Program-made: the position numbers and the translations under genes
Virus record (IMG/VR): IMGVR_UViG_3300024520_000049
Coordinates: 1 to 64,000 of that record
Length of the DNA stretch: 64,000 nt
Source of the DNA: a virus
Direction: 5' to 3' (one strand)
The notes under the pieces: model-generated
What the model was told of the DNA's origin: nothing
Database searches by the model: none
The model's input: the letters and a program-made list of their open reading frames with translations, nothing else
Shown here: positions 1-64,000 of the stretch, one piece after another
Position numbering within the stretch: position 1 is the stretch's first letter
Layout of the letters: every line of letters starts with the position of its first letter

Positions 1-97
1 GAAGTGCCAAGCGCGCCGAAAGACACTGCCTGCTGAAAAGACGGTTAATAGCTAAATAGCCTGTAGCAAGGCTGTTACAGATTACGGAGAATATGTC

Positions 98-688
98 ATG
101 CCAGACATGGAAAAATTTGCGGAGGGTTTCGTAGCACACTGCGAGTCCCACGGGCTGGACCCGGAAAAAACTTTGATGAAGATGGCTCAAATGACCTCGG
201 ACGCTGATCAGAACTCCACATGGGAGGGGGTGAAAGAGTTCGGAAGAAACATCCCCATGTTCGGCGGGCTGATGGGCGGCGGTGAGGGGGCGATGAGTCG
301 TGACAGGAGTCAGCCTATTGGGCACCAGATCGGCCAAGGTATTGGCGGATTCCTGCGTGGGGCCGCCCAGCCCTTCCAGAATGCCGGCAACTTCTTCTCG
401 AACATAGCTGAAGGCACCGGCCTCGGTGGCGGGCAGCAGATGCGCGATTTGCAGTCCACACAGAACTCGCGACTGCAGGAGCTCTTGGAGCAATCTAAGC
501 AGCCGATGGGCGGTAGTGGCCCTGGCCCGCATCGTGGCGGTTATCAGTTTGATCGCACTCGCCCACACAGCCAAGGCTATTGGCAAGGGCCTCCGCCAAT
601 GCGAAACCCCTGGCTCTATAACCCTTCTCGCCCGTGGCTCAGTGGCGGCGGTACTCTCATGAATCCCTACAGCGGATTCCCAAGCTAA
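98..688 (+). CDS. Small Gly-rich protein with N-terminal KCAEHG-type motif
   Basis: This 196-residue protein has no family I recognise. Residues 7-22 (FAEGFVAHCESHGLDP) are a member of the short motif found in at least eight other proteins of this window. The remainder is rich in Gly, Pro, Gln and Asn, with a C-terminal Pro/Tyr/Trp-rich tail (residues about 150-196), and looks disordered. The start ATG follows the purine-rich stretch ACGGAGAA. It ends 15 nt before the portal gene, so the two are probably co-transcribed. By position and motif I infer a virion-associated, perhaps internal head, protein; no enzymatic residues are visible. Confidence 0.75.
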   Translation: MPDMEKFAEGFVAHCESHGLDPEKTLMKMAQMTSDADQNSTWEGVKEFGRNIPMFGGLMGGGEGAMSRDRSQPIGHQIGQGIGGFLRGAAQPFQNAGNFFSNIAEGTGLGGGQQMRDLQSTQNSRLQELLEQSKQPMGGSGPGPHRGGYQFDRTRPHSQGYWQGPPPMRNPWLYNPSRPWLSGGGTLMNPYSGFPS

Positions 689-703
689 GAAATGAGGACG
701 TAA

Positions 704-3700
704 ATGCCGTCAAGCACCTCCTTTTATACCCTGGGCACGCACTCGAATATCCCGTTTCGTGACCAGACAAACTTCGGCCTGAATGGGGCGTACAAGTTCC
801 CGAACCCGTTTTATGACGTGGCGTCGGAGTTTATCCCCACAGACATCAACAACATCTTTGAGTGGTGCACACCTGCAGGGACGCTTATCGAACTGGACGA
901 GTACGGGAACACCTGCCCAGTTGAAGACGTGCAGGTTGGCGATAAAGTGCTTACCCGCTCAGGAAAGCGCTGCCGTGTGGATAAAACCAGCCACCGCGCC
1001 GTGGATGAGCAGCTAATCAACATCCAAGCTGCGGGCTTGCGTACGTTTTCTTTACGCATTACAAAAGAACACCCAGTGTTGATATGGCGCCCGTTCAGCA
1101 CGTTGAAAGCATCGCGGCTCCACTTCGAGAAAGCTGCGGACGAGATGAAATATATTCCGGCAGGAGAAGTGCAGGAAGGGGATTGGATGTTTACACCAGA
1201 CCCAGCACCGCACATCTCGCGAGCAGCCTCGGATTTCCCCTACTCCCCGTTTATTTGTGGTCTGTACGTGTCCGAAGGCTGCCTCTTAAAGCGGTATCTG
1301 GCTGATGGAGACAAGCACGCTCGTGGCGTCCAATTCACTTTAGGCAGTCATGAGGGTGCGCTGATCAGCCGGTTGAAGAGCGAGTTGCAGGAGTACACAG
1401 GGATGACCCCAACAGTGGACGTAACGCCCGCACGCCCGGATGTGGCGCAAGTGCGCGTCTTCGACCCAGATCTAGCGAACTATCTATCAAGCAAGTTCGG
1501 CGAGTATTCAGGGCAGAAACGACTACCTGATCAATTATTTAAGTTGCCAGTGGAGAGTCAGCGAGAATTCTTCGCTGCCTGGGTTGACGGAGATGGCCAT
1601 TATGCGACTGGGTCGGATAGTCTGGAGGTGCGCCAAGCACCACTGTACTCGTGCTCATCTCAGCTTATCTACCAGGGGATGCGTCTTGCGATCTCGGCAG
1701 GCTTAAACCCCACAATGGGGCACAGGCGTAGAGCTGGGAATAGCGGGGGATTTAATACTCAGACAAGTAATGAGTACCGACTCACGTTCAACAAGGCGGA
1801 CATGCATCACCTTGTCAAGTATGCGACGAACGAGCTCGTGGCCGGAGAAGGTGGGGGATGTGGGAACGGGGTTATCTTCCACGAATTGGGTATCTTCCGC
1901 AAGGTATATAAGGCAGAGCACGAAGGGTTTTCTGGGCTGGTGTACAACATTCGGGTAGAAGACGAGCACAATTACATCGCGAATGGAGTCACCGTCCACA
2001 ACTGTGAATACATCTACACAATGATGGGTACTTGGCGTTCGGCCTCTCGCCGGGTTGTTCGCTATTTCCTCACAGACATAATTCTGAAGGGGGAATCCGA
2101 CGAGGAGCGTGAAGACTACCAGGACTTCCTGGACGACGATATGCACCTGCTCACGGAGCTGGCCCAGATTGGCGATGACTTCATGACTTATGGCAATGTG
2201 TTCGTCAGCCTGTACTTCCCCTTCGACCGCTTCCTGATTTGCCCGAAGTGCCACTTCCAGTACCACACAGATGCTATCCGCTACCGCTATAATGCGTCAG
2301 CGCTGCAGTTTGTGGCTACCTGCAAGAAGTGTAAGCATCACGGGGCCTTCCATCATGAAGATCGCCGCAGCCCGAACCGTAAGGGTGTGAAGATCATCCG
2401 TTGGAACCCCAAGCAGATCCGTATGCGCGTGCACCCGGTGTCCGGCCGCACGGTCTACTACTGGGAGATCCCGATCGAGTTCTCAAAGAAGATCCGTGAG
2501 GGTAAGCACTTCTACATTAAAGACACGCCATGGAAGATCCTTGAGTGCTTTAAGAGTGGTAATCAATCCTCGATGCCGCTCTTCGAGTTCAGCGAGGACG
2601 CCATCTACCACTTCAAGGAGACGACACTGGCCGGCCTGCCGATTGTGGGCTGGGGCATACCGCCGATTCTCCCCAACTTTAAGTTGGCGTACTACATACA
2701 GGTGCTGCGACGCTTCGACGAGGCGATCGCGCATGACTACATTGTCCCGTTCCGCATCCTCTACCCGGACTTCGGCCCGAGCCAGCACCAAGACCCTTTG
2801 GCGCATTTCAGCAACAGCCAGTTCGTGTCGCAAATGCAGTCCTTTGTACAAGCACACCGGCTGGATCCGTCTCTGGTACAGATTGCACCTTTCAAGGTTG
2901 GTTACGAGATGGTGGGCGGTGAAGGCAATCAGCTGACACCGAAGGATCAGATCGCCCAGGCTTTGGACGAACTGCTCAACAGCCTTGGCTACCCCGCTGA
3001 ACTCTACAAAGGTTCGTTGAGTATCCAGGCCTTCCCAGTGGCGCTTCGCCTGTTTGAGAAGACCTGGGGCTCAATGACTGACGGGTACAACGATCTTATC
3101 CGCTGGATGCTCACCAAGATCAGCCGCCACTTTATGTGGGGCGATATCACTGGTAAGCTACGCAGCGTAACACTGGCCGACGATTTGGAACGCAAGGCGT
3201 TGAGCCTGCAGGGCGCTGCGGGGATGGACATCTCCAAAGGCACAGCCTACCAGCCATTCGGCATCGATTATATGGAAGAGCAGCGTCGCGTTGTAGAAGA
3301 GCAGCAGGCGATTCAGGAGCTGCAGCAGGAAGCCATGGCCGAGTCCCAAGCCCAGCAAGGTCTGGAAGGCGGGGCATCAGGCGGCGGAGCGCCTGGCGGC
3401 GTCGGCGCTACGCCGGGTGATGTCAATGAGCAGGCCAAGCAACTCGCGCAACAACTGCTGTTCAACACGCCGGAGACACTGCGTCGCGGTGAGCTGATCA
3501 AGATCAAGCACAGTAACCCCACACTCCACGCGCTGGTTCTCCAGGAAATGGACACAATGCGCCAGGAGATGAGCCGTCAAGGTGGGGCCATGATGATGGA
3601 CCAGATGAAAGGGCAAGGTGCGCCCGCCGGCGGGATGGAGGCACAAGCATCTGCAGAGGAGTCTCCGAGTCCGTTGATGGTAGGTTGGCTCATCGCTGAC

Positions 3701-3823
3701 CAGGTCCTGGGCTACGATCATGGAGATATGAAGAAACTAGCCGCGTCTGCGCAGAATGGCGGGGGCAAAGCAGCGGAACATGCGTTCCGCTTCGTGTATA
3801 GTAAGAAAAAGGGCTGGTCCTGA
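704..3823 (+). CDS. Portal protein precursor with intein
   Basis: Likely the portal (head-tail connector ring through which DNA is packaged and ejected). The 1039-residue precursor contains an intein at residues 55-433; the spliced protein would be 660 residues. The host part begins with a short N-terminal segment, then a helical stretch (GTWRSASRRVVRYF) typical of large phage portals. A four-cysteine zinc-binding-like insert follows (CPKC at 513-516, CKKC at 540-543). A long alpha/beta core comes next, and a Gln/Gly/Met-rich C-terminal tail (about 880-1000) that may be disordered. The call rests on length, on composition, on position at the head of the virion cluster and on resemblance to other phage portals; a search would settle it. 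The ATG is preceded by GAGGACG. Confidence 0.75.
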   Translation: MPSSTSFYTLGTHSNIPFRDQTNFGLNGAYKFPNPFYDVASEFIPTDINNIFEWCTPAGTLIELDEYGNTCPVEDVQVGDKVLTRSGKRCRVDKTSHRAVDEQLINIQAAGLRTFSLRITKEHPVLIWRPFSTLKASRLHFEKAADEMKYIPAGEVQEGDWMFTPDPAPHISRAASDFPYSPFICGLYVSEGCLLKRYLADGDKHARGVQFTLGSHEGALISRLKSELQEYTGMTPTVDVTPARPDVAQVRVFDPDLANYLSSKFGEYSGQKRLPDQLFKLPVESQREFFAAWVDGDGHYATGSDSLEVRQAPLYSCSSQLIYQGMRLAISAGLNPTMGHRRRAGNSGGFNTQTSNEYRLTFNKADMHHLVKYATNELVAGEGGGCGNGVIFHELGIFRKVYKAEHEGFSGLVYNIRVEDEHNYIANGVTVHNCEYIYTMMGTWRSASRRVVRYFLTDIILKGESDEEREDYQDFLDDDMHLLTELAQIGDDFMTYGNVFVSLYFPFDRFLICPKCHFQYHTDAIRYRYNASALQFVATCKKCKHHGAFHHEDRRSPNRKGVKIIRWNPKQIRMRVHPVSGRTVYYWEIPIEFSKKIREGKHFYIKDTPWKILECFKSGNQSSMPLFEFSEDAIYHFKETTLAGLPIVGWGIPPILPNFKLAYYIQVLRRFDEAIAHDYIVPFRILYPDFGPSQHQDPLAHFSNSQFVSQMQSFVQAHRLDPSLVQIAPFKVGYEMVGGEGNQLTPKDQIAQALDELLNSLGYPAELYKGSLSIQAFPVALRLFEKTWGSMTDGYNDLIRWMLTKISRHFMWGDITGKLRSVTLADDLERKALSLQGAAGMDISKGTAYQPFGIDYMEEQRRVVEEQQAIQELQQEAMAESQAQQGLEGGASGGGAPGGVGATPGDVNEQAKQLAQQLLFNTPETLRRGELIKIKHSNPTLHALVLQEMDTMRQEMSRQGGAMMMDQMKGQGAPAGGMEAQASAEESPSPLMVGWLIADQVLGYDHGDMKKLAASAQNGGGKAAEHAFRFVYSKKKGWS
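866..2002 (+). mobile_element. Intein with LAGLIDADG endonuclease in the portal gene
   Basis: In-frame protein-splicing element of 379 residues. It starts at Cys55 (CTPAGTLIELDEYG, splicing block A) and ends with VHN at residue 433, followed by Cys434 as the +1 residue. The block B-like segment is TKEHPV, and block F is YNIRVEDEHNYIANG. Two LAGLIDADG-type motifs are visible, at about 183-192 (FICGLYVSEG) and 289-298 (FFAAWVDGDG), so a homing endonuclease domain is present with acidic residues intact. All canonical splicing residues (Cys1, His-Asn, Cys+1) are present, so it should be active. Excision joins IFEW to CEYIYTMM. Confidence 0.93.
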
Positions 3824-3863
3824 GTGAGGGACCACGCTATATTACGCAAACTGGAGAAGAGCA

Positions 3864-4403
3864 ATGAATAAAGAACTGGAAGAAATTTACAAGCAAGGCG
3901 CTGCCGACCGCTGCGCCGAACTTCAGGTGAACCCGGAAGCCAACGCCGTTCTGGCTGCTATTCAGCAGAACCCTGGTGCGTTGCACACCATGGGCGATTT
4001 CGCCGGCGGGACCGCGTTGTTCCCCAAGCAAGCTTCCGCAGCTGAACCTACCGAGCAGCCTATGCAGAACGCTTACGCAGAAGGACTCGTGGACAAGCTC
4101 GCTGAGCACGGCGTTGGTCCTGAGATGCTAAAGCAGGCCGGTATTATGGACCTTATAGTGAAGTTGCTGGGTAGACCTTCGTTTACGGCACAATCTGCAG
4201 CACAGCAGGCTAGCCAGTTTGGTCAGTCCATGCGACCTCTTAGCGAGCACAATTTAATCGGGGAGATAGTCAAACGTTTGGGAGACGCGAAAGGCAGTTT
4301 CGCAAATACTATACGCCTTGAGCGCAACTCTGATATGGGCCGAGGCCTTCTCGCGGGCACCGCTGCCGGATATGGCGCGAATGAGCTTACAAACCAAGAC
4401 TAA
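3864..4403 (+). CDS. Small protein with two KCAEHG-type motifs
   Basis: 179 residues, no recognised family. It holds two copies of the recurrent motif: a degenerate one at residues 9-24 (YKQGAADRCAELQVNP) and a clearer one at 71-86 (YAEGLVDKLAEHGVGP). The C-terminus (about 158-175) is a glycine-zipper-like stretch, GRGLLAGTAAGYGANEL. It resembles the C-terminal ends of the proteins encoded at 22492 and 29504. A good ribosome site (CTGGAGAAGAG) precedes the ATG. The duplication within one chain suggests the motif is a self-contained small helical unit. Probable virion component by context; function unknown. Confidence 0.72.
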   Translation: MNKELEEIYKQGAADRCAELQVNPEANAVLAAIQQNPGALHTMGDFAGGTALFPKQASAAEPTEQPMQNAYAEGLVDKLAEHGVGPEMLKQAGIMDLIVKLLGRPSFTAQSAAQQASQFGQSMRPLSEHNLIGEIVKRLGDAKGSFANTIRLERNSDMGRGLLAGTAAGYGANELTNQD

Positions 4404-4431
4404 AGCAGTGCGATATTCAGAGGTATAGCTT

Positions 4432-4713
4432 GTGAACGATCCATACACACAAGGTTTCATAGATAAGTGCGCGGAGCACGGGCTAGATCCTGTGAAGTTG
4501 GCGAACTCGACTACCTCTATGTATGGCTCGTTCAGCCCTTTGAAACAGGGTAAACAATGGGGCCGGCTATATGGTGGTAACGCCCAGCCGCAGAAGCAAC
4601 CACCCGCACAGGCCCCGAAACCCCTATTCGACCAAAGCGCGGTTCAGTCTGCCCCATATCAGCCACCTCCGCCCGCGCGGCAAGTGAGGGAGACGTATGC
4701 CCCAGAACAATAA
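4432..4713 (+). CDS. Short KCAEHG-motif protein with Pro-rich tail
   Basis: 93 residues starting at GTG. The chain opens directly with the clearest form of the motif (YTQGFIDKCAEHGLDP, residues 5-20). After about residue 30 it is Pro/Gln/Ala-rich and probably disordered. It overlaps the start of the next gene by 17 nt, which suggests translational coupling. The upstream spacing contains GAGGTATAGCTT, a usable ribosome site. It looks like a motif-plus-linker protein without a catalytic domain. Function unknown; an internal virion protein is my inference. Confidence 0.68.
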   Translation: MNDPYTQGFIDKCAEHGLDPVKLANSTTSMYGSFSPLKQGKQWGRLYGGNAQPQKQPPAQAPKPLFDQSAVQSAPYQPPPPARQVRETYAPEQ

Positions 4714-5866
4714 TAAAGTATTGCGCAAGGCCCTCGTGGGCGGCGGGCTGGGCTTTGGCGCAGGTGCCGTCTCAGACTTGCTGGCGCGTATGGGCGTAAT
4801 GCCTGCACCGTTTGGGTATAACCCTCAAAGCGCAGGCGGGCAGTGGGCGCTGGATCGTCCTGTGGCGGCCCCGCTTCTGCGCGGGCTGGCCTACGCGGCA
4901 CCTATGGCAATCCTTGCGGCACTTGCTGAGAAGTACAAACAAAGTCAGCAGAGCCCCGACGAGGCGCCCTTGTTTCCTGACGAGATGCTGAACAAGCATT
5001 CGGTGGACCATAACTCGCTGGACCGTGTAGAGGAACTCGTAAAGTCTGCGTCGATGGGCGCGGATGATCGTGAAGAGCTCCTCGCACAGGTGACTGGCAG
5101 TTACATCAAGGAGAACGCGGACCAGCTGATTAAAGAGTGCAATCACCGGCTGGATGAGTGGGCTGCTGGGTTTGTTAAAGAGTGTCAAGCAGCGGGGAAG
5201 GATTCAGAGGAGCTGCTCAAAGAAGCCGCATTCCCTTTGCTGGCTCTCCCCTTCCTGGCTATGGGCGCGTATGGCGCGGGCAAGCACGGAATTGGCGCAG
5301 CAAGATCATTTTCACAAGGTAGGGGCACAGAGGGGCTTAAACACCTCGGACATGCGGGACTAAATGCCCTTTATGGTATCCCTATGCTCGGCCCCGCAGC
5401 ACGCGGGCTTGGCGGCCTGGCGCGCATTGCGTCTCTGGCCGGCCGCACCGGTAAGGTTCTTCAAGCACCCCGCGCTGCCGCCGGCGCTGGACGCTTTGCC
5501 CGTGTATCGAACTGGATGCGGAACAAAGAGCTCTCCGCCGCCCAGGGCCTGGGGAGAGCTTTCCCAGGCGCGGCATCTCGAGCAAACACCGCGCTCACAG
5601 GCCTGCAGGCGAGTTCTCCGTACCAGAGAGTTGCTGGGTCTACGTTGGGGAAATTGTTCAACACCAAAGCGATGGGAGGCCCTGGGTTTTTCAGCGCCCC
5701 TAACGCGGCGTACATGTATACGACGATGACCGCCCCAGGGCTCATCGGGCAGCCAGGTCAAGCACCACCAGCAGCGCGCCCTGTCCAGACAGCTCGTCGA
5801 CCACGTGCGCCATACTATAGACAGTTCCGCCCACAGTCGCACCCTTATGGCTCATTCGCGGGGTGA
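4697..5866 (+). CDS. Ala/Gly-rich protein with hydrophobic glycine-zipper segments and a motif copy
   Basis: 389 residues. The N-terminus has a glycine-rich hydrophobic segment (about 11-30, KALVGGGLGFGAGAVSDLLA). A charged helical middle part follows (about 75-160). A diverged motif copy lies at 155-170 (WAAGFVKECQAAGKDS) and a second hydrophobic stretch at about 178-200 (FPLLALPFLAMGAYGAG). The C-terminal third is basic and Ala/Gly-rich with a Pro/Arg tail. Such amphipathic, small-residue-rich chains are seen in phage proteins that enter or cross membranes, but no family is recognised. The start overlaps the previous gene, and GTGAGGGAG gives the ribosome site. Confidence 0.7.
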   Translation: MPQNNNKVLRKALVGGGLGFGAGAVSDLLARMGVMPAPFGYNPQSAGGQWALDRPVAAPLLRGLAYAAPMAILAALAEKYKQSQQSPDEAPLFPDEMLNKHSVDHNSLDRVEELVKSASMGADDREELLAQVTGSYIKENADQLIKECNHRLDEWAAGFVKECQAAGKDSEELLKEAAFPLLALPFLAMGAYGAGKHGIGAARSFSQGRGTEGLKHLGHAGLNALYGIPMLGPAARGLGGLARIASLAGRTGKVLQAPRAAAGAGRFARVSNWMRNKELSAAQGLGRAFPGAASRANTALTGLQASSPYQRVAGSTLGKLFNTKAMGGPGFFSAPNAAYMYTTMTAPGLIGQPGQAPPAARPVQTARRPRAPYYRQFRPQSHPYGSFAG

Positions 5867-5867
5867 G

Positions 5868-6245
5868 ATGGATAAGAGGTCACAATTTAGTTCCTTCACT
5901 CCAGGCGTGCTCTCGGCCTCAGGCCCCACGCTGGGATCGCTGGAGCACAAGATCATGGTCGATTCACGACTGGAGGCCTGGGAGAAGGAGTTTATCGTCC
6001 AGCGCGTGAAGCAGGAAGTGGGGTATTCGACGCCCTCCTCAACACCCCTTGCGCAGCTACTCCCGAAGCTGGGTGGTGGTGCTCTCGGCTTTGTCGTTGC
6101 GAAATATTTTCAAATGAGTATACCAGGCCAGGTCATTTCAACTTTGGCAGGTTATGGTATAGGTAAAGTGATTGGGGACTTCTATAAGTCCACCAGCAAT
6201 TTTTTACAGGGCAACAACCAACACAGGATACGATCGCTGCTATGA
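5868..6245 (+). CDS. Small protein with glycine-zipper hydrophobic region
   Basis: 125 residues from the ATG at 5868, which lies just after the preceding stop codon; an in-frame ATG at 5847 is a possible longer start. The N-terminal half is charged and helical (EHKIMVDSRLEAWEKEF). Residues about 65-105 are hydrophobic with regular glycines (LGGGALGFVVAKYF, STLAGYGIGKVIGDF), a possible membrane-active hairpin. Its end overlaps the next start as ATGA, implying translational coupling. No recognised family. I infer a virion or ejection-related role from its similarity in style to its neighbours. Confidence 0.66.
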   Translation: MDKRSQFSSFTPGVLSASGPTLGSLEHKIMVDSRLEAWEKEFIVQRVKQEVGYSTPSSTPLAQLLPKLGGGALGFVVAKYFQMSIPGQVISTLAGYGIGKVIGDFYKSTSNFLQGNNQHRIRSLL

Positions 6246-6742
6246 ATACGGTAAAGCGCATGGAGTATGTGAAGAGACGCGTCCGTGAGAAGTTGGCCGC
6301 CGCAACGGGTGCCTCGGAAGGCCTGGAGATCGACTACGAGGCCCTGATCCGCAATATAAAGGCGCGGCGTGATCCTGACGGAATCGAGGATGATGCTGTT
6401 CCTGAGAAGAAAGCCACGTTCATCAACATGCTGACCAAAGAAGAGCGCGCACAGTGCATCCAGGCAGGCATGGCATTGAAGATGGCCGAGTGGGGCGCCG
6501 TGCCCCCGTCTTTGGATAAAGAGGCAACCAACCCGCTGACCAGCGCTTTTGATCTAGGCACTAAAGGTATCGTGCTGGGCTCCGTAATCACTGGGATCCC
6601 TTTAGGAATTATGGCGCACATGGTGCATCGTAAGACTCAGGAAGTTCGCCAGAAGGAAAAAGAGCTGCAATCTAAAATCAACTATTATACACAAGCCACG
6701 GGTAACATTGAGTCCGGCCTGGCTGGCGCCGGTGCGTACTAA
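6242..6742 (+). CDS. Unknown protein with a degenerate motif and one hydrophobic segment
   Basis: 166 residues; the start ATGA overlaps the previous stop. The N-terminal half is charged and helical. Around residues 78-95 the chain QAGMALKMAEWGAVP looks like a degenerate copy of the recurring motif. Residues about 104-126 (GTKGIVLGSVITGIPLGIMA) are hydrophobic enough for one membrane pass, followed by a strongly charged coiled-coil-like helix (KTQEVRQKEKELQSKI). No known family. The layout (soluble helix, glycine-rich hydrophobic stretch, charged helix) recurs in the neighbours. Confidence 0.68.
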   Translation: MNTVKRMEYVKRRVREKLAAATGASEGLEIDYEALIRNIKARRDPDGIEDDAVPEKKATFINMLTKEERAQCIQAGMALKMAEWGAVPPSLDKEATNPLTSAFDLGTKGIVLGSVITGIPLGIMAHMVHRKTQEVRQKEKELQSKINYYTQATGNIESGLAGAGAY

Positions 6743-6750
6743 GGAGCATT

Positions 6751-7251
6751 ATGCCAAGTTCTGATGAAATGTTTGGTACCATGGGAGGAGCGGGACTGCC
6801 TGGTACCTTAGGCGAGATGCTTGGACCCGCGCCTTCACGTCCCACGATGCCCCCACGCCCGCCTACTGACACATTTATGCGCCCACCCGCAGGCCCGATG
6901 CCCGGTGTCGCCGCGCGCGGCGTCCCTGGTGAGCCCACGCCAGAAGATATGGAGAAGGCCGCTAACGACGTGCGGTTCAGCAAGACAGTCAGGATAAAGG
7001 ACATTCATGTACGCACCTACGACCTCAATAAACCTGAGGATGTAAAGGAGTACCGTAAGACCTATTTAGAGATTTATGCCGGTATCGCGAGAGCAAAGTT
7101 TATGGTTGTGACCAACGAAAAAATCCACATCCCTTGCCTGAAGAACCCTCGATGGGTGGTGCATATGGAGTGGGTAGAGTACGACCTGGAAGTAACAGAT
7201 CATACGATGAAGCGGAAGCCAGAGCCGCAAATGGAGAACAACAATGCCTAA
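6751..7251 (+). CDS. Unknown protein with Pro/Gly-rich N-terminus
   Basis: 166 residues. The first 65 are Pro/Gly/Met-rich and probably disordered. Residues about 75-160 form a compact, mixed-charge domain (FSKTVRIKDIHVRTYDLNKP... and KNPRWVVHMEWVEYDLEV) that looks folded and beta-rich. No match is recognised. The ribosome site is AAGGAGC. The end overlaps the next start by 8 nt. It lies in the run of likely virion genes between the portal and the RNA polymerase. Confidence 0.68.
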   Translation: MPSSDEMFGTMGGAGLPGTLGEMLGPAPSRPTMPPRPPTDTFMRPPAGPMPGVAARGVPGEPTPEDMEKAANDVRFSKTVRIKDIHVRTYDLNKPEDVKEYRKTYLEIYAGIARAKFMVVTNEKIHIPCLKNPRWVVHMEWVEYDLEVTDHTMKRKPEPQMENNNA

Positions 7252-8950
7252 TAACGACGTACAAACCCCGTTCAACGTACGCCCTGAAACAGTTGGGCGA
7301 TACGCACTTGGAGGCCTCGCCGGCGGGGCTGGTGTAGCCGCCGCATTGAATTTAGTCCACATGCTGAAGCGCCTCAGCGCTGATCGTAAGCAGAAGGACC
7401 CTACAGAGACAGATGAGGGTACGATTGTGCTCACTCTGCCGAAACGCGCAGACTCTCCTGAGGAGTCTGGGGTGAATGACCCCGGTGTGTACCCAGGTGA
7501 AGATTACTCACGGATAGAAGGGGATAAGCCCGAGCCCGGTGATGAAGAGGAAGGCGTGCAGTTTGACGATAACTACCCAGTGAAGTCAGGAGCTAAAACC
7601 AAGGAAGTGGAGCTTTCGTCAGGAACAGAAGGCGTGGCGGCACTCGACAGGCAGATAGGTGTTACACACCCGATAGTGTCCATGGAACCTATTAAATCAG
7701 CTCACGACGCATTGATGGCGATGAAGAGAGCAGCAGCCCCAGTTCTGGAAGAGGAAGGCGTGAAGCACGAGGATCTACCCACAGACGGTCAGCTCGAGGA
7801 GTCGCCGTCGCCAGAAGAGCGTGGAGTGGTGGAAAACAAGATGGCCCCAACAGGGCGGTCAGTGAGCTTGGAGCAGATTCGACGGCAGCTGATGCGGAAT
7901 ACCAAAGGACAGTTGCGACACCCAGACGGTAAGTATGGGATGAAGACGCAGACCAAGAAGGGTAACTGGCAAACGCTCACAGCGTCCATGTTGGCGGGCG
8001 GGGCTGGGGGCGCCCTCGGCTATCGGCTGGTAGATAAGATTTACGAGATCAAGCGCGTCAAAGATAAAGAGCACCAGCTCCGTACTGCGAAGAAGGAGTA
8101 CCTCGATCAGCTGCAGGGCTCAGGAGCAATCAAGGACGCTGCAGAGGGGCATCGTACGTTCAATACGCTTGACTACCCCCTTGGGCTCGGCATGCTGGCA
8201 CTACTTCTTGGCGGCGGAGCTACTGCATACCTCACCAAGAAGGTGCTCGATCAGCAGTTTAACGGCGATGCTGCCGGGGCGCCGAAACCCCCCCAGCTAC
8301 GCAAGATCGTATTCCGCGCTGGTGGGGAGGCGCAAAAGGCGGCATCAGCCGAAGATAGCGAACTCGCCCATGATTTATTCAAAGCGGCTTTACCGATTTA
8401 CCTGGATATCTGTTCTGGGGAGCCCGGTGTGCTCGGTGATGAGAAAGTAGCAGCCTGTCTGGACAAGTGCGATCTCGAGCCTCAGGACTTGTACAAGATG
8501 GCCGCCAGTGACTACAATCGACTCCTTGCAACACTGGAGGGCAATCCTGAGTTGCGACGCACTATGCAGCGTGCTGCGATGGAGCGTCATCCTCTGCTTC
8601 GCTATTTCCAGTGGGCGGTCGGCCTTCCAGGGCTGAGCCACATCGCGGATCGTAAACTTTACGAGAACGTGGCGCATTCATTAGGGCCGGTGCCGACGAT
8701 CAAACAGTCTTTCGGTCCGGACATCGGACAAATCATGAGCAGCTTCTACGGAAGCGAGCTTGCAGAGCGAGCTGGCGGCAAGAAGGAAGAGGTTGAGGAG
8801 GAGGAGAAGGAAGACCCCGACCGCGCGGGTAAGCTCCTCTCACAGCTACAGATCGTGGGCGAAGGCCCGGACGCTACACAATTTATTGATAACAACCAAG
8901 ATGTAATCAAAAAGCTGCTGGCCCAGCTGGCGAACACCGGGCGGATTTAA
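7244..8950 (+). CDS. 568-residue acidic protein with three glycine-rich hydrophobic segments
   Basis: No recognised family. Hydrophobic glycine-zipper stretches lie at about 20-42 (YALGGLAGGAGVAAALNLVH), 246-262 (MLAGGAGGALGYRLV) and 310-330 (LGLGMLALLLGGGATAYL). An acidic, low-complexity region lies between the first two. A charged helix follows the second (KDKEHQLRTAKKEYL). The C-terminal 200 residues are helical, with a KAASAEDSELAHDLFKAAL stretch and an acidic EEVEEEEKED run. A segment near 403-420 (CLDKCDLEPQDLYKMAAS) faintly recalls the shared motif. The three hydrophobic segments could be membrane-inserting; internal virion protein is an inference. Confidence 0.72.
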   Translation: MPNNDVQTPFNVRPETVGRYALGGLAGGAGVAAALNLVHMLKRLSADRKQKDPTETDEGTIVLTLPKRADSPEESGVNDPGVYPGEDYSRIEGDKPEPGDEEEGVQFDDNYPVKSGAKTKEVELSSGTEGVAALDRQIGVTHPIVSMEPIKSAHDALMAMKRAAAPVLEEEGVKHEDLPTDGQLEESPSPEERGVVENKMAPTGRSVSLEQIRRQLMRNTKGQLRHPDGKYGMKTQTKKGNWQTLTASMLAGGAGGALGYRLVDKIYEIKRVKDKEHQLRTAKKEYLDQLQGSGAIKDAAEGHRTFNTLDYPLGLGMLALLLGGGATAYLTKKVLDQQFNGDAAGAPKPPQLRKIVFRAGGEAQKAASAEDSELAHDLFKAALPIYLDICSGEPGVLGDEKVAACLDKCDLEPQDLYKMAASDYNRLLATLEGNPELRRTMQRAAMERHPLLRYFQWAVGLPGLSHIADRKLYENVAHSLGPVPTIKQSFGPDIGQIMSSFYGSELAERAGGKKEEVEEEEKEDPDRAGKLLSQLQIVGEGPDATQFIDNNQDVIKKLLAQLANTGRI

Positions 8951-8951
8951 T

Positions 8952-9191
8952 ATGAACGATGCATACAGGCAGGGTTTCGTCGATCGCTGCGCCTCGCAAG
9001 GGGTCGACCCGAAGCAGCTGGCAAAATCGGCAGCGATGAGTAAAGTTATAAAGGGCGTCGCATCCGCAGCTCATAAGGCCACGAAAACAACGGATTTGTC
9101 GCCAATACTAAAGCGCGTACAAGCTGCGATGAAGAAGCGGTGGGACAAGATGTCTCCCGATGAGCGCAGTAAATCGCTGATGCAAGATTAA
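8952..9191 (+). CDS. 79-residue KCAEHG-motif protein
   Basis: A very short protein. Residues 5-20 (YRQGFVDRCASQGVDP) are a clear motif member, followed by the K-x-A-rich stretch KQLAKSAAMSK also seen after the motif in other members. The rest is a basic helical segment (about 28-79) rich in Lys and Ala. It lies 35 nt ahead of the RNA polymerase gene and 1 nt after the previous stop. A small basic protein with this tag could be a DNA- or RNAP-associated packaged protein, but that is speculation. Confidence 0.7.
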   Translation: MNDAYRQGFVDRCASQGVDPKQLAKSAAMSKVIKGVASAAHKATKTTDLSPILKRVQAAMKKRWDKMSPDERSKSLMQD

Positions 9192-9225
9192 CACGCTACC
9201 AAGGTTTTAACATGGGATCCATCAA

Positions 9226-12200
9226 ATGCCTCTTCCACCTCCTAAACCAGCTCTCCCGCCTGGCGTCCGGGCTTTCGACGATGTTGAAACTACTCGAGAT
9301 CTTATCTACTCGGGCACGTTATCAGCGTTACAGCGCAGATTTCCGGTAAGCGACGGCACCCACCGCCTCGAGCTTTCCAACGTACGCTATTCAGGACCCC
9401 AGACCTATTCGCTGAAGCAGCAGAAGAAGGCGCTGATGTCTAACCGCTCACTGCGCACCCCCGTCACCGGCACCTGGAAACTTACTGACGAAACCACAGG
9501 TAAAGTTCTTGATGAGCGTGAGGACATCGTCATGCACGTGCCCTACTACACGCAGCGCGGCACGATTATCAATCGCGGCAACGAGTATACGATTGTCAAC
9601 CAAGCACGCCTGAAGCCGGGAGTCTACACACGTACTAAGCTGTCTGGCGAGCACGAGGCGCAAGTCAACATCAAGCCAGGTACTGGTAAGAACTTCCGCA
9701 TGTGGATGGAGCCGTCCACTGGTATTTTCCGCGTCAACGTCGGCCAGGCCAACATCCCTGCGTACCCGTTCCTGCAGATGATGGGCGTCACTGATGAGCA
9801 GATGCAGACAGCCTGGGGACCAGAGGTTTACGACGCCAACCGGAACAAGATAGACAAGCAGTCGACCAACAAGCTGTACAAGCGGTTCTCCGGCTATCAG
9901 TACCAAGATGGGCTGGACGATAGCGAGAAGATCAAGTACCTCAAAGAAGCAGTCGCCAAGTTTGAGCTGGACCCAGAGGTAGTCGCGCGCACCATGGGGC
10001 TGGAGAACACGGCCGCCGTTACGCCAGCGCTCCTCATGCGCACCACTCAGAAGCTGTTGAATATCAGCCGCGGAGAGGAGGAGGAGGATGATCGCGAGGC
10101 GCCGCAGTTTGCCAACGTCCTTAGCATAGAAGACTTTATGAAGGAGCGCATTGACAAAGACGCCGGCCGAACGGCCAAGCAGCTCTTATTCAAATCACGC
10201 CGCAATAAGACGCTGAAGTCTGTTCCGCGCGGCGCGCTCAACCCTTATTTCCAAAGCTTACTACTGGGCAGCGGCTTGGCCACCCCGCTCGAGGAGACCA
10301 ACCCCTTCCAGATCCTGGACCAGCAGAATCGTATCGTGAAGCTGGGTGAGGGCGGCATCACGAGCGCCGAAGCAGTTACCGACGACGCTCGTGACGTAAA
10401 CCCAGGGCAAGCCGGCTTCATTGACCTGATTAGTGGCCCCGAGTGCTTAGCCCACCCCGAAGAGTGGGAACTTTTCACGGATAGAGGTTGGAAGTGCCCG
10501 AAGGACATCAACGAACAAAGCCGACTAGCCACCCTCCGTGCTGATAATACACTGACATTCAACGTACCTGAGAAGATTGTTCGTACACAGTATACAGGGG
10601 AAATTTTCACGGCAAGTTCAAAATTTCTGGCCTATGCCGTCACCCCGAACCACCGTAACTGGACACGGCCCTACCCGGACCAAGCGTCCAAATGGAGGTT
10701 CGAGCGCGCAGACAAGTCGCATGACAAGTGCCGGTACTTCCAAACAGGGCACGAGCCTTATAGCGGGGACCCGGAGATTAGCTCTGTACGGATTAGTAAG
10801 GATCTCAGCTATCCGCTGAATACTTGGGCGGCGTTTTTGGGGTGGTACCTGGCGGAGGGGTCCACTAAAGGGCACACCTCAGTGTCTGGGGTGAACAAAC
10901 GGTGCTCCGTGACGATTTCTAAGGTTGCGACGTACCGGCCCCAGGAGGCTGCGGAGATTGGGGAGCTGCTTGATGAGATGGGTGAGGATTATAAGTACGA
11001 TGATCGTGCGTTTAACATCAACAACACAGTGCTGGCGGAGTATTTGCACCAGTTTGGCAAAGCAGGGAACAAGTATATACCTGAGGAGGCTCTGCAATGG
11101 CCGCAGCAGGCTAGAGAAAACCTGCTACGCACCCTGGTGACGGGCGATGGTCGATTTATTCCGGGAACGCGCGAGGCCTTCCGAAAGAAGAACTTTGTGA
11201 GCACGTCCCAGAAATTAGTTGATGGAGTTGAGCGAATTGCGATTTCGTTGGGGTACCCTGTCTACAGAGGGATCGAGAAAGACGATCGTGAGCATGTTAA
11301 GTCAACAAATTATAGAGTCGGTCTCCACGCGTATAAGCACCGCACACTGGTCCCACGCCCATGGGAAGATAAAACACCCTATAAGGTCGAGAACTACTCC
11401 GGTGATGTTTTTTGCGTAGTGGTGCCCACTGGGCGTTTTCTTGTAAGGTATAAAGGCTGTACCTCGTTCTGGACCGGAAATAGTGAGAAAATAGGCATTG
11501 ATGTTCGGGCCGCCTACAAAACATTCAAAGGTGAGGACCAGCAACTCTACGCAGAGTTCTTAAACCCGAAAGGTGATGTGGAGTACCTCAAGCCCGCCGA
11601 CGTGTCCGACGCGACAGTAGCGTTCCCCGGCGAGGATCTGTCCCGGCCGAACAACGCTGTGTACGCGCTCAAGGGCGGCAAGATGCAGCGGACCAAGGCG
11701 AAGCAGGTAGATTACCAGATCCCCTCCTACGCTCATATGTACGGGCCGACGAACAACATGGCGCCGATGCCTACAGGGTTCATGCCCTCCCGCGCCTTCT
11801 ACGCTGCCAAGTACTGGAGCCAGTACCTGCCGATGGTGAAGGGCGAAGCACCTTTAGTGCAGACACAGATGCCCGACAGCGACTTGACCTTCTCTGAGCA
11901 TTATGGTCGAAAGGTTGGCACATTGTCGGCAAAGGGTGGTGGGGTGGTAACTAAGGTTACCAATGACAGCATTACGATCACAAACGAGGATGGCAAGAAG
12001 CAGGTCGTGGAGATGGTGCAGAATTTTCCATTTAACCGCCTCACAGCCATCAGCTACTTCCCCACGGTGAAGAGCGGCGATGTGGTCAATCCAGGTGATA
12101 TGCTTGCGCACTCCAACTTCTCTGATAAAAAGACGGGTGCGATGAACATGGGGGTCAACCTGAAGACCGCGGTTGTACCCTACAAAGGATTCTCCTTCGA

Positions 12201-15200
12201 GGATGCTTATGTCATCAGTGAGTCCGCAGCGCAGAAGCTGGCCTCGGAGCGGCTGTACGGCTTCGACAAGGAATCACGGAATAACGTGGAGATCGGTCTC
12301 AACAAATTTACGAGCGCGTTCCCCAAGGCGTATACCACCAAGCAGCTGGAGAGTATGGGCAAGGATGGCGTTGTCCGCGAGGGCTCGGTCGTCCACAAAG
12401 GGGACCCCATTATTTTAGCTGTCGGACCTAAGCTGCTGTCGTCTGAGGACGCAGAGCTCGGTAAATTGCACAAGGCTCTCCGCAACTCGTTCCGCAATGA
12501 AGCGACAGAGTGGGAGTATAGCACGCCCGGCGTGGTGACGGATGTCGGCCAGACCACAACTGGAGTCAAGGTCAACATCAAGAGCCAGACCCCGTCCAAG
12601 GTGGGGGACAAGCTCTCCAACCTGCAGGCGTCCAAAGGAATCATCGGCAAGATCATCGCGGATGAAGAGATGCCCAAGGACACGGAGTCAGGGGAACCCT
12701 ATGAGATGCTGCTGAACCCGATGGTGGTTCTTTCCCGCGTGGCCCCCAATCAGCTTGTAGAGCTGCAGCTGGCCAAGATCGCCAAGAAGACTGGCAAACC
12801 TTACAAGCTACCCAGCACACCACCCGCCGGCATGACTTGGACGCAGTTTGGTGCTGAGGAGCTGAAGAAGCACGGGCTGGAGGAAAGCCGCGGCATTTAC
12901 GATCCTGAGCTCGGGCGCGAGATCAAAGGCTTGGGTGAGGGCTACATGTATATGAGCGCGTTCCACCACTTGGCGGAGAAGAAACTGTCCGGCCGGGACG
13001 TCGGCGGCTACACGGCTGATCACCAGCCTGGCCGCGGATCGAAGACTGGCGCGAAGAAGATGTGCTTCCCTGCGCACCAAAAGGTTATGACGTTAGATGG
13101 CGAGAAAAAAATCGGCCATATTGTGGAGAAGCGCCGAAATGAGCTCGTCTGGGCTCCTGATGATCAAGGCACCTGGGGTTATTATAAAATTACGAACTGG
13201 TGGACCAGGAGAGGGCTCCCATCCGAGCTGCTGAATATTCGGGTTGCCAATGTGTACTCCTCTACTAAAACCTCTTATTACCGTAATCTGCATCCGACAC
13301 GTAATCACGAGATATATCGTTATGACGGGGCGAAGGTCAGAGCAGACGCCCTGAAAGTGGGTGATCAGCTGGCTTCCTGGGGCTACACCATATCCAAGGA
13401 TCAACGATCACTTCTTGTTGGGTCTATGCTTGGAGATGCGGCTATTTGCGACTTAGGAGGTTCCGCTTCTTTCTACAGCGACATGCATTCGGACAAACAA
13501 AGGTATTACCTGGAGTGGAAGGACTCGATCCTAAACCCACTGACACCCACTGGCGTGAGAACCTCTATGCGGGACGAACTAACGACAGGCCCCGATGGGG
13601 GTTTTGCCAAAACAGGTAAGCGTAAACGTGTAGCAACACTGACGATACATCGGCACGATGTAGCCAAGTGGCTCGAGAATCTGTTTTATCGGGACAAGGT
13701 TAAGGTGGTGACCGACGAGGCCTTGTCGGTTCTGACCCCCATCGGGTTAGTGGCGTGGTTTTTGGACGATGGGTGCGTACACAAACGCGCCACACGCAAA
13801 GACGGCACTGCGGCTCTCACGGGCACAATTGCTACCCACGGGTTCAAGCCGGAGTGCCGAGCGAAACTTGCGGAGTTTTTAAGCTCGACTCTCGCGGCTA
13901 AAGTGACAGTAACCAAGGCGGGCGCGCTCTGCTTGTCAGCTTCAGCCTGTACTGCCCTATCGGGTATGACAGCGTGGTATGTTCCGTTTACTGCAATACC
14001 CAAAAGCAAGATTTATCTAAGAGCGTATGCGAAAGCTCAGCAGGAGTCTGGCGATGTTAAGCTCATTACACCCTGTGTTGGTGGACTTGGCACAGTTCCT
14101 GCCGAGGTTATCAGCATTAGTCCATACAGACCCTACAAAGGGGGCGTTGAGGACGAGATAAACCTGTACGATCTAGAGGTGGAGGGTGTCCATCGGTACT
14201 GCGCTTCAAACCTTGTGGTGTCCAATAGTTCGATGGACGTTAATGCGCTGCTGGCCCACGGCGCCCCGGAGGTGCTCAAGGACTCTCACCTGATCCGCGG
14301 AACCAAGAACGAGGACTTTTGGAATGCCCTGCGCATGGGCCGACCACTGCCTGAACCTGGCGTACCCTTTGTGTACGAGAAGTTTATGAACACCATGAAG
14401 GCCGGCGGTATCAATATTAAGAAGAAGGGAGACATCCTGGAGATCATGCCGTTGACCACTAAGGACGTCGCTTCGGTAAGCTCCGGCGCGGTAAATAGCG
14501 CGCGTACAATCAACAGCCGCACACTGGACCCAATCAAGGGCGGACTTTTTGATCAGACGCTCACGGGCGGCATGCAGGGGAAGAAGTGGACCCATGTCGA
14601 TCTGGCCGAACCCATCGTCAACCCTGTAATGGAGGAGCCCGTGCGCCGGCTGCTGGGTCTGAAGGCCCGCGAGTTGTCTGACGTGATCGCCGGCCGCCAT
14701 GAAGTCGGCGGCAGCACAGGAGGCAAGGGTCTGCGCGCCGCGCTCGCCGCACTGGACGTGGACAAGGAGATTGAGAAGTACCGCCTCCAGATTAACGCTT
14801 CGCGCGGAGCAAAGCGGGACAACGCGGTGAAGGCGCTTCGGTACCTGGTAGCGGCCAAGAAGCAGGACATCCATCCAGAGGATTGGATCATTGACAAAGT
14901 TCCAGTTATACCGCCTATCTTCCGTCCGATCTCACAGATAGGCGACGTTCTGCGCGCTTCGGATATGAATGAGCTTTACCGCGATTTGATTGAGACCAAC
15001 AACGGGATCAAGACACTGCGTAAGGATCTACCCGGGTCGGCACTCGCTGATGAGCGGCTGCAGTTGTACAAAGCAGTCACCGCCGCCGTAGGTCTTGGTG
15101 AGCCGATCACCCCCGAGGGCGTGTCTAAACGATGGAAAGGTGCGATCCGCCAAGTGATCGGCACAAGCCCAAAGACTGGGCTGTTTCAGTCCAAGGTGTT

Positions 15201-15822
15201 GTCGAAGACCGTGGATGTTGTCGGCCGTGGTGTTGTCGCACCAGATCCGTCGCTGGACATGGATTCTGTGGGTATTCCCGAAGATAAGGCCTGGGTCCTG
15301 TATCGGCCGTTCGTTACCAGGAAGCTTGTGCGCCGCGGCTTCCCGCCGCATCGCGCGGCGGAGATGGTGGAGAATCGTACCAAGGAAGCTGAGGATATGC
15401 TGCTCCAGGAGATGAAGGATCGGCCAGTGCTGCTGGACCGTGCCCCGACCTGGCACAAGTTCAACCTTCTGGCGTTTACTCCGCATATTGTGAAGGAGGA
15501 CGTCATTCGCGTGTCTCCGCTGATTGTTGGCGGGTTCAATATGGACTTCGACGGGGACACTGCGAATTTCCACGTCCCTGTGTCAGACAAAGCGGTGAAG
15601 CAGGCGAAAGAGCGCATGATGCCCAGCCGCAACCTGTTCCGCACGACAGACCTGCAAAGCCCGCAGCATACTCCTGGCAAGGAGATGGTGATGGGGCTGT
15701 ATCAGCTTACCCGCAAGCCCACAGGGAAACCGCCTGTGGTGTTCAAGAACAAGCGCGAGGCCAAAGAGGCCTACCGCAAAGGTATGATCGGACCCAATGA
15801 TCCGATCATAATACAGGGATAA
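9226..15822 (+). CDS. RNA polymerase beta/beta'-N fusion precursor with two inteins
   Basis: Catalytic subunit of a DNA-directed multisubunit RNA polymerase. The 2198-residue precursor would be 1464 residues after removing inteins at 407-752 and 1280-1667. Beta landmarks are: NRGNEYTIVNQARLKPGVY (matches bacterial NGTERVIVSQLHRSPGVF); the RDVNPGQAGFIDLISGPE region; FEDAYVISE (991-999); GDKLSNLQASKG from 1128, with both active-site lysines; and LNPMVVLSRVAPNQL. Beta' landmarks after the second intein are: PPIFRPISQIGDVLRASDMN; RAPTWH (2072-2077); and the magnesium-binding NMDFDGD, with DFDGD at 2107-2111. The protein ends shortly after SPQHTPGKEMVMGLYQLTRK. The N-terminal beta' zinc ribbon is missing. 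The rest of beta' is encoded at 20183. The Shine-Dalgarno is weak. Confidence 0.96.
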   Translation: MPLPPPKPALPPGVRAFDDVETTRDLIYSGTLSALQRRFPVSDGTHRLELSNVRYSGPQTYSLKQQKKALMSNRSLRTPVTGTWKLTDETTGKVLDEREDIVMHVPYYTQRGTIINRGNEYTIVNQARLKPGVYTRTKLSGEHEAQVNIKPGTGKNFRMWMEPSTGIFRVNVGQANIPAYPFLQMMGVTDEQMQTAWGPEVYDANRNKIDKQSTNKLYKRFSGYQYQDGLDDSEKIKYLKEAVAKFELDPEVVARTMGLENTAAVTPALLMRTTQKLLNISRGEEEEDDREAPQFANVLSIEDFMKERIDKDAGRTAKQLLFKSRRNKTLKSVPRGALNPYFQSLLLGSGLATPLEETNPFQILDQQNRIVKLGEGGITSAEAVTDDARDVNPGQAGFIDLISGPECLAHPEEWELFTDRGWKCPKDINEQSRLATLRADNTLTFNVPEKIVRTQYTGEIFTASSKFLAYAVTPNHRNWTRPYPDQASKWRFERADKSHDKCRYFQTGHEPYSGDPEISSVRISKDLSYPLNTWAAFLGWYLAEGSTKGHTSVSGVNKRCSVTISKVATYRPQEAAEIGELLDEMGEDYKYDDRAFNINNTVLAEYLHQFGKAGNKYIPEEALQWPQQARENLLRTLVTGDGRFIPGTREAFRKKNFVSTSQKLVDGVERIAISLGYPVYRGIEKDDREHVKSTNYRVGLHAYKHRTLVPRPWEDKTPYKVENYSGDVFCVVVPTGRFLVRYKGCTSFWTGNSEKIGIDVRAAYKTFKGEDQQLYAEFLNPKGDVEYLKPADVSDATVAFPGEDLSRPNNAVYALKGGKMQRTKAKQVDYQIPSYAHMYGPTNNMAPMPTGFMPSRAFYAAKYWSQYLPMVKGEAPLVQTQMPDSDLTFSEHYGRKVGTLSAKGGGVVTKVTNDSITITNEDGKKQVVEMVQNFPFNRLTAISYFPTVKSGDVVNPGDMLAHSNFSDKKTGAMNMGVNLKTAVVPYKGFSFEDAYVISESAAQKLASERLYGFDKESRNNVEIGLNKFTSAFPKAYTTKQLESMGKDGVVREGSVVHKGDPIILAVGPKLLSSEDAELGKLHKALRNSFRNEATEWEYSTPGVVTDVGQTTTGVKVNIKSQTPSKVGDKLSNLQASKGIIGKIIADEEMPKDTESGEPYEMLLNPMVVLSRVAPNQLVELQLAKIAKKTGKPYKLPSTPPAGMTWTQFGAEELKKHGLEESRGIYDPELGREIKGLGEGYMYMSAFHHLAEKKLSGRDVGGYTADHQPGRGSKTGAKKMCFPAHQKVMTLDGEKKIGHIVEKRRNELVWAPDDQGTWGYYKITNWWTRRGLPSELLNIRVANVYSSTKTSYYRNLHPTRNHEIYRYDGAKVRADALKVGDQLASWGYTISKDQRSLLVGSMLGDAAICDLGGSASFYSDMHSDKQRYYLEWKDSILNPLTPTGVRTSMRDELTTGPDGGFAKTGKRKRVATLTIHRHDVAKWLENLFYRDKVKVVTDEALSVLTPIGLVAWFLDDGCVHKRATRKDGTAALTGTIATHGFKPECRAKLAEFLSSTLAAKVTVTKAGALCLSASACTALSGMTAWYVPFTAIPKSKIYLRAYAKAQQESGDVKLITPCVGGLGTVPAEVISISPYRPYKGGVEDEINLYDLEVEGVHRYCASNLVVSNSSMDVNALLAHGAPEVLKDSHLIRGTKNEDFWNALRMGRPLPEPGVPFVYEKFMNTMKAGGINIKKKGDILEIMPLTTKDVASVSSGAVNSARTINSRTLDPIKGGLFDQTLTGGMQGKKWTHVDLAEPIVNPVMEEPVRRLLGLKARELSDVIAGRHEVGGSTGGKGLRAALAALDVDKEIEKYRLQINASRGAKRDNAVKALRYLVAAKKQDIHPEDWIIDKVPVIPPIFRPISQIGDVLRASDMNELYRDLIETNNGIKTLRKDLPGSALADERLQLYKAVTAAVGLGEPITPEGVSKRWKGAIRQVIGTSPKTGLFQSKVLSKTVDVVGRGVVAPDPSLDMDSVGIPEDKAWVLYRPFVTRKLVRRGFPPHRAAEMVENRTKEAEDMLLQEMKDRPVLLDRAPTWHKFNLLAFTPHIVKEDVIRVSPLIVGGFNMDFDGDTANFHVPVSDKAVKQAKERMMPSRNLFRTTDLQSPQHTPGKEMVMGLYQLTRKPTGKPPVVFKNKREAKEAYRKGMIGPNDPIIIQG
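10444..11481 (+). mobile_element. Intein 1 of RNAP (beta conserved region), LAGLIDADG type
   Basis: 346 residues, from Cys407 (CLAHPEEWELFTDRG) to Asn752, followed by Ser as +1. Endonuclease motifs are FLGWYLAEG (537-545) and VTGDG (638-642). The C-terminal splice region is NYSGDVFCVVVPTGRFLVRY followed by FWTGN/S. The residue before the terminal Asn is Gly rather than the usual His. It interrupts the segment equivalent to bacterial ETPEGPNIGLI, among the most conserved parts of beta; the joined exteins read ISGPE-SEKIGID. Presence of Cys1, terminal Asn and Ser+1 supports splicing competence. Confidence 0.92.
13063..14226 (+). mobile_element. Intein 2 of RNAP (beta C-terminal motif), LAGLIDADG type
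   Basis: 388 residues, from Cys1280 (CFPAHQKVMTLDGEKKIG) to Asn1667, followed by Ser. Block B-like LHPTRNHEIYRY, endonuclease motifs LLVGSMLGDA (1396-1405) and VAWFLDDG (1509-1516), then block F NLYDLEVEGVHRYCASN and end VVSN/S. It sits in the segment equivalent to the bacterial beta C-terminal GGKAQFGGQRFGEMEVWAL, so excision joins GRGSKTGAKKM to SSMDVNALLAHGA. The penultimate residue is Ser instead of His, as in the mini-intein at 20786. Confidence 0.92.
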
Positions 15823-15825
15823 CAT

Positions 15826-16413
15826 ATGAAAGATAATCCACATTTTCCCACGGGCCTGACCGTGATGGCTGGTAAGTATATGAAGTACGCCGGAAAGTAT
15901 GTGCGCGGCCGTTGGCAAGACGACAACGCGCTGGCTGATCTCTCCAGCACACCTGAGAAGCAGATAGGGTGGGGCTTTAAGTTCGACATTATCTTCGGCT
16001 ACACCATCCGCCCCATCCCCAAGATCTGGAAGAAGGGGTTCTGGACACATAAGCCTAGTATTAAAGATATCGACGACGCTGACTTCGAGAAGGTATTCCC
16101 CAAGAATGCCAATAACATCCGCAAGGTGCTGGCACTTCGGGACGGCTACTCTGGTAAGTATGACGTGTACAACCCCTGGTACGGAGATTACTGGTTCATC
16201 CTGCGCCTGCCCCGCTGGGTGCCGACGGTGTTCTTCTCCATTAACACCCCGTGGAGAAGTGCTTACATCGGCAACAAGGCTTACCGTATCGATCCTTTTG
16301 AGAATGATATGTCGTGGACAAACAAAGTAGACGAAGACCGTGCCGACGACGTGGCGCCCACTCACCGGTATTACGCGCTGTGCCCGTCGGTCTCAACAAG
16401 GAGTCATCGATAG
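15826..16413 (+). CDS. Aromatic-rich protein of unknown function
   Basis: 195 residues, begins 3 nt after the RNAP stop codon and so is surely co-translated with it. Strikingly rich in Trp, Tyr and Phe (for example FKFDIIFGYTIRPIPKIWKK and YNPWYGDYWFILRLPRW), with basic residues alternating. No signal peptide and no domain I can name. Its position between the two RNAP genes might suggest an RNAP-associated protein, but small unrelated genes also lie in this interval. The ribosome site is AGGGATAAC. Confidence 0.65.
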   Translation: MKDNPHFPTGLTVMAGKYMKYAGKYVRGRWQDDNALADLSSTPEKQIGWGFKFDIIFGYTIRPIPKIWKKGFWTHKPSIKDIDDADFEKVFPKNANNIRKVLALRDGYSGKYDVYNPWYGDYWFILRLPRWVPTVFFSINTPWRSAYIGNKAYRIDPFENDMSWTNKVDEDRADDVAPTHRYYALCPSVSTRSHR

Positions 16414-17085
16414 GTGATAAAAGTGGCCGACCCGAAAGAGAAGCTCTACATCGCTGGACCTGTTACGGGGATAGCGAATAGGAACGAAGCGATGTTCACC
16501 CGCGCGGAGCAGATGCTCCAGCGAGAGGGGCATGAGACAGTCAACCCGTTGACAGTAATGCCAGACGATGAGGACTTGCCCTGGGTTGACGCGATGCTCA
16601 AAGACATCCCGCCAATGATTCAATGTGACGGCATGGCCATACTTCCGGGGCCGTGGTATAACTCTTCGGGCGTGAAGCTGGAGCTTCACATAATGATAGC
16701 ACTGAAGAAGTCCATCTACCACTTCCAGGAGATCGACGGCGAGCTTCAGCTGTTCCCAGGCCCGCCGAGCGATTACGGGTCCGCAATAGCCGAAGCGCAA
16801 TCACTGGTTTATGGCAACCGCGGCGCTGCCTATGGCCATCCGTATGAAGACTATACGAAGACTGCTGCGTTCATGTCAGTGATCCTTGGGATGGAGGTAA
16901 CGCCTGAGAAAGCCATACTGTGTATGATTGCAGTTAAGCTCTCCCGGGAGATTCATCAGTCTAAGCGAGATAACAGAGTTGACATGATTGGGTATGCAGA
17001 ATGCCTGCAAAGGTGCTATAATCTAAATGAAGACGAAAAGCAACGAATAACCGAAGGTGTCTATGGCGGAGCAGATAAAGCTTAG
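16414..17085 (+). CDS. DUF4406-like plus DUF6378-like protein (nucleotide metabolism type)
   Basis: 223 residues from a GTG start directly after the preceding stop, with AAGGAG upstream. The N-terminal half carries YIAGPVTG (12-19), a pattern of the DUF4406 / nucleoside 2-deoxyribosyltransferase-like Rossmann fold. The matching segment CDGMAILPGPWYNSSG (about 72-88) follows, with an acidic residue and a Gly-rich turn. The C-terminal half (about 130-210) has RGAAYGHPYEDYTKTA and VKLSREIHQSKRDNRVDMIG, as in phage DUF6378-type domains. It is probably an enzyme or sensor acting on nucleotides or their derivatives. The specific reaction is not known to me. Confidence 0.72.
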   Translation: MIKVADPKEKLYIAGPVTGIANRNEAMFTRAEQMLQREGHETVNPLTVMPDDEDLPWVDAMLKDIPPMIQCDGMAILPGPWYNSSGVKLELHIMIALKKSIYHFQEIDGELQLFPGPPSDYGSAIAEAQSLVYGNRGAAYGHPYEDYTKTAAFMSVILGMEVTPEKAILCMIAVKLSREIHQSKRDNRVDMIGYAECLQRCYNLNEDEKQRITEGVYGGADKA

Positions 17086-17404
17086 CGAGTACTGGCTGCG
17101 GCGATGGTCGAGGCTTGTACGGATGCGGGATGGATACGTTTGTTATGTTTGTAGCGAAAATTGCAAAGATACTAGTCAGGCTCATCACGTGTATCCGAAG
17201 GCTGTTTATCCGGAGAACGCCTACTGTCTCGACAACGGAGTCTGCGTCTGTGCCGACTGCCACCAGCCCATTGTCCACAGTACCAGAGAGTCCTGGAGAA
17301 AGTTCACAGGGTTCTTCAAGCGCTACGCCCGTTACGCCCGAAACCGCAAGTTCAACGCAGCCAACCAGCTACGAGTCTGCAGAGAAAACAAACACCACGA
17401 ATAA
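17063..17404 (+). CDS. HNH endonuclease
   Basis: 113 residues from the ATG at 17063, preceded by CCGAAGG and overlapping the previous gene by 23 nt. A typical HNH fold is seen: CYVC (27-30), AHHVYP with His41/42, an Asn in the YPENAYCLDN stretch, and CADCHQPIVH (63-72) with catalytic and zinc ligands. Small stand-alone HNH proteins are often homing nucleases, or packaging nucleases when next to terminase. Here it lies between the split RNAP genes and no terminase is visible, so a homing or DNA-processing role is more likely. Active-site residues appear intact. Confidence 0.85.
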   Translation: MAEQIKLSEYWLRRWSRLVRMRDGYVCYVCSENCKDTSQAHHVYPKAVYPENAYCLDNGVCVCADCHQPIVHSTRESWRKFTGFFKRYARYARNRKFNAANQLRVCRENKHHE

Positions 17405-17417
17405 GGAGGATCACCCC

Positions 17418-17744
17418 ATGGTTTTAGAAATGAACTGCTATCAAGACAGAGGCGGCAAGCACCGGTTCCGCGTATATGCTGCGAATCACAAAGTGCTGGC
17501 CCGAAGCCCCCGTGCGTTCAAAACAGACGCAGAGCTCAAAACGCGTGTCGACCTCATCCTCAAGCAAGACTACGACGCGCAACTGTACAAGGACCGTCGC
17601 GGTGAGTGGCGCTGGCGATTTGAAGCTGCCGTGGGCGGGAAGAAGGAAATCATTGTAATCTCGTCTGAAGGCTACAAGAATCACGGGGACTGCAAAACAG
17701 CCTCTGATCTTGTGCTCGACGCGGATAGGGCTGAGCACGGATGA
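17418..17744 (+). CDS. DUF1508 (YegP-like) domain protein
   Basis: 108 residues; ATG preceded by a perfect AAGGAGG. Two tandem copies of the DUF1508 pattern are visible: CYQDRGGKHRFRVYAANHKV (about 6-25), and YKDRRGEWRWRF followed by ISSEGYKNHGDC (about 58-98). The second shows the family's characteristic SSEGY motif. The biochemical role of this family is poorly defined. The gene overlaps the next one by ATGA. Phage copies are not unusual. Confidence 0.8.
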   Translation: MVLEMNCYQDRGGKHRFRVYAANHKVLARSPRAFKTDAELKTRVDLILKQDYDAQLYKDRRGEWRWRFEAAVGGKKEIIVISSEGYKNHGDCKTASDLVLDADRAEHG

Positions 17745-18271
17745 GCGAAGAAGCAGATAATGAAGTCGTAGCGCCTACGCCGAAAAAGCGCTGGGCCGGC
17801 TACATAGAGAAGGCGTCCCTGGCCGTGCTGGGGTTTGTCGCGATGTTTCTGTTCAACAGCATCATCTCGCTGCAGAACCAGGTAGCTGCGCTGGAAGAGA
17901 AGCGCAGCGGGGACCGGGCGCAGTGGGAGATGATCCGCCAGCACACACTCACAATGGCAGAGATGCAGGCGCTACAGATGGTGCACGAGAAGATCATCCA
18001 GGATTACACGAGCCAGCTGATTAACCGTAAGATTGTGGTTGAGATCAGTCAGGAGACAAATGAACCTAAGGATGACTTGGCAGGGGACGGTTCGCTGGCC
18101 CCTCGGTTCCAGTTCCCCATGCTCAAAGAGCCCTCCGAGACTGAGAAGGCGATCGAGGAGCTGCGCAAGCTGCATGCTGAGAATACTGAGCCTGTAGAGC
18201 GGTTTCAGCAGCGTATGATTCAAAGATATGAGGTGCCGAACCAGCGCGCCACGGTTAAGCGGAAGAAATAG
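17741..18271 (+). CDS. Membrane-anchored coiled-coil protein
   Basis: 176 residues; ATGA overlap with the previous gene. One transmembrane helix at about 25-43 (ASLAVLGFVAMFLFNSIIS) after a short N-terminal tail with a KKRW stretch, then a long charged helix likely forming a coiled coil (about 44-90). The last third is helical and basic at the C-terminus. The layout (short cytosolic tail, one membrane helix, coiled coil) resembles an inner-membrane spanin. I see no outer-membrane partner gene and no lysis cluster, so that role is only a possibility. Confidence 0.68.
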   Translation: MSEEADNEVVAPTPKKRWAGYIEKASLAVLGFVAMFLFNSIISLQNQVAALEEKRSGDRAQWEMIRQHTLTMAEMQALQMVHEKIIQDYTSQLINRKIVVEISQETNEPKDDLAGDGSLAPRFQFPMLKEPSETEKAIEELRKLHAENTEPVERFQQRMIQRYEVPNQRATVKRKK

Positions 18272-18273
18272 TT

Positions 18274-18861
18274 ATGGGGAATAAGCCAGGTACACTCGTG
18301 CTGGCAAAGAATGCCGTCTCAGCTGCTGCCAAAGTAATTTTGCGCATCGCGTCAGGGCAGTCATACAAGGTCGGCGGCGAGGAGTTGGCTGAAAGACTCC
18401 GTCTGTGCTACGCCTGCAAGGAGCACTTTAACCTGGAGACACGCGAGTGCTTTGACTGCGGCTGCCCGGTGCACTCAAAGACAATCCTCGCTACGGAATC
18501 ATGTGGTATCGGTAAGTGGCAAGCCTTGGCGGCGGCCCCAAGCGCGGCTACAGGTGCAGTGATTACTGGGGCGGATCTTCTTGAATATGAGCTGGAGATC
18601 AGAGAGCTCTTACCTGGGACCAGTAATCTCGCCCAGGCGTTCAACAGATTTCGGCATACGCAGGAGGAAGCGGGGTGCACCAGCTGCCGGGAACGGCTGT
18701 ATCATAAGGATTTTGAGAAACAGCTTAGCCGCGATATTGCGCTTATGTCTGTGGCGGATATCGAAGAGCTTCGCAAGATATTGCCGAATAAAGAGTACAT
18801 CAGTCTGTCTTATCCGTATCGCTGGGACGAGATTCTTGAAAAGGCCGCAGCGAGAGCGTAA
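18274..18861 (+). CDS. Zinc-ribbon-like cysteine-rich protein
   Basis: 195 residues. Cysteines at 45, 48, 59, 62, 64 and 77 (CYAC ... CFDCGC ... C) suggest one or more zinc sites in a compact ribbon, and a further CTSC pair lies at about 134-137. The N-terminal part (8-28) is a small-residue helix, and the C-terminal third has a charged helix (VADIEELRKILPNKEY). Similar cysteine-rich small proteins are common in large phages, but I cannot assign a role. It lies within the interval between the two RNAP genes. Confidence 0.7.
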   Translation: MGNKPGTLVLAKNAVSAAAKVILRIASGQSYKVGGEELAERLRLCYACKEHFNLETRECFDCGCPVHSKTILATESCGIGKWQALAAAPSAATGAVITGADLLEYELEIRELLPGTSNLAQAFNRFRHTQEEAGCTSCRERLYHKDFEKQLSRDIALMSVADIEELRKILPNKEYISLSYPYRWDEILEKAAARA

Positions 18862-18889
18862 AGTATCAGAACACTAGGGAGTACACTAA

Positions 18890-19450
18890 ATGGAAACTTT
18901 GAATTACAATTTACTACGACAAGTTCAGGAAGGTTTAAGGGAGAAAAAGGCGTTTGTCCCAATGCCTGGCGGCCAGGCTGAGCCTGTCGCCGGCGCCTCC
19001 CCAATGACAGCAGGAATGGGCGCCCCAATGGGTCCCGGTGGCGGAATGCCCCCAGGCGGCGATCCGGCAGCTGGCGGCGGCGCACCGCCGATGGACCCTG
19101 CAGCTATGATGGGCGCGATGCCCCCGGGTATGGACCCTTCTATGATGGGTGTAGACCCCGCGACAGGGATGCCAATAGGCGCACCACCCGCCGGTGCTGA
19201 GGGTGAAGAAGCCGGCGCTGCGCCGGCCGAAGCCCCGGAACCTCCCTTCACTCTTGACGATATTCGAAGTGTGATGAAAGACGAAATTGCTCAAGCGCTG
19301 AAGGGGTTTTCCCCTTCGTCAGCAGAGCGTGGTGACGGTGAGTCTAGCAGCAAGCCTTCTTCCAGTAGTGAAGGCGGCGGCGAAGGTGGAGATCTGTCCT
19401 CCGAAGTCCGCGAGCTGACGGCTACTTTGAGGCAAGCATTAGGGATGTAA
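18890..19450 (+). CDS. Low-complexity Gly/Pro/Met-rich protein
   Basis: 186 residues. A short N-terminal helix (NYNLLRQVQEGLREKKAF) is followed by about 90 residues of Gly/Pro/Ala/Met low complexity. An acidic helix comes next (about 118-140, FTLDDIRSVMKDEIAQALKG), then a Ser/Gly-rich linker and a final helix (SSEVRELTATLRQALG). This looks like a disordered tether with two docking helices. GGGAG precedes the ATG. No catalytic features. Possibly a scaffold or adaptor; function unknown. Confidence 0.66.
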   Translation: METLNYNLLRQVQEGLREKKAFVPMPGGQAEPVAGASPMTAGMGAPMGPGGGMPPGGDPAAGGGAPPMDPAAMMGAMPPGMDPSMMGVDPATGMPIGAPPAGAEGEEAGAAPAEAPEPPFTLDDIRSVMKDEIAQALKGFSPSSAERGDGESSSKPSSSSEGGGEGGDLSSEVRELTATLRQALGM

Positions 19451-19454
19451 ACGA

Positions 19455-19712
19455 ATGGCGACTCGAGTTGTAGTGCGGAGCGCGAATCTGTTCCAACCAC
19501 CCATACTTGATACTGACGAAGCCCGAATCATGGAGTTCTACGATTGTAACGGCGATCTCGTAGCGCTGATGGGTAAGATCTTCAGCGATGACTTCTGGGC
19601 ATTTAGCACAAAAAATGATAACGATTGGAACGAAGCCCTGCTACGTGCGGGGTATTTGGGTAAGACTCGTTATGAGTCTCGTCCGGTGGAGATCACCGGA
19701 GCACACAGCTAA
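19455..19712 (+). CDS. Small unknown protein
   Basis: 85 residues starting 4 nt after the previous stop. A compact, slightly acidic sequence with aromatic residues (DDFWAFSTKNDNDWNEALL). No motif, signal peptide or membrane segment is visible. The ribosome site (GGGATG) is weak, and the gene is supported mainly by exact fit between neighbours and absence of an alternative. Function unknown. Confidence 0.58.
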   Translation: MATRVVVRSANLFQPPILDTDEARIMEFYDCNGDLVALMGKIFSDDFWAFSTKNDNDWNEALLRAGYLGKTRYESRPVEITGAHS

Positions 19713-19721
19713 GGATTGAAT

Positions 19722-20180
19722 ATGGCCAATATTGACGCAAACACTGTAATAATCATCGTAGCCGCTATCGGGCTTATAATTTACAAAATCATCAACTACC
19801 AGATCGAGAAAGGGAAGACAGACCCCATCTTGCAGGCGTTTAAGGATGTCGGAGAGACGCTGGCGAAGGAGATGAAAGACAGCCGCACGATGATGGAGAA
19901 AGCCGCGTCCGCGCGCCGTAAGGCGGATGAGGTGGCACATAAAGAACTGGTAGAGCTGCTGCACCAGAACCTGAATGTGTCAAAAAAGACCCTGGACATG
20001 CATGAAAAGTTCGACGAGAACGGGCTTCCTTTATGGTATACTCCCAGGGATTGGCAGAAGACGCAGGAGACGATCCTTCAGGTCTGCTCCACGATATCTG
20101 ATACGCAGCGAGATATCGCGCATATACTGGAAACGATGACGAAGACACTCGATAAGCTCGAGGGTACGACTAAGGAGTAG
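19722..20180 (+). CDS. N-terminally membrane-anchored coiled-coil protein
   Basis: 152 residues from the ATG at 19722, with AAGGA upstream. One hydrophobic helix at about 7-23 (NTVIIIVAAIGLIIYKI) is followed by a basic cluster and long charged helices (about 30-100 and 120-150) suited to coiled-coil formation. It is similar in plan to the protein at 17741. It ends 2 nt before the second RNAP gene. Membrane localisation is well supported; the role is unknown. Confidence 0.68.
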   Translation: MANIDANTVIIIVAAIGLIIYKIINYQIEKGKTDPILQAFKDVGETLAKEMKDSRTMMEKAASARRKADEVAHKELVELLHQNLNVSKKTLDMHEKFDENGLPLWYTPRDWQKTQETILQVCSTISDTQRDIAHILETMTKTLDKLEGTTKE

Positions 20181-20182
20181 CA

Positions 20183-22492
20183 GTGCCACTTCAAACTACA
20201 ATGGGCCAATTACTGGTAAACGAAGCGCTGCCGCCGCAGTACCAGGATCATAACCGCCAACTTATCGGGGGCGCGCTTGATGACCTTCTCGGCCAGATTG
20301 GGCGCGAGAACCCAGAGCTCTACCGCGACATCTCCCACAAACTCATGGAGCTGGGGCGGCACACCGCCTACGAGCAAGGCACCACCATCAGCCTCTCTGA
20401 CCTGCAAGCTCCGTCTGAACTTCGCAAGGAAGTCTTCGCACATGTGGATAAGCAGGAAGCAGTTATAGACAAGTCAAACCTCTCCCCGGCCGAAAAGGCC
20501 CAAGCCCGTGCGGAGGTTTATGGTCAAGCGCAGAAGCTACTCACCGATGAGACATATGCACATGCGCAGAAATCTGGCAATCCCCTGGCGCTTCAGGTAC
20601 TCTCCAAAGCGCGTGGTAACCCGACGCAGCTTGCGGCCATGCTCTCTACCCCTGGCACGTTCCAGGACACCAAAGGGAACACGATCCCCATCTTTGTCCG
20701 CCGGAGCTATGCTGAAGGGCTGACGCCAGCCGAGTATTATGCCGCAACCTTCGGTGCGCGGCGTGGAGTTGTCAGCACAAAATTCTGCCTCGCAGAGGGT
20801 TCCGAAGTTTTGATGGCGGATTATTCGGTAAAATGTATCGAGGATGTGAATGCTGGTGATACGGTTTTTACGGTCGACGACAACATGAAAATGGTGCCCA
20901 CAAAAGTGGTAGAGACGTTCAACAATGGGCTGCGGGAGTGTTGGGATTTTAAGTTCAGACAGGGACGATCACGCAGCGAGTTTGTGTCTATTAGGGCAAC
21001 AGAAGACCATAAAGCGGTTATGTCCAGGAAAAAGGGTAAGAACCGTGTTAGCGAGAAAGAACCCCTTAGCAAGGCCCACCGTGGCCGCCGGGCGATACAC
21101 CTGGCCGCCGGGGAGCACTCGACCACTGGCAATAGGTTCCACTCCAAAACGTACCTGGGAGCCGTGCATACTTACGATCTGGAAGTGGCACACGAAAGTC
21201 ATAACTTCGTTTTAGCGAACATGGCAGTAGTGTCAAATTCTACACGCGACGCTGGTGATTTCGGCAAGCAGCTCAATGTTGCCGCAGCAGACCTGATTGT
21301 CACCGAGGCCGACTGCGGGACTGTTAACGGTATTCCTGTCGGGATCGATGATAACGACACAGTGGGCGCTATCCTGGCACGCGGGTCTGGCGGGTTTAAG
21401 CTGGGAGCCCCTGTAGGCCCCAAGATGCTGAAGTCATTGAAGCAGAACAAGGTGGACAAGATTTTAGTCCGCTCACCAATCACCTGCCAAGCCCAAGGCG
21501 GTGTGTGTAAGCACTGTGTCGGCTTGCGGGAGAACGGTAAGTTCCCCGAACTCAGGTCCGCTGTGGGGATCCAAGCATCCTCGGCCCTGGCTGAGCGCAT
21601 TGCCCAAGGGAGCTTGAATGTAAAACACTCTGGCGGCCAATCCGCCAAGGGTGAAGCCACCTACGCGGGTTTCAACATCATCAATCAAATCGGCCAGATA
21701 CCCTCAGCTTTCCGACACAAAGCAATCTTATCGGAGCAGGACGGTTTGGTCACCAAGATTGAGCCTGCGCCACAGGGCGGCACCAACGTGTACATCGGCG
21801 AGGAGCTGCACTACGTGGAGCCGGAGCAGGCAGTGACTGTTAAGGAGGGGGACGACCTCGAAGCTGGTGATCAGCTGGCCACGGGTATTGTCAACCCGGC
21901 AGAAGTCGTGCGCCATAAAGGTATTGGCGAAGGTCGACGATATTTCGCGGAACGGTTGACCCAGGCGTTCAAGGACAGTAAGTTAAAGGCCAACAGGCGT
22001 AACACTGAATTGATAGCACGAGCGGTGATAGACCATGTGGATGTCGAAGAACCTTCCGGTCTGGGTAATTTTTTGCCAGGTGATGTGGCCTCGTACAATA
22101 ATCTGGCATACAGCTATAAGCCCCGAGCCGACGCAGGTGCGTTTCGGCCGACTAAGGCCGTGGGTCAGTATTTGGAGCAGCCCGCACTGCACTACACCAT
22201 TGGGACTCGAGTAACAAAGAAGATTGCTAAAGAGCTTGAAGGATTTGGAGTAAATACGGTTACCGCACACAGCCAGCAGCCTGGGTTCACCCCTCGGATG
22301 ATACGCCTGCGCGCGGTACCTCATTACGGGAAGGATTGGATGGCCAAGTTGCACGGCAGCTATTTACAGACTAACTTGCTTAAGGACGTGCAAGAGGGTT
22401 CCCAATCTAATATTCATGGAACACACCCGGTACCTGGGATCGCGTACGGCGCGGAATTCGGCGAGAGCAAGAAAAATAAGGTAACATTCTGA
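20183..22492 (+). CDS. RNA polymerase beta' C-terminal subunit precursor with mini-intein
   Basis: 769-residue precursor, 618 after splicing (intein 202-352). It starts at GTG after AAGGAG. The N-terminus (MGQLLVNEALPPQYQDHNR) matches the bacterial beta' VGRALLSEILP region, and the bridge-helix/trigger-loop zone is RRSYAEGLTPAEYYAATFGA. The intein splits RRGVVSTKF from STRDAGDFGKQLNVAAADL, where cellular enzymes have the trigger loop. VTEADCGT (373-380) and CQAQGGVCKHC supply the second beta' zinc site. VGIQASSALAERIAQGSLN matches VGVIAAQSIGEPGTQLTMR. Together with the product of 9226 it gives a complete beta/beta' core. No alpha or omega gene is visible. Confidence 0.95.
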   Translation: MPLQTTMGQLLVNEALPPQYQDHNRQLIGGALDDLLGQIGRENPELYRDISHKLMELGRHTAYEQGTTISLSDLQAPSELRKEVFAHVDKQEAVIDKSNLSPAEKAQARAEVYGQAQKLLTDETYAHAQKSGNPLALQVLSKARGNPTQLAAMLSTPGTFQDTKGNTIPIFVRRSYAEGLTPAEYYAATFGARRGVVSTKFCLAEGSEVLMADYSVKCIEDVNAGDTVFTVDDNMKMVPTKVVETFNNGLRECWDFKFRQGRSRSEFVSIRATEDHKAVMSRKKGKNRVSEKEPLSKAHRGRRAIHLAAGEHSTTGNRFHSKTYLGAVHTYDLEVAHESHNFVLANMAVVSNSTRDAGDFGKQLNVAAADLIVTEADCGTVNGIPVGIDDNDTVGAILARGSGGFKLGAPVGPKMLKSLKQNKVDKILVRSPITCQAQGGVCKHCVGLRENGKFPELRSAVGIQASSALAERIAQGSLNVKHSGGQSAKGEATYAGFNIINQIGQIPSAFRHKAILSEQDGLVTKIEPAPQGGTNVYIGEELHYVEPEQAVTVKEGDDLEAGDQLATGIVNPAEVVRHKGIGEGRRYFAERLTQAFKDSKLKANRRNTELIARAVIDHVDVEEPSGLGNFLPGDVASYNNLAYSYKPRADAGAFRPTKAVGQYLEQPALHYTIGTRVTKKIAKELEGFGVNTVTAHSQQPGFTPRMIRLRAVPHYGKDWMAKLHGSYLQTNLLKDVQEGSQSNIHGTHPVPGIAYGAEFGESKKNKVTF
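20786..21238 (+). other. Mini-intein in the beta' trigger loop
   Basis: 151 residues, from Cys202 (CLAEGSEVLMADYSVKCIED) to Asn352, followed by Ser. Splicing block B is RATEDHKAV, block F is HTYDLEVAHESHNFVLANM, and the end is VVSN/S. The length leaves no room for a homing endonuclease, and no LAGLIDADG motif is present, so it can no longer home by itself. The penultimate residue is Ser, not His. Splicing is needed to rebuild the trigger loop and hence polymerase activity. Confidence 0.92.
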
Positions 22493-23328
22493 TGAGCTAT
22501 TTGACAGGGAAGTACTTGAAGAAGCAAGCCGCCTTGGAAGTTGTTCAACCAGCAGCAAAGGCTGGCTCAAAAGGCCTCCTAAAACTTCTGACCGCACTTG
22601 GCCTGGTTGGCGGCGCTGCTGGGTCGATACCCGCAGCTGGTGCTTTGGGTGCGGGTGAAGATAAGCGGATTGGTGGCGCAACTTTAGGGACCCTTGCAGC
22701 GGCCCCCGGAGCTCTGGCCGGCGGCATTGGCGGCGGGGTAGCTGGTGAGAAGCTTCTTTATCCGTTGCTCGAGAAATTAAAGATGCTCCGCGGTATCTCC
22801 CCCAGCGCTCCTGGCGTGCTCGGAGCTTTAGGTGGATTAGGCGCCGGCGCGCTGGGCGCCTCCTATATGGCAGGTGGTGCACTTCGGGATAAAGAGTCCT
22901 CGTACGCAGAAGGCTTTATCGCCAAGTGTGCTGAGCACGGGGTGGATTTGGTGGCTGCAACTAAAATGGCGCAAGAAGTAGCCGGTGCCGCCGCAGGCGG
23001 ACTAGCTGGAGCAGCACTCGGCGGAGGGGTTTTGGGTGCGAATGAACTAGGCCGCCTAGCTTTAATGAACATACACAATGACACTTTTGCACGCACTGTA
23101 GCGGACCCCTTCAGCGATGCCGGGCACGTTCTACGCGGAGCTGCCCGTAAGGTTACGCCACCAACCACGGACACAGAGATGCTGCACAAATTGATGGCCG
23201 TTATGCGATATCTTAAGAAAAACCCGCTTAAGGTAGTAGGTGCACCAACCGCCGCGTTGGCTGGGGCCGGCGCTGTCGGTGGTTACGGCCTTAAGCAGTT
23301 AATTAACAGTTTGACAGACAAAGACTAG
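22492..23328 (+). CDS. Glycine-zipper protein with KCAEHG motif
   Basis: 278 residues; its start shares one base with the RNAP stop codon, so it is translationally coupled to it. Hydrophobic glycine-rich stretches occur at about 28-52, 60-87, 106-130, 164-185 and near the C-terminus (TAALAGAGAVGGYGLKQLI). The motif sits in the centre at 138-153 (YAEGFIAKCAEHGVDL), showing it need not be N-terminal. It looks like a membrane-active or internal virion protein. No family is recognised. The C-terminal GAGAVGGYG resembles the ends of proteins at 3864, 29504 and the middle of 35350. Confidence 0.72.
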   Translation: MSYLTGKYLKKQAALEVVQPAAKAGSKGLLKLLTALGLVGGAAGSIPAAGALGAGEDKRIGGATLGTLAAAPGALAGGIGGGVAGEKLLYPLLEKLKMLRGISPSAPGVLGALGGLGAGALGASYMAGGALRDKESSYAEGFIAKCAEHGVDLVAATKMAQEVAGAAAGGLAGAALGGGVLGANELGRLALMNIHNDTFARTVADPFSDAGHVLRGAARKVTPPTTDTEMLHKLMAVMRYLKKNPLKVVGAPTAALAGAGAVGGYGLKQLINSLTDKD

Positions 23329-23337
23329 GAGTAAGAC

Positions 23338-25683
23338 ATGACAAAGCTGAAGGACCTACTCGCTGAGCCGGAATACTCCGCGGTAAAACTATCCGCCGAA
23401 ACTCCGGACAACCAGCAGGTCGAACGGGACTTCGGCCGGCTGGCTTACGCATTTTTGAAAGACCGCGCAACCCCGCTCGTACCCTACTTGGTAGGTTTTG
23501 AAGTTGTGGAGCAGGAACCTGATGGCTCTCGCGCCGTGGGGATCTTCGGCTTTCGCATCTCCAGCTCGTTCTACTACGTGCCGGTGTTCTTTCTGAACAA
23601 CCAGATCAAGGGCATGGACATGCTGTACTCTAAAGAGGAGAAGCATTTTGTCCCGCTCCGCGAGCCGTGGGTGAACCATATCCTTAACCGCAAGACGATC
23701 GAGCTGGGCCAACCAGCTTCCGGTGTGGTCAAGAAGGATTTCAGCGTGCCTGACTACACCTTCCTCTCCCGCCCACCGCTGGGCGGTAGCTTGAAGCTGT
23801 CTGAAGCAGGGCGCGGGATCTATGAAGTGTGGAATACCATGCAGAAAGAAGCCGTGAACATGCTCAACAATGATCCTGAGTTTGGCAAAGCTCTCGCCGG
23901 CGCGGTCACTACGATGGCCAAGCAGGCCTCACCCAGGGCTTCCGGCCAGACACGTTTAACGACGTATCTGGAGAACCAAGGCGGTCCAGACGCCGTGGCG
24001 TCGCTGCTCGATAAGATCGGGTCTGACATGGTGTTTATGAAAGCCGCCAACTGCTTCTATGACTACCACGATCTGATGATCACAGAGTTCGCTGCATCCT
24101 TGGCGCCGAAGACCGCAGCCTCTAAGATTAAGGTTGTGACGGAGACTGATGGTGATGGCCCCATCGCCTGCTGTGACGAGGAAGAGAAGCGCGAGATTGT
24201 GCGCGACGGGTTCACGATTGTGGACAGTCGTGATGAGGAGGAGAAGTCGGAAGTTTATGATATCGACTATCTCACTTGTGTGGGCAATCCAAACGTCACA
24301 GGCAAGTACGATCTTATTCTGGCCAGCGGGATCACCACTCCGGTATTTGTCGTCAATATCCCCTACGGGACTGACAGCCAAGGCATGACTTTGGTCGTGC
24401 ACCCAGATACCGGCCGGTACTTTACCGCGGCTAACCGAATTGTTTATGTCCGAGACGGGATCAAGGAAAAGGCTGATAATGATCAGCTGTACACCGACGA
24501 CCGCACGGTGGATGTTGAGAAGATGGACGTCGGCGAACACTATATCTTGGTGGATGAGAAGGGTTGCGCAAGTCTACCGTTTCGCGTCGCTGCCTCGGTT
24601 AGTGAAGACAATGACATCGTCCGCATTAAAGCTGACTGGAAAGACAGCATCACTTACGAGGATCGCGACACCACGCCCGGCTACGAGAAGATGACAGGCC
24701 CTGACTACAAGGCCTGCTACTCCATCGACTCATATAGCGATAGCTACCTAATTATAACTGACCGCCGTGGTGAGCTTAAGAAGAGTGGCAACAACGTGGT
24801 TGTACCGACGCAGCAGTGGAAGGCGTACAAGCTGGAGGTGCCAGATGACTATCAAGATCGTCAGGCGCAGAAGGAAGCCTTCCGTCCCGCCTCATATGTG
24901 GATATCATCGAGTCCATGAACAAGATCGCCTTCCACAAGGTGCAGGTTGAATCTCGCGATCAGGGCGTGGCGTTCAACATCACGCTGGACGGCCTGCTTG
25001 ATAAAGAAGCCATGGGCTATAAAGAAGCCACCATCACGCTGGTTGACCGATACGGCTTTCCAGTCAACAAAGCCCAGGCGGTGCTTAAGGAAGCCGCCGA
25101 AAAGCTGAAGTCTAGACGACTGGTGCTGCTTAAGTCTGCTCAGCAGGTAGTTATGCCCCAGGAGCCGCCGCAGTACATTGGGTTCGATCAAGAGCTTGGA
25201 GTACCAGTGCAGCCCTCGCAGCAAGACTATGTGTCTGGCCAGACCGTCGGTATGCCCAAGCCGGAGCCCGGTGGCCCTGGCTCTGGTATCAATATCGGCG
25301 GCGAAGGCGCACATCAACAAGCCATGGGCGGCAGTGGCGAAATGCCTGAGGACGCCACGCAGTTGGCAATGGAAGCCGCCCAAGCTGGACAGCAGCAAGT
25401 ATTTGATCACGCTGTCATTGGCGGGCTCAGCCGCGTTTACGACACATCCGCCACTATTGATGGCTTCATCCCTGAGCTGATGACGGCTCTGGACCGCACT
25501 GGGCGCATTCTCTTCCTCTTCTACTGGAAGAACGAAGACTTCGCTGAGCGTTACGGCGACCAGGATCTGACGGAGATGGAAGACCATATCCGTGCGGTGT
25601 TCAAGTCCCTCGGCGATCTGGTGCTGAAGCTTAAGCAGAAAACAATTGATGCTGAGGAGGCTGAATATGTCCAAGGTGGTTGA
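23338..25683 (+). CDS. Large unknown protein (781 residues), possible structural protein
   Basis: No recognised family. The N-terminal 200 residues look alpha/beta and folded (VVEQEPDGSRAVGIFGFRIS; FYYVPVFFLNNQIKGMDMLY). A central beta-rich region with many acidic residues (about 270-520) follows. Around 600-640 are helices with K-x-A tripeptides (LKEAAEKLKSRR, LLKSAQQ). Then a Gly/Pro/Gln-rich linker (about 620-690) and a helical C-terminal domain (FDHAVIGGLSRVYDTSATID). A strong ribosome site (TAGGAGTAAG) precedes the ATG. Placed after the RNAP and before two motif proteins, it is probably a virion protein; other roles cannot be excluded. Confidence 0.72.
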   Translation: MTKLKDLLAEPEYSAVKLSAETPDNQQVERDFGRLAYAFLKDRATPLVPYLVGFEVVEQEPDGSRAVGIFGFRISSSFYYVPVFFLNNQIKGMDMLYSKEEKHFVPLREPWVNHILNRKTIELGQPASGVVKKDFSVPDYTFLSRPPLGGSLKLSEAGRGIYEVWNTMQKEAVNMLNNDPEFGKALAGAVTTMAKQASPRASGQTRLTTYLENQGGPDAVASLLDKIGSDMVFMKAANCFYDYHDLMITEFAASLAPKTAASKIKVVTETDGDGPIACCDEEEKREIVRDGFTIVDSRDEEEKSEVYDIDYLTCVGNPNVTGKYDLILASGITTPVFVVNIPYGTDSQGMTLVVHPDTGRYFTAANRIVYVRDGIKEKADNDQLYTDDRTVDVEKMDVGEHYILVDEKGCASLPFRVAASVSEDNDIVRIKADWKDSITYEDRDTTPGYEKMTGPDYKACYSIDSYSDSYLIITDRRGELKKSGNNVVVPTQQWKAYKLEVPDDYQDRQAQKEAFRPASYVDIIESMNKIAFHKVQVESRDQGVAFNITLDGLLDKEAMGYKEATITLVDRYGFPVNKAQAVLKEAAEKLKSRRLVLLKSAQQVVMPQEPPQYIGFDQELGVPVQPSQQDYVSGQTVGMPKPEPGGPGSGINIGGEGAHQQAMGGSGEMPEDATQLAMEAAQAGQQQVFDHAVIGGLSRVYDTSATIDGFIPELMTALDRTGRILFLFYWKNEDFAERYGDQDLTEMEDHIRAVFKSLGDLVLKLKQKTIDAEEAEYVQGG

Positions 25684-25927
25684 GGAAGCCTACACACAAG
25701 GGTTCATTGACAAGTGCGCTGAGCACGGCGTCGACGCAAATGCGGCCAAAGCTTTGCTGGATAAACCAGACGAAGCGCCGCTGAAGAAGACCAAAAGCAT
25801 GAGCCCAGCACAAGTGGCCAAGTATCGTGCGGAGCAGCACAAGAAGATTGATCAGCAGCGCCCTGGCGCGGGCCTGGCCGCCCGAAGTGTGCTAAAGCAC
25901 ATCAATTCACCAGCAGGGCACAGGTGA
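25667..25927 (+). CDS. 86-residue KCAEHG-motif protein
   Basis: Start chosen at the ATG at 25667, which has GAGGAGG 6 nt upstream and overlaps the previous gene by 17 nt. Residues 9-24 are YTQGFIDKCAEHGVDA. The rest is a Lys/Ala-rich helix with KTKSMSPAQVAKYRAEQHKK and a short basic tail. No enzymatic features. The high basic charge would suit DNA contact inside a capsid, which is an inference. Confidence 0.72.
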   Translation: MSKVVEEAYTQGFIDKCAEHGVDANAAKALLDKPDEAPLKKTKSMSPAQVAKYRAEQHKKIDQQRPGAGLAARSVLKHINSPAGHR

Positions 25928-25930
25928 GCC

Positions 25931-26347
25931 GTGGATAACCCATACATACAAGGCTTCATAGAGAAGTGCGCCGAGCACAGCATCGACCCCGAAGAGCTGA
26001 TTAAAGCAGCTTTCCGTGGAGATATCCTACGCCGAGCGCTGGCGGCGGTAAATCCCGCCGCAAAATTGTCCTTCGGCACGGGTAAGCTATTTCCGGCTAA
26101 AGGGACAGCTTCATACCTGGAAGGCATGTACTCCAACCCAGGCCGCTATGCCACTGAGCTGAACGCAATCGAGCACCCCGCGCTTCGCAGACCTTTCGCG
26201 AATCCTGGGCAGGCTCAAGGCGTTCGGGATCACTGGGCGGGAGTCTTAAAACAAGTGAGGGCCGCGCTCAAAGCCGACAAGCAGCCAATAGCGAGCGAAG
26301 CACTGGTGTCCAACGCCCCAGCAAACGTGGCGGGTACATGGAAATAG
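25931..26347 (+). CDS. KCAEHG-motif protein with basic body
   Basis: 138 residues from a GTG start 3 nt after the previous stop. The motif (YIQGFIEKCAEHSIDP, 5-20) is followed by EELIKAAF, the K-x-A pattern again. The remaining chain is basic and Ala-rich with Pro, ending in a weakly structured tail. The end overlaps the next gene by 10 nt. Two motif proteins in direct tandem (with the one at 25667) suggest local duplication. Confidence 0.7.
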   Translation: MDNPYIQGFIEKCAEHSIDPEELIKAAFRGDILRRALAAVNPAAKLSFGTGKLFPAKGTASYLEGMYSNPGRYATELNAIEHPALRRPFANPGQAQGVRDHWAGVLKQVRAALKADKQPIASEALVSNAPANVAGTWK

Positions 26348-27351
26348 CTGGCAATACCGTACGAACTCCCAATGAGCATTCGATGTTCTTCCAGCCCGAC
26401 TGGCGCTACGCCATTGCGCGAGGAGTTGGGCAGTCTCGCACAGCCCCCACCGAGGACGGCAGCAGCCCACAAATGCGCTACTACGACTATACCCCCGATA
26501 CGTGGGTGCGCCGGCAAGTTCAGTATCTGGACACTGAGGGCAATAATAAGTGTGCAAACCTCAACAAGAATTTGAAACCACACGACCCGCGCTGGGCTGT
26601 CCGCGAGGCCAATGTCACTTATCTTGGAGATGAGCCCCGGCGCGAGGAAGATGAAGAGTTCACACCGCTGCTGAAGATGCGGTTGGAAGCGCTGCTTTTG
26701 TGCACAGACTTAACTTTATCGCAGATCGCAGATTATATGAATTCAACCGTCGCAGTGATAAAGGCTTACGAGCGTTTATTCTACAACGTGCGTGACGATA
26801 AAGGATTGATGAACGCAGCCCCATGGCTTTGTGAGTGGTTCGCAAAGGGAAATATCCCAGTCGTGAATCATGAGCAGACCAACAACTGGGACGTGTACTG
26901 GAAGGTTGTAGCTGTCGAGGGTGGTTTCAAAGCACTCCTTGCAACGTGGAACGGTACCCTGGCGCCGATCGGTGGGGAGTTCCCCGAAGTGGAGATGGCT
27001 CAAATGATGTTCCGCGGCCTTTTCCGCCGCATGGAGCGCAACATCCGCATGGGCCACATGTCACAGAACGCCTTGTCACAAACCCTGGAGCGTTTCCAGG
27101 CGATGATTATGGATATGCGCGAGCGTGGGGTAATGTCCAAAGGTGAACGAGTTTCAGATGAAAGTATCCTGATGCGCCTGCTGGGAGCGATGGCCCCGAA
27201 AGTGGTTGTACCGTCGGCTGAGCGGGTTGCTAGTAAACAAAAAGAAGTGGAAGCCAAGATTGAGATGATGAAGCAAACAGAGCGTGGTCACGGGTCGGGT
27301 AAAGACACGTTGACGTCAATCGGAGCGCAAGTCGCTGCGGCGAAGGCTTAA
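26338..27351 (+). CDS. Unknown protein with helix-turn-helix-like segment
   Basis: 337 residues. A segment at about 118-142 (LLLCTDLTLSQIADYMNSTV) has the pattern of a helix-turn-helix, followed by KAYERLFYNVRDD, a combination seen in some phage DNA-interacting proteins. The N-terminal 100 residues are folded with Trp/Tyr residues, and the C-terminal 130 are helical and charged, with many Met and Arg. A small-terminase-type role is possible from the HTH, but no large terminase is in view, so I leave it open. Confidence 0.66.
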   Translation: MEIAGNTVRTPNEHSMFFQPDWRYAIARGVGQSRTAPTEDGSSPQMRYYDYTPDTWVRRQVQYLDTEGNNKCANLNKNLKPHDPRWAVREANVTYLGDEPRREEDEEFTPLLKMRLEALLLCTDLTLSQIADYMNSTVAVIKAYERLFYNVRDDKGLMNAAPWLCEWFAKGNIPVVNHEQTNNWDVYWKVVAVEGGFKALLATWNGTLAPIGGEFPEVEMAQMMFRGLFRRMERNIRMGHMSQNALSQTLERFQAMIMDMRERGVMSKGERVSDESILMRLLGAMAPKVVVPSAERVASKQKEVEAKIEMMKQTERGHGSGKDTLTSIGAQVAAAKA

Positions 27352-27408
27352 TGGTTTGCTTTTTATTCCCTCGGGGCTTACGTTATGCCATAGTTTTGGA
27401 GGTAACAG

Positions 27409-28791
27409 ATGTTCAAAGAACAACTGATGAACGCACTACATCAAGCTGTCGGATACCGCAATGGCGGGATGGATGACAGCGCGGCTGTGGCAAAAGTTGC
27501 TGCGGCACAAGATTTTAATAGAGATCAGACACAGCGATTGCTGGAAGCCTACAATACGGCCAAGACCGTATACTTCTTCAAAGCTGCGGAAGATCGCCGC
27601 CAAGATTTTGGCCTTGCTAATCCAGATGCGGTGTTTACCACGCTATACCCCGCAGCCCCCGCGACGAAAGAGGCCTCAAACGAGCTTCACGATTATAGCT
27701 GCTATGACACCCCAGAGGCCAAGTATTACACAGATACCACTGTTGACGCGGCAGGTAATCGCCCAGTTGACTTCGGCAAAGCGGCTGCCGCTGAAGAGCC
27801 TACGCTCAACAATCGGTACACCAACAATCAGCAGTCCGTGCGATCGCTGAAGCAGGCTGCGTCACATTGCAAAGACTCCGCAGAGATTTGCAGCACCAAG
27901 TACAACCTGCTGCTGCAGAAGATTGCGTCAGAGATTCGGCAAGCTGACTTTGAAGGCGTCAAGCTCGCGCAGGCTGAGCACGCCTTCTGGGAACTGTACG
28001 GCAAAGAGCTCGCTACTCCCGCAGTAGATGACCTCGTGACACATCTACCCGCTTCATATCAGCAGAAGCGCGCTGCAGACAGTGCTTATGGAACTTTGAC
28101 GACGTTCGATCGCCAGTACCCTGAGATGATGGGGCAGATGAAAGAGGCGATGCAAGCACGACTCGGCTACGCGGAAATGTACGCTGCAGCTACGGTTTTT
28201 GACAAGGAGGCTGCAGCTCAGGAGGGTGAGTTCTTAAAGTCCGCAGGGCTCGCAGTAGAGCCCGCGCATGATGACTTTGATGACATGATCCCTAAGAACC
28301 TGCAGCTGGGCAAAGCAGCGCAGACATCTCTGACAAGTTGGGGTGAGCTGGGGACGCAAAAAAAAAGTCCACAGACCTCCGTACTTGATTCCATGGTCGG
28401 CGGCGTAACCAAAGGAGTTGGTCGTGCAGTTGGCGGCGCAGTTGAGCCCGCGGTACGAGAGGCTTTGGTTCCACCTAATATAGAGGGTGCAAAAACCACC
28501 GACCGCCTGAAGAATTTACAGCGCCAGATTATCTTGGATGATCTTCTGGCCAATGACCCGGTGCTGGCTGGTGAGGACTCTCCAAAGATCCTTGCAGCTT
28601 ATGAATCGCTCTGGCAGGTAGCTCCAGAGGTGTCGATGAACAAGGAAGTTGTTCGCTCGGTACTTCGCGCTGCGTCCCAGGCGGTATCAGTCAGCCCTTA
28701 TGACGCGAAGTCATGGGCGGAGCTGGAGAACGAAGTTCGTAAACAGGTTGAGTTTGGCGGTAAGCCCAAAGCTAAGGCGACAGTAGTATGA
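27409..28791 (+). CDS. Ala-rich helical protein of unknown function
   Basis: 460 residues; GGAGG precedes the ATG. The chain is mostly helical and Ala/Glu/Lys-rich. Several K-x-A tripeptides (FGKAAAAEE, FDKEAAAQEGEFLKSAG) resemble the region after the shared motif elsewhere. A short glycine-rich stretch at about 330-350 (VGGVTKGVGRAVGGAVEP) is zipper-like. The C-terminal 100 residues look like a compact helical domain. Precedes the head module; probably an internal or structural virion protein. The 57 nt upstream contain no convincing promoter or terminator. Confidence 0.68.
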   Translation: MFKEQLMNALHQAVGYRNGGMDDSAAVAKVAAAQDFNRDQTQRLLEAYNTAKTVYFFKAAEDRRQDFGLANPDAVFTTLYPAAPATKEASNELHDYSCYDTPEAKYYTDTTVDAAGNRPVDFGKAAAAEEPTLNNRYTNNQQSVRSLKQAASHCKDSAEICSTKYNLLLQKIASEIRQADFEGVKLAQAEHAFWELYGKELATPAVDDLVTHLPASYQQKRAADSAYGTLTTFDRQYPEMMGQMKEAMQARLGYAEMYAAATVFDKEAAAQEGEFLKSAGLAVEPAHDDFDDMIPKNLQLGKAAQTSLTSWGELGTQKKSPQTSVLDSMVGGVTKGVGRAVGGAVEPAVREALVPPNIEGAKTTDRLKNLQRQIILDDLLANDPVLAGEDSPKILAAYESLWQVAPEVSMNKEVVRSVLRAASQAVSVSPYDAKSWAELENEVRKQVEFGGKPKAKATVV

Positions 28792-29504
28792 AGATACGGA
28801 CGATCAAAAAGATTGAGAACGACGTCTTTCAGGTGATTAAGAGCACGGAAGACTTCAGTGAGGCTGACGTTCAGCTGATGGAGAAGTATGGCGAGCCCGA
28901 GGTTGATCTCGGCGGCACGTTCACAGCAAGCCCTGATTTCACCTTCCCGACCCGTCTGGAGAAGATAAAGACCGAATCCCCATTCACTCAGACATTTGAT
29001 TCACGAGATCTCGACGCGGTGGAAGTTACGACACTGACAGTCGAGGCCGCGGGCGACGCTGCAACGCTCAACAGTCTCTACTTCGACATCGACGCTGCTG
29101 ACGGCAACCAATACCGCGTCTGGTTTGACGAGAATAACACGGGCACGCCACCAGCCGCCGCGGGCCGCACCCTTGTTGAGATCGACCTCCCGCTGGCTGG
29201 CACAACCACAGATACAGCCAACGCGCTGTTTGCGGCACTCGACGCGCTGTCGTCCTTCTCGGTAGTGCAAGCCACGCTGGTGCTGACTGTGACCGACACC
29301 GCCGTTGGCCAGGTGACAGACGCTGATCAGGGCACAACGACAGCTGCGGTTGATCTCACGGTCGCCACCGCGACACAGGGCGGGTCTGCTGAAGAGAACG
29401 CGGATATCTGGAGTACTGAGATAAGCGTCCGGATCAAGGCGGCGCTGGTCGAGCTGCGTGAGAATGCAGATACCTTTACAGGTGAAGAGGTCGAGAACTG
29501 CTGA
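28788..29504 (+). CDS. Beta-rich domain protein
   Basis: 238 residues; ATGA overlap with the previous gene. An N-terminal charged region is followed by a beta-sandwich-like part (about 85-200). It has FDIDAADGNQYRVWFDENN and repeated Thr/Ala/Val/Asp strands ending in TVTDTAVGQVTDADQGTTTA. This composition resembles the beta-rich insertion in the tail sheath at 37810, so a related domain may be used in both. Likely a virion accessory protein; function unknown. Confidence 0.66.
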   Translation: MKIRTIKKIENDVFQVIKSTEDFSEADVQLMEKYGEPEVDLGGTFTASPDFTFPTRLEKIKTESPFTQTFDSRDLDAVEVTTLTVEAAGDAATLNSLYFDIDAADGNQYRVWFDENNTGTPPAAAGRTLVEIDLPLAGTTTDTANALFAALDALSSFSVVQATLVLTVTDTAVGQVTDADQGTTTAAVDLTVATATQGGSAEENADIWSTEISVRIKAALVELRENADTFTGEEVENC

Positions 29505-30328
29505 TGGATAAGCAAGCACAGACTATGGCAGCTCTTACAGCCGCCGGCAATACATTGACAAAGTCCGCGCAAGGTGTCACTGATCAGCTCTCACAGCTCT
29601 GGTCGACACTGGGCGACAGCCAGAAGCAAGTGATCATCAACGGGCTGCTCGGCGGTGCCGTTGGCGGTGGGGCTGGTGGTATTGGCGGCGCACTCTCAGA
29701 AAACTCAACAGCTGCCGGTTCTGGGCTGATGGGCGCCTTGTTGGGCGCCCTCGCTGGCGCAGGCGGCACAGCAGGCTACAATCTCTTGTCAGGCAAGCAG
29801 CTGATGCCCGGTGAGCAGGCGGCGGAGCTGCCAGCCACGGATAAGGCCATGAACGCCCTTACCGGGGCAGCATTGAGTAACCCAGCGACTACCCTCGGAA
29901 CCGCACTTGGTGCCGGTGTAGCAGCAAAGGGGTACCCGACCCGCAGCTCGTTACGCAGTAAGATTATGGAAGTTGCACAAAAGGCCAAAGGCAACGCCGG
30001 CGCAGAGCTGGGCGCAATGTCTGGAATGGGTGGTGACGCTTCGTTTCAAGAGGCCATGCGCAAGGTTTTGGGCGAAACCCACTTCCGCCCCGGCTACGAC
30101 TTCAGGACTGGGGCAAATGCCGCCGAGCTTACTGGGGGCGGTAAGGCGCGACAGACGGTCGAGGGTGTGCGGCGAGCTATCACCGGGGCCGGCCGCTCCG
30201 GAAGTACTTTACGCCAAGCCGCGAACATAGCATCTGTCCCGCGCTCAAGACTGTCACTTGCCGCTATACCTGCTGGCGCGGGCTTGGGCTACCTCATGGA
30301 TCGTTACCTTAAAGGAGAGAGTGGCTGA
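29504..30328 (+). CDS. Glycine-zipper hydrophobic protein
   Basis: 274 residues, one-base overlap with both neighbours (stop/start TGATG). Residues about 44-95 are a long glycine-zipper run (LLGGAVGGGAGGIGGALSEN and SGLMGALLGALAGAGGTAGY), which could insert into membranes. Further small-residue helices occur later, and the C-terminus (AIPAGAGLGYLMDRYLKGE) has the GAGxGYxxxxxL pattern shared with other proteins here. No motif of the KCAEHG type. Candidate internal or pore-forming virion protein. Confidence 0.7.
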   Translation: MDKQAQTMAALTAAGNTLTKSAQGVTDQLSQLWSTLGDSQKQVIINGLLGGAVGGGAGGIGGALSENSTAAGSGLMGALLGALAGAGGTAGYNLLSGKQLMPGEQAAELPATDKAMNALTGAALSNPATTLGTALGAGVAAKGYPTRSSLRSKIMEVAQKAKGNAGAELGAMSGMGGDASFQEAMRKVLGETHFRPGYDFRTGANAAELTGGGKARQTVEGVRRAITGAGRSGSTLRQAANIASVPRSRLSLAAIPAGAGLGYLMDRYLKGESG

Positions 30329-31761
30329 TGAATGGCATGACCAAACTGATTTACTCAAACGCCTCTCCAGACGCGTTTGATTTCCGTATCCGCCTGCTAG
30401 AAGACCCGGCCCGGATGGTAAAGGCGGCCGCCGCATTTGCAGACGCTGATTACGTCAAACCTGGTATAGGTAAGGTTGGCCTACATGTCATCGCGCTGGG
30501 CGACGCCGAACGTTACGGACTCAACCGTAACGCAGACGGGTTTCCCAAAGCAGCATGTGAGAAGTACCATCATACCTTTACAAAGCATGGGCATGTGTAC
30601 CAGCACCACCAGAACAAGGACCCGAAGAAGGCTCTTGGCGAAATCAAGCTTTCCGCGTATAACGAGCCCCAGGCTCGCATTGAGCTATTCCTCCATGTGG
30701 ATGAGAAGAAGGCCGAGGCTCACTTGCACAAGTTGGCAACCACAGGTGACCTACCCTACTCTATGGCGTGCCGGGTCCAGTTTGACCGCTGCACTCGCTG
30801 TAACACGTTGCGCAAATCGGCTTCTGACCCGAACCAATGTGATCATGTCAAATATGAGCTTGGCAAGATGGGTGAGGACGGTGCGGTGACAGGGACACAG
30901 AACGATGAGCCTAAGTTCTTTGACATCAGTTTTGTAAACCGCCCAGCTGACCGTATCGCGTGGAATCTTAAAACAGCATCCGCCGACGGGATGGACGCTA
31001 TCAAGCTGGCAGCCGAAGCCGGAATTTACACACCCCAGCACCTTATGCTGGTCTCAGCGCTGGCAAACTACAAGATGGGCCTGCTGAACAAAATGGCCAA
31101 GTTTGAGCAATTGTACACTGAGTTGTCACATCGTGGAGCTCAAGGTAATAGAGAGTTGGAGCTTTGGGAGCTGCGAAAGGCTGCTGCCCACCAGACGTTG
31201 CCCGACGCGGCAATTGAAGAGCTACGCAACTACGAACCATCTGATGCCATGACTGTGCTGGCGGCCGACCGTATTATTCTAGACCCGGTGTCGTATGTTA
31301 AATACGCGATGGGCCTAGATTGCGGGGAGCTGGCTCCACATATGCCTGGTATCTTGGCAGGAGTCAACGGGATATTCACCAGACTCCTGAAAGAAGGAAA
31401 AGCAGCGGAAGTTTGTGGAGACTCATATTATGACGTCGATACGAACATACTTGGCCGCTATTTAGCACCGTCGCTGCAGAAGCTTGCGGCGGAGGTTCGA
31501 TCTGAGTCTTCGTTTGAAGAGAAAACCGCAAGCCACCGGGCTGTGCGGGCGACAATTGAGGGCATGTCTGTGAAGATCGCAAATGTAACTCCAGATGTCA
31601 TTGAAAAATTCGATGCTGGAGTTGTAAACTGCGTGTCCGAGCGTTATGCTTCCTACAAGCTGGCTGCTGTCAGTGCGATGTCATCATTCAACCCAAACGA
31701 TGATTTGGATCGTCAACTCGCTATATTAGCAGCTCAAAATATGGTTGAAAGGTTACACTAA
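30328..31761 (+). CDS. Prohead maturation protease
   Basis: 477 residues. Likely serine protease that trims the procapsid (scaffold and capsid). The N-terminal 210 residues carry the fold signature: GLNRNADGFPKAACEKY (about 64-80), HGHVYQHHQN with His93/94, GEIKLSAYNEPQARIEL (about 104-120) and LPYSMACRV with Ser145. His and Ser positions fit the HK97/T4 gp21-type protease family (S78/U9-like). An extra CTRC ... CDH cluster (C155, C158, C171, H173) may bind zinc. The C-terminal 260 residues are helical and less typical, perhaps a fused scaffold-like part. It lies directly before a scaffold-like gene and two genes upstream of the capsid set, as expected. Ribosome site AAAGGAGAG. Confidence 0.82.
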   Translation: MNGMTKLIYSNASPDAFDFRIRLLEDPARMVKAAAAFADADYVKPGIGKVGLHVIALGDAERYGLNRNADGFPKAACEKYHHTFTKHGHVYQHHQNKDPKKALGEIKLSAYNEPQARIELFLHVDEKKAEAHLHKLATTGDLPYSMACRVQFDRCTRCNTLRKSASDPNQCDHVKYELGKMGEDGAVTGTQNDEPKFFDISFVNRPADRIAWNLKTASADGMDAIKLAAEAGIYTPQHLMLVSALANYKMGLLNKMAKFEQLYTELSHRGAQGNRELELWELRKAAAHQTLPDAAIEELRNYEPSDAMTVLAADRIILDPVSYVKYAMGLDCGELAPHMPGILAGVNGIFTRLLKEGKAAEVCGDSYYDVDTNILGRYLAPSLQKLAAEVRSESSFEEKTASHRAVRATIEGMSVKIANVTPDVIEKFDAGVVNCVSERYASYKLAAVSAMSSFNPNDDLDRQLAILAAQNMVERLH

Positions 31762-31776
31762 GGAGATAACACCAAA

Positions 31777-33276
31777 ATGCCAACTGTAGATCAAATTCTT
31801 AACGACACTCGCGCGTTCGTGAAAGAGAAGCAGGCCAGCTTCCGGAAAGGCGCGGCAGAAGAAGCTCTGTCCAACCCCGGCTCGATTCCTGGCTCTGTCC
31901 ATGATTCGAACGTCGACGCTTCTATGCAAAACTCTCATCCCGAAACCCAGCAGGAAATTCCCGCTGGGTCCAAAGTCCGCTCTGGCGCTACTGACGGTGA
32001 GGACCTCGAGTCAGGTCACGCCACCAATGCCCTTGAGCCGATTCCGGGTGTAACTCAAGAACCCCTCGAATCTGCTGATGCGCTTGGTGGGAATGTGGGC
32101 TCCAGTACAGTGGGCGATCAGGCTCACGACGGTACCGCGGGCGCGCTTGGTGATGAAAGCCGCTCCACTGAGGGTACTCCAGCCACCCATAAACATCCCG
32201 CTGCCAAGCATGCGAATGATCTGTTGTCTATGATTAGTCAGCACAATGCGCAGCAGAAAGCAGCCGCTGCCCCGGCACCCGGCACCGCGCCGGCGCCAAC
32301 AAAAACTGCTGCTCCCGCCGCCCCAGCACCTGCTGCACCCACCCCAGCGCCGACAAAAGCGGCTGCTTGTGAGTGTGGCAAGGACGACTGCACGGCGTGC
32401 AACAAAGTCGCTGGCGACACAAAGCACGCTGGTGAAATTGAACTCACCCAGGATGTCCTGTCCAAGATTGCATCTGTGATCCTCAGCACCGAAGAAGGTT
32501 GGGCCTTTGCCGAAGCGCAAATGTCGAAAGCCGCTGGTGCCGACGCAGCCCGCGAGACTATTCAGTTTCTCGAGCAGCAGGCGCTGGAGGCTGAAAAGCA
32601 GGCCGCGTATGCTCAAGGGCAGACAGACGCCGACAACCTAATCAAAGCTGCTGTGTATGAAGCAGGCCGCGCTGACGCAGCGGCTGCCGCAAGCCCAGTT
32701 GCCCCACAGGCCCAGGCGGGCTCTGTTGTCAGCCAGCTCAAAGCTGCTGCTGCTCGTTACCGCCAGCAGACTCCTGCAACTAATGTTAAGGGTCTTCAAG
32801 ATCTTGGACGCGAAGTTGCAGAACAGGCTGTGAAACAGGCGCAGGATCTGGCCGCCGCCCTCGGTGGCGGTGCCCCGGCCCCTGAGGTGATGCCTCCCGA
32901 AGCTGGCGGCGAAGATCTCGACGCCGCAGCTGCGGAAATGGCTGCCCCTCCAATGGAAGGTGGTGGTGAAGAAGACATCAGCCCTGAAGAACTGGAACAG
33001 GCTCTCTCAATGATGGCCCAAGAAGGTACCATCGGCCCAGAGGACGTCCAGGAGATCTTGGCGTATCTGGAACAAGCTGGCGGTGCTCCCGAAATGGGTG
33101 GTGCCGAAATGGGTGGTGCCGAAATGGGTGCTCCAGCCCCTCCGCCCCCAGCACCCGCACCTGCCGCAGAAGGCGGGGGCGACGAAGCCGCAGAAGATGA
33201 ATCTGGGATGGAAGCCTACGCAAGCGCTAACCCGCTTGTCCAAGCTATCCGCCGGGTCCAAGCTAAGAACAAGTAA
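31777..33276 (+). CDS. Scaffold-like acidic Ala/Pro-rich head protein
   Basis: 499 residues, strongly acidic and low complexity: Ser/Gly/Asp-rich first 130 residues, a Pro/Ala-rich region (about 160-195), a Cys/His patch (CECGKDDCTACNKV, about 197-212) and a helical middle rich in Ala and Glu. The acidic C-terminal part has EMGGA repeats and a Pro-rich run. Composition and position between protease and capsid fit a procapsid scaffold. The Cys/His patch is unusual for a scaffold. AAGGAG ribosome site. Alternative: a multi-purpose internal protein. Confidence 0.72.
   Translation: MPTVDQILNDTRAFVKEKQASFRKGAAEEALSNPGSIPGSVHDSNVDASMQNSHPETQQEIPAGSKVRSGATDGEDLESGHATNALEPIPGVTQEPLESADALGGNVGSSTVGDQAHDGTAGALGDESRSTEGTPATHKHPAAKHANDLLSMISQHNAQQKAAAAPAPGTAPAPTKTAAPAAPAPAAPTPAPTKAAACECGKDDCTACNKVAGDTKHAGEIELTQDVLSKIASVILSTEEGWAFAEAQMSKAAGADAARETIQFLEQQALEAEKQAAYAQGQTDADNLIKAAVYEAGRADAAAAASPVAPQAQAGSVVSQLKAAAARYRQQTPATNVKGLQDLGREVAEQAVKQAQDLAAALGGGAPAPEVMPPEAGGEDLDAAAAEMAAPPMEGGGEEDISPEELEQALSMMAQEGTIGPEDVQEILAYLEQAGGAPEMGGAEMGGAEMGAPAPPPPAPAPAAEGGGDEAAEDESGMEAYASANPLVQAIRRVQAKNK
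33091..33131 (+). repeat. 15-nt direct repeat, almost three copies
   Basis: The unit gaaatgggtggtgcc occurs at 33091-33105 and 33106-33120, with a third partial copy from 33121. It encodes EMGGA repeated in the C-terminal part of the scaffold-like protein. Likely a slippage-type expansion; the repeat number may vary between relatives. Confidence 0.9.
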
Positions 33277-33286
33277 GGAGCCCATC

Positions 33287-33655
33287 ATGCCAGAAGCAGT
33301 TAAAACAGACGAAATCATTGAGAAGGCCGCCGAGTACGTAGCTCAAACGCAGCCCCTCCTTGATAAGCACGCCTCTGAGAAGCGGGCTTTTGACACTCAA
33401 CTCCAGCGCACTGCTGGGGTTCTAGCAGACCGTGGAATGATCCGTCGCGACAAGATCACCGACTTTGTTGATAAGGTTGCAGCAGATCCTCGTAACGGTT
33501 TGCTTTTTATCGAGAAGATGGCTCACCTGGTTGGCGCTGACAACCTTGGAGCCCCTTCAGAAATCAAACAGGCTTCAGTGGCAGATGCTACTGATCCTTT
33601 CGTAAGAGCGTTTTGTCCGGAGCTCATTCCTTCGGATAATGGGCTCGTTGACTAA
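33287..33655 (+). CDS. Small head-module protein
   Basis: 122 residues from the ATG at 33287, preceded by AAGGAGC. Helical, mixed charge (EIIEKAAEYVAQTQPLLDKH), with a C-terminal PFVRAFCPELIPSDNG. Positioned between scaffold and decoration-like genes. No recognised family. The longer in-frame upstream start (33083) would run through the end of the scaffold gene and lacks a ribosome site, so I reject it. Confidence 0.7.
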   Translation: MPEAVKTDEIIEKAAEYVAQTQPLLDKHASEKRAFDTQLQRTAGVLADRGMIRRDKITDFVDKVAADPRNGLLFIEKMAHLVGADNLGAPSEIKQASVADATDPFVRAFCPELIPSDNGLVD

Positions 33656-33672
33656 AAAAAGGAGATAAAAAC

Positions 33673-34206
33673 ATGCCTCAGGGACATTTCAACGTACTGA
33701 AGGGCGCGTACCCTACTCTGCAACAGCTCGATGAGTCGTTGCCCGTAGCGTCTACAGTTACCGGCGTGGTTCGCGGTTCTTGCGTACGTGCTGCCGACGA
33801 TGGCGGAACTCGTAGCTGGTTTATTACAGCTTCAGATGCCACTAATCAAGGCGCAGCTAACACGCCTGGCCCGCTCATCTATTTCTCACTCCAGGATCAG
33901 GGCCAGCCTGACGTGGACATGGCCGGTGTTTTGACCGCCATCCCATGCAGCATGCCCAACGAGATCGAAACCGACCAGTATGCTGCTGGTGGCACGTTCC
34001 CGATCGGTGGCTATGTTATGGCCGGCGCGGACGGGAAACTGGAAGATCACACAGATGATTTGACCGCTATTGGTCAGGTCACCCGTGCGCCGTATATCCG
34101 GTGGGCAAATGACGCCATCGCAGTAACTGGTAAGCGTACCGGTAACCGCATCAACGTCATCGCACTCTGGACTATGTACATTCCAAACCTATCCACCGCG
34201 CCTTAA
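33673..34206 (+). CDS. Putative capsid decoration or head protein
   Basis: 177 residues, beta-rich and Gly/Thr-rich (STVTGVVRGSCVRAADDGGT; FPIGGYVMAGADGKLEDHT). This composition and its place directly before the major capsid gene match decoration (head-stabilising) proteins of other tailed phages, so the assignment rests on context. A strong AAAAGGAG ribosome site suggests high expression. No zinc site or membrane segment. Confidence 0.62.
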   Translation: MPQGHFNVLKGAYPTLQQLDESLPVASTVTGVVRGSCVRAADDGGTRSWFITASDATNQGAANTPGPLIYFSLQDQGQPDVDMAGVLTAIPCSMPNEIETDQYAAGGTFPIGGYVMAGADGKLEDHTDDLTAIGQVTRAPYIRWANDAIAVTGKRTGNRINVIALWTMYIPNLSTAP

Positions 34207-34218
34207 TCCACCTCTTAA

Positions 34219-34248
34219 TTGAGATGATTCCAAGGTTCAACGGATAAT
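34219..34248 (+). promoter_or_regulatory. Candidate sigma-70-type promoter for the major capsid gene
   Basis: TTGAGA (34219-34224) and GATAAT (34243-34248) are separated by 18 nt, each one base away from the bacterial consensus. Transcription would start just before the AAGGAG ribosome site at about 34254. The 62-nt gap here is longer than most in this genome. Read from the sequence only; no expression data. Confidence 0.5.
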
Positions 34249-34268
34249 ATATTAAGGAGAGCATTAAC

Positions 34269-35258
34269 ATGCCCGACGTACAAAATGCACCCGGAGTTGC
34301 TCCATCAGTACCTACCGGCGTTATGAATCAGCGTATCCTCGAAAGTCTCGAGCGCGGTGAAACCAAGAAAGCTCAGGACGCGTCTACCCAGTTTACGCGC
34401 ACTCAGCTTCGTGAAGATTCCTTCGCGTATCAAATCTTGCCGCCCGAACAGGCTACCGATGACATGCTCGATAAGAGCTTGACCAACGACCTGCCTCAGA
34501 TCATCTGGGAACTGGAGCCTGACAGCCCCGGTGCGAAGTGGATTCCGCTTCAGACCATTCCAGAAGGCGAGTACATCCAAGGTTCCAAGTACCTCATCCC
34601 AATGGCCCGCATCGTTACTCCCAAGTACACGAAGGACATTGATGAGTTGCGCACCTACCGGATGGATCTCCGCAAGGTTCTTACTGACAACAGTATCAAA
34701 GACGGCCTGGCCGAGTACGATGGCAAGTTCATCGAGACGGTCAACAGCATTGTCGAAGATACGACTGGTGGTGTGGGCACTCCCCAGACCTTTACTGGTA
34801 AGATCCAGTGGCGCACGTTCGCTGGTGGCTTGAGCCGCGAAAACTTGGCCGAAGCCAAGAAGATGATGCCTTCTGGCTCTACCTTCGCCGGTTTCGAAGA
34901 CAAGTTCCGCCTCCGTAACCACGTCATGCTGATGAACGACGTGACTGCTCAGGAATTCCTGAAGTACGAACGTGAAGAAGCTGGTGGCGATCTCTCAGAA
35001 GAAATGTTCCGCAATGGTCTGACCATGTCGAAGATTTTTGGCCTGAAGACGATCTTCACCATCAAGGGCGGTCTTGTTCCTGACAATACCGTTTACTTCT
35101 TCGCAGCACCTGAGTTCCTCGGTAAGGCGTTCTACCTTACTGACTGGACCATGTACCTGAAGAAAGAAGCATACTTCATTGAGTGCTTCTCTTACTGGCT
35201 CGGTGGTTTCGCACTGGGTAACGTCGCTGGCGTTGCTCGCGCGGACTTCACGCCGTAA
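34269..35258 (+). CDS. Major capsid protein
   Basis: 329 residues, probable HK97-fold capsid shell protein. N-terminal 60 residues are polar (possible delta-like or trimmed region). The body contains long helices and beta strands (DELRTYRMDLRKVLTDNSIK; FRLRNHVMLMNDVTAQEFLK) and the C-terminus is a compact aromatic-rich strand (WTMYLKKEAYFIECFSYWLG). Its own promoter-like sequence, strong ribosome site and a terminator right after it fit a highly expressed gene. Protease and scaffold genes precede it. Capsid identity is inferred from position, size and style; no motif is diagnostic. Confidence 0.82.
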   Translation: MPDVQNAPGVAPSVPTGVMNQRILESLERGETKKAQDASTQFTRTQLREDSFAYQILPPEQATDDMLDKSLTNDLPQIIWELEPDSPGAKWIPLQTIPEGEYIQGSKYLIPMARIVTPKYTKDIDELRTYRMDLRKVLTDNSIKDGLAEYDGKFIETVNSIVEDTTGGVGTPQTFTGKIQWRTFAGGLSRENLAEAKKMMPSGSTFAGFEDKFRLRNHVMLMNDVTAQEFLKYEREEAGGDLSEEMFRNGLTMSKIFGLKTIFTIKGGLVPDNTVYFFAAPEFLGKAFYLTDWTMYLKKEAYFIECFSYWLGGFALGNVAGVARADFTP

Positions 35259-35293
35259 GGTATGGACACAGCAGCATTGTTGTGATACATTCA

Positions 35294-35333
35294 GGGTGTC
35301 TGGGTAAGATTTACTCAGGCACCCATTTTTTTT
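35294..35333 (+). terminator. Intrinsic terminator after the major capsid gene
   Basis: A 14-bp stem (two G-T pairs) with 3-nt loop: left arm 35294-35307, right arm 35311-35324, followed by A and eight T (35326-35333). The next gene's ribosome site AAAGGAG (35337-35343) starts only 3 nt later, so the downstream genes have no room for their own promoter. Confidence 0.92.
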
Positions 35334-35349
35334 CGTAAAGGAGACTCAA

Positions 35350-35913
35350 ATGGACCAGGTACTCGGATTCGCGCCAGACACAAACTGGCTGGAAGGCTTC
35401 GCCAAAGCAGCAGAGGACGCTGGCATTTGCGGAGAACAAGCTGTTGCAGAGCTTCTCAAAGCTGCAAGCCGCATCAAGCTGATGCAAGAAGATCCAAATT
35501 TCACTGCCGGCTATAACGCAGAGCTGGAGAAGAGTGCGCAAGCTGGCGGTATCGCCGGCGCGCTGTCTAAGCTAAAAGCACCAGGCCTCGTCGGTGCTGG
35601 TGCCTTGGGCGCAGGAGCAGGCTACGGTATTTACGATTACCTCAAGCGCCGCTGGGGCCGGAACCTGGAAGACCAGGAAATGACACGTTGGCATGAAGCG
35701 CTCGCCGACAGCGGGCTGCCTACCTGGCAGAAGAACCTTCTCAGTCGCGATCGTTTAGGTCAGGAGCACACCAAGCACCGTCAAGCAGGCTCTGCATTCC
35801 GTAACTTCGGAGGCGGGGGCGGTCATCGTCACGGCGGAGGTGGCGGCTACGGCACTCGCCCGTACGATCACGATTCTTACTATACCCCATGGTGGCAACG
35901 CAGGCGGAACTAG
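35350..35913 (+). CDS. Unknown virion-type protein with degenerate motif and glycine zipper
   Basis: 187 residues. The N-terminus (WLEGFAKAAEDAGICG, from about residue 13) is a degenerate relative of the recurring motif. A glycine-zipper stretch at about 78-95 (PGLVGAGALGAGAGYGIYDY) and then a basic helix follow. The C-terminal 40 residues are Gly/His-rich (GGGGGHRHGGGGGYG) with a Tyr/Trp/Arg end. The His/Gly run could bind metal. It follows the capsid terminator and begins the neck module, so it may be a low-copy head or ejection protein. Function unknown. Confidence 0.65.
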   Translation: MDQVLGFAPDTNWLEGFAKAAEDAGICGEQAVAELLKAASRIKLMQEDPNFTAGYNAELEKSAQAGGIAGALSKLKAPGLVGAGALGAGAGYGIYDYLKRRWGRNLEDQEMTRWHEALADSGLPTWQKNLLSRDRLGQEHTKHRQAGSAFRNFGGGGGHRHGGGGGYGTRPYDHDSYYTPWWQRRRN

Positions 35914-35916
35914 ATC

Positions 35917-36351
35917 ATGGCAGACAATCCTGTTGGAAATGAAGGTTTCATCAGTGAGTTGGATGTCCGGATCTTTATGAGGGATAACAACCCCGAGGCC
36001 AATGTGCTGCTGGGGGATTATGAGTTCGCCCCTGAAGAGATCCGCACAGCCCAGACCCTCTGCGTGGATCGCTGGAATGACACCCCACCACAAGTAGGCA
36101 ACTACACTGTAACAAATTTCCCCTGGCGCTACTTCCTGCTTATGGGCACTGTAGCGAACCTTCTCACAATTGCCGCACACGGCTATCGACGTAATCATCT
36201 AACCTACAACGTCCCTGGCGGGTCTATCAATGATCAGGACAAGGCGCCGGCGTATGACGCTGCCGCGGCCAAGATCGGGAAAGACTTTAGCGACTGGCTA
36301 ATGACGCAGAAAGTCGCTCAGAACATGAACCAGGGGTGGGGCACCGTCTGA
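35917..36351 (+). CDS. Putative head-tail connector (neck) protein
   Basis: 144 residues, helical, with FISELDVRIFMRD, FAPEEIRTAQTLCVDRWND and a hydrophobic FPWRYFLLMGTVANLLTIAA segment. Size and place directly after the capsid and before neck genes fit a head-completion/connector protein. No diagnostic motif, so the role is inferred from order: capsid, neck, tail terminator, sheath. Confidence 0.62.
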   Translation: MADNPVGNEGFISELDVRIFMRDNNPEANVLLGDYEFAPEEIRTAQTLCVDRWNDTPPQVGNYTVTNFPWRYFLLMGTVANLLTIAAHGYRRNHLTYNVPGGSINDQDKAPAYDAAAAKIGKDFSDWLMTQKVAQNMNQGWGTV

Positions 36352-36352
36352 T

Positions 36353-37147
36353 ATGATCAAAAAGTTCGAGGTATTCCCAGGGTACTACGGGGGCTTCTCC
36401 TTCCTCTGGGAGGTTGACCCGAACACCAAGCTGAAGCTGCCCTGGTCATTTCAGGTGGAAGAGTCCGAGACCGGCATTGACGATTTTGAGGACATCTCCC
36501 CCGCCGTAGTTAATGCGTTTGCATGGCAGGAGCCGAAACCGCGCAAGAAGTTCAACAAGGACCGCAACTTGTTCTTCCGCGTCAAGATGACATCGGAGAG
36601 TGGGGTTTGCTACTCCCAAGCCCGTACAGCTACAGGCGACCTGCCGCTGAAGGAGTATTTGTACGCACGGGAGATCATGCGCAAAGAGCTCCTGCAGATG
36701 CGGAACATGGCCGCGGTGGGCGTCAGCTTCTGGCGAAAGATGCAGACAGGCATGTCCTGCAAGAACTGCCTGGACCCGATCACCCAGGAGATCATCGACC
36801 CCGATTGCCCCGTGTGTAACGGCACAAAGTTCTTGGGTGGCTACCACGGACCTTATTACGGGTTCGCGACCTTTTCTGTGACTCGGGTGCACAAGAAGCA
36901 CGCTGAGGATGGTGCTGGGGTAGACGACGATCGCATGCATCAAGTTCGCATGATCGGGCATCCCGCGATGATCCGTGACGATGTTATCGTAGACATCGCG
37001 GGTGACCGGAGGTACATTGTAGACGAAGTAGCCAGCGAGCTGGAGCTTCGCCGCATACCCATCATTCAAATTCTGCAGGTACATGAGGCAGAGCGCTGCG
37101 ATATAGTCCATAAATTAGGAGAGCCCAATGCCCCAGCTGTCTGTTGA
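36353..37147 (+). CDS. Putative neck / head-closure protein with zinc-like cysteines
   Basis: 264 residues. The central CKNCLDP ... CPVCNGTKFLGGY (about 143-170) is a CxxC...CxxC pattern with a following Gly-Gly-Tyr, seen in phage head-closure/neck proteins. The N-terminal half has aromatic beta-rich segments (VFPGYYGGFSFLWE), and the C-terminal half resembles a small beta domain (VIVDIAGDRRYIVDEV). The start follows the previous stop by one base. Ends 20 nt inside the next gene. Confidence 0.66.
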   Translation: MIKKFEVFPGYYGGFSFLWEVDPNTKLKLPWSFQVEESETGIDDFEDISPAVVNAFAWQEPKPRKKFNKDRNLFFRVKMTSESGVCYSQARTATGDLPLKEYLYAREIMRKELLQMRNMAAVGVSFWRKMQTGMSCKNCLDPITQEIIDPDCPVCNGTKFLGGYHGPYYGFATFSVTRVHKKHAEDGAGVDDDRMHQVRMIGHPAMIRDDVIVDIAGDRRYIVDEVASELELRRIPIIQILQVHEAERCDIVHKLGEPNAPAVC

Positions 37148-37781
37148 CGAGATCCTCGCGCAGCCTGCCGTGAGCGTCCTGGGGCACATCCGCCGGGATC
37201 CGCTGGTACTCTCTGGACTGTTCATTGAGATCACAAAGCAACTTTACCTGGCCCCCGAACACATGTTTCACACGGTGAAGACGTGGATTCCCAACGAGGA
37301 GGACCCCGAAGCGCCAAAAGGGGTGTTCATTGACGCAGCAGGGAACTGGGACGATGCGCATGTGAACCGCCGCCCAGGAATTTTCATCGATATAGGTGAT
37401 TTGCTGTATAGTCAGGAAGGGGTGCAAGGAATCTCAGATAACGCTGGTTTTAACCTGTCTGAGGGTGTAACCTATTACAGCAGGTTGGTAAAAGGATCTG
37501 TATCGTGGGTACACCTTGGCAAAACACGCGGTCAGGTGTTACAGTATGGAAGTGTTACTTTGGATCTTATCGACGGTTTTAGCGATGTGATTCAGAAGGA
37601 CTTCTGTTTTGAAAAGTTCGACGTACGCGGTATATTGAGACCCAAGCAGCGTAAGGATAAACCAAAAGAGTGGATGTGCTTAGTTCAGGCGGACTTCCAG
37701 TTCCAGGAAAACTTCGGCGTCAAGCTCGAATCCCCCAAATTAAAAACTATCACGTTCACCAAAAACTCCCTGGGCTGTTAG
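37128..37781 (+). CDS. Putative tail terminator / neck protein
   Basis: 217 residues. N-terminal helix (SVDEILAQPAVSVLGHI), then a mixed alpha/beta body (FIEITKQLYLAPEHMFHTVK; YGSVTLDLIDGFSDVIQKD) and a beta-rich C-terminus. Directly upstream of the sheath gene, where tail terminators lie in myoviruses. Ribosome site TAGGAGAG. Assigned by position; no specific motif. Confidence 0.58.
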   Translation: MPQLSVDEILAQPAVSVLGHIRRDPLVLSGLFIEITKQLYLAPEHMFHTVKTWIPNEEDPEAPKGVFIDAAGNWDDAHVNRRPGIFIDIGDLLYSQEGVQGISDNAGFNLSEGVTYYSRLVKGSVSWVHLGKTRGQVLQYGSVTLDLIDGFSDVIQKDFCFEKFDVRGILRPKQRKDKPKEWMCLVQADFQFQENFGVKLESPKLKTITFTKNSLGC

Positions 37782-37809
37782 TCAGGCAAACAAGAAGGAG
37801 AATATAATC

Positions 37810-40800
37810 ATGGCATATGTACGGCCACAAGTACAGGTCTTCCAGGAGTTCCAGACGGCTCCGCAGGAGGTGGTACAAAACCTCAACGCGTTTATTTTCG
37901 GGCCCAATTACCAGCTTTTCCGCTTCTCGGAAGACGCTGAGAAGGACTTGATTGGCGTTGGAGAATACGATAAAGATGCTGGCAACAGCGTTTCGTACCC
38001 TAATCAGCCATCCAACACGACAGTCGATGTCGATTATGTGAAGGTTTTCGCAGAGGACGTGCTCCTCCGCTACATCACTTTTGCAGAGGATGCTGACAAC
38101 CCACTTATGGCCGTAAGCTCAGTCGAGCGTAACCGCCTTCGCGCTGCACCCAAAGTGGGCGCTGTAGATGAGGTTACGACCGGCCCGACCATCGACGAAG
38201 CTGGTGGCTACCACACCGGCCGCATCGATTTGCCTGAGTCTTACTACCTCACCCCAAAAGCCACGTTCGACCTGGGCACCGTTGATGGTGTTTATGAGTA
38301 CGTGACGACTGAAGGTGAAACTGGCGAGATCGACATTCCGGACGACGCAACTACCGCAAGTGTTATTGTTCAAGGTCCCGACGGGATCACGCTGGACTTC
38401 GACACGGCTGGTACTGTTCAGTCGCCGATCGTCGCGACGTTCGAGGACGATTTGGGCGCGAGCTTCACTTTGGAAGCCACACTCAGCCGTCGCGCAGCGC
38501 AGATTGACTTTGCGATTCTCGCTGCAGCTCTCCGTATCAATGTGGATGCAGCCGCTGGTGCCCTTGCAGGTACCTACGACTCCGTCGCACACATCCTGAC
38601 GCTGGCGTTCGCAGTCACGGACTCTCTGGCGGCTATCCGTACAGAGCTGCTCTCTGGACTTGCAGCCGGCCAGGCTGACTTCCTGATCGAGTTCACTGTG
38701 AGCGAGATTACAGGCGGTGCAGGTATCGGAGATGCGGTAACAGCAGTCGACCAGGACGCGGCCAGTGTTGCAACTGTGGCTGACATTGATGTCTTCCCAG
38801 TGGCGCATCGCATTCCTATTACTGAGAACACCATCGTGTTTCAGACAGCCAACGGGTTCGCCCGCCACCCGGGACTCCTCCGGGACGTTCTGGTCGGTGA
38901 CCGCATTCGCTGGACTGTTACCTCTGCGTTGACAACCAACACAGAAGTGAAGATGGCCAAAGTGGTCGGCTTTGAAGCTGATCTCACTAACCCGACACTG
39001 GGTTTGGCAGCCCCTAAAGGCGGCAACAAAGCTTCTGCAGCAGGTGACGATCTGTCCTCTGGTGCGGCGCTCATCACAGCCGGCGGCGATAACCAGCGCG
39101 ATATGGATGGTGCAGCTACTGCAGCGTTTAGCTTGGGTGTTGCGGACTACGGATTGGGTGATCTGGCTCGCGGCGTCCTGGACTTCGCGGTTGCAATCAC
39201 TATCAGCAAGACCGGCCTGGCCGGAGTTGCTGAAGCGACAGTTGAGTACGCCAGCGGGATCTACCGCCGTACCTCTGTACCGATCGAAGCCACAGGCACT
39301 GAAGATGGTCAAATCCACATTGGCAACAACGTTTACCTCAACTTCGAAGTTGGCGGCGGTGATGCAGATGCGGAGTTCCAGCTTGGTGACGTTTACACTG
39401 CCGCAGTGGGTACGCCCGTTACAGCAGTAACAAATCAGGTTGTCTCCGGTGATTACACTGGACAGGGTGACACCACCTATGTGGTGGATGTTCTCCGTGG
39501 CGGGGTCTTCGACCGCGTGACAATTGACACCGACGGTCTGACACAGGCATCTGGCGCGACTATCACTTCAGATCTGGCGGCTTGGCTCGGCGGTGATGTT
39601 GATGACGAGTACGTGCTCGAGTGTGCTGTTGCTGGGTCAATCACCACGGCACAGTGGACTGCGAAGAGCGTGAACGGCGATATCCAAACAGGCATCTCGT
39701 TCGCCGGCCTGGGCATCGGCAACAAACGCACGATCGGCAGCAAGGGCCTTGAGGTCTATTTGACACATGGCGGAACACCGGCGTTTGCTGTAGGTGATTA
39801 CTTCGTCGTCTCGGTTAAAGCCGCGCGTCCACAAGTCCGCGTCACAGACTCTGCTGGCCTCGACCAGGAGATCTCCTCTATCGCCAACGATGGCGACGCT
39901 ATCACCCTCGGGCTGAACGGCGGCTCCATCACCTTCCCAGCAAACTCCAATACCCTTGGCGGTGTTGCAGCGGCTGGTGGTCTGGTACTGGGAGACAGCT
40001 GGACGGTTGAGGCCAAAGCATCTGCTGAGGGTCCCATCCAGACATTGGTCCTCTCAGACGACGTGTTTGATGAAGTCACTCCTGGCCAAGAGGCTAACGG
40101 CGACTCAAACCACGAACCTGATCTGTTCGAGATCGACTTGTTCCTGATACAAAACAGCGCAGAAATCCCCGAAGAGCAGCATGACCCGGCCTTCGCGCCA
40201 GGCACGTTCAACTGGGAAGCTGACGAGAACGGCGTTGAGATCAACGACGGTATCACGCTGCAGGACGCGAGCTGGGTTGACGGATTCGGTGCACAGCCTT
40301 ATCTGGAAATGTGGGAAGGCGACCTTCTGGTCGAATACCGCGCGCTGTTGCAAGAGTACACGAACGGGATCTTCGGTATCACCGATATCTCTGAAGTGGC
40401 GCTGCAGCTGGGCACGATCCATCCTGACAACCCGCTGGCACAAGGTGTGTATAAGGCGATGGAGAACTCTGGAAGTGTCACAGTATACTTCATGGCGACT
40501 CCTTCCGACGACCTCCTCGGTTTCAGCACAGTGCTTAACCGCGCCAGCTTGACTGACATCGTTTATGCCTTTGCTCCAGTTACCCGGGATGAAGCCATCC
40601 TGGCTCTGGTTGAAGGTCATGTCGAAAACATGTCCAATGAAGTTCAGAAGAAATGGCGTATCGCGTTCTTTGGTACCGAGACTCCTTCGACCGGTGTTGT
40701 GGCAAACAGCACGAACCATCCCACCAATGCGGATTGGATGGCAACGATCAAGGACGACCCGACCACCAGCGGAACACAATACACCCGTGTGGAGCTCACA

Positions 40801-41661
40801 GAAGATGCAGATCTGCTGTCGGGCCTGAAAGCGGGCGATACCGTCCACTTCCGGTTCTCCACAGATGCCTGGGGCAACCAGACACATCTGACCGGAGAAG
40901 TTGCTTCCGTTGAAACCGACAAGGTATTCTACCTCAAGGATGACGTTGGCTTCGAAATCGATCCGGCAGAGAAGATCGAACTCTACCACCCGCTCTCGAC
41001 ACAGGAGATTGCAGACGCTACCGCAGCCCGCTCCGCGGCTTTCGGCGACCGACGCATCTACCACGTGTTCCCTGACAGCCTAGGTGCCTTTGGTACGACC
41101 CTTACTGCGGAATACGGCGCTTGCGCCATCGCCGGCCTCACAGCCAGTGTACTCCCGCAGCAGGGCCTGACCAACATTGAGGTTAACGGCTTCGACGATA
41201 TTCCGGCAGTGTACAGTGTGTTCAACGCTGACCAGCTGGATACGATCGCCGGGGGTGGAACGCTCATCATCATGCAGGAGACCCTTGGAGGCAATATCTT
41301 TGTCCGCCATCAGATCTCCACCGCATACGGTGAAAATGATCTGAACCAGAGTGAGTTGAGCTTGGTTAAAAACCTTGACTCAATCAGCTACATCTACGCG
41401 AATGCGCTGAGACCCTTCATCGGAGTCTTCAACGTAACGCCGGATGTGATCGACCAGATCTCTCTGGAGGTCCGGAACATCCTGGCATCCCTGGGCTCAC
41501 TTACTGACGCCCTGGGAACTGTCAGTCCGCAGATCATCCTGGAAGGAAGTGAGCTGTCGAATATCCAACAGCACCCAGTGCTGAAGGACCGCTTACTGAT
41601 CACCGTAAACTTGAACCTGCCAGTGCCCCTCAATGTCATTGAGATGCACTTGGTCGTTTAA
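37810..41661 (+). CDS. Contractile tail sheath protein, unusually long
   Basis: 1283 residues, against roughly 400-700 in most phages. The N-terminus (MAYVRPQVQVFQEF) and the last 300 residues (GGTLIIMQETLGGNIFVRHQ; NALRPFIGVFNVTPDVIDQI; PLNVIEMHLVV) are characteristic of sheath proteins. Between about 130 and 800 lie several beta-rich inserted domains, rich in Thr/Ala/Asp, such as GDTTYVVDVLRGGVFDRVTI and GDYFVVSVKAARP. These probably project from the sheath surface. Strong ribosome site AGAAGGAG. Its product contracts around the tube at 41680 during infection. Confidence 0.9.
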   Translation: MAYVRPQVQVFQEFQTAPQEVVQNLNAFIFGPNYQLFRFSEDAEKDLIGVGEYDKDAGNSVSYPNQPSNTTVDVDYVKVFAEDVLLRYITFAEDADNPLMAVSSVERNRLRAAPKVGAVDEVTTGPTIDEAGGYHTGRIDLPESYYLTPKATFDLGTVDGVYEYVTTEGETGEIDIPDDATTASVIVQGPDGITLDFDTAGTVQSPIVATFEDDLGASFTLEATLSRRAAQIDFAILAAALRINVDAAAGALAGTYDSVAHILTLAFAVTDSLAAIRTELLSGLAAGQADFLIEFTVSEITGGAGIGDAVTAVDQDAASVATVADIDVFPVAHRIPITENTIVFQTANGFARHPGLLRDVLVGDRIRWTVTSALTTNTEVKMAKVVGFEADLTNPTLGLAAPKGGNKASAAGDDLSSGAALITAGGDNQRDMDGAATAAFSLGVADYGLGDLARGVLDFAVAITISKTGLAGVAEATVEYASGIYRRTSVPIEATGTEDGQIHIGNNVYLNFEVGGGDADAEFQLGDVYTAAVGTPVTAVTNQVVSGDYTGQGDTTYVVDVLRGGVFDRVTIDTDGLTQASGATITSDLAAWLGGDVDDEYVLECAVAGSITTAQWTAKSVNGDIQTGISFAGLGIGNKRTIGSKGLEVYLTHGGTPAFAVGDYFVVSVKAARPQVRVTDSAGLDQEISSIANDGDAITLGLNGGSITFPANSNTLGGVAAAGGLVLGDSWTVEAKASAEGPIQTLVLSDDVFDEVTPGQEANGDSNHEPDLFEIDLFLIQNSAEIPEEQHDPAFAPGTFNWEADENGVEINDGITLQDASWVDGFGAQPYLEMWEGDLLVEYRALLQEYTNGIFGITDISEVALQLGTIHPDNPLAQGVYKAMENSGSVTVYFMATPSDDLLGFSTVLNRASLTDIVYAFAPVTRDEAILALVEGHVENMSNEVQKKWRIAFFGTETPSTGVVANSTNHPTNADWMATIKDDPTTSGTQYTRVELTEDADLLSGLKAGDTVHFRFSTDAWGNQTHLTGEVASVETDKVFYLKDDVGFEIDPAEKIELYHPLSTQEIADATAARSAAFGDRRIYHVFPDSLGAFGTTLTAEYGACAIAGLTASVLPQQGLTNIEVNGFDDIPAVYSVFNADQLDTIAGGGTLIIMQETLGGNIFVRHQISTAYGENDLNQSELSLVKNLDSISYIYANALRPFIGVFNVTPDVIDQISLEVRNILASLGSLTDALGTVSPQIILEGSELSNIQQHPVLKDRLLITVNLNLPVPLNVIEMHLVV

Positions 41662-41679
41662 TAAAAGGAGATTATCGCA

Positions 41680-42195
41680 ATGGCTGATATCTTTGGATAC
41701 CAACGGTCGCCGAAGCCCGCAGGGGTGTTCTCTACGGAGAACTCCAAGCTCATCTTCGCCTCAGGCTTTGCGCCTGCGGACGATACGGGCGCCCTGGGTG
41801 CAAAAGGCTACCTCGTGCAGAATTGGAACATTCAGTACCAACAGCAGGTACAGGAAGTGTTTGAGCTTGGCTCGAATGCCTTGTACTGGGTCAAGGGCCG
41901 CCCGCAAGGGACAGGCTCCATCCAGCGTGTTGTTGGGCCGCGTGATGCCTCCAGACCTGGCACGCTATTCCCTGCGGAAGCTTACGACATCTGTGAAGGT
42001 GGTGTACGCTTTGAGCTCAAGGTCAAGTCAGGCAACTGCGGGGGCATTGGCTCCTTGTCGTTTGACACCTTCAGCGAAGTGGGTATCAACATGGATGGCT
42101 GCGTTATTACCTCTATCGGGTTCAACGCTGCCGTACAGGATACTCGTGTCATGGAGAACATCGCATGGAGGTTCGCATTCCTGGAAGTCTCCTAA
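41680..42195 (+). CDS. Tail tube protein
   Basis: 171 residues, beta-rich (GYLVQNWNIQYQQQVQEVFE; LGSNALYWVKGRPQGTGSIQ), matching the size and style of contractile-tail tube proteins of the gp19 type. It lies directly after the sheath gene with an AAAAGGAG ribosome site, and is followed by a strong terminator. Sheath-then-tube order is conserved in myoviruses. Confidence 0.87.
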   Translation: MADIFGYQRSPKPAGVFSTENSKLIFASGFAPADDTGALGAKGYLVQNWNIQYQQQVQEVFELGSNALYWVKGRPQGTGSIQRVVGPRDASRPGTLFPAEAYDICEGGVRFELKVKSGNCGGIGSLSFDTFSEVGINMDGCVITSIGFNAAVQDTRVMENIAWRFAFLEVS

Positions 42196-42265
42196 TCTGA
42201 CACAAAAACATACAGCTTAATTTGCTGGGACGAAACACGAACCGCTGAGTGACCTCAGAATTTCC

Positions 42266-42309
42266 AGCCCTGGCCTGCGCTACAAATGTGTTTGGCCAGG
42301 GCTTTTTTT
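42266..42309 (+). terminator. Intrinsic terminator after sheath and tube genes
   Basis: Perfect 10-bp stem AGCCCTGGCC (42266-42275) and GGCCAGGGCT (42294-42303) with an 18-nt loop, followed by a run of seven T (42303-42309). The next gene starts 14 nt later with its ribosome site GGAAGA, leaving no room for a promoter after the hairpin. Confidence 0.94.
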
Positions 42310-42322
42310 ATGGAAGAATAAT

Positions 42323-44785
42323 ATGCAGCAACCAAGGAACATCCCACCGCAAGGTGACCCTGGAATGGGCGGCCGGAATGAGGCCGCCAGGCGAGATCAA
42401 CAACCTTACGCAGGTACGTTTGTTGACGGTGTGATTGTGCGAACCCTCCCGGGCCAATACGACTATCTGGTACGTGTGGCCAATAAGACTGCCCTGAATT
42501 GTGTATGTGGCGCCGACATGGTGTCGAAGATCATCGGCGTCAAAGACGCATCCTTGCTCACCGAAGGTACCCCCGTCCTCGTCTATGTACCCAGCCACGA
42601 CTCCCGCTGGGGTGTGATCATGTGCTCTCTGCCGACAATCCTTCAAGGTAAGGTGGACGGCGCACAATACGGACCCGTGGCTTATGCTGTCGACCATGAA
42701 GGCGGCGCCGCCATGTGGAGTGAGGACGCATACCGGGAGCCTGTCTTCGACGCGGAGAATCGCAATAAGCTCGTGGCCAACGCCAACAGACCCCTTGATA
42801 CGCTTCCTGGCGATTGGATGAAACTTAATGAGCACGGCACCGCCATCGGCGTGCTGGGTATGATGGCTCGCCTTAAAGCCGGCGGCGCGTCCATTGACGT
42901 ATTCGGCCTGGACGACCTTGTGCGGGTAGTCAGCAATCAGTATCAGCACTACACGTCGATGGGCGAGATCCTGATCAACAACGACGGGGGAAATATCACT
43001 TTAGAGTTCGCGGGCTCTTACCGGCAGCCAGAGGTATCTGGAGAGGACGAGCTCGGCGAGGAGCTGTTCACGGTAGGTGAAGAGTCTGACGATAAACAAT
43101 TGCAGTCCAGAATCACTATGGAGGAGGCCCTTCGCACACTGAAGCGCCGGTTCCAGGTGTTTGTGGGCAGCCTCGGTGGCGCGTTTCAGGCGTTCCTGGC
43201 CAAGCCTGACCCAGGAACGGAGACGTACGACCGAGAGTCAAAGCACAAAGGAATGCTGCAGGCAAGCGTCTCGGGATCTGGCCGAGCCATTCTGCGCAGT
43301 GCTGGCGGTATCGCCCTTATGCGGGGCGACCGTATTCCTATCCCGAAGAAGCTGAAAGAGGCTTACGACCCGGAAGGGGATAAGCCTGAGGACGCCTCCC
43401 TGTTACTACCTAAAGAGCCGTATGCGTTTTCGGACGAGCACCCTTTTGCTCGGAACCTGGAACTCCGGGACGCTACGGCTTGGTATGTAGGGCAGGCGTA
43501 TCAGCGCTTTGACGAGCACGAGAAAGACTGGCACGTGCCACAAGAGTCCGAGGAGGAGATTGCCCCCGAGGATGACTACGATGTCGCTGGCGAGGAGAAC
43601 GAAGACTTCAGCAACGACCGTCACGCAGGTAAGAAAGCCGGCATCTTCATTGAGATGGACGGCAGCATCGTCATCCGCGACGCCTGGGGATCGGAGATAT
43701 ACATGCGTGGCGGAAACATCGTCACCTCGTGCGCTGGTGATGTGATGAGTATGCCAGGTGGCAGCGACATTGTGATGGCCGGCGACGACGCTGTGATCAA
43801 GGCCAGGAAGAGCGTGGACGTGTCCGCCACAGACAACGACATCAGGCTCTCTGCGAAGAATGGGCTGCACGCGTTCACCGAGGATGGCGGTATCCTGCTG
43901 GAGACAAACTCCAACTCGCCATTGGATCACTTTTATGACCCGGAGAAGGCTGGAGAGGAGTCCCAGAGTAAGGGTATCATTTTCAAAGCGCCCAATAGCC
44001 GCATCTTTGGGTGGGGCGACACTGTGCATTTGTCCGCCGACCGCCAAGCTGTTGTAGAGGTGACGGATAGGGAGCGTGGGCGCATTACGTTCCTGGGGGG
44101 CGCTATCGAGGCCATTGGCAGCGCGGTACAGTTCACCGCGACTGTCTTCGATCCTGACGTTGAGCCTGGGTCTGCAGACGTCTCAGAGCTCGAACTGCAG
44201 CCTTCCATGGCGACCTTGACATCCCGCGGCACCACAATGGTGTCCGGTAAGCAGCAGCTCCTCTTGCTTGAAGAGCTATCCTCAGCGGCTATTATTTGGG
44301 CAGGTATTGACGAGAATCCCACCGAACGCATCATGGACGCTGCAGAAGCTCGCGCGGACGACGTTTTCCGTGATCAGGAGTGGCAGGGGACGTACAAACC
44401 TGAGGACGATAGTGAAGCGATAAATCGTACCGCGATAAGATTTACACATAGGAGCGCAGCAGAGTATGGAACAGCAACTCAGACCGAGATCGACGCGTCT
44501 GGCGCGCCCAGCTCCTTCAAACTTTATCAGACCCCGTGGCAGCTCTACTCTGAGCGCTCGGCGGAACTCTCCACAGTCGACACGGCGCAGTGGGAAGAGC
44601 GAGCTGTTAATGACACCTACCCGTGGCCCGGTCGAATCAACCAACTGGGCAACGTGTGGGTTAAGCTTAGTGACGAAGGAAACGTGGACACCGACGGAAA
44701 TTCGGTTAACCGCGACGAACTGAGGGCGTTCGGAGACGACTTCGAAGCCACAACATTAAACGAATACCTAGTAAGGGAGAGGTAG
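42323..44785 (+). CDS. Baseplate spike / central hub protein (OB fold plus beta-helix)
   Basis: 820 residues. About residues 30-110 (FVDGVIVRTLPGQYDYLVRV; GTPVLVYVPSHDSRWGVIMC) look like the OB-fold of gp5/gpV-type spikes. A middle helical/acidic part follows. About 440-650 is a beta-helix-like succession of short strands with Gly/Asp turns (GIFIEMDGSIVIRDAWGSEI; GGNIVTSCAGDVMSMPGGSD). The last 150 residues are another beta-rich domain. Such proteins form the needle that punctures the cell envelope. Also has an acidic linker (EESEEEIAPEDDYD-like). Confidence 0.82.
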   Translation: MQQPRNIPPQGDPGMGGRNEAARRDQQPYAGTFVDGVIVRTLPGQYDYLVRVANKTALNCVCGADMVSKIIGVKDASLLTEGTPVLVYVPSHDSRWGVIMCSLPTILQGKVDGAQYGPVAYAVDHEGGAAMWSEDAYREPVFDAENRNKLVANANRPLDTLPGDWMKLNEHGTAIGVLGMMARLKAGGASIDVFGLDDLVRVVSNQYQHYTSMGEILINNDGGNITLEFAGSYRQPEVSGEDELGEELFTVGEESDDKQLQSRITMEEALRTLKRRFQVFVGSLGGAFQAFLAKPDPGTETYDRESKHKGMLQASVSGSGRAILRSAGGIALMRGDRIPIPKKLKEAYDPEGDKPEDASLLLPKEPYAFSDEHPFARNLELRDATAWYVGQAYQRFDEHEKDWHVPQESEEEIAPEDDYDVAGEENEDFSNDRHAGKKAGIFIEMDGSIVIRDAWGSEIYMRGGNIVTSCAGDVMSMPGGSDIVMAGDDAVIKARKSVDVSATDNDIRLSAKNGLHAFTEDGGILLETNSNSPLDHFYDPEKAGEESQSKGIIFKAPNSRIFGWGDTVHLSADRQAVVEVTDRERGRITFLGGAIEAIGSAVQFTATVFDPDVEPGSADVSELELQPSMATLTSRGTTMVSGKQQLLLLEELSSAAIIWAGIDENPTERIMDAAEARADDVFRDQEWQGTYKPEDDSEAINRTAIRFTHRSAAEYGTATQTEIDASGAPSSFKLYQTPWQLYSERSAELSTVDTAQWEERAVNDTYPWPGRINQLGNVWVKLSDEGNVDTDGNSVNRDELRAFGDDFEATTLNEYLVRER

Positions 44786-44788
44786 CGA

Positions 44789-45592
44789 ATGGCAGAAACG
44801 TTAAAAGAAAGGCTCTCGGGAGACTTGGCCGGCGGCGGGGCGATAAGCTCCGGCGATGTCGCAAGCTTCGCTCACAGCCAGGAGGCTGTGAAGACCCCAG
44901 AGCAGAAGCGTGTAGAGTCAGGACCTTCTGAGGTTCCGCAAGAGGCGATCAACGATCCTGTGATGAAAGCGGCAAACACACAGCCAGCGGCTGAAGAGAC
45001 GAATAAACAGCACCAGGTGGCTGCCGCGGCTCCCGCCGACGAGATGTCCGAGGAGATGGCGCGTGCAGCTGCAGACATGGGCATCGATATGCCTGAGACG
45101 ATCGAGATCACAGAAGTGGAGAAGGAGGCTTTCCTGGAGACCATTATCTCTGGCGGACGCTTCCAGCTCCCGTTTTCGATCTTCGGCGGCCGCGTAACAG
45201 GAGTGCTGCAGAGCCGGCTGAACCTTGAGACTCGTGCGATGCTCTCCGAGATCCACCGTGCTTGGGCTGCAAAGGAACTGGAGTCGATGATCGACTATAC
45301 GGCGAGGTTCCGCTACGCGTGCTTCCGCTTCCAGGTCGCTGAAATCTATGACACCCAACTCGAAACCCCTAAAAAACCCCTGAAGGCTGTGCTGTCCACG
45401 AAGGATGGCGAACCGATAACAACACCACCTGCGTGGTCAGAAGAAGCCGAAGTGATGTTCGGTAATTACCCAGACGGCGTGATTACTGCACTGTACAAGG
45501 AGCTGGTGATATTTGAGAAGAAGTACTGGACGATGGTAAGCAATTCGGCCGACCAAAATTTTTGGAATCCCGTAGACTCTTCCTCGGCGTAG
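44789..45592 (+). CDS. Tail assembly chaperone (0-frame product)
   Basis: 267 residues. A Glu/Ala/Ser-rich N-terminal 80 residues (probably disordered), then a helical domain (about 110-255, EKEAFLETIISGGRFQLPF and IHRAWAAKELESMIDYTA). It lies directly upstream of the tape-measure gene, the place of gpG/gpGT-type chaperones, and ends at 45590-45592 just past a perfect slippery site. The protein would help the tape measure fold and recruit tube protein. Ribosome site GGGAGAGG. Confidence 0.8.
   Translation: MAETLKERLSGDLAGGGAISSGDVASFAHSQEAVKTPEQKRVESGPSEVPQEAINDPVMKAANTQPAAEETNKQHQVAAAAPADEMSEEMARAAADMGIDMPETIEITEVEKEAFLETIISGGRFQLPFSIFGGRVTGVLQSRLNLETRAMLSEIHRAWAAKELESMIDYTARFRYACFRFQVAEIYDTQLETPKKPLKAVLSTKDGEPITTPPAWSEEAEVMFGNYPDGVITALYKELVIFEKKYWTMVSNSADQNFWNPVDSSSA
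45556..45562 (+). promoter_or_regulatory. -1 ribosomal frameshift slippery site A AAT TTT
   Basis: In the 0-frame the codons are caa aat ttt tgg, giving X XXY YYZ = A AAT TTT at 45556-45562. After slipping, AAA and TTT re-pair without mismatch at the first two positions. The -1 frame is open to 45960. The context (upstream of tape measure) is where most tailed phages have programmed frameshifting in the chaperone gene. A downstream stimulator structure was not convincingly found. Confidence 0.85.
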
Positions 45593-45960
45593 CGGCTAGT
45601 CTTCGGGGGTGCGGCATCTCGCCCCGTGAGTCGCTGCACTCCGGGATTACTGCCAGGCTGCACTATGAGGTTATTGAATCAGAAATGTTGCTGAAAATGC
45701 GTGCCGCGTCGATGGTAGCGCAGTCTTCTTCCAACAGTCATCCAGATATTGACCTGACGAAGGTGGGAAATAGCACCAAACAGCTGTATTTTGACATGAT
45801 GGGCGCGATTCCGTATTTTACTGCCGGTACGTCCACACAGGATGTAGTCACGCAGGAACGTGAAGCCGCCGCTGAGGAGTATAACCGGGTTTTTGTAGAG
45901 CCGTATAAGAAGCGAGCAGGGTTTGAAGAAGAGAAGTTGGAGAAACCAACAATTCTATAA
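45562..45960 (+). CDS. Tail assembly chaperone, -1 frameshift extension
   Basis: The -1 frame encodes 132 residues (after the slip Leu-Glu-Ser-Arg-Arg) that continue the chaperone as a fusion of 258+132 = 390 residues. The region has no own ribosome site; the only possible in-frame start at its beginning is a TTG. Helical, with YEVIESEMLLKMRAASMVAQ and YKKRAGFEEEKLEKPTIL. In lambda and similar phages the extended product (gpGT) binds the tape measure while the short form coats it. Extension expression depends on frameshifting at 45556-45562. Confidence 0.78.
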   Translation: MESRRLFLGVAASLRGCGISPRESLHSGITARLHYEVIESEMLLKMRAASMVAQSSSNSHPDIDLTKVGNSTKQLYFDMMGAIPYFTAGTSTQDVVTQEREAAAEEYNRVFVEPYKKRAGFEEEKLEKPTIL

Positions 45961-46004
45961 AGTGGGAATAAATATTCTCAAAAGTGAGAACGGCAAGGAA
46001 GTAG

Positions 46005-49000
46005 ATGGCTGACGATCAGAAAATCGACCAACTCCTAGAACAGATAGAGACGCAGTTTCTGCCTCCAGCCCAAACACAAGAGTATTTGCACAGCGCGCCT
46101 AGTGCAAATCCGATGTTCAACATGATGTACAATCTGATGCAGAATCAGGTTGCTCAACAAGTAGGCGCCCCTTCTGACGCCGTTATCCCCGCGCTTCCCC
46201 AGCGAGTCCCCCACGTCTCTCCAGTTGACGTTGTGTACCAGCACACCTTTGGAAACGAAGTGTTTCGCCAAGCTCGTCAAACATACTACGACCAAGCAAA
46301 CCCTCTCGGCGCGAACCTTCAAGTGGCTCTCGCTGATAACGCGCAACTGAGTAAACTGCTTACGGATAACGCCGGCACCGACGCTGCACAGATGACCACA
46401 CAACAGCTGCTGGCGCAGCCTATAGTGCAGAGCATCATGGGCGGGGATCTTGCCGGCGGCGCAGAAAGATTTATTGCCGGGGGGATGATGTACGACCGTC
46501 CGTCTGCGGTCGCAATCAACCACGAAGATGTTGTCCGCCGCCACCATGTCGCGACACAAAGCGCAGCCGCTACTGCTGCAATGATGACAGATCGTATCTA
46601 CTCTATGGACCCTGACACTGGTCGGCGACGGCTTACCCCAGACCAGCAGTTCCTGCAGGGGTTTCGTACCGAGGAGGCCTTTGACCTGATGGCGACTATG
46701 GCCGAGCGTGGTACAGCCACACGACATACGGGAAGCCGCGAGCAGAACATTAACCGCGTCGGCGGGATGCTGGAGACGCTTGGAACATCGGGTCGCGCTG
46801 TATACGGAGATAAGTCGTTGAAGGAACTACTCGCCGAAGCAGATCAGCATCTGGGTTTCGACACCACCTCTAATCCAATGGAAGCCAAGAGGCAGCTTGA
46901 TCGTATAAAGGCTACAGCAAGAGCTCTTGGTGTTAATGTTAAAGAGATGGTTGACACACAAAAAGTAATGGCGCAGGCATTTATGAACGCGGGGGACATT
47001 GGAGCTTACGACTCGCATACGGGCTTATACAGCTCGCAATCTGGAATCGCGGAGCAGGAAGGCATCGCTGCTGGCGAAGAGCAGATGATGATCCTTGCCA
47101 GCATGCGTGGCGGCAACGGCCCACTGGACGAGAAAGAACGTACGACGACCAAAAAGCAAGTCATGCGGTCGATTATCAAAGAAAGAGAGTCCGTGGCTGG
47201 CCGCGCCGTTGACCTAATCGCCCGTATGCGGGCCGCAGGTGTACCCATCGACCCGGAGCTGCTCAACGATTTCGAGGAGACTGTGCGGGCGGGAGATCGT
47301 GAAGCGCCGTTACGCATTTTAGGGCAGATAGAGGAGCAGATTGGCTACGACCCGGGCCAGCTGATGTCGGTGGTAAAGGATACAGGACTCTATAATGATA
47401 TGAAGAAGGAGCTCGCCTCCACGTCCTCAAAAGAGGGCCTGAAAGAGGCTGCTGAGCACGTCAGAGATATTCGGATGGAGCGCAGCAGCAACGAGTGGGG
47501 CCGGTTTATCGCGGACCAGACAAGCGGACAGGCGGAGCGTTGGGCGGACCGAATGGCGCGCCAAGCGGGGATACGTACGAAGAGAAACACGCCAGAGTAC
47601 CGCGCCGACTTCGCGGAGGGCCTGCGTGGCGCTGTCCGAGACCAAGGCGCTATCTCAGATAAGGAGCGGGCAGATTTATCCAGCGTTGTGGAGCCGCTAC
47701 TGGACAGTGAAGCAACCCCAGAACAAATTTCCCGCGCCCTAAAGGCCAGTGCTGTCGTCCGCGAAATAAGTAACATCGATCCCGAGGTCCTGCTACATGG
47801 CGGGGAGCTCCGAGCTCAGAAGGAGCAGACGAAGCGTACAGTGCAGGAATTTCAGGGTGCCACCGCATTTGGCAAGGCCCTTCCGGCGATTACTCAACGT
47901 CTTGTCGGCACGCTCAGTGGTGATGAGAACCGCCATGAGCGCCGGCGCGTCAATGAGGAGATACGCGGTATTCGTACGGCACTCAGGCCAGGGACACGAG
48001 AAGCTTCGGATAAGGCGGCGACGCGCTTGCGCGCGCTTGCGGACAACATCTCAGACCCTGAAGAACGTCGAGCAGTGACGCTGGAGATCGACGCCGCCCA
48101 GAGATTGTATAACAAAGAGCAAGATCGCGCATTAGTTGATGAAACTGGACGACAGCGTCAGCCGGGGATGAATCTAACCGCCGTCAACGCTGTCGGAGGC
48201 GACTTTGACACGCGTAAGGGTATGGCGTACCGGCATACCCTCGTAAGGCCAACCCAGCACCAGCTGTCAATGCCCGTACGGAATGCGTCGGGAGATATTA
48301 TCGCCCCGCCGCCCATAGGTGAGCACATGAAGGACGTGTCTCAGGATGCGAGGTTCATGGCGGAGTCAAAGACCCCCACGCAACGTCTCGCTGAGTTTTT
48401 TATTGATGGTAAGTATGATATGGAGGCCATCGCTAAAGCGATGGATCTACCTGACTTTAACGAGGCGGGTGCCCCGGTGCGTGGCTACTCCGATTCCAAC
48501 CCACTTCCTGTGCGTATGATAGAATCTCATGAGCATCAGGCGGGTCGAGAGCGGGTCCCTGGGACTCCTATGCAGCCGCCAACCCAGAAAGCAGAATCCG
48601 CCGCCGCGCCAGCACAGGAAGCCCCCACTGGCGTCGTCCATCCTGACATCGACAAGGAGCAGGCGAATTTCCGTAAAACCATGTCCGCGGCGTTTGATAA
48701 CGCCAAAGAGCCTGGGTCGAAACGCTTTACTGTTACCCCCGAACCTGAGCCCCAGGAGATGAAACCTGCAAGCGCACCAGCTGCAAACAGGTTTATACCG
48801 CCAACAATGTCTGCTGTTGATGGTGTGAACCGCCGTATGAATCAGCACTTGGAGAAAACACCAAAAGCTGTATCTGAAGTTAAATCAGCAGATCTCGCCG
48901 CCAAGGTGCAGGAGGAGCGGGAATCCCGCGGCCCTGAGGCCGGCGGAAGTAAATCACGCGAGAAGAACGAAGTAACCCTGGCTCCAGGCCAACAGCCCAT

Positions 49001-49055
49001 TCCGGTGGTGCTGGTCACCGCAGCTGGACCATTAGCGACACCACCACTATCATGA
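46005..49055 (+). CDS. Tape measure protein (putative)
   Basis: 1016 residues, mostly helical and charged (KSLKELLAEADQHLGF; GREGLKEAAEHVRD-type stretches), with a first 200-residue part of mixed content and a Pro/Ala/Lys-rich C-terminal 200. It lies just after the frameshifted chaperone gene and before baseplate genes, the standard tape-measure place, and determines tail length. No transmembrane run is obvious, which is a little unusual. A sheath-tail length estimate from helix length would be about 150 nm if all residues were helical (at 1.5 A per residue). The start overlaps nothing and is preceded by AAGGAAG. Confidence 0.72.
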   Translation: MADDQKIDQLLEQIETQFLPPAQTQEYLHSAPSANPMFNMMYNLMQNQVAQQVGAPSDAVIPALPQRVPHVSPVDVVYQHTFGNEVFRQARQTYYDQANPLGANLQVALADNAQLSKLLTDNAGTDAAQMTTQQLLAQPIVQSIMGGDLAGGAERFIAGGMMYDRPSAVAINHEDVVRRHHVATQSAAATAAMMTDRIYSMDPDTGRRRLTPDQQFLQGFRTEEAFDLMATMAERGTATRHTGSREQNINRVGGMLETLGTSGRAVYGDKSLKELLAEADQHLGFDTTSNPMEAKRQLDRIKATARALGVNVKEMVDTQKVMAQAFMNAGDIGAYDSHTGLYSSQSGIAEQEGIAAGEEQMMILASMRGGNGPLDEKERTTTKKQVMRSIIKERESVAGRAVDLIARMRAAGVPIDPELLNDFEETVRAGDREAPLRILGQIEEQIGYDPGQLMSVVKDTGLYNDMKKELASTSSKEGLKEAAEHVRDIRMERSSNEWGRFIADQTSGQAERWADRMARQAGIRTKRNTPEYRADFAEGLRGAVRDQGAISDKERADLSSVVEPLLDSEATPEQISRALKASAVVREISNIDPEVLLHGGELRAQKEQTKRTVQEFQGATAFGKALPAITQRLVGTLSGDENRHERRRVNEEIRGIRTALRPGTREASDKAATRLRALADNISDPEERRAVTLEIDAAQRLYNKEQDRALVDETGRQRQPGMNLTAVNAVGGDFDTRKGMAYRHTLVRPTQHQLSMPVRNASGDIIAPPPIGEHMKDVSQDARFMAESKTPTQRLAEFFIDGKYDMEAIAKAMDLPDFNEAGAPVRGYSDSNPLPVRMIESHEHQAGRERVPGTPMQPPTQKAESAAAPAQEAPTGVVHPDIDKEQANFRKTMSAAFDNAKEPGSKRFTVTPEPEPQEMKPASAPAANRFIPPTMSAVDGVNRRMNQHLEKTPKAVSEVKSADLAAKVQEERESRGPEAGGSKSREKNEVTLAPGQQPIPVVLVTAAGPLATPPLS

Positions 49056-49780
49056 GAATTTTCGGAACAGACTCTACGCGCCGCGGATGCTTCGCTGCCT
49101 TCACCACAGACATAGGCGGGGGCAAAGGCTCTATCCTGGAGGTGCGCGACAAGGATGGCGGAGTGATTGAGCTCCCCGCATCTGCAGACTTCAGCTTCCC
49201 GCTGCTGGTCACCAACGTAAGCATAAACCAGGATGAGCGCGCGCACTTTCTAAAGTGTTTTAATGATCGTATTTACACGTATGCGTTTGGGGCGGACGTT
49301 GGACTAGTGTCCATCGACTTCCTGGGCTTCCTGGTCAAAGGCACGGTTTCTGGTAGCGGGGAAGTTGGCGGCGGCGGGTTCAGCAACATCACGGATACGT
49401 TCCTGTCGGCGTATAAGAACGCACGCCTATCCGCAAGCCTGAAGTTCGCTACGCTATCCTTGGCCGGGTCCAGCCAGCTTAAGGGGCTGATCACGAACAT
49501 GCGGTCTGCGACTTCAAACGCCGAAACCAACATCCAGTCCTTCACAATGACTCTAACCACCGTAGAAGTTCAGGGCCCAGACGCGCCACCGGTTGTCGGC
49601 GCGCCAGACGCTGGTGCGACGGATGGCACCACGCCAGGCGGTTTTGGGTCAGATGGCCCAACCGCTACTGCGCCAAGCGCTGGTTTTGATACCCCAGGCC
49701 TAGGCGCTGGTGGATCTGCTGGTTTTGGCGCTGACGGCGGCGGATTCGCTACGTCCGATACACCGGGGTTTGGCACATGA
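49052..49780 (+). CDS. Baseplate or tail-tip protein with Gly/Pro-rich tail
   Basis: 242 residues; ATGA overlap with the tape measure. The first 180 residues are beta-rich and folded (FSFPLLVTNVSINQDERAHF; VGLVSIDFLGFLVKGTVSGS). The last 60 are Gly/Ala/Pro/Phe repeats (GFGSDGP, GFDTPG, GFGADG). Its place right after the tape measure fits a tail completion or hub-adaptor protein. No family assigned. Confidence 0.65.
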   Translation: MRIFGTDSTRRGCFAAFTTDIGGGKGSILEVRDKDGGVIELPASADFSFPLLVTNVSINQDERAHFLKCFNDRIYTYAFGADVGLVSIDFLGFLVKGTVSGSGEVGGGGFSNITDTFLSAYKNARLSASLKFATLSLAGSSQLKGLITNMRSATSNAETNIQSFTMTLTTVEVQGPDAPPVVGAPDAGATDGTTPGGFGSDGPTATAPSAGFDTPGLGAGGSAGFGADGGGFATSDTPGFGT

Positions 49781-50316
49781 TCAATCACGCACGCACCATC
49801 TTGCTGAACATAGAGGCGATCCCAGACCAGCCCGAACTCGCACCTGGAGAGGAGTTTATCCCCTCGGACTTCGCGACCATCGATATCCCAGCTGAACTCC
49901 TTTCAATCCACACGGTTATAATACCGGAGACGGCTACGAGGAATGAGCGAAACTATCTAGGGTTTGCCTACATGCAGCTTGCTCATACTCCAGAGTTTGA
50001 GAAGTACGTGCTGGCGCTTGACCCACGTGTGACCTATAACTTCGAGGAGAGCATCTTCCTGGAGGTGGTCTTTCGGGATGGTCCGCCAGTACCGCTGGAT
50101 TTTCAGGTAATCACTGACAAGATGCTGGCCGAGATCGTGAAGCTCAACAGCCGGGGTGGTGGGGGTTTGTTTGCGCCCATTGCCGGACTTGAGACAGAGA
50201 TGCTGGAATTGCAGCAGCTTTGGCGCTCAGCCCCGAATAACATCGACAGGCTTACTGCGTCGTTTATTGCGCTGATCTACCGCATCGATGTGGTGAGGCG
50301 GCGGAGGCGGACCTAA
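49777..50316 (+). CDS. Unknown baseplate-module protein
   Basis: 179 residues, ATGA overlap at the start. Mixed alpha/beta with a helix pair (NERNYLGFAYMQLAHTPEFE) and a strongly basic C-terminus (VVRRRRRT). The overlap with both neighbours and position suggest a baseplate assembly role, but no motif is recognised. The poly-Arg end might bind DNA or an acidic partner. Confidence 0.62.
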   Translation: MINHARTILLNIEAIPDQPELAPGEEFIPSDFATIDIPAELLSIHTVIIPETATRNERNYLGFAYMQLAHTPEFEKYVLALDPRVTYNFEESIFLEVVFRDGPPVPLDFQVITDKMLAEIVKLNSRGGGGLFAPIAGLETEMLELQQLWRSAPNNIDRLTASFIALIYRIDVVRRRRRT

Positions 50317-52196
50317 TGGCAGCTGGACACTTCTCAGAGTACAAGGCCTCTGATTGGCTCTACTCGTTCACAGGTATGGATCTTGTCATGACGAATGGCG
50401 AGAGCGAGGAAGCTTTCCGCTACCCGCTGGCAACCGTGGTTGTGCGTTTGTCCCAGAATGGGCTACCGTCGATCAAGATGGTAATAGACGCCACCAAGAT
50501 ACCAGAGACCGATGACGAGCCGAGACTTCCTGCAGCAGACCCGAAGAAGGGCACCCTGGCGGGGTTACTGGAGGTTCATGACGAGATTCAGCAGATGGTG
50601 CATAACGATAGCTGGCGGGCCGGTTTGTCCATATCAGTGACTAGCGAAGTCGATTTCCAGGATCTGAATATAGCTGACTGGGTTGTTGTTGGTGGTGGGA
50701 TTGAAGGCTTGAGCGCCTCAGGGGCTTTTGCTGTGGGCGTGACAATTCAACACAAAATCGTGCGGGCGACTAGAGCGTTGGGACAGCTCCCCAACCTCTC
50801 AGCGCTGCTCAATATTCCCAGCGACCTAGCTATCGCCGCGGCAGAAGTTGCTGAGCCATCCCCGATCGTACCACCAACTAACCCTGTGGGCGCGTATATA
50901 CAGGCAATCCGTGCGTACATAAGCCGCGCTCAGACTTCGCTAGACGACGTAACCACCCCCGAGGAAGGGGCGAGCATGCGAGACCTGACAAAAACTCTGG
51001 TAGAACGGCTAACGCAGGCTGTTGCGGACTTAGAGGATAATTTAGAGTGGGACGCCGCGGGCGGGTCCGATTTCCCTTTTCCGGACATCGGCGAGGTGTC
51101 TGAATACATTGATGACACTTTCTGGGCATATGCCGGTCTGCCGACAGATACGCCGTGGGGCGCCTTCTCCAAAACAGTGGCAGGTGCGTATGAATTTACC
51201 GTAAATGGTACGGCCAACGACGCACGTTTGATTGTGTCCCCTTTTGCGCCTTGGGGCAAATCTATGGGTGTAATTTATGATGACGAGATCTACGATCTAC
51301 AGCTGCCCTCGGTCGACGGGTACCCAGTAGCTGGGGTTATCGCGACATTTGATCGGGCGACACAGAATGAGCTTTTTAGCATCCTTGTTGGCGCCGTTGG
51401 CGGTGATAAAGCGGAGGAAATTTTAGGGGGTCACACGATTGAAGAGGTGACGTCCTCGGGCGGATTTTTATCTCCAATATTCTCAGGGGCTATTGGGCGC
51501 GTGGAGTTTGCGAGGCCTCCCGAGTGGGTCGCGGCTTATCTAACTTATCAAACGTCCCGTATCGGGGAGGAGGATCATCCCCTAGACAAGGGTAATGTGG
51601 AATTTACAATGTTCGAGGGTGAAACCTCAATCCACACCCCCGAAGCGGCTGATTTTGACACCTACCGTGAGCTGATCAACATTTGGTGCAAGCAGGCCTT
51701 CTTTCGCCTGTTTCGGCGTGGGATGGGGGTATCAATTGGTACCCGCCTAATGTTACAGTCCCCCGACATGGCTACCCCTGCGTTTCAAGTACGGCCAGGT
51801 GTTACTATGGAAATTCGGAGCCGGGAGGATGACGCGCCGATTATCTTCTTCTATGTTACTGAAGTGCATCATACTATGGATGCACAAGGTAAGCAGGCCC
51901 ACACAAACATCGTGGGCAACTACGTACGCCCAAATAAGGACATAAGTTTTGGCGAGCCCCCCGAGGAGGGCGAAAGTGATGGCTCAGACGGCGATGGTGT
52001 GGTTGACGGGGGTATCGAGCCCTTCATCCTCACAGCCGCCGAAATTGTCGCCGGCGTCCCGAACCCGCTTTATGAGTCCGCAGGAGAGCTGGGAGCCGAA
52101 ACACCGACTGGTGATGAGGATGACTCCAGCGAGGGCGGGTTCGTTGACGAGTCGTTCTCTACTGATGACATCGGCGGCTCGTTTGGATTCACCTAA
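50316..52196 (+). CDS. Baseplate hub-type protein (putative)
   Basis: 626 residues; start shares one base with the previous stop. N-terminal beta-rich half (FRYPLATVVVRLSQNGLPSI; LSISVTSEVDFQDLNIADWV) resembles hub-type proteins. A helical insert follows (about 180-250), then further beta segments, and a C-terminal acidic Gly/Ser/Glu-rich tail (about 560-626). Its place between tape measure and the gp25/J-type genes fits the hub that links tube to spike. The specific family is not proven. Confidence 0.66.
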   Translation: MAAGHFSEYKASDWLYSFTGMDLVMTNGESEEAFRYPLATVVVRLSQNGLPSIKMVIDATKIPETDDEPRLPAADPKKGTLAGLLEVHDEIQQMVHNDSWRAGLSISVTSEVDFQDLNIADWVVVGGGIEGLSASGAFAVGVTIQHKIVRATRALGQLPNLSALLNIPSDLAIAAAEVAEPSPIVPPTNPVGAYIQAIRAYISRAQTSLDDVTTPEEGASMRDLTKTLVERLTQAVADLEDNLEWDAAGGSDFPFPDIGEVSEYIDDTFWAYAGLPTDTPWGAFSKTVAGAYEFTVNGTANDARLIVSPFAPWGKSMGVIYDDEIYDLQLPSVDGYPVAGVIATFDRATQNELFSILVGAVGGDKAEEILGGHTIEEVTSSGGFLSPIFSGAIGRVEFARPPEWVAAYLTYQTSRIGEEDHPLDKGNVEFTMFEGETSIHTPEAADFDTYRELINIWCKQAFFRLFRRGMGVSIGTRLMLQSPDMATPAFQVRPGVTMEIRSREDDAPIIFFYVTEVHHTMDAQGKQAHTNIVGNYVRPNKDISFGEPPEEGESDGSDGDGVVDGGIEPFILTAAEIVAGVPNPLYESAGELGAETPTGDEDDSSEGGFVDESFSTDDIGGSFGFT

Positions 52197-52206
52197 GGAG
52201 TAAGAT

Positions 52207-52920
52207 ATGGAACAAACTACTGACGCATATACACGATGGTCCACGGATCCGTCTCCGGATAACATGGCGAAGATCGTGGACTCTCTGGCCCCAACGATCA
52301 ATTCAGAGGTCCAGCGCTACAAGGGCCCTAAACCACTTCTGCGCACCCAGGCCAAGCAGTTGGCTATTGGCGCGGTGAAGTCCTATGATCCGGTTGCTGG
52401 TGCGAAGCTCAACTCATGGGTTGTAACTCAGTTACAGCCACTCACCCGCTACGGGCGTGAGACAGGTACCAGCGTGCACGTCTCGGAGCTGGCCTACCGC
52501 CAAGCCGCCGAGATACATCGCCTCCGCGAGGAGATGTCAGAAGACGCGGGCCGCGCACCCACGGACGAGCAGCTGGCGGATGCCTCTGGAATATCTCTCG
52601 CCCGTATCCAGGGACTGAAGGAGCACAGCCGTGCTGTGGTCCCTGAATCAGCCTTTACGGCTACAGACTCCCCAGATGCCATCGAACCGTCGGTGAATAT
52701 TACCGGCTCTGATCCGGCGCTGATTACTGCTACAGAGATGGTCTATGAAGGGCTGGACCAACGCGATCAGATGATATATGATCTGAAGACTGGCAAGCAC
52801 GGCAAGAAGATGATAGATAATCAAAATATCGCAAGACGCTTGGGAGTTACGCCGGCGTTGGTCAGTCAGCGCAGTGCTAAGATTTCACAGATGATACTGG
52901 AGACGAGAGACCGTGTCTGA
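52207..52920 (+). CDS. Sigma-70-family RNA polymerase sigma factor
   Basis: 237 residues. Region 2-like part at about 30-105 (QLAIGAVKSYDPVAGAKLNS, then WVVTQLQPLTRYGRE) recalls the [21 protein letters not shown] and WIRQAI stretches of primary sigmas. Region 3-like GRAPTDEQLADASGISLARI at about 113-135. Region 4-like HTH at the end (IARRLGVTPALVSQRSAKIS). No region 1. It could direct host or phage polymerase to phage promoters. AAGGAGTAAG ribosome site; 10 nt after the hub gene and 8-nt overlap with the next gene, so it is part of the baseplate operon. Confidence 0.85.
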   Translation: MEQTTDAYTRWSTDPSPDNMAKIVDSLAPTINSEVQRYKGPKPLLRTQAKQLAIGAVKSYDPVAGAKLNSWVVTQLQPLTRYGRETGTSVHVSELAYRQAAEIHRLREEMSEDAGRAPTDEQLADASGISLARIQGLKEHSRAVVPESAFTATDSPDAIEPSVNITGSDPALITATEMVYEGLDQRDQMIYDLKTGKHGKKMIDNQNIARRLGVTPALVSQRSAKISQMILETRDRV

Positions 52921-53350
52921 AGCCTCAGAAGATTCCGAAGCATCTAAGTTTGACGGAGTTAAAGACTTCCTCAACGACTACCTGGAGCATCGCCGACAGG
53001 CGCTGAACAACCAGGAGGTAAGTCGTTGGGCGTCTAGTGATTGTGCCTCATACGAGGAGCTCATGGAAATCTTCGACCGTTCTGAAATCAACGAGAAGGT
53101 GTCCGAGCTATACGCCCTGGAGAAGACTGGCGCAAAAGGTGCGGATGTCGCTGCCCAGCAGGGTTATCGGATGATGATTCACTTCATGGCGTCATTAGAG
53201 CGATGTGCCCGGATTCAGAGTATGAGCGGAAATTCCCACCGCCAGCGCTCGGCGGCGGACCATGCCAGAGCTATATTTACTGACAGACGCATCGCACAGG
53301 CTACCCTGGAGCGTCTGCATGATTACATAAACAAGAAGGCTGGCGTCTGA
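52913..53350 (+). CDS. Small unknown protein after sigma gene
   Basis: 145 residues from GTG, overlapping the sigma gene by 8 nt and sharing a base with the next start. Mostly helical and acidic at the N-terminus (VKDFLNDYLEHRRQALNNQE; EKVSELYALEKTGAKGADVA), more basic at the C-terminus (SHRQRSAADHARAIFTDRRI). No family recognised. The tight coupling to sigma may mean a functional partner, such as an anti-sigma or adapter, but that is a guess. Confidence 0.63.
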   Translation: MSEASEDSEASKFDGVKDFLNDYLEHRRQALNNQEVSRWASSDCASYEELMEIFDRSEINEKVSELYALEKTGAKGADVAAQQGYRMMIHFMASLERCARIQSMSGNSHRQRSAADHARAIFTDRRIAQATLERLHDYINKKAGV

Positions 53351-53841
53351 TGGCGATCGCAGGAACTACAACTGATCTTACGGGGCGGCGGATGGACTTC
53401 GGCGCGCTTCAGCGTGTTTCCGAGGTCAAGGACGAGATCCGCCTCACCTCCACGGTATCACGGGATAACTACGGTGACCGCATTACAGGCCTGCAGAAGC
53501 TGGTGCAGCGCTACACCATCCTGTTTTTGACCGTGCAGGGCGACGTTAAGTACGCCCCGCTACAGGGGACGAATTTCGTAGATGCGCTGAATCGCGGTCT
53601 TATCCAGACCAACGAGACCGTCCTGCATCAATTCGTCTTCGCCAATAGCGCTGTCAACTCTCAACTGCGTGCAGATGATGTGAACCCCGATCTGGGGCCT
53701 GTGGCGCCAAATGACGAGCGTATCGCCAGTGCGGTGCTCCAGTCATTTGAGATTGACTATGTAAACGCTAGATTATTCTTGCAGATCGCCATCACCAACC
53801 TGCAGGGCGAAACCACAATATTTGTACTGCCGACAGCATAA
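53350..53841 (+). CDS. Baseplate wedge protein, gp25-like (putative)
   Basis: 163 residues with VKDEIRLTSTVSRDNYGDRI and LVQRYTILFLTVQGDVKYAP, consistent with the small T4 gp25 / P2 gpW-type wedge proteins, which initiate baseplate-sheath assembly. It precedes the baseplate-J gene, the usual order in contractile tails. The family motif is not complete, so the call is context plus resemblance. Confidence 0.64.
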   Translation: MAIAGTTTDLTGRRMDFGALQRVSEVKDEIRLTSTVSRDNYGDRITGLQKLVQRYTILFLTVQGDVKYAPLQGTNFVDALNRGLIQTNETVLHQFVFANSAVNSQLRADDVNPDLGPVAPNDERIASAVLQSFEIDYVNARLFLQIAITNLQGETTIFVLPTA

Positions 53842-53850
53842 GGAGTAACT

Positions 53851-55497
53851 ATGGCCATTGAACGTACACTCGCGGATGTCGATCAGACAGTGTTCGCTGA
53901 GTCCGAGGCAAAGCTCATCACCCTGCTGCTGGCCGAGAGCCCTGAGTTGGACCTCCGCCAAGGGACAGCATTGCGCGATCTGATCATACGACCCGCTGCA
54001 CAATTTCACGCCCTGAACGGGCAGCTCAACGAGGACCTCCGCAACTCGCAGTCTGTAAAGCTGATTGCCGAAAACCCGGAGGTGGCCGACGAGGACACGC
54101 TCGATAACATCCTGGCCAACATGGGTGTAACCCGCCAAGCAGGCGGATTCGCGACAGGGTTGGTGATGGTGGTCGTCAACGTGCAGAAAAACTACACACT
54201 CCCTGTAGGGTACAGTTTTGTAGACGCTGCCGGCACTACTTTCGCGACAACTCAGGACTTCAGCATCCGCGCATTTGACGAGCCGATCCCGCCGAATGAG
54301 CTTGCTCTGTTCCCGTTTACCTCCGCGGATCTGGCCGGTAAGTACTATTTTCTGTTACCAGTTCAAGCCGCTATAGTTGGTACAACTGGTAACATCGCCC
54401 AGGGCACTGCACTCGGGATCACCGGCCAGGCCTTCACAGGGATTGAGTCAGCTTCTGCATACGCGGCCTTCTCTGGCGGTAGTGCTGAGGAGACCATTGA
54501 AGAAGTCTTGGCGCGCCTACCAGCCACCCTGTCGCTTAAAGCTTTTGAGTCCTCGGTGGCGATCTCCACGCGGATACAGGAGACGCTGACCAATGTGGTC
54601 GCAGTATCCTCTGTTGGCTTCGGCGATGATGCGCAGTTGCGTGATAAGCACAATGTTCTGGGCGTGGCTGTAGGGTCTAGGGTCGATGTGTACTTGCGCA
54701 CGGGCCGGGAGCCGCAGATCACTATCTTGGAGAAAACCGCTACCAAAGTATCTGATGGGGTCTACACCTTCTCAATCGCAGCTGCTGAAGCCCCGGGGTT
54801 TTATAAGATTCGTGGGATTAGCAGTTTAGAGGATGTTGAATCCGCGGACCTACCCATTATAGGGTCGTTCCCATTCACCGAAGAGAGATCCTCGTCAGGT
54901 ACGTCCGGAAGCTTCCACGATTTTGATGTGAACAACTTGGTAGTTGAGACAGCCTACACGGTGTTCCAAACAAGCACGGTGACTGTGACCAACGTCGCGC
55001 CGTCTATCATTGATGGCGCTGCTGTGTATCAGGACACCATCAATCTGAAGGTCGAGCTGTACGCGCCAACCAATCTAGTCGCGGCCCAGGCTTTTGTGGA
55101 TAATGACGCCCTTCGCAACCTGGAGGGGGATCACCTCATTCGCGGCGCGATCCCCTGCTTCACCTCGATCAGTGCGAACGTGTTCCATAAGAAGGAGGTC
55201 GAGATAGATCTCACAGAGGTTAACCAGGCGCTGGCTGATTTCGTGAATTCGAAGGACTTTGGCGAGACCGTGACTGCCTCGCAAATCTCCGCGATTTTGC
55301 ATCAGTTCGACATTGTACGTGTAAATGAGTTACAGCTTAGTGGGAGTATTCGCGCCGCCGACGGCCAAGAGCTCACGCTCACCGGCGCAGACATCGATCC
55401 AAATTTGGTGCGAACCCCAGAGCTGCTGGTTACCACTGACACTGTTATCTTCATGCAGGACACTCGCGATATCTTTATTATTACCAGAGAGTTATGA
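53851..55497 (+). CDS. Baseplate J-like (gp6-type) protein
   Basis: 548 residues. N-terminal LLLAESPELDLRQGTALRDL (about 28-47) is the hallmark of baseplate J proteins, followed by beta-rich domain and VGTTGNIAQGTALGI (about 175-190), and helical/beta parts later. J/gp6 proteins form the wedge ring of the baseplate. It ends overlapping the next gene by ATGA. Confidence 0.85.
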   Translation: MAIERTLADVDQTVFAESEAKLITLLLAESPELDLRQGTALRDLIIRPAAQFHALNGQLNEDLRNSQSVKLIAENPEVADEDTLDNILANMGVTRQAGGFATGLVMVVVNVQKNYTLPVGYSFVDAAGTTFATTQDFSIRAFDEPIPPNELALFPFTSADLAGKYYFLLPVQAAIVGTTGNIAQGTALGITGQAFTGIESASAYAAFSGGSAEETIEEVLARLPATLSLKAFESSVAISTRIQETLTNVVAVSSVGFGDDAQLRDKHNVLGVAVGSRVDVYLRTGREPQITILEKTATKVSDGVYTFSIAAAEAPGFYKIRGISSLEDVESADLPIIGSFPFTEERSSSGTSGSFHDFDVNNLVVETAYTVFQTSTVTVTNVAPSIIDGAAVYQDTINLKVELYAPTNLVAAQAFVDNDALRNLEGDHLIRGAIPCFTSISANVFHKKEVEIDLTEVNQALADFVNSKDFGETVTASQISAILHQFDIVRVNELQLSGSIRAADGQELTLTGADIDPNLVRTPELLVTTDTVIFMQDTRDIFIITREL

Positions 55498-57134
55498 AAA
55501 CTATACCCTCACAGCCATCAACAGCAGACTTCGGCGGAAACGTCGTCGCGTCACTCGGCTCGTTCTGGACAACATTCTATCAGGATGTAGATCTGGTGAA
55601 GAGCTATGGTGGTGGCTCAGGACTCCTCGCCGCACAGTTCTACCTGAACTTTCTGGAGACTGCTGCCACTCTCGGCAAAGATGAGTTGCCGGTGTTTCAT
55701 AGAGAGCAGTGGCACCCGATCATCATACGGAAGTCCCGCCGAGATGTCGGCACCAACCTACGCATCGTCTCTGGGCAGCAGCCTTTGGTTACCATTGGAC
55801 CTCAGCCCCTCGACACAGAGTATGTACCTGAGAAGGTCTACCATGTCGGAGCCCCCGCAAGTCGCTTTGGGCAGATCGGGTATGAGACTATTATCCAGGG
55901 GTGGGAGTCGGGTATCGATCGCGTCATGGATCAGATCGTCGACCCAAAAACGACACTACTACGGAACGTGCACTTCCAGATCAAGGCAGACACCATTACA
56001 TTTCTGCCTGATTACGACCCCTTCGATGACCCCAACTTCCCTCGTCGTGTGGTGCAGGACTCAGAGACGGGAGCGCAAGATGAAGAGATTCTTCTGTGGG
56101 GTTCGCATGCGCTGACGGACAAATTTTACGTGCGTGACCACTTCGGCTACGCCATCAACCTGACCGAAACTAGCACCCAGCTATACCAGGATCGGGTGAG
56201 CTCGCTGTGGAACATGCGCTTCGGGGGCACCACGCTGGAGCTATTTCAGGAGTCGGTGGGTCGGATGTTGGGTGTACCTACAATTAAAGGGGATGGTGAA
56301 GTTGTTGAGCAAGTCTACATAGAGGCCAATGGCGACACCTCTGTGGTTACCAACAGCAACGCGTACCGCTGTGCTCCCCTGGAGAGTGTGCTGCCTTCCG
56401 TAGTCCCCGGGGCGACACTGGATAGGGGGGCCTTTATCACCAACACGATCCGGCTGTACTCCAAGCTGGACACCACAAAGTTCTTCTCTGGTAACGGCAG
56501 GACTCTCACAGAGTTCCTCGAAGACGTACCCGCGCTGTTCTTGCCCAAGGCACTCATTGGTAACTACAGTGCCCCAGGAGGGTTCATCGCCAAGTGGGAA
56601 GAAACACCAATCACTTTTCACGGGAATGACGGCAACGGCAACCCGAAGCTGCGTTTCGACCTTGGCGGGCAGCCGCAGGATCTCGAGCTGTTCTGGCGTG
56701 AGATCTGGGGCCGGGCAGAGCTTACTGAGGAAAGCCTGGCCGACACCTTCGCCGAGTTTCTCGCCAGCCCGCCCCCGTACTTCCAGGAGGGCGTCAGTGT
56801 GGGAACTATCAACCCACTAAAGTTTTACATGGACAACTCACTGAAAGCCAATGCCTCTGTGCTGGTAGTGGATTTCCCAGCACTGCGGCCCTATATTAGA
56901 TCTCTTGACATATTGGCTAGATTGCGGTATTTAATCCCGGCCCACACGCACTTATTTATTGTGGCCCGGCAAGAGATCGCGGAGGCTCCGTTCGACCTTG
57001 GGCTACAGGCCATTGATGAGGTTGATAAGTACCACGGGAAAGCGTTAAAGGAGACCGCTGGGAATGGCCCGGTTGACGACGTGCTTAACTATGGCGACAG
57101 TATAATCACAAGATGGGTGAAGAAATGCAGCTAA
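55494..57134 (+). CDS. Baseplate protein of unknown type
   Basis: 546 residues, alpha/beta with many aromatic residues (SLGSFWTTFYQDVDLVKSYG; VSSLWNMRFGGTTLELFQES). The place directly after a J-like protein suggests another baseplate wedge protein (gp7/gp53-type position). No motif recognised. ATGA overlap at the start; the end overlaps the next gene by 22 nt. Confidence 0.65.
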   Translation: MKTIPSQPSTADFGGNVVASLGSFWTTFYQDVDLVKSYGGGSGLLAAQFYLNFLETAATLGKDELPVFHREQWHPIIIRKSRRDVGTNLRIVSGQQPLVTIGPQPLDTEYVPEKVYHVGAPASRFGQIGYETIIQGWESGIDRVMDQIVDPKTTLLRNVHFQIKADTITFLPDYDPFDDPNFPRRVVQDSETGAQDEEILLWGSHALTDKFYVRDHFGYAINLTETSTQLYQDRVSSLWNMRFGGTTLELFQESVGRMLGVPTIKGDGEVVEQVYIEANGDTSVVTNSNAYRCAPLESVLPSVVPGATLDRGAFITNTIRLYSKLDTTKFFSGNGRTLTEFLEDVPALFLPKALIGNYSAPGGFIAKWEETPITFHGNDGNGNPKLRFDLGGQPQDLELFWREIWGRAELTEESLADTFAEFLASPPPYFQEGVSVGTINPLKFYMDNSLKANASVLVVDFPALRPYIRSLDILARLRYLIPAHTHLFIVARQEIAEAPFDLGLQAIDEVDKYHGKALKETAGNGPVDDVLNYGDSIITRWVKKCS

Positions 57135-57736
57135 CTGAAAAACTCCCGCAAACTTTCTGCCGCGGCCGCATCGTTGCTAAAAATGCTCGAACTGGTGAAG
57201 AGATCTACAAAAACTCAAATGTAGTCACTTACTCCGGCGCGGACATCATGGCGAACTTGCTGGCTGGCCGGAGAGAGTACGTACCCAGTCATATTGGCTA
57301 TCTATTCGGGCCCGCCGCGGCCAGTATGTCCAACCCAGAATCGGCAGTGCCCAAGCGCCAGCATACCCTGGTAGACATTTCTGACGACCTGGCAGCGATC
57401 GCTGGCAACATGGTTGTTAGCCCGCTCGCAACAACACCCCTCATCCAGGTGGATGGGGACGAGACTCTTTACGAAGGCAACTCTGTGACGCTGAGCGCGA
57501 TTAGCGATAGTACTTCGCCGATCGTCTTCTCTGGTGGGAGCTTTGCCGCCCTCGGCCCGCAGCCGACCACCGATAAGTATTTTCAGGTAGCGCTGCTCAC
57601 CAGGCTATTGTTGCCCGGCTCAACGACACCTGTGTACATCCCTTTCGCCCGGACACAGCTCGCAGCAGGCTCCGATGGCCTGGTTGCCCAGTCCGACTTT
57701 GAACTGGCGATTTTCTGGACAATCACCTTTAGATAA
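57113..57736 (+). CDS. Unknown tail/baseplate protein
   Basis: 207 residues; alternative start ATG at 57125 has a better ribosome site (GGTGAAGAA). Beta-rich: FCRGRIVAKNARTGEEIYKN, GYLFGPAAASMSN, then a Thr/Ser-rich domain with FQVALLTRLLLPGSTTPVYI. Looks like a short virion protein of the type attached to fibres or baseplate rim. Family unknown. Confidence 0.6.
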   Translation: MGEEMQLTEKLPQTFCRGRIVAKNARTGEEIYKNSNVVTYSGADIMANLLAGRREYVPSHIGYLFGPAAASMSNPESAVPKRQHTLVDISDDLAAIAGNMVVSPLATTPLIQVDGDETLYEGNSVTLSAISDSTSPIVFSGGSFAALGPQPTTDKYFQVALLTRLLLPGSTTPVYIPFARTQLAAGSDGLVAQSDFELAIFWTITFR

Positions 57737-57747
57737 CGGAGAGCGCT

Positions 57748-60489
57748 ATGAGCCTTTTCCCAGCAGTAGACGGCCTTCGGGATGGTGATGACTACATGGA
57801 CGAAAAGTCCATCAATCGCCCAATCAACCAGCTACGAGAACGCACCGACTTCCTGAAATCGCAGCTTGAGCAGGTCATCGGGGCTGCCCCGTTCGAGTCT
57901 GTACGGCTGCAGAATGTCACGCTGGCCCTGGACGACACCCCAGTAGTTGGGGACTTTGTGTACCTGGAGCCGGAGAACAACACCTACGCTAAGGCGTTGA
58001 CAGATACTCTGATCGACGCGCTGAACCCTTTTACGCATGCAACCAACACGGCCTTCGCGATGGGGATGGTTACAAAGATCGTCGGCGCAGGCGCGACGGT
58101 TATCATGTTTGGCCGCCTCGACCTCGGATCTACCACGCTGTCGACCTTGCTGGAATCCGGAGAAACCTTCCGTGACGGCCCCTATTACCTGTCCGCCTCT
58201 GAGCCGGGCAAGATGACAGCAGAGCCCGCTGGCCCTGCGATCTTCCTTGGCTACTTCGTAGCGAGCGTCACCGACCCAACCTTCGGAGATACCGCACTGC
58301 TCTCGCCGCAGTATAAGGATTTGTGGCAGGCCCACACCCATTACAACTTCGCCCTCGGAGCCCAGCCCGCCGGGGACAACGAAGCCACAGGTACTGATAT
58401 TGTCACAGACATCACCCGGGTCCGTGGGATCAAACCTGACGATTATCAGCCCGGTGGTGCGAACGCAGGCACAGAACCCCCTTACCGCTTGTTCCTCCTG
58501 GGCGCATGGCAGGGGCAGGGAACGCCCACTTACACTGTATGGATTGAAGCGGCGGACGATACAATGGCCACTGCCAAGGTCTTTTGGGCCACCGACGACG
58601 GCTCCGACAACAGCTTCCCTGGATTTGATGATCCTTCCGCGGGCGGTTATGATCCTGACTATGGCGCCACAGTTGGACGCCGCGTATCCTCTTATGAGAC
58701 GCCAATACCGATCGGTAGCAAGGGTTTATCCATCGTCCTGGAGAAAGAGTTCGATAGCACCTTGGCAGCACCGGATTGGGGCTCCGCAGATTTTGACGCG
58801 ATCGTCGCGCTTGGCCTACCACTGATTGAGCGTAACTGGACGCTCCCTATGCCGCACCGCCCACGCGGCTGGCTCCCTCACTGGGTGCGCCAACTGTCTG
58901 TATACACCGGCACAAGTGGTACACCGCCCGAATACACACTCCATCTATTCGGTGGGTACGACAACTTGGCCAACCGACTGACAGAGCGCATCAAAGTCAC
59001 TGTCACCAGCGCAGGCGATTTCGCCACAGGGACCGTCGACCTTGAGGTCTTCGATCGGGAAGACGCGTCGATCACCACGTTCGCTGGCGTAGACTTCAGC
59101 GGCCCGGGGCTCGATCTGGGTAACGGCCTCTGGCTGACAGTCAGCAGATTTAAGCCTGATCACACTTTGGCGACTTCGACTACCGCGGCACTCACGGACG
59201 TCTGGGAACTATCTTTCGCTGATGAGTCACCGGGCGCGAAGTTCGCATATAACATCGACATGGATCCGTCGCTCTCCAGCCGCTGGCCCCCGAGCCCGCT
59301 GTCGGCAGTCGTCATGGAAGTCAATGGTGTGACAATGGATCAGCGTGACTTCTTCGCAGCGGGGGCTGGTACGTACAAGCCAGCTTCCGACACTTTCTAC
59401 TGGTATGCAAATGCTTACTCTCGCGGACCATTCCCGCAGGACTGGGAAACGCTGATCTCGACAGGCTTGCCTGAGCATGCTATGAACGAACAGCTCTTTC
59501 TGACCCGCCTGGCTATGGCCGGCACAGGTCTGGTGACTTCTCTCAAAGCAGCCCCTGGCTCCCAGCTAGAGGTCGTAGACTGCAACACTGGAGAGCCTGC
59601 CAACGTCGGCGATTTGGAGATACGCTCAGATTTCAGCTTCTCATTATCGGACAACGACCTCCTTGGAGCCAACGCGGTCAAAGGCGTAGGCGAAGATGGC
59701 CAGCTGCTTACTGGCCGCGTCGTAGAGAAGATCCTGGCTGGCCCGGGTGTGATCGTGACAGAGAATGATCCTACCCACCCAGGACAAGGCACTGTACGTA
59801 TCAGTTCGGGCCTGGAGGGTTTGCTCCGCGGTAAGTTTGACGAGATCGTGCTGCAGAACGCCAAACAGGAGCTGGTCCCGAACCGCCTGTTCCCTTATGT
59901 GAAGCTGCTGAAGCATGATAGCACCCTCACGACGAATGTGCCGACCGCGTTTATCGCCAAGTTCCGGGTACCGCAGATACTGATAGCCAAGTACCGAATA
60001 ATAGTATACGCCACCGTGTTCGGTCTGGACGATGTGCCCACTGGGGTAAATATCGAGGATCGTCGCTACTTCGGGCTTGAGGTTACGTACAGCGTGTTGC
60101 AAGACCTCACAGATGAGAGTAGCCCGGACACTTTCCTCTACGTCTCCCGCAACCTGGCTGAGGTAGGGCCCGCAGGGGTCTTGGAGACGACCTTTGACAT
60201 CCCTGGAGACGTTCCTTTGGGTAAGCTTGGGGATGGCTATAAAGCCTATGACCCGCTCCTGCTGCATAATGATCTGGCAATACCTTCTGTAGAAGGTCAG
60301 GTCGTGGGCCCTTTCGCGGCACCGTTCCCCGTTGGGGGCGAAGACCCAGAAACGGTTACCGCTGGTGATCTGGTAGCAGTAAGGTTCGCTCGTATCAGTC
60401 CGGTAGGTGGCGGCCACACAGGCGCCCCATTCGAGTACACAGGACACGTTGGCCTCATCAACCTGTCTTGGAAGCTGGTGGAGGTATGA
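57748..60489 (+). CDS. Large tail-fibre-type structural protein
   Basis: 913 residues. N-terminus INRPINQLRERTDFLKSQLE (about 20-40) is a coiled-coil anchor seen in fibre proteins attached to the baseplate. It is followed by a long series of beta-rich domains (Gly/Asp/Thr-rich, with aromatic turns) and a C-terminal part with RGKFDEIVLQNAKQ and a Gly/Pro-rich ending. I infer a tail fibre or baseplate-fibre adaptor. Receptor-binding role cannot be shown. Ribosome site CGGAGAG. Confidence 0.72.
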   Translation: MSLFPAVDGLRDGDDYMDEKSINRPINQLRERTDFLKSQLEQVIGAAPFESVRLQNVTLALDDTPVVGDFVYLEPENNTYAKALTDTLIDALNPFTHATNTAFAMGMVTKIVGAGATVIMFGRLDLGSTTLSTLLESGETFRDGPYYLSASEPGKMTAEPAGPAIFLGYFVASVTDPTFGDTALLSPQYKDLWQAHTHYNFALGAQPAGDNEATGTDIVTDITRVRGIKPDDYQPGGANAGTEPPYRLFLLGAWQGQGTPTYTVWIEAADDTMATAKVFWATDDGSDNSFPGFDDPSAGGYDPDYGATVGRRVSSYETPIPIGSKGLSIVLEKEFDSTLAAPDWGSADFDAIVALGLPLIERNWTLPMPHRPRGWLPHWVRQLSVYTGTSGTPPEYTLHLFGGYDNLANRLTERIKVTVTSAGDFATGTVDLEVFDREDASITTFAGVDFSGPGLDLGNGLWLTVSRFKPDHTLATSTTAALTDVWELSFADESPGAKFAYNIDMDPSLSSRWPPSPLSAVVMEVNGVTMDQRDFFAAGAGTYKPASDTFYWYANAYSRGPFPQDWETLISTGLPEHAMNEQLFLTRLAMAGTGLVTSLKAAPGSQLEVVDCNTGEPANVGDLEIRSDFSFSLSDNDLLGANAVKGVGEDGQLLTGRVVEKILAGPGVIVTENDPTHPGQGTVRISSGLEGLLRGKFDEIVLQNAKQELVPNRLFPYVKLLKHDSTLTTNVPTAFIAKFRVPQILIAKYRIIVYATVFGLDDVPTGVNIEDRRYFGLEVTYSVLQDLTDESSPDTFLYVSRNLAEVGPAGVLETTFDIPGDVPLGKLGDGYKAYDPLLLHNDLAIPSVEGQVVGPFAAPFPVGGEDPETVTAGDLVAVRFARISPVGGGHTGAPFEYTGHVGLINLSWKLVEV

Positions 60490-60490
60490 T

Positions 60491-61453
60491 ATGGTCCAGA
60501 ACATTGAATGGCTGAATGAGAACTCAGGAAGGGCTTACCCGTTCCACGAGTCCACCACACGAGTAGACGAGACAGGGACGATTACGATTCCCAACCACAT
60601 GATCACTGATCTGGTGGTTGTAGTTCCAGCAGATGCTAGCGACACTTATTATGTGCGTTCAATACAGGTAGGCACAGGCCAACTTCGTCTGGTGATCGCT
60701 GGCGTAACCACTTCGGATGTCGCCAGTGTAGGCCCGATCGACATTCCCACCCATGACGCAAACAACAGCTACCCTGTCGTGGGCATGGGGTTGTACACGG
60801 ATGTGCAAGGACGTATCTCCTTTGGCGAGCTATCCAACATCGCCCAGTTTATTGGCGAGGGCACCTTCGAGTTCGGATCCGTAGAAGCCAGACTGGAAGA
60901 CCGCGCCGTACGGCCAGATCTACGGAGCCTCCGCTTCCTGCAAGTTTTTGATCCCGCGGGCTCATTGTCTGATCCGATTACAGGGACAGTCCGTCTGATT
61001 CCCGGCTCTAACATCCAGCTGGCGTACGAGGCAGCAGTTGTTGTCGACATCCCCGATCCCGTCACAGGGGACTTGGTACCCACAGTAATCACCCCTGCGG
61101 GCATTCGCATTGATGCGATTAACGCCGGCGACTTTGACGAAGAGTGTGCCTGTGAGAGCACCTTCCCGCAGCCAGACCCGATAAGGATGATCAACGGCGT
61201 GACCGGGGATTTAGCTGGTAAAGTTCTATTTGAGAGTCTAGAGGGTTGTCTTCAGATATCCTCGGGAGGCTCCAATGTTCTAACCATTCAGGACAATTGC
61301 TGCACACCTTGCTGTGGCTGCCCTGAGCTGGAGTTCATCACACAGCAGCTGATTATTCTGGAGGACAGCATACAAAAGCTGGAGCGGAGAGCGGAGGACC
61401 TGGACACGAGACAACAGACGTTTTTCACCAATGTACTTGGATCACTTCTATAA
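60491..61453 (+). CDS. Tail-module protein, first of four tandem relatives
   Basis: 320 residues from ATG 60491. N-terminal EWLNENSGRAYPFHESTT, then GTVRLIPGSNIQLAY (about 180) and MINGVTGDLAGKVLFES (about 235), then a cysteine-rich segment (CCTPCCGCPEL) and a helical C-terminus. The same three landmarks recur in the next proteins (E-W-x-x-x-N-x-x-x-YPF; G-D/T-x-RL-x-x-GS; INGVGPD). Probably rows of tail-attached beta domains; the family is not known to me. Confidence 0.7.
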   Translation: MVQNIEWLNENSGRAYPFHESTTRVDETGTITIPNHMITDLVVVVPADASDTYYVRSIQVGTGQLRLVIAGVTTSDVASVGPIDIPTHDANNSYPVVGMGLYTDVQGRISFGELSNIAQFIGEGTFEFGSVEARLEDRAVRPDLRSLRFLQVFDPAGSLSDPITGTVRLIPGSNIQLAYEAAVVVDIPDPVTGDLVPTVITPAGIRIDAINAGDFDEECACESTFPQPDPIRMINGVTGDLAGKVLFESLEGCLQISSGGSNVLTIQDNCCTPCCGCPELEFITQQLIILEDSIQKLERRAEDLDTRQQTFFTNVLGSLL

Positions 61454-62826
61454 TGCCCCAGAGCTTTCAAGAATACCTGACGGGTAACGACCAGATTGCG
61501 TTCCCGTTCAAGGAGGACGCCCTCGCGCTCGCGCCGGCCAATACCGCCGCCGTTCATGGCGCCATCGCAACTTTACCGCTGAACTTCCTGATTGACACAG
61601 TTTTCGTACTCCCGTCACAATTTTTCTACCCGACACTTATCGAAAATGGCGAATTAAGGCTGTACTCGATTGAGCACACGGGCACCCACTATCGGTTTAC
61701 TATTGTCAGCGCGATTCGCTCGACTATTGCAGTCTTTGATGTGCCGACGGGCAGCTTGCCTGTAACATACGGTGTCGTGGCATTTCAGGACACAGTAACT
61801 CGTCTAACTATGCGACTTATTGTTGGTGAGGCGTTTGCAACGCATCTCGGCACCATGGCACCGTTAAGCACTGATTTGTTCGATGACCGCCTACCCTTTG
61901 AGACCGCAGCCGTCGAGTACCGCCCAGGGCGTGTGGAGAAGATTATCATCGAAAATGACATACCCGAAGAGGTCACCGGCGGGGTTTCACTGATCGCAGG
62001 GTACAACATACAGTTCACCGTGGATCCGGCAGATATCACTCCTGTGGAAGGTACAACAGACATCAGGATCTCCGCACGCGCTGGCGCGGGGTTCGGCAAG
62101 CGGCCATGCGAGCCGCCAGACCCGATCGACTACATCGCCACAATTAACGGGATCGGCCCAGACGAGGATGGGAATCTCACCATCGACCCAACGCTGTGCC
62201 ACCGCCTCGGGTTACTGCCAGCAGCAAATAAGATCACCATTATCAACGACTGCGCCCCATGCTGTTCCTGCCAGGATTATGCCAACGCGGTCGAAGCACT
62301 GGAAGACTTCTTTGACGATCTCAAGGTCGTAAAGGACCAGCTGGATGAGACCATCGTCGACTACAACGATCAAGTGACTTTGTATAACACGGTCATCTTT
62401 CCAAAATACAAAGCATTGATTGTGACAGGCAACGGGCAGGTAGGGTACAAGCCGCTGGACCCCGACAACGCTGAGCACTCCCCCGACAGCCGGAACTGGG
62501 CCACGGTAGTATTTCGTGCAAACAACCGCGGGCACGATATTGAGGATGTGGTCCTGGCTATCTCTATGCCGGGCTTCACAGCGAAGCACGTGGTGTTGAC
62601 CTACCAGGGTGTAACGACTACGATATACCAGGGCACGGACGCCGGCGTGACCGTACCAGGGATTCCTGTAGGTGATATGGAGAAAGGATCGGAGGCCCAC
62701 GTGTACATGCTGGTGTGCCGTGCCCACCCTGCAGAAGGTCATGGGTCCGCAGTCATAACACCCTCCTGGACGCCTGCTTTTGCGGGGGACCCAGGTACTT
62801 CGGATCCTGTAGCTATTACATGGTGA
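61453..62826 (+). CDS. Tail-module protein, second tandem relative
   Basis: 457 residues, start TAATG sharing a base with the previous stop. N-terminus QEYLTGNDQIAFPFKEDALA (YPF-like), GVSLIAGYNIQFTVDP, TINGIGPDEDGNLTIDP and the cysteine group CAPCCSC. It then has an extra C-terminal beta domain (about 330-457; VIFPKYKALIVTGNGQ; ADPGTSDPVAITW-type end). So it equals the first protein plus an added domain. A helix (ALEDFFDDLKVVKDQLDETI) links them. Confidence 0.7.
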   Translation: MPQSFQEYLTGNDQIAFPFKEDALALAPANTAAVHGAIATLPLNFLIDTVFVLPSQFFYPTLIENGELRLYSIEHTGTHYRFTIVSAIRSTIAVFDVPTGSLPVTYGVVAFQDTVTRLTMRLIVGEAFATHLGTMAPLSTDLFDDRLPFETAAVEYRPGRVEKIIIENDIPEEVTGGVSLIAGYNIQFTVDPADITPVEGTTDIRISARAGAGFGKRPCEPPDPIDYIATINGIGPDEDGNLTIDPTLCHRLGLLPAANKITIINDCAPCCSCQDYANAVEALEDFFDDLKVVKDQLDETIVDYNDQVTLYNTVIFPKYKALIVTGNGQVGYKPLDPDNAEHSPDSRNWATVVFRANNRGHDIEDVVLAISMPGFTAKHVVLTYQGVTTTIYQGTDAGVTVPGIPVGDMEKGSEAHVYMLVCRAHPAEGHGSAVITPSWTPAFAGDPGTSDPVAITW

Positions 62827-62830
62827 CTTG

Positions 62831-63496
62831 ATGGAATGGATGAATGAAAATGAGAATCGCAACTACCCGATCCGGGAAGACCTGACAGCAGTCGCGACCA
62901 ATAACCCGCTACCGCTCCAGCTACCGTGTGGTGTGATTGCAGATATGGTGGTCAGCATTGAGGGCTCACGCACTGCAGACGTGTTCATCTCCTCCGTCTC
63001 GCTGACGCCTACATTAGTTTCTGTCGCAGTTGGAGCCGGAGACGAGCTTATCTTGCTGGCAACTATAGCGGACGTGGAGGTGCACAAAGTGTACAGACTG
63101 GAGCCGCAGGCCGCCGGGGTCTCTGGCTACGTGGCCTTCGGGTACCGCGCAGTAGTCGACGCACCAGAGACGTACATATTTGACGGTCCGGAGGTTTCGG
63201 GGCTATCTTCCAAAGCTGTGCGCGCGATCGAAGCCCCCACCGTAACCTCACTGGGGCAGTCCAGTGTCGACACTGAACCCTTAACTGGGGACATCAGGCT
63301 GGTTGCAGGCTCAAAAATCTCACTCATTCGTGACGGCAACACGATAAAGATTGGGCTCCAAGAGCAGTATCGCCACCTTTTCGTAGGCCCCTGCGATCGG
63401 CTGACTGAGTTCATTACCTGCGGTAAGCCCCCGCTCCGGGAGATCAACGGAGTAGGTCCTGACGGCTCTGGTAAGATAACGATTGAGGTAGAGTGA
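62831..63496 (+). CDS. Tail-module protein, third tandem relative
   Basis: 221 residues from ATG 62831 (a TTG lies just before). N-terminus EWMNENENRNYPIREDLT, then LTGDIRLVAGSKISL (about 155) and REINGVGPDGSGKITIEVE at the end. It is thus the shortest form, without the cysteine cluster plus helix. The stop TGA (63494-63496) shares its last A with the ATG of the next gene. Confidence 0.72.
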   Translation: MEWMNENENRNYPIREDLTAVATNNPLPLQLPCGVIADMVVSIEGSRTADVFISSVSLTPTLVSVAVGAGDELILLATIADVEVHKVYRLEPQAAGVSGYVAFGYRAVVDAPETYIFDGPEVSGLSSKAVRAIEAPTVTSLGQSSVDTEPLTGDIRLVAGSKISLIRDGNTIKIGLQEQYRHLFVGPCDRLTEFITCGKPPLREINGVGPDGSGKITIEVE

Positions 63497-64000
63497 TGGC
63501 TATAATCGTTTTACCTGAGTGGCGGAACAGCAACCATTCTCGTGCGTTTCCTTTCGCCTCAGCCGATATGACGCTGACCAGTAAAGAACGCTTCCGGCTG
63601 AGAGAGGACACGTTTGTCGATGGTGTTTTCTACCCCATCGACATGTCTGGTGTTTTGTTTCTCTCCAGAATATCAATGCCAGAGGCTATTCTCACAATAA
63701 GCGATTCCGTTACTGGTGTGATCAAAGGCACAGGGGCTATCGTTGACGGTGAAGAGGCCATACGATTCTACGACGGCCTAAACCGACACATTGGGGTGCT
63801 GGTTAAAGGCCCGTCATTCGATCTTCTCATTGGTGACAACACGTTTGACGCGGATGCTACAGTGTTTGCGCCAGCTTGTGTGTTCGCCCGGAACCAGGTG
63901 GGGGTTCGCTCCATACGGATGCCTGACGGGGCGGTTCTTACGGGTGAGGTGAAGTTTGAAGGGCAAGATGGGATTGTGCTGCGGGTCGAGGATGGCGCGA
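63496..64000 (+). CDS. Tail-module protein, fourth tandem relative (partial, cut by window end)
   Basis: Begins ATG at 63496 and stays open to the end of the window, at least 168 codons. N-terminus LPEWRNSNHSRAFPFASADM, again E-W-x-x-x-N-x-x-R-x-(Y/F)PF. Later parts are beta-rich with Gly/Asp turns (GVLVKGPSFDLLIGDNTFD). The 3' end lies beyond the window. It continues the tandem family. Confidence 0.78.
   Translation, partial: MAIIVLPEWRNSNHSRAFPFASADMTLTSKERFRLREDTFVDGVFYPIDMSGVLFLSRISMPEAILTISDSVTGVIKGTGAIVDGEEAIRFYDGLNRHIGVLVKGPSFDLLIGDNTFDADATVFAPACVFARNQVGVRSIRMPDGAVLTGEVKFEGQDGIVLRVEDGA

Follow-up and report, generated by a model that had tools for sequence, protein, structure and literature searches.

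Enlarged, multi-domain tail sheaths are a kind of protein already known. Evseev et al. (2022; PMC9230969) describe type 3 sheaths of up to 1283 residues, with tabulated sizes of 1283 (phage LacPavin_0818_WC45), 1248, 1086 and 1032 aa, in which the extra domains are put away from the tube. In the sheath protein of phage T4, gp18, domain I lies within domain II and domain II within domain III (PMC3004832). The protein considered here adds a member to the enlarged sheaths. It is encoded in a window of 64,000 nucleotides (positions 1 to 64,000 of IMG/VR virus record IMGVR_UViG_3300024520_000049, 190,498 bp) by a complete ORF at 37810..41661 on the + strand, identified by ORF call and PHROG 279; the frame has no interruption and the product has 1283 aa. 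The equal length of the LacPavin_0818_WC45 entry may be coincidence.

As described for type 3 sheaths, a conserved core is formed from N- and C-terminal halves with several mostly β domains between them. Type 3 denotes at least three domains including the core; the models of this protein contain the core, the modules M2a, U1, U2 and U3, and a separate domain at residues 959-1055. In contrast to the added domains of that paper, mostly called Ig-like, the best-resolved repeat here is like domain D2 of FlgL/FlgK. Nested repeats and the second insertion site at 959-1055 are further differences, the published giants being compared by their description. T4 gp18 likewise carries its insertion between the N- and C-terminal portions of the core, but that protein has 659 residues, and in the portion of its description drawn on here a β hairpin (454-470) is the only further insert mentioned, with no mention of repeats. 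Two similarly enlarged sheaths were matched by the whole model in Foldseek searches of BFVD, A0A6J5LIZ5 from an uncultured Caudovirales phage (1117 aa, E 6.7e-28, probability 1.00) and H6WFT7 from cyanophage S-TIM5 (1137 aa, E 5.7e-4, probability 0.69). Matches in isolated phages comprise four records, Salmonella phage Arash gp236 (706 aa) and Vibrio phages D181 (701 aa), D148 and D69. These align with residues 838-1283 or 843-1283 at 27-28% identity; about 250-270 residues precede the matched part in them, compared to about 840 here.

The initial annotation had called the product an oversized tail sheath, and this holds. PHROG 279 is matched at residues 1064-1216 (E 3e-12), and the core superposes on the phage 812 sheath (9eui_F; VIA-align Z 29.1, 2.2 Å, 245 residues) over model range 23..1200. 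All 50 listed structure matches of the core are to contractile tails, bacteriocins or injection systems. The N- and C-terminal parts together thus have the contractile tail sheath core fold, and only this core aligns to solved sheaths. The curated Pfam cut-off for PF04984 is not reached (16.7 vs 31.4 bits); that cut-off is the threshold of one model and no defining trait of sheaths, and the assignment is made because the fold and PHROG 279 carry it. At E<=0.05, PHROG 279 is matched by 22 of 32 members of the sheath family and PF04984 by five. Searches of the whole protein against PDB sequences gave four ribosomal L23/L14 rows (E 0.22-0.95), which were discarded, and the family profile gave nothing there at E<=1.

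The ORF is the only match to its own protein in the source record and the single match of the PF04984 profile in that record (21.7 bits). One sheath locus per record was found in 8/8 records searched with the 1283-aa protein, a count that a very different second sheath gene could escape and that includes records which may be fragments. With a single locus and one PF04984 match, the long form is therefore probably the working one.

The ordinary parts of the sheath lie at the two ends of the chain, all on the + strand. The N-terminal arm and first core part (residues 1-111; 37810..38142), delimited by identity, pLDDT and superposition, have 48-58% identity to relatives L004-L008, with pLDDT block means of 80-96 at residues 21-90 and 72-85 at 91-110. 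A return segment to the core (766-837; 40105..40320) is defined by the family alignment and the model. It is followed by the first C-terminal core block (838-958; 40321..40683), recognized by identity (54-60% to L004, L005 and L008), model and superposition. Profiles and superposition define the core segment with the PHROG 279/PF04984 match (1056-1200; 40975..41409). The C-terminal arm (1201-1283; 41410..41658), placed by alignment A1 and by identity (39-52% to the same three relatives), comprises the 83 residues outside the structure model, whose pTM is 0.57.

Between these parts lies a variable stretch at about 112-770 (~660 aa), placed after the N-terminal segment where, in chain order, T4 gp18 carries domains II and I. 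This agrees with the 650 or so inserted residues first proposed. The stretch begins with module M1 (112-341; 38143..38832), delimited by alignment and by pLDDT block means of about 29-66, and continues with M2a (342-445; 38833..39144; alignment and model), where the model has long β strands at residues 365-402. Repeat unit U1 (446-543; 39145..39438) was recognized by hhalign comparison to U2 and U3. U2 is in two pieces, residues 544-569 (39439..39516), which include DTTYVVDVLRGG (554-565), and 674-765 (39829..40104), both placed by alignment and repeat comparison. Nested between them is U3 (570-673; 39517..39828), identified by alignment, repeats and its FlgL/FlgK D2-like fold. In members of the family that do not have U3, the equivalents of 544-569 and 674-765 are contiguous. 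The units match each other by hhalign at probabilities of 95.5% (U1-U3), 94.4% (U1-U2) and 94.5% (U2-U3). Simpler cuts gave 90.2% for U1-U3 and 92.6% for U1-U2, and 53.1% when U3 was compared with only the second piece of U2. U1, U2 and U3 are three related β repeats of about 100 residues, and U3 sits within U2. In the DNA of the ORF the listed direct repeats reach at most 30 nt (77%), and no recent duplication was found among them.

The description of the middle as inserted β domains stands for residues ~342-770, on models, internal repeats and block-wise presence or absence; for 112-341, where two models give M1 a pLDDT of about 29-66 and no reliable fold, it is only possible. The first part of M1 is like various β sandwiches at Z<5 on a low-confidence model, and residues about 228-300 are predicted, on low-confidence models, to be alpha/beta rather than pure β. 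The composition is also only partly as first described, i.e., rich in Thr and Asp. Thr makes up 10.6% of the insert vs 7.2% of the remaining protein, and Asp is slightly raised (9.0% vs 7.5%), but Gly (12.3% vs 6.7%) and Ala (14.1% vs 8.7%) are enriched more. A longer standard sheath fold with no inserted domains would fit the extra size by itself, and M1 has no trusted model. However, the models put separate β domains between core strands, the internal repeats are present, whole blocks are absent in relatives, and solved sheaths align to the core only; a mere lengthening of the fold is thus highly improbable.

A second inserted β domain of about 97 residues (959-1055; 40684..40974; model, identity and alignment) interrupts the C-terminal half. 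Its equivalents are 75-138 residues long and occur in 32/32 aligned members. The ends had been regarded as those of a normal sheath. The N- and C-terminal parts are indeed common to the relatives and the middle is not, but this insert makes the C-terminal half other than ordinary. A CusF row for the domain (0.00056, under the cut-off) was not read as copper binding. Core and decoration are not cleanly told apart by their divergence. Compared with L004, L005 and L008, core blocks 838-958 and 1056-1200 have 54-63% identity, M1, M2a, U1, U3 and U2b 30-51%, and residues 959-1055 34-36%; the C-terminal arm, however, is at 39-52%, and the small U2a piece at 65-69%.

The window protein and its relatives make up 36 distinct sheaths of 701-1537 residues, plus one partial (L030). 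Alignment A3 holds 32/36 of these (L002, L003, L014 and L035 are left out), A5 has 24 rows, and A6 has 35 of 53 counted unit sequences. In full-length aligned members (partial L030 aside), the equivalent of residues 100-775 varies block-wise from 115 to 930 aa. For example, the smallest inserts over the site are 117 (L012) and 115 (L013) residues, and these two sheaths evidently manage without most of the insert. M1 is carried by 3/32 aligned members (the window, L004 and L008) and U3 by 4/32, consistent with A3 occupancies of ~3/32 over 115-341 and ~4/32 over 573-670; elsewhere occupancy is mostly 20-32 rows, short loops excepted. A single gain of M1 or of U3 is likely, within a group (window/L004/L005/L008) whose branching order is poorly resolved (supports 67/39 to 76/76). 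Insert length and contig size have a Spearman correlation of 0.46 (p 0.047; 19 contigs >=150 kb, L035 left out), a value that ignores relatedness, may involve incomplete contigs, and carries no weight.

Such variability might mean that the extra modules are freight, tolerated at a permissive outer loop and gained and lost with no selected function. A range of 115 to 930 residues at a single site within one family fits this, as do two further private inserts in L008. (Those inserts were considered as copies of one domain; this was rejected at E 0.038 and an hhalign probability of 1.9%.) Against it, U2-type sequence, judged by length, is found in 29/32 members and the 959-1055 domain in 32/32, size classes cluster on the tree with 5 changes for 6 groups (the minimum possible), and 1283 codons remain in open frame. 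Freight is for these reasons improbable, although not to the extent of the longer standard fold.

The reading that best accommodates the data, and which is quite probable, is an ordinary sheath core with an inserted domain stack and a second β insert, forming an outward decoration layer. The N-terminal arm with residues ~23-112 and ~838-1283 would make up an ordinary sheath subunit, its fold predicted for 23-1200. By analogy with known sheaths, this subunit would grip the tube, link to its neighbours by arm exchange and contract. At the site of domains II and I in T4 gp18 the chain would leave the core, form M1, M2a, U1 and U2 (with U3 in it), and re-enter; the smaller β domain at 959-1055 would exit separately. 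The stack would have changed in size as modules, many of them ~100 residues, were gained, lost and duplicated in nested fashion. In the assembled tail the modules would project outward as a decoration layer, a direction deduced from where known sheaths carry their insertions.

Comparison with Ig-like insertions of other phages had been suggested for these domains. It fits the type 3 sheaths as described in PMC9230969, but the clear module match is to FlgL/FlgK D2, and Ig-like Pfam rows are weak, Big_3_5 (0.023) and Big_5 (0.12) each matching 1/35 repeat units. With CBM_6, also 1/35, these rows span E 0.02-0.12, and module scans of Pfam, PHROGs and NCBIfam likewise gave weak scattered rows. The insert alone found no match at E<=1 by tblastn in 50,697 isolated-phage records (a set that may lack records very close to the window), its profile found the sheath itself only across its own genome, and repeat-unit profiles found only sheath ORFs (E<=0.01) among six-frame ORFs of the window and loci. 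Two further viral scans, one using the insert and one using only M1, added no relatives to those already known. Rows for T4 long tail fibre P37 (0.079) and DDX1 (0.44), from the repeat-unit profile against PDB, were not used. With the insert model as query, Foldseek listed a single BFVD row at E<=0.001; its probability was 0.13, and it was set aside. Another row from BFVD, A0A516LJW7, has a probability of 0.97 with E 0.086 over 134 columns.

The extra modules might instead be adhesins, a role hypothesised in print for Ig-like sheath domains (PMC9230969). With copies displayed on each ring, they would attach weakly to host glycans, to flagella or to polymers in the environment, making infection more likely. 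Sequence divergence is faster in most outer modules than in the core, and close relatives vary in module content, as adhesins might; any surface loop is expected to diverge fast, however, and the CBM_6, Big_3_5 and Big_5 rows do not clearly place the modules in a carbohydrate-binding or classical Ig family. An adhesin role is possible but rather doubtful. The most likely role, still a tentative one and argued by analogy, is that outer-domain contacts between neighbouring subunits would stiffen or stabilise the sheath. Because the family offers a natural series of one machine whose single outer site holds anything from 115 to 930 residues, the role of sheath decorations can be approached by comparison.

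The closest solved fold to the predicted U3 is D2 of the flagellar hook-filament junction proteins FlgL/FlgK rather than a classical Ig domain. The best superposition, on 5ziz_A, has Z 9.1 (2.5 Å, 86 residues); the tool cautions that best Z of 7-8 often arise with no clear match. Four FlgL/FlgK entries score 9.1/9.1/8.6/8.1 (4ut1 8.6; 5yti 8.1), and the next row, FliD-FliC 9m6h_A, is at Z 4.9. The D2 β-sandwich fold is thus found on one module of one predicted model. Sequence support for common descent of U1-U3 with D2 is only suggestive. With 59 loci, hhalign against FlgL D2 gave p 1.7e-4 for U1 (probability 49%), 0.0061 for the pooled units, 0.0077 for U2 and 0.034 for U3; of 100 shuffles, none scored as high for U1, U2 or the pooled units and 4 did for U3. 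A smaller locus set gave 2.7e-4 (U1), 0.0094 (pooled), 0.012 (U2) and 0.12 (U3), where 0, 0, 1 and 5 shuffles out of 40, respectively, reached those scores, and for U3 the reversed profile outscored the true one. HMMER profile searches of PDB sequences with the repeat units did not find FlgL at E<=10. Rows for the flagellar FlgE/F/G D1 (0.0037) and FlgG (0.03), 1/35 units each, are weak and scattered and were given no evidential weight.

In FlgL, D2 is itself an inserted domain; models put it on the outer side of the ring, where it is proposed to strengthen contacts between subunits (PMC6155364). U3 resembles it in superposition and in being an insertion, and would share with it a place outside a tubular assembly; the difference is the weak sequence evidence for shared ancestry. 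If U1-U3 were true D2 homologues, a self-nesting β-sandwich module would have been inserted repeatedly on the outer faces of two unrelated tubes, the junction of the bacterial flagellum and the contractile sheath of phages, bracing neighbours in both. This is a speculative proposal, more likely wrong than right; a real link would give the module a name and indicate a bracing role. No paper tying sheath domains to FlgL/FlgK D2 was among the open-access matches listed, and a text search did not find the word 'phage' in the main text of PMC6155364.

Directly after the sheath is a gene for 171 aa (41680..42195, +), which from its position and size is the probable tail tube gene. Searches of Pfam and PHROG gave no family match for it, and homologues directly follow the sheath in 5/10 compared loci (L004, L005, L006, L007 and L008). 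A Baseplate_J gene is located further along the window, at 53851-55497.

The open reading frame (ORF) at 37810-41661 (+), uninterrupted across 1283 codons in a window taken from an IMG/VR virus contig of 190,498 bases, encodes a tail sheath, because residues 1064-1216 match PHROG 279 'tail sheath' (3e-12) and sheaths lead the VIA-align ranking of its model. That AlphaFold2 model, built from residues 1-1200 with 31 relatives, has a mean pLDDT of 73.5 and pTM of 0.57, with block means of 80-96 over residues 21-90 and 831-950. Its top entry is the phage 812 sheath (Z 29.1, 2.2 A over 245 residues, model range 23..1200); sheaths of other phages, bacteriocins and injection systems come next. Pfam PF04984 matches residues 1075-1170 with a score under the family cut-off and was not found elsewhere in the 190,498-base record. 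A Baseplate_J-like/baseplate wedge protein lies downstream at 53851-55497 (+).

The 43 sheath ORFs in the fetched loci and that of the window collapse to 36 distinct sequences, one of them a 565-aa partial and the others 701 to 1537 aa long. As judged from alignment occupancy and insert length, the sheath varies by entire blocks. Occupancy, in 32 of the 36, is near full to residue 114, about 3 rows across 115-341, mostly 20-31 rows from residue 342, and about 4 rows across 573-670, after which it recovers. Counted over window residues 100-775 and their equivalents (partial L030 excluded), the length is 676 residues in the window, 702, 930 and 442 in relatives L004, L008 and L005, and 321-382 in members of 916-988 aa. 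Five shorter members (L016, L023, L025, L038, L040) have 178-201 residues there, L012 has 117 and L013 has 115. In a tree built from the last 460 residues, the window, L004, L005 and L008 group with eight shorter members, 741-883 aa long (96/99); branching order among the first four lacks firm support. The 1537-aa L008 sheath (L008:8001-12611) carries two more private inserts, roughly 105 and 110 residues long; one lies within block M1 and the other in the U3 region, with no resemblance when compared with each other.

Part of the insert is a series of related units, U1 (446-543), U2 and U3 (570-673), with hhalign profile-profile probabilities of 94-96% among them. Plain cuts at window coordinates give 90.2% and 92.6%, and U3 against the second U2 piece alone gives 53.1%. 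By comparison among members, U3 is a domain nested within the related U2, because U2 is unbroken in members without U3, and its first hairpin (544-569) and remainder (674-765) flank U3 in the window. A second model (residues 100-775, 23 relatives; mean pLDDT 65.4) has block means mostly of 70-94 over U1-U3 and 29-66 over M1 (112-341), which is a real block by comparison with relatives, with a predicted fold of low confidence.

Against solved structures, the insert model best matches Xanthomonas FlgL (Z 9.1, 2.5 A, 86 residues, two crystal forms), then Burkholderia FlgK (Z 8.6) and Legionella FlgL (Z 8.1). All these superpositions cover U3 (model 469-571, window about 568-670). The next row has Z 4.9, so that the four FlgL/FlgK-family entries are set apart, in spite of the caution that a best Z of 7-8 is common without a clear match. 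The matched stretch is D2, an insertion in these flagellar hook-filament junction proteins; for example, E. coli FlgL aligns with Legionella FlgL over 1-188 and 291-409 (Legionella numbering), skipping D2. Xanthomonas D2 is described as inserted in a helix and similar to FlgK D2, and in the assembly model it is exposed on the outside, decorating the ring (PMC6155364).

Homology was examined with a FlgL alignment of 62 sequences (3 plus 59 loci). U1, the best of four tries, matches D2 with p 1.7e-4 over 68 columns (probability 49%); pooled units, U2 and U3 give 0.0061, 0.0077 and 0.034. Two other FlgL stretches give 0.36-0.90 and reversed D2 0.095-0.37. Column shuffles reach the real score in 0 of 100 for U1, pooled units and U2, and 4 for U3, the best fold match to D2 yet the poorest sequence match. 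The predicted fold is shared with D2; common descent is suggested but unproven. Among the matches listed, FlgL-like frames of one bacterial class fall into size classes near 300, 400, 520-560 and 610-630 residues, a pattern that would fit the addition of D2-type domains in FlgL as well. Some of the listed matches to FlgL D2 alone lie in different frames, roughly 630-660 aa long, which may be FlgK.

A second predicted beta domain (AlphaFold2) lies at 959-1055 in the C-terminal half. It is present in 32 of 32 aligned members, at 75-138 residues, and its identity to L004, L005 and L008 is 34-36%, versus 54-63% for adjoining core. The C-terminal arm, an ordinary sheath part, is also divergent (39-52%), and therefore divergence by itself is no marker of decoration.

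The core would do ordinary sheath work. The stack of inserted domains most likely faces outward, because it occupies the equivalent place in chain order to the inserted domains of T4 gp18, where domain I lies within II and II within III (PMC3004832), and because a survey of 112 phage sheaths reports extra domains away from the tube (PMC9230969). Block-wise gain and loss is consistent with this orientation. Bracing of sheath subunits ranks first among roles, as a tentative reading somewhat short of even, on the strength of the analogy with FlgL D2 and of a proposal published for phage 812 (quoted in PMC9230969). Surface binding, raised in the initial annotation, and a stack that is simply freight would rank below bracing.

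The protein is of an already-known enlarged multi-domain kind. The PMC9230969 survey table has 1283- and 1248-aa sheaths with at least five domains from metagenomic phages, and the viral structure library includes sheaths of 1117 and 1137 aa; L008 exceeds every length entered in that table. The nested repeat series with its predicted FlgL/FlgK D2-like fold may be new.

Elsewhere in the window, a 2198-aa ORF (9226-15822, +) holds RNA polymerase beta and beta-prime regions in a single frame, with Rpb2 domain 6 at 902-1271, Rpb1 domains 1-2 within 1874-2131, and between beta and beta-prime a LAGLIDADG endonuclease domain (1394-1566). This looks like a phage RNA polymerase gene fusion interrupted by an intein-like insert. 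The ORF at 20183-22492 (+) may hold another intein; it matches the C-terminal part of beta-prime (Rpb1 domain 5) and, around 198-288, gives weak Hint/homing-endonuclease hits. A 1039-aa ORF (704-3823, +) matches Intein_splicing below threshold over 151-433 and Hint weakly. A 499-aa ORF (31777-33276, +) has tracts rich in Ala/Pro and, close to its end, the short tandem repeat GGAEMGGAEMGGAEMG.
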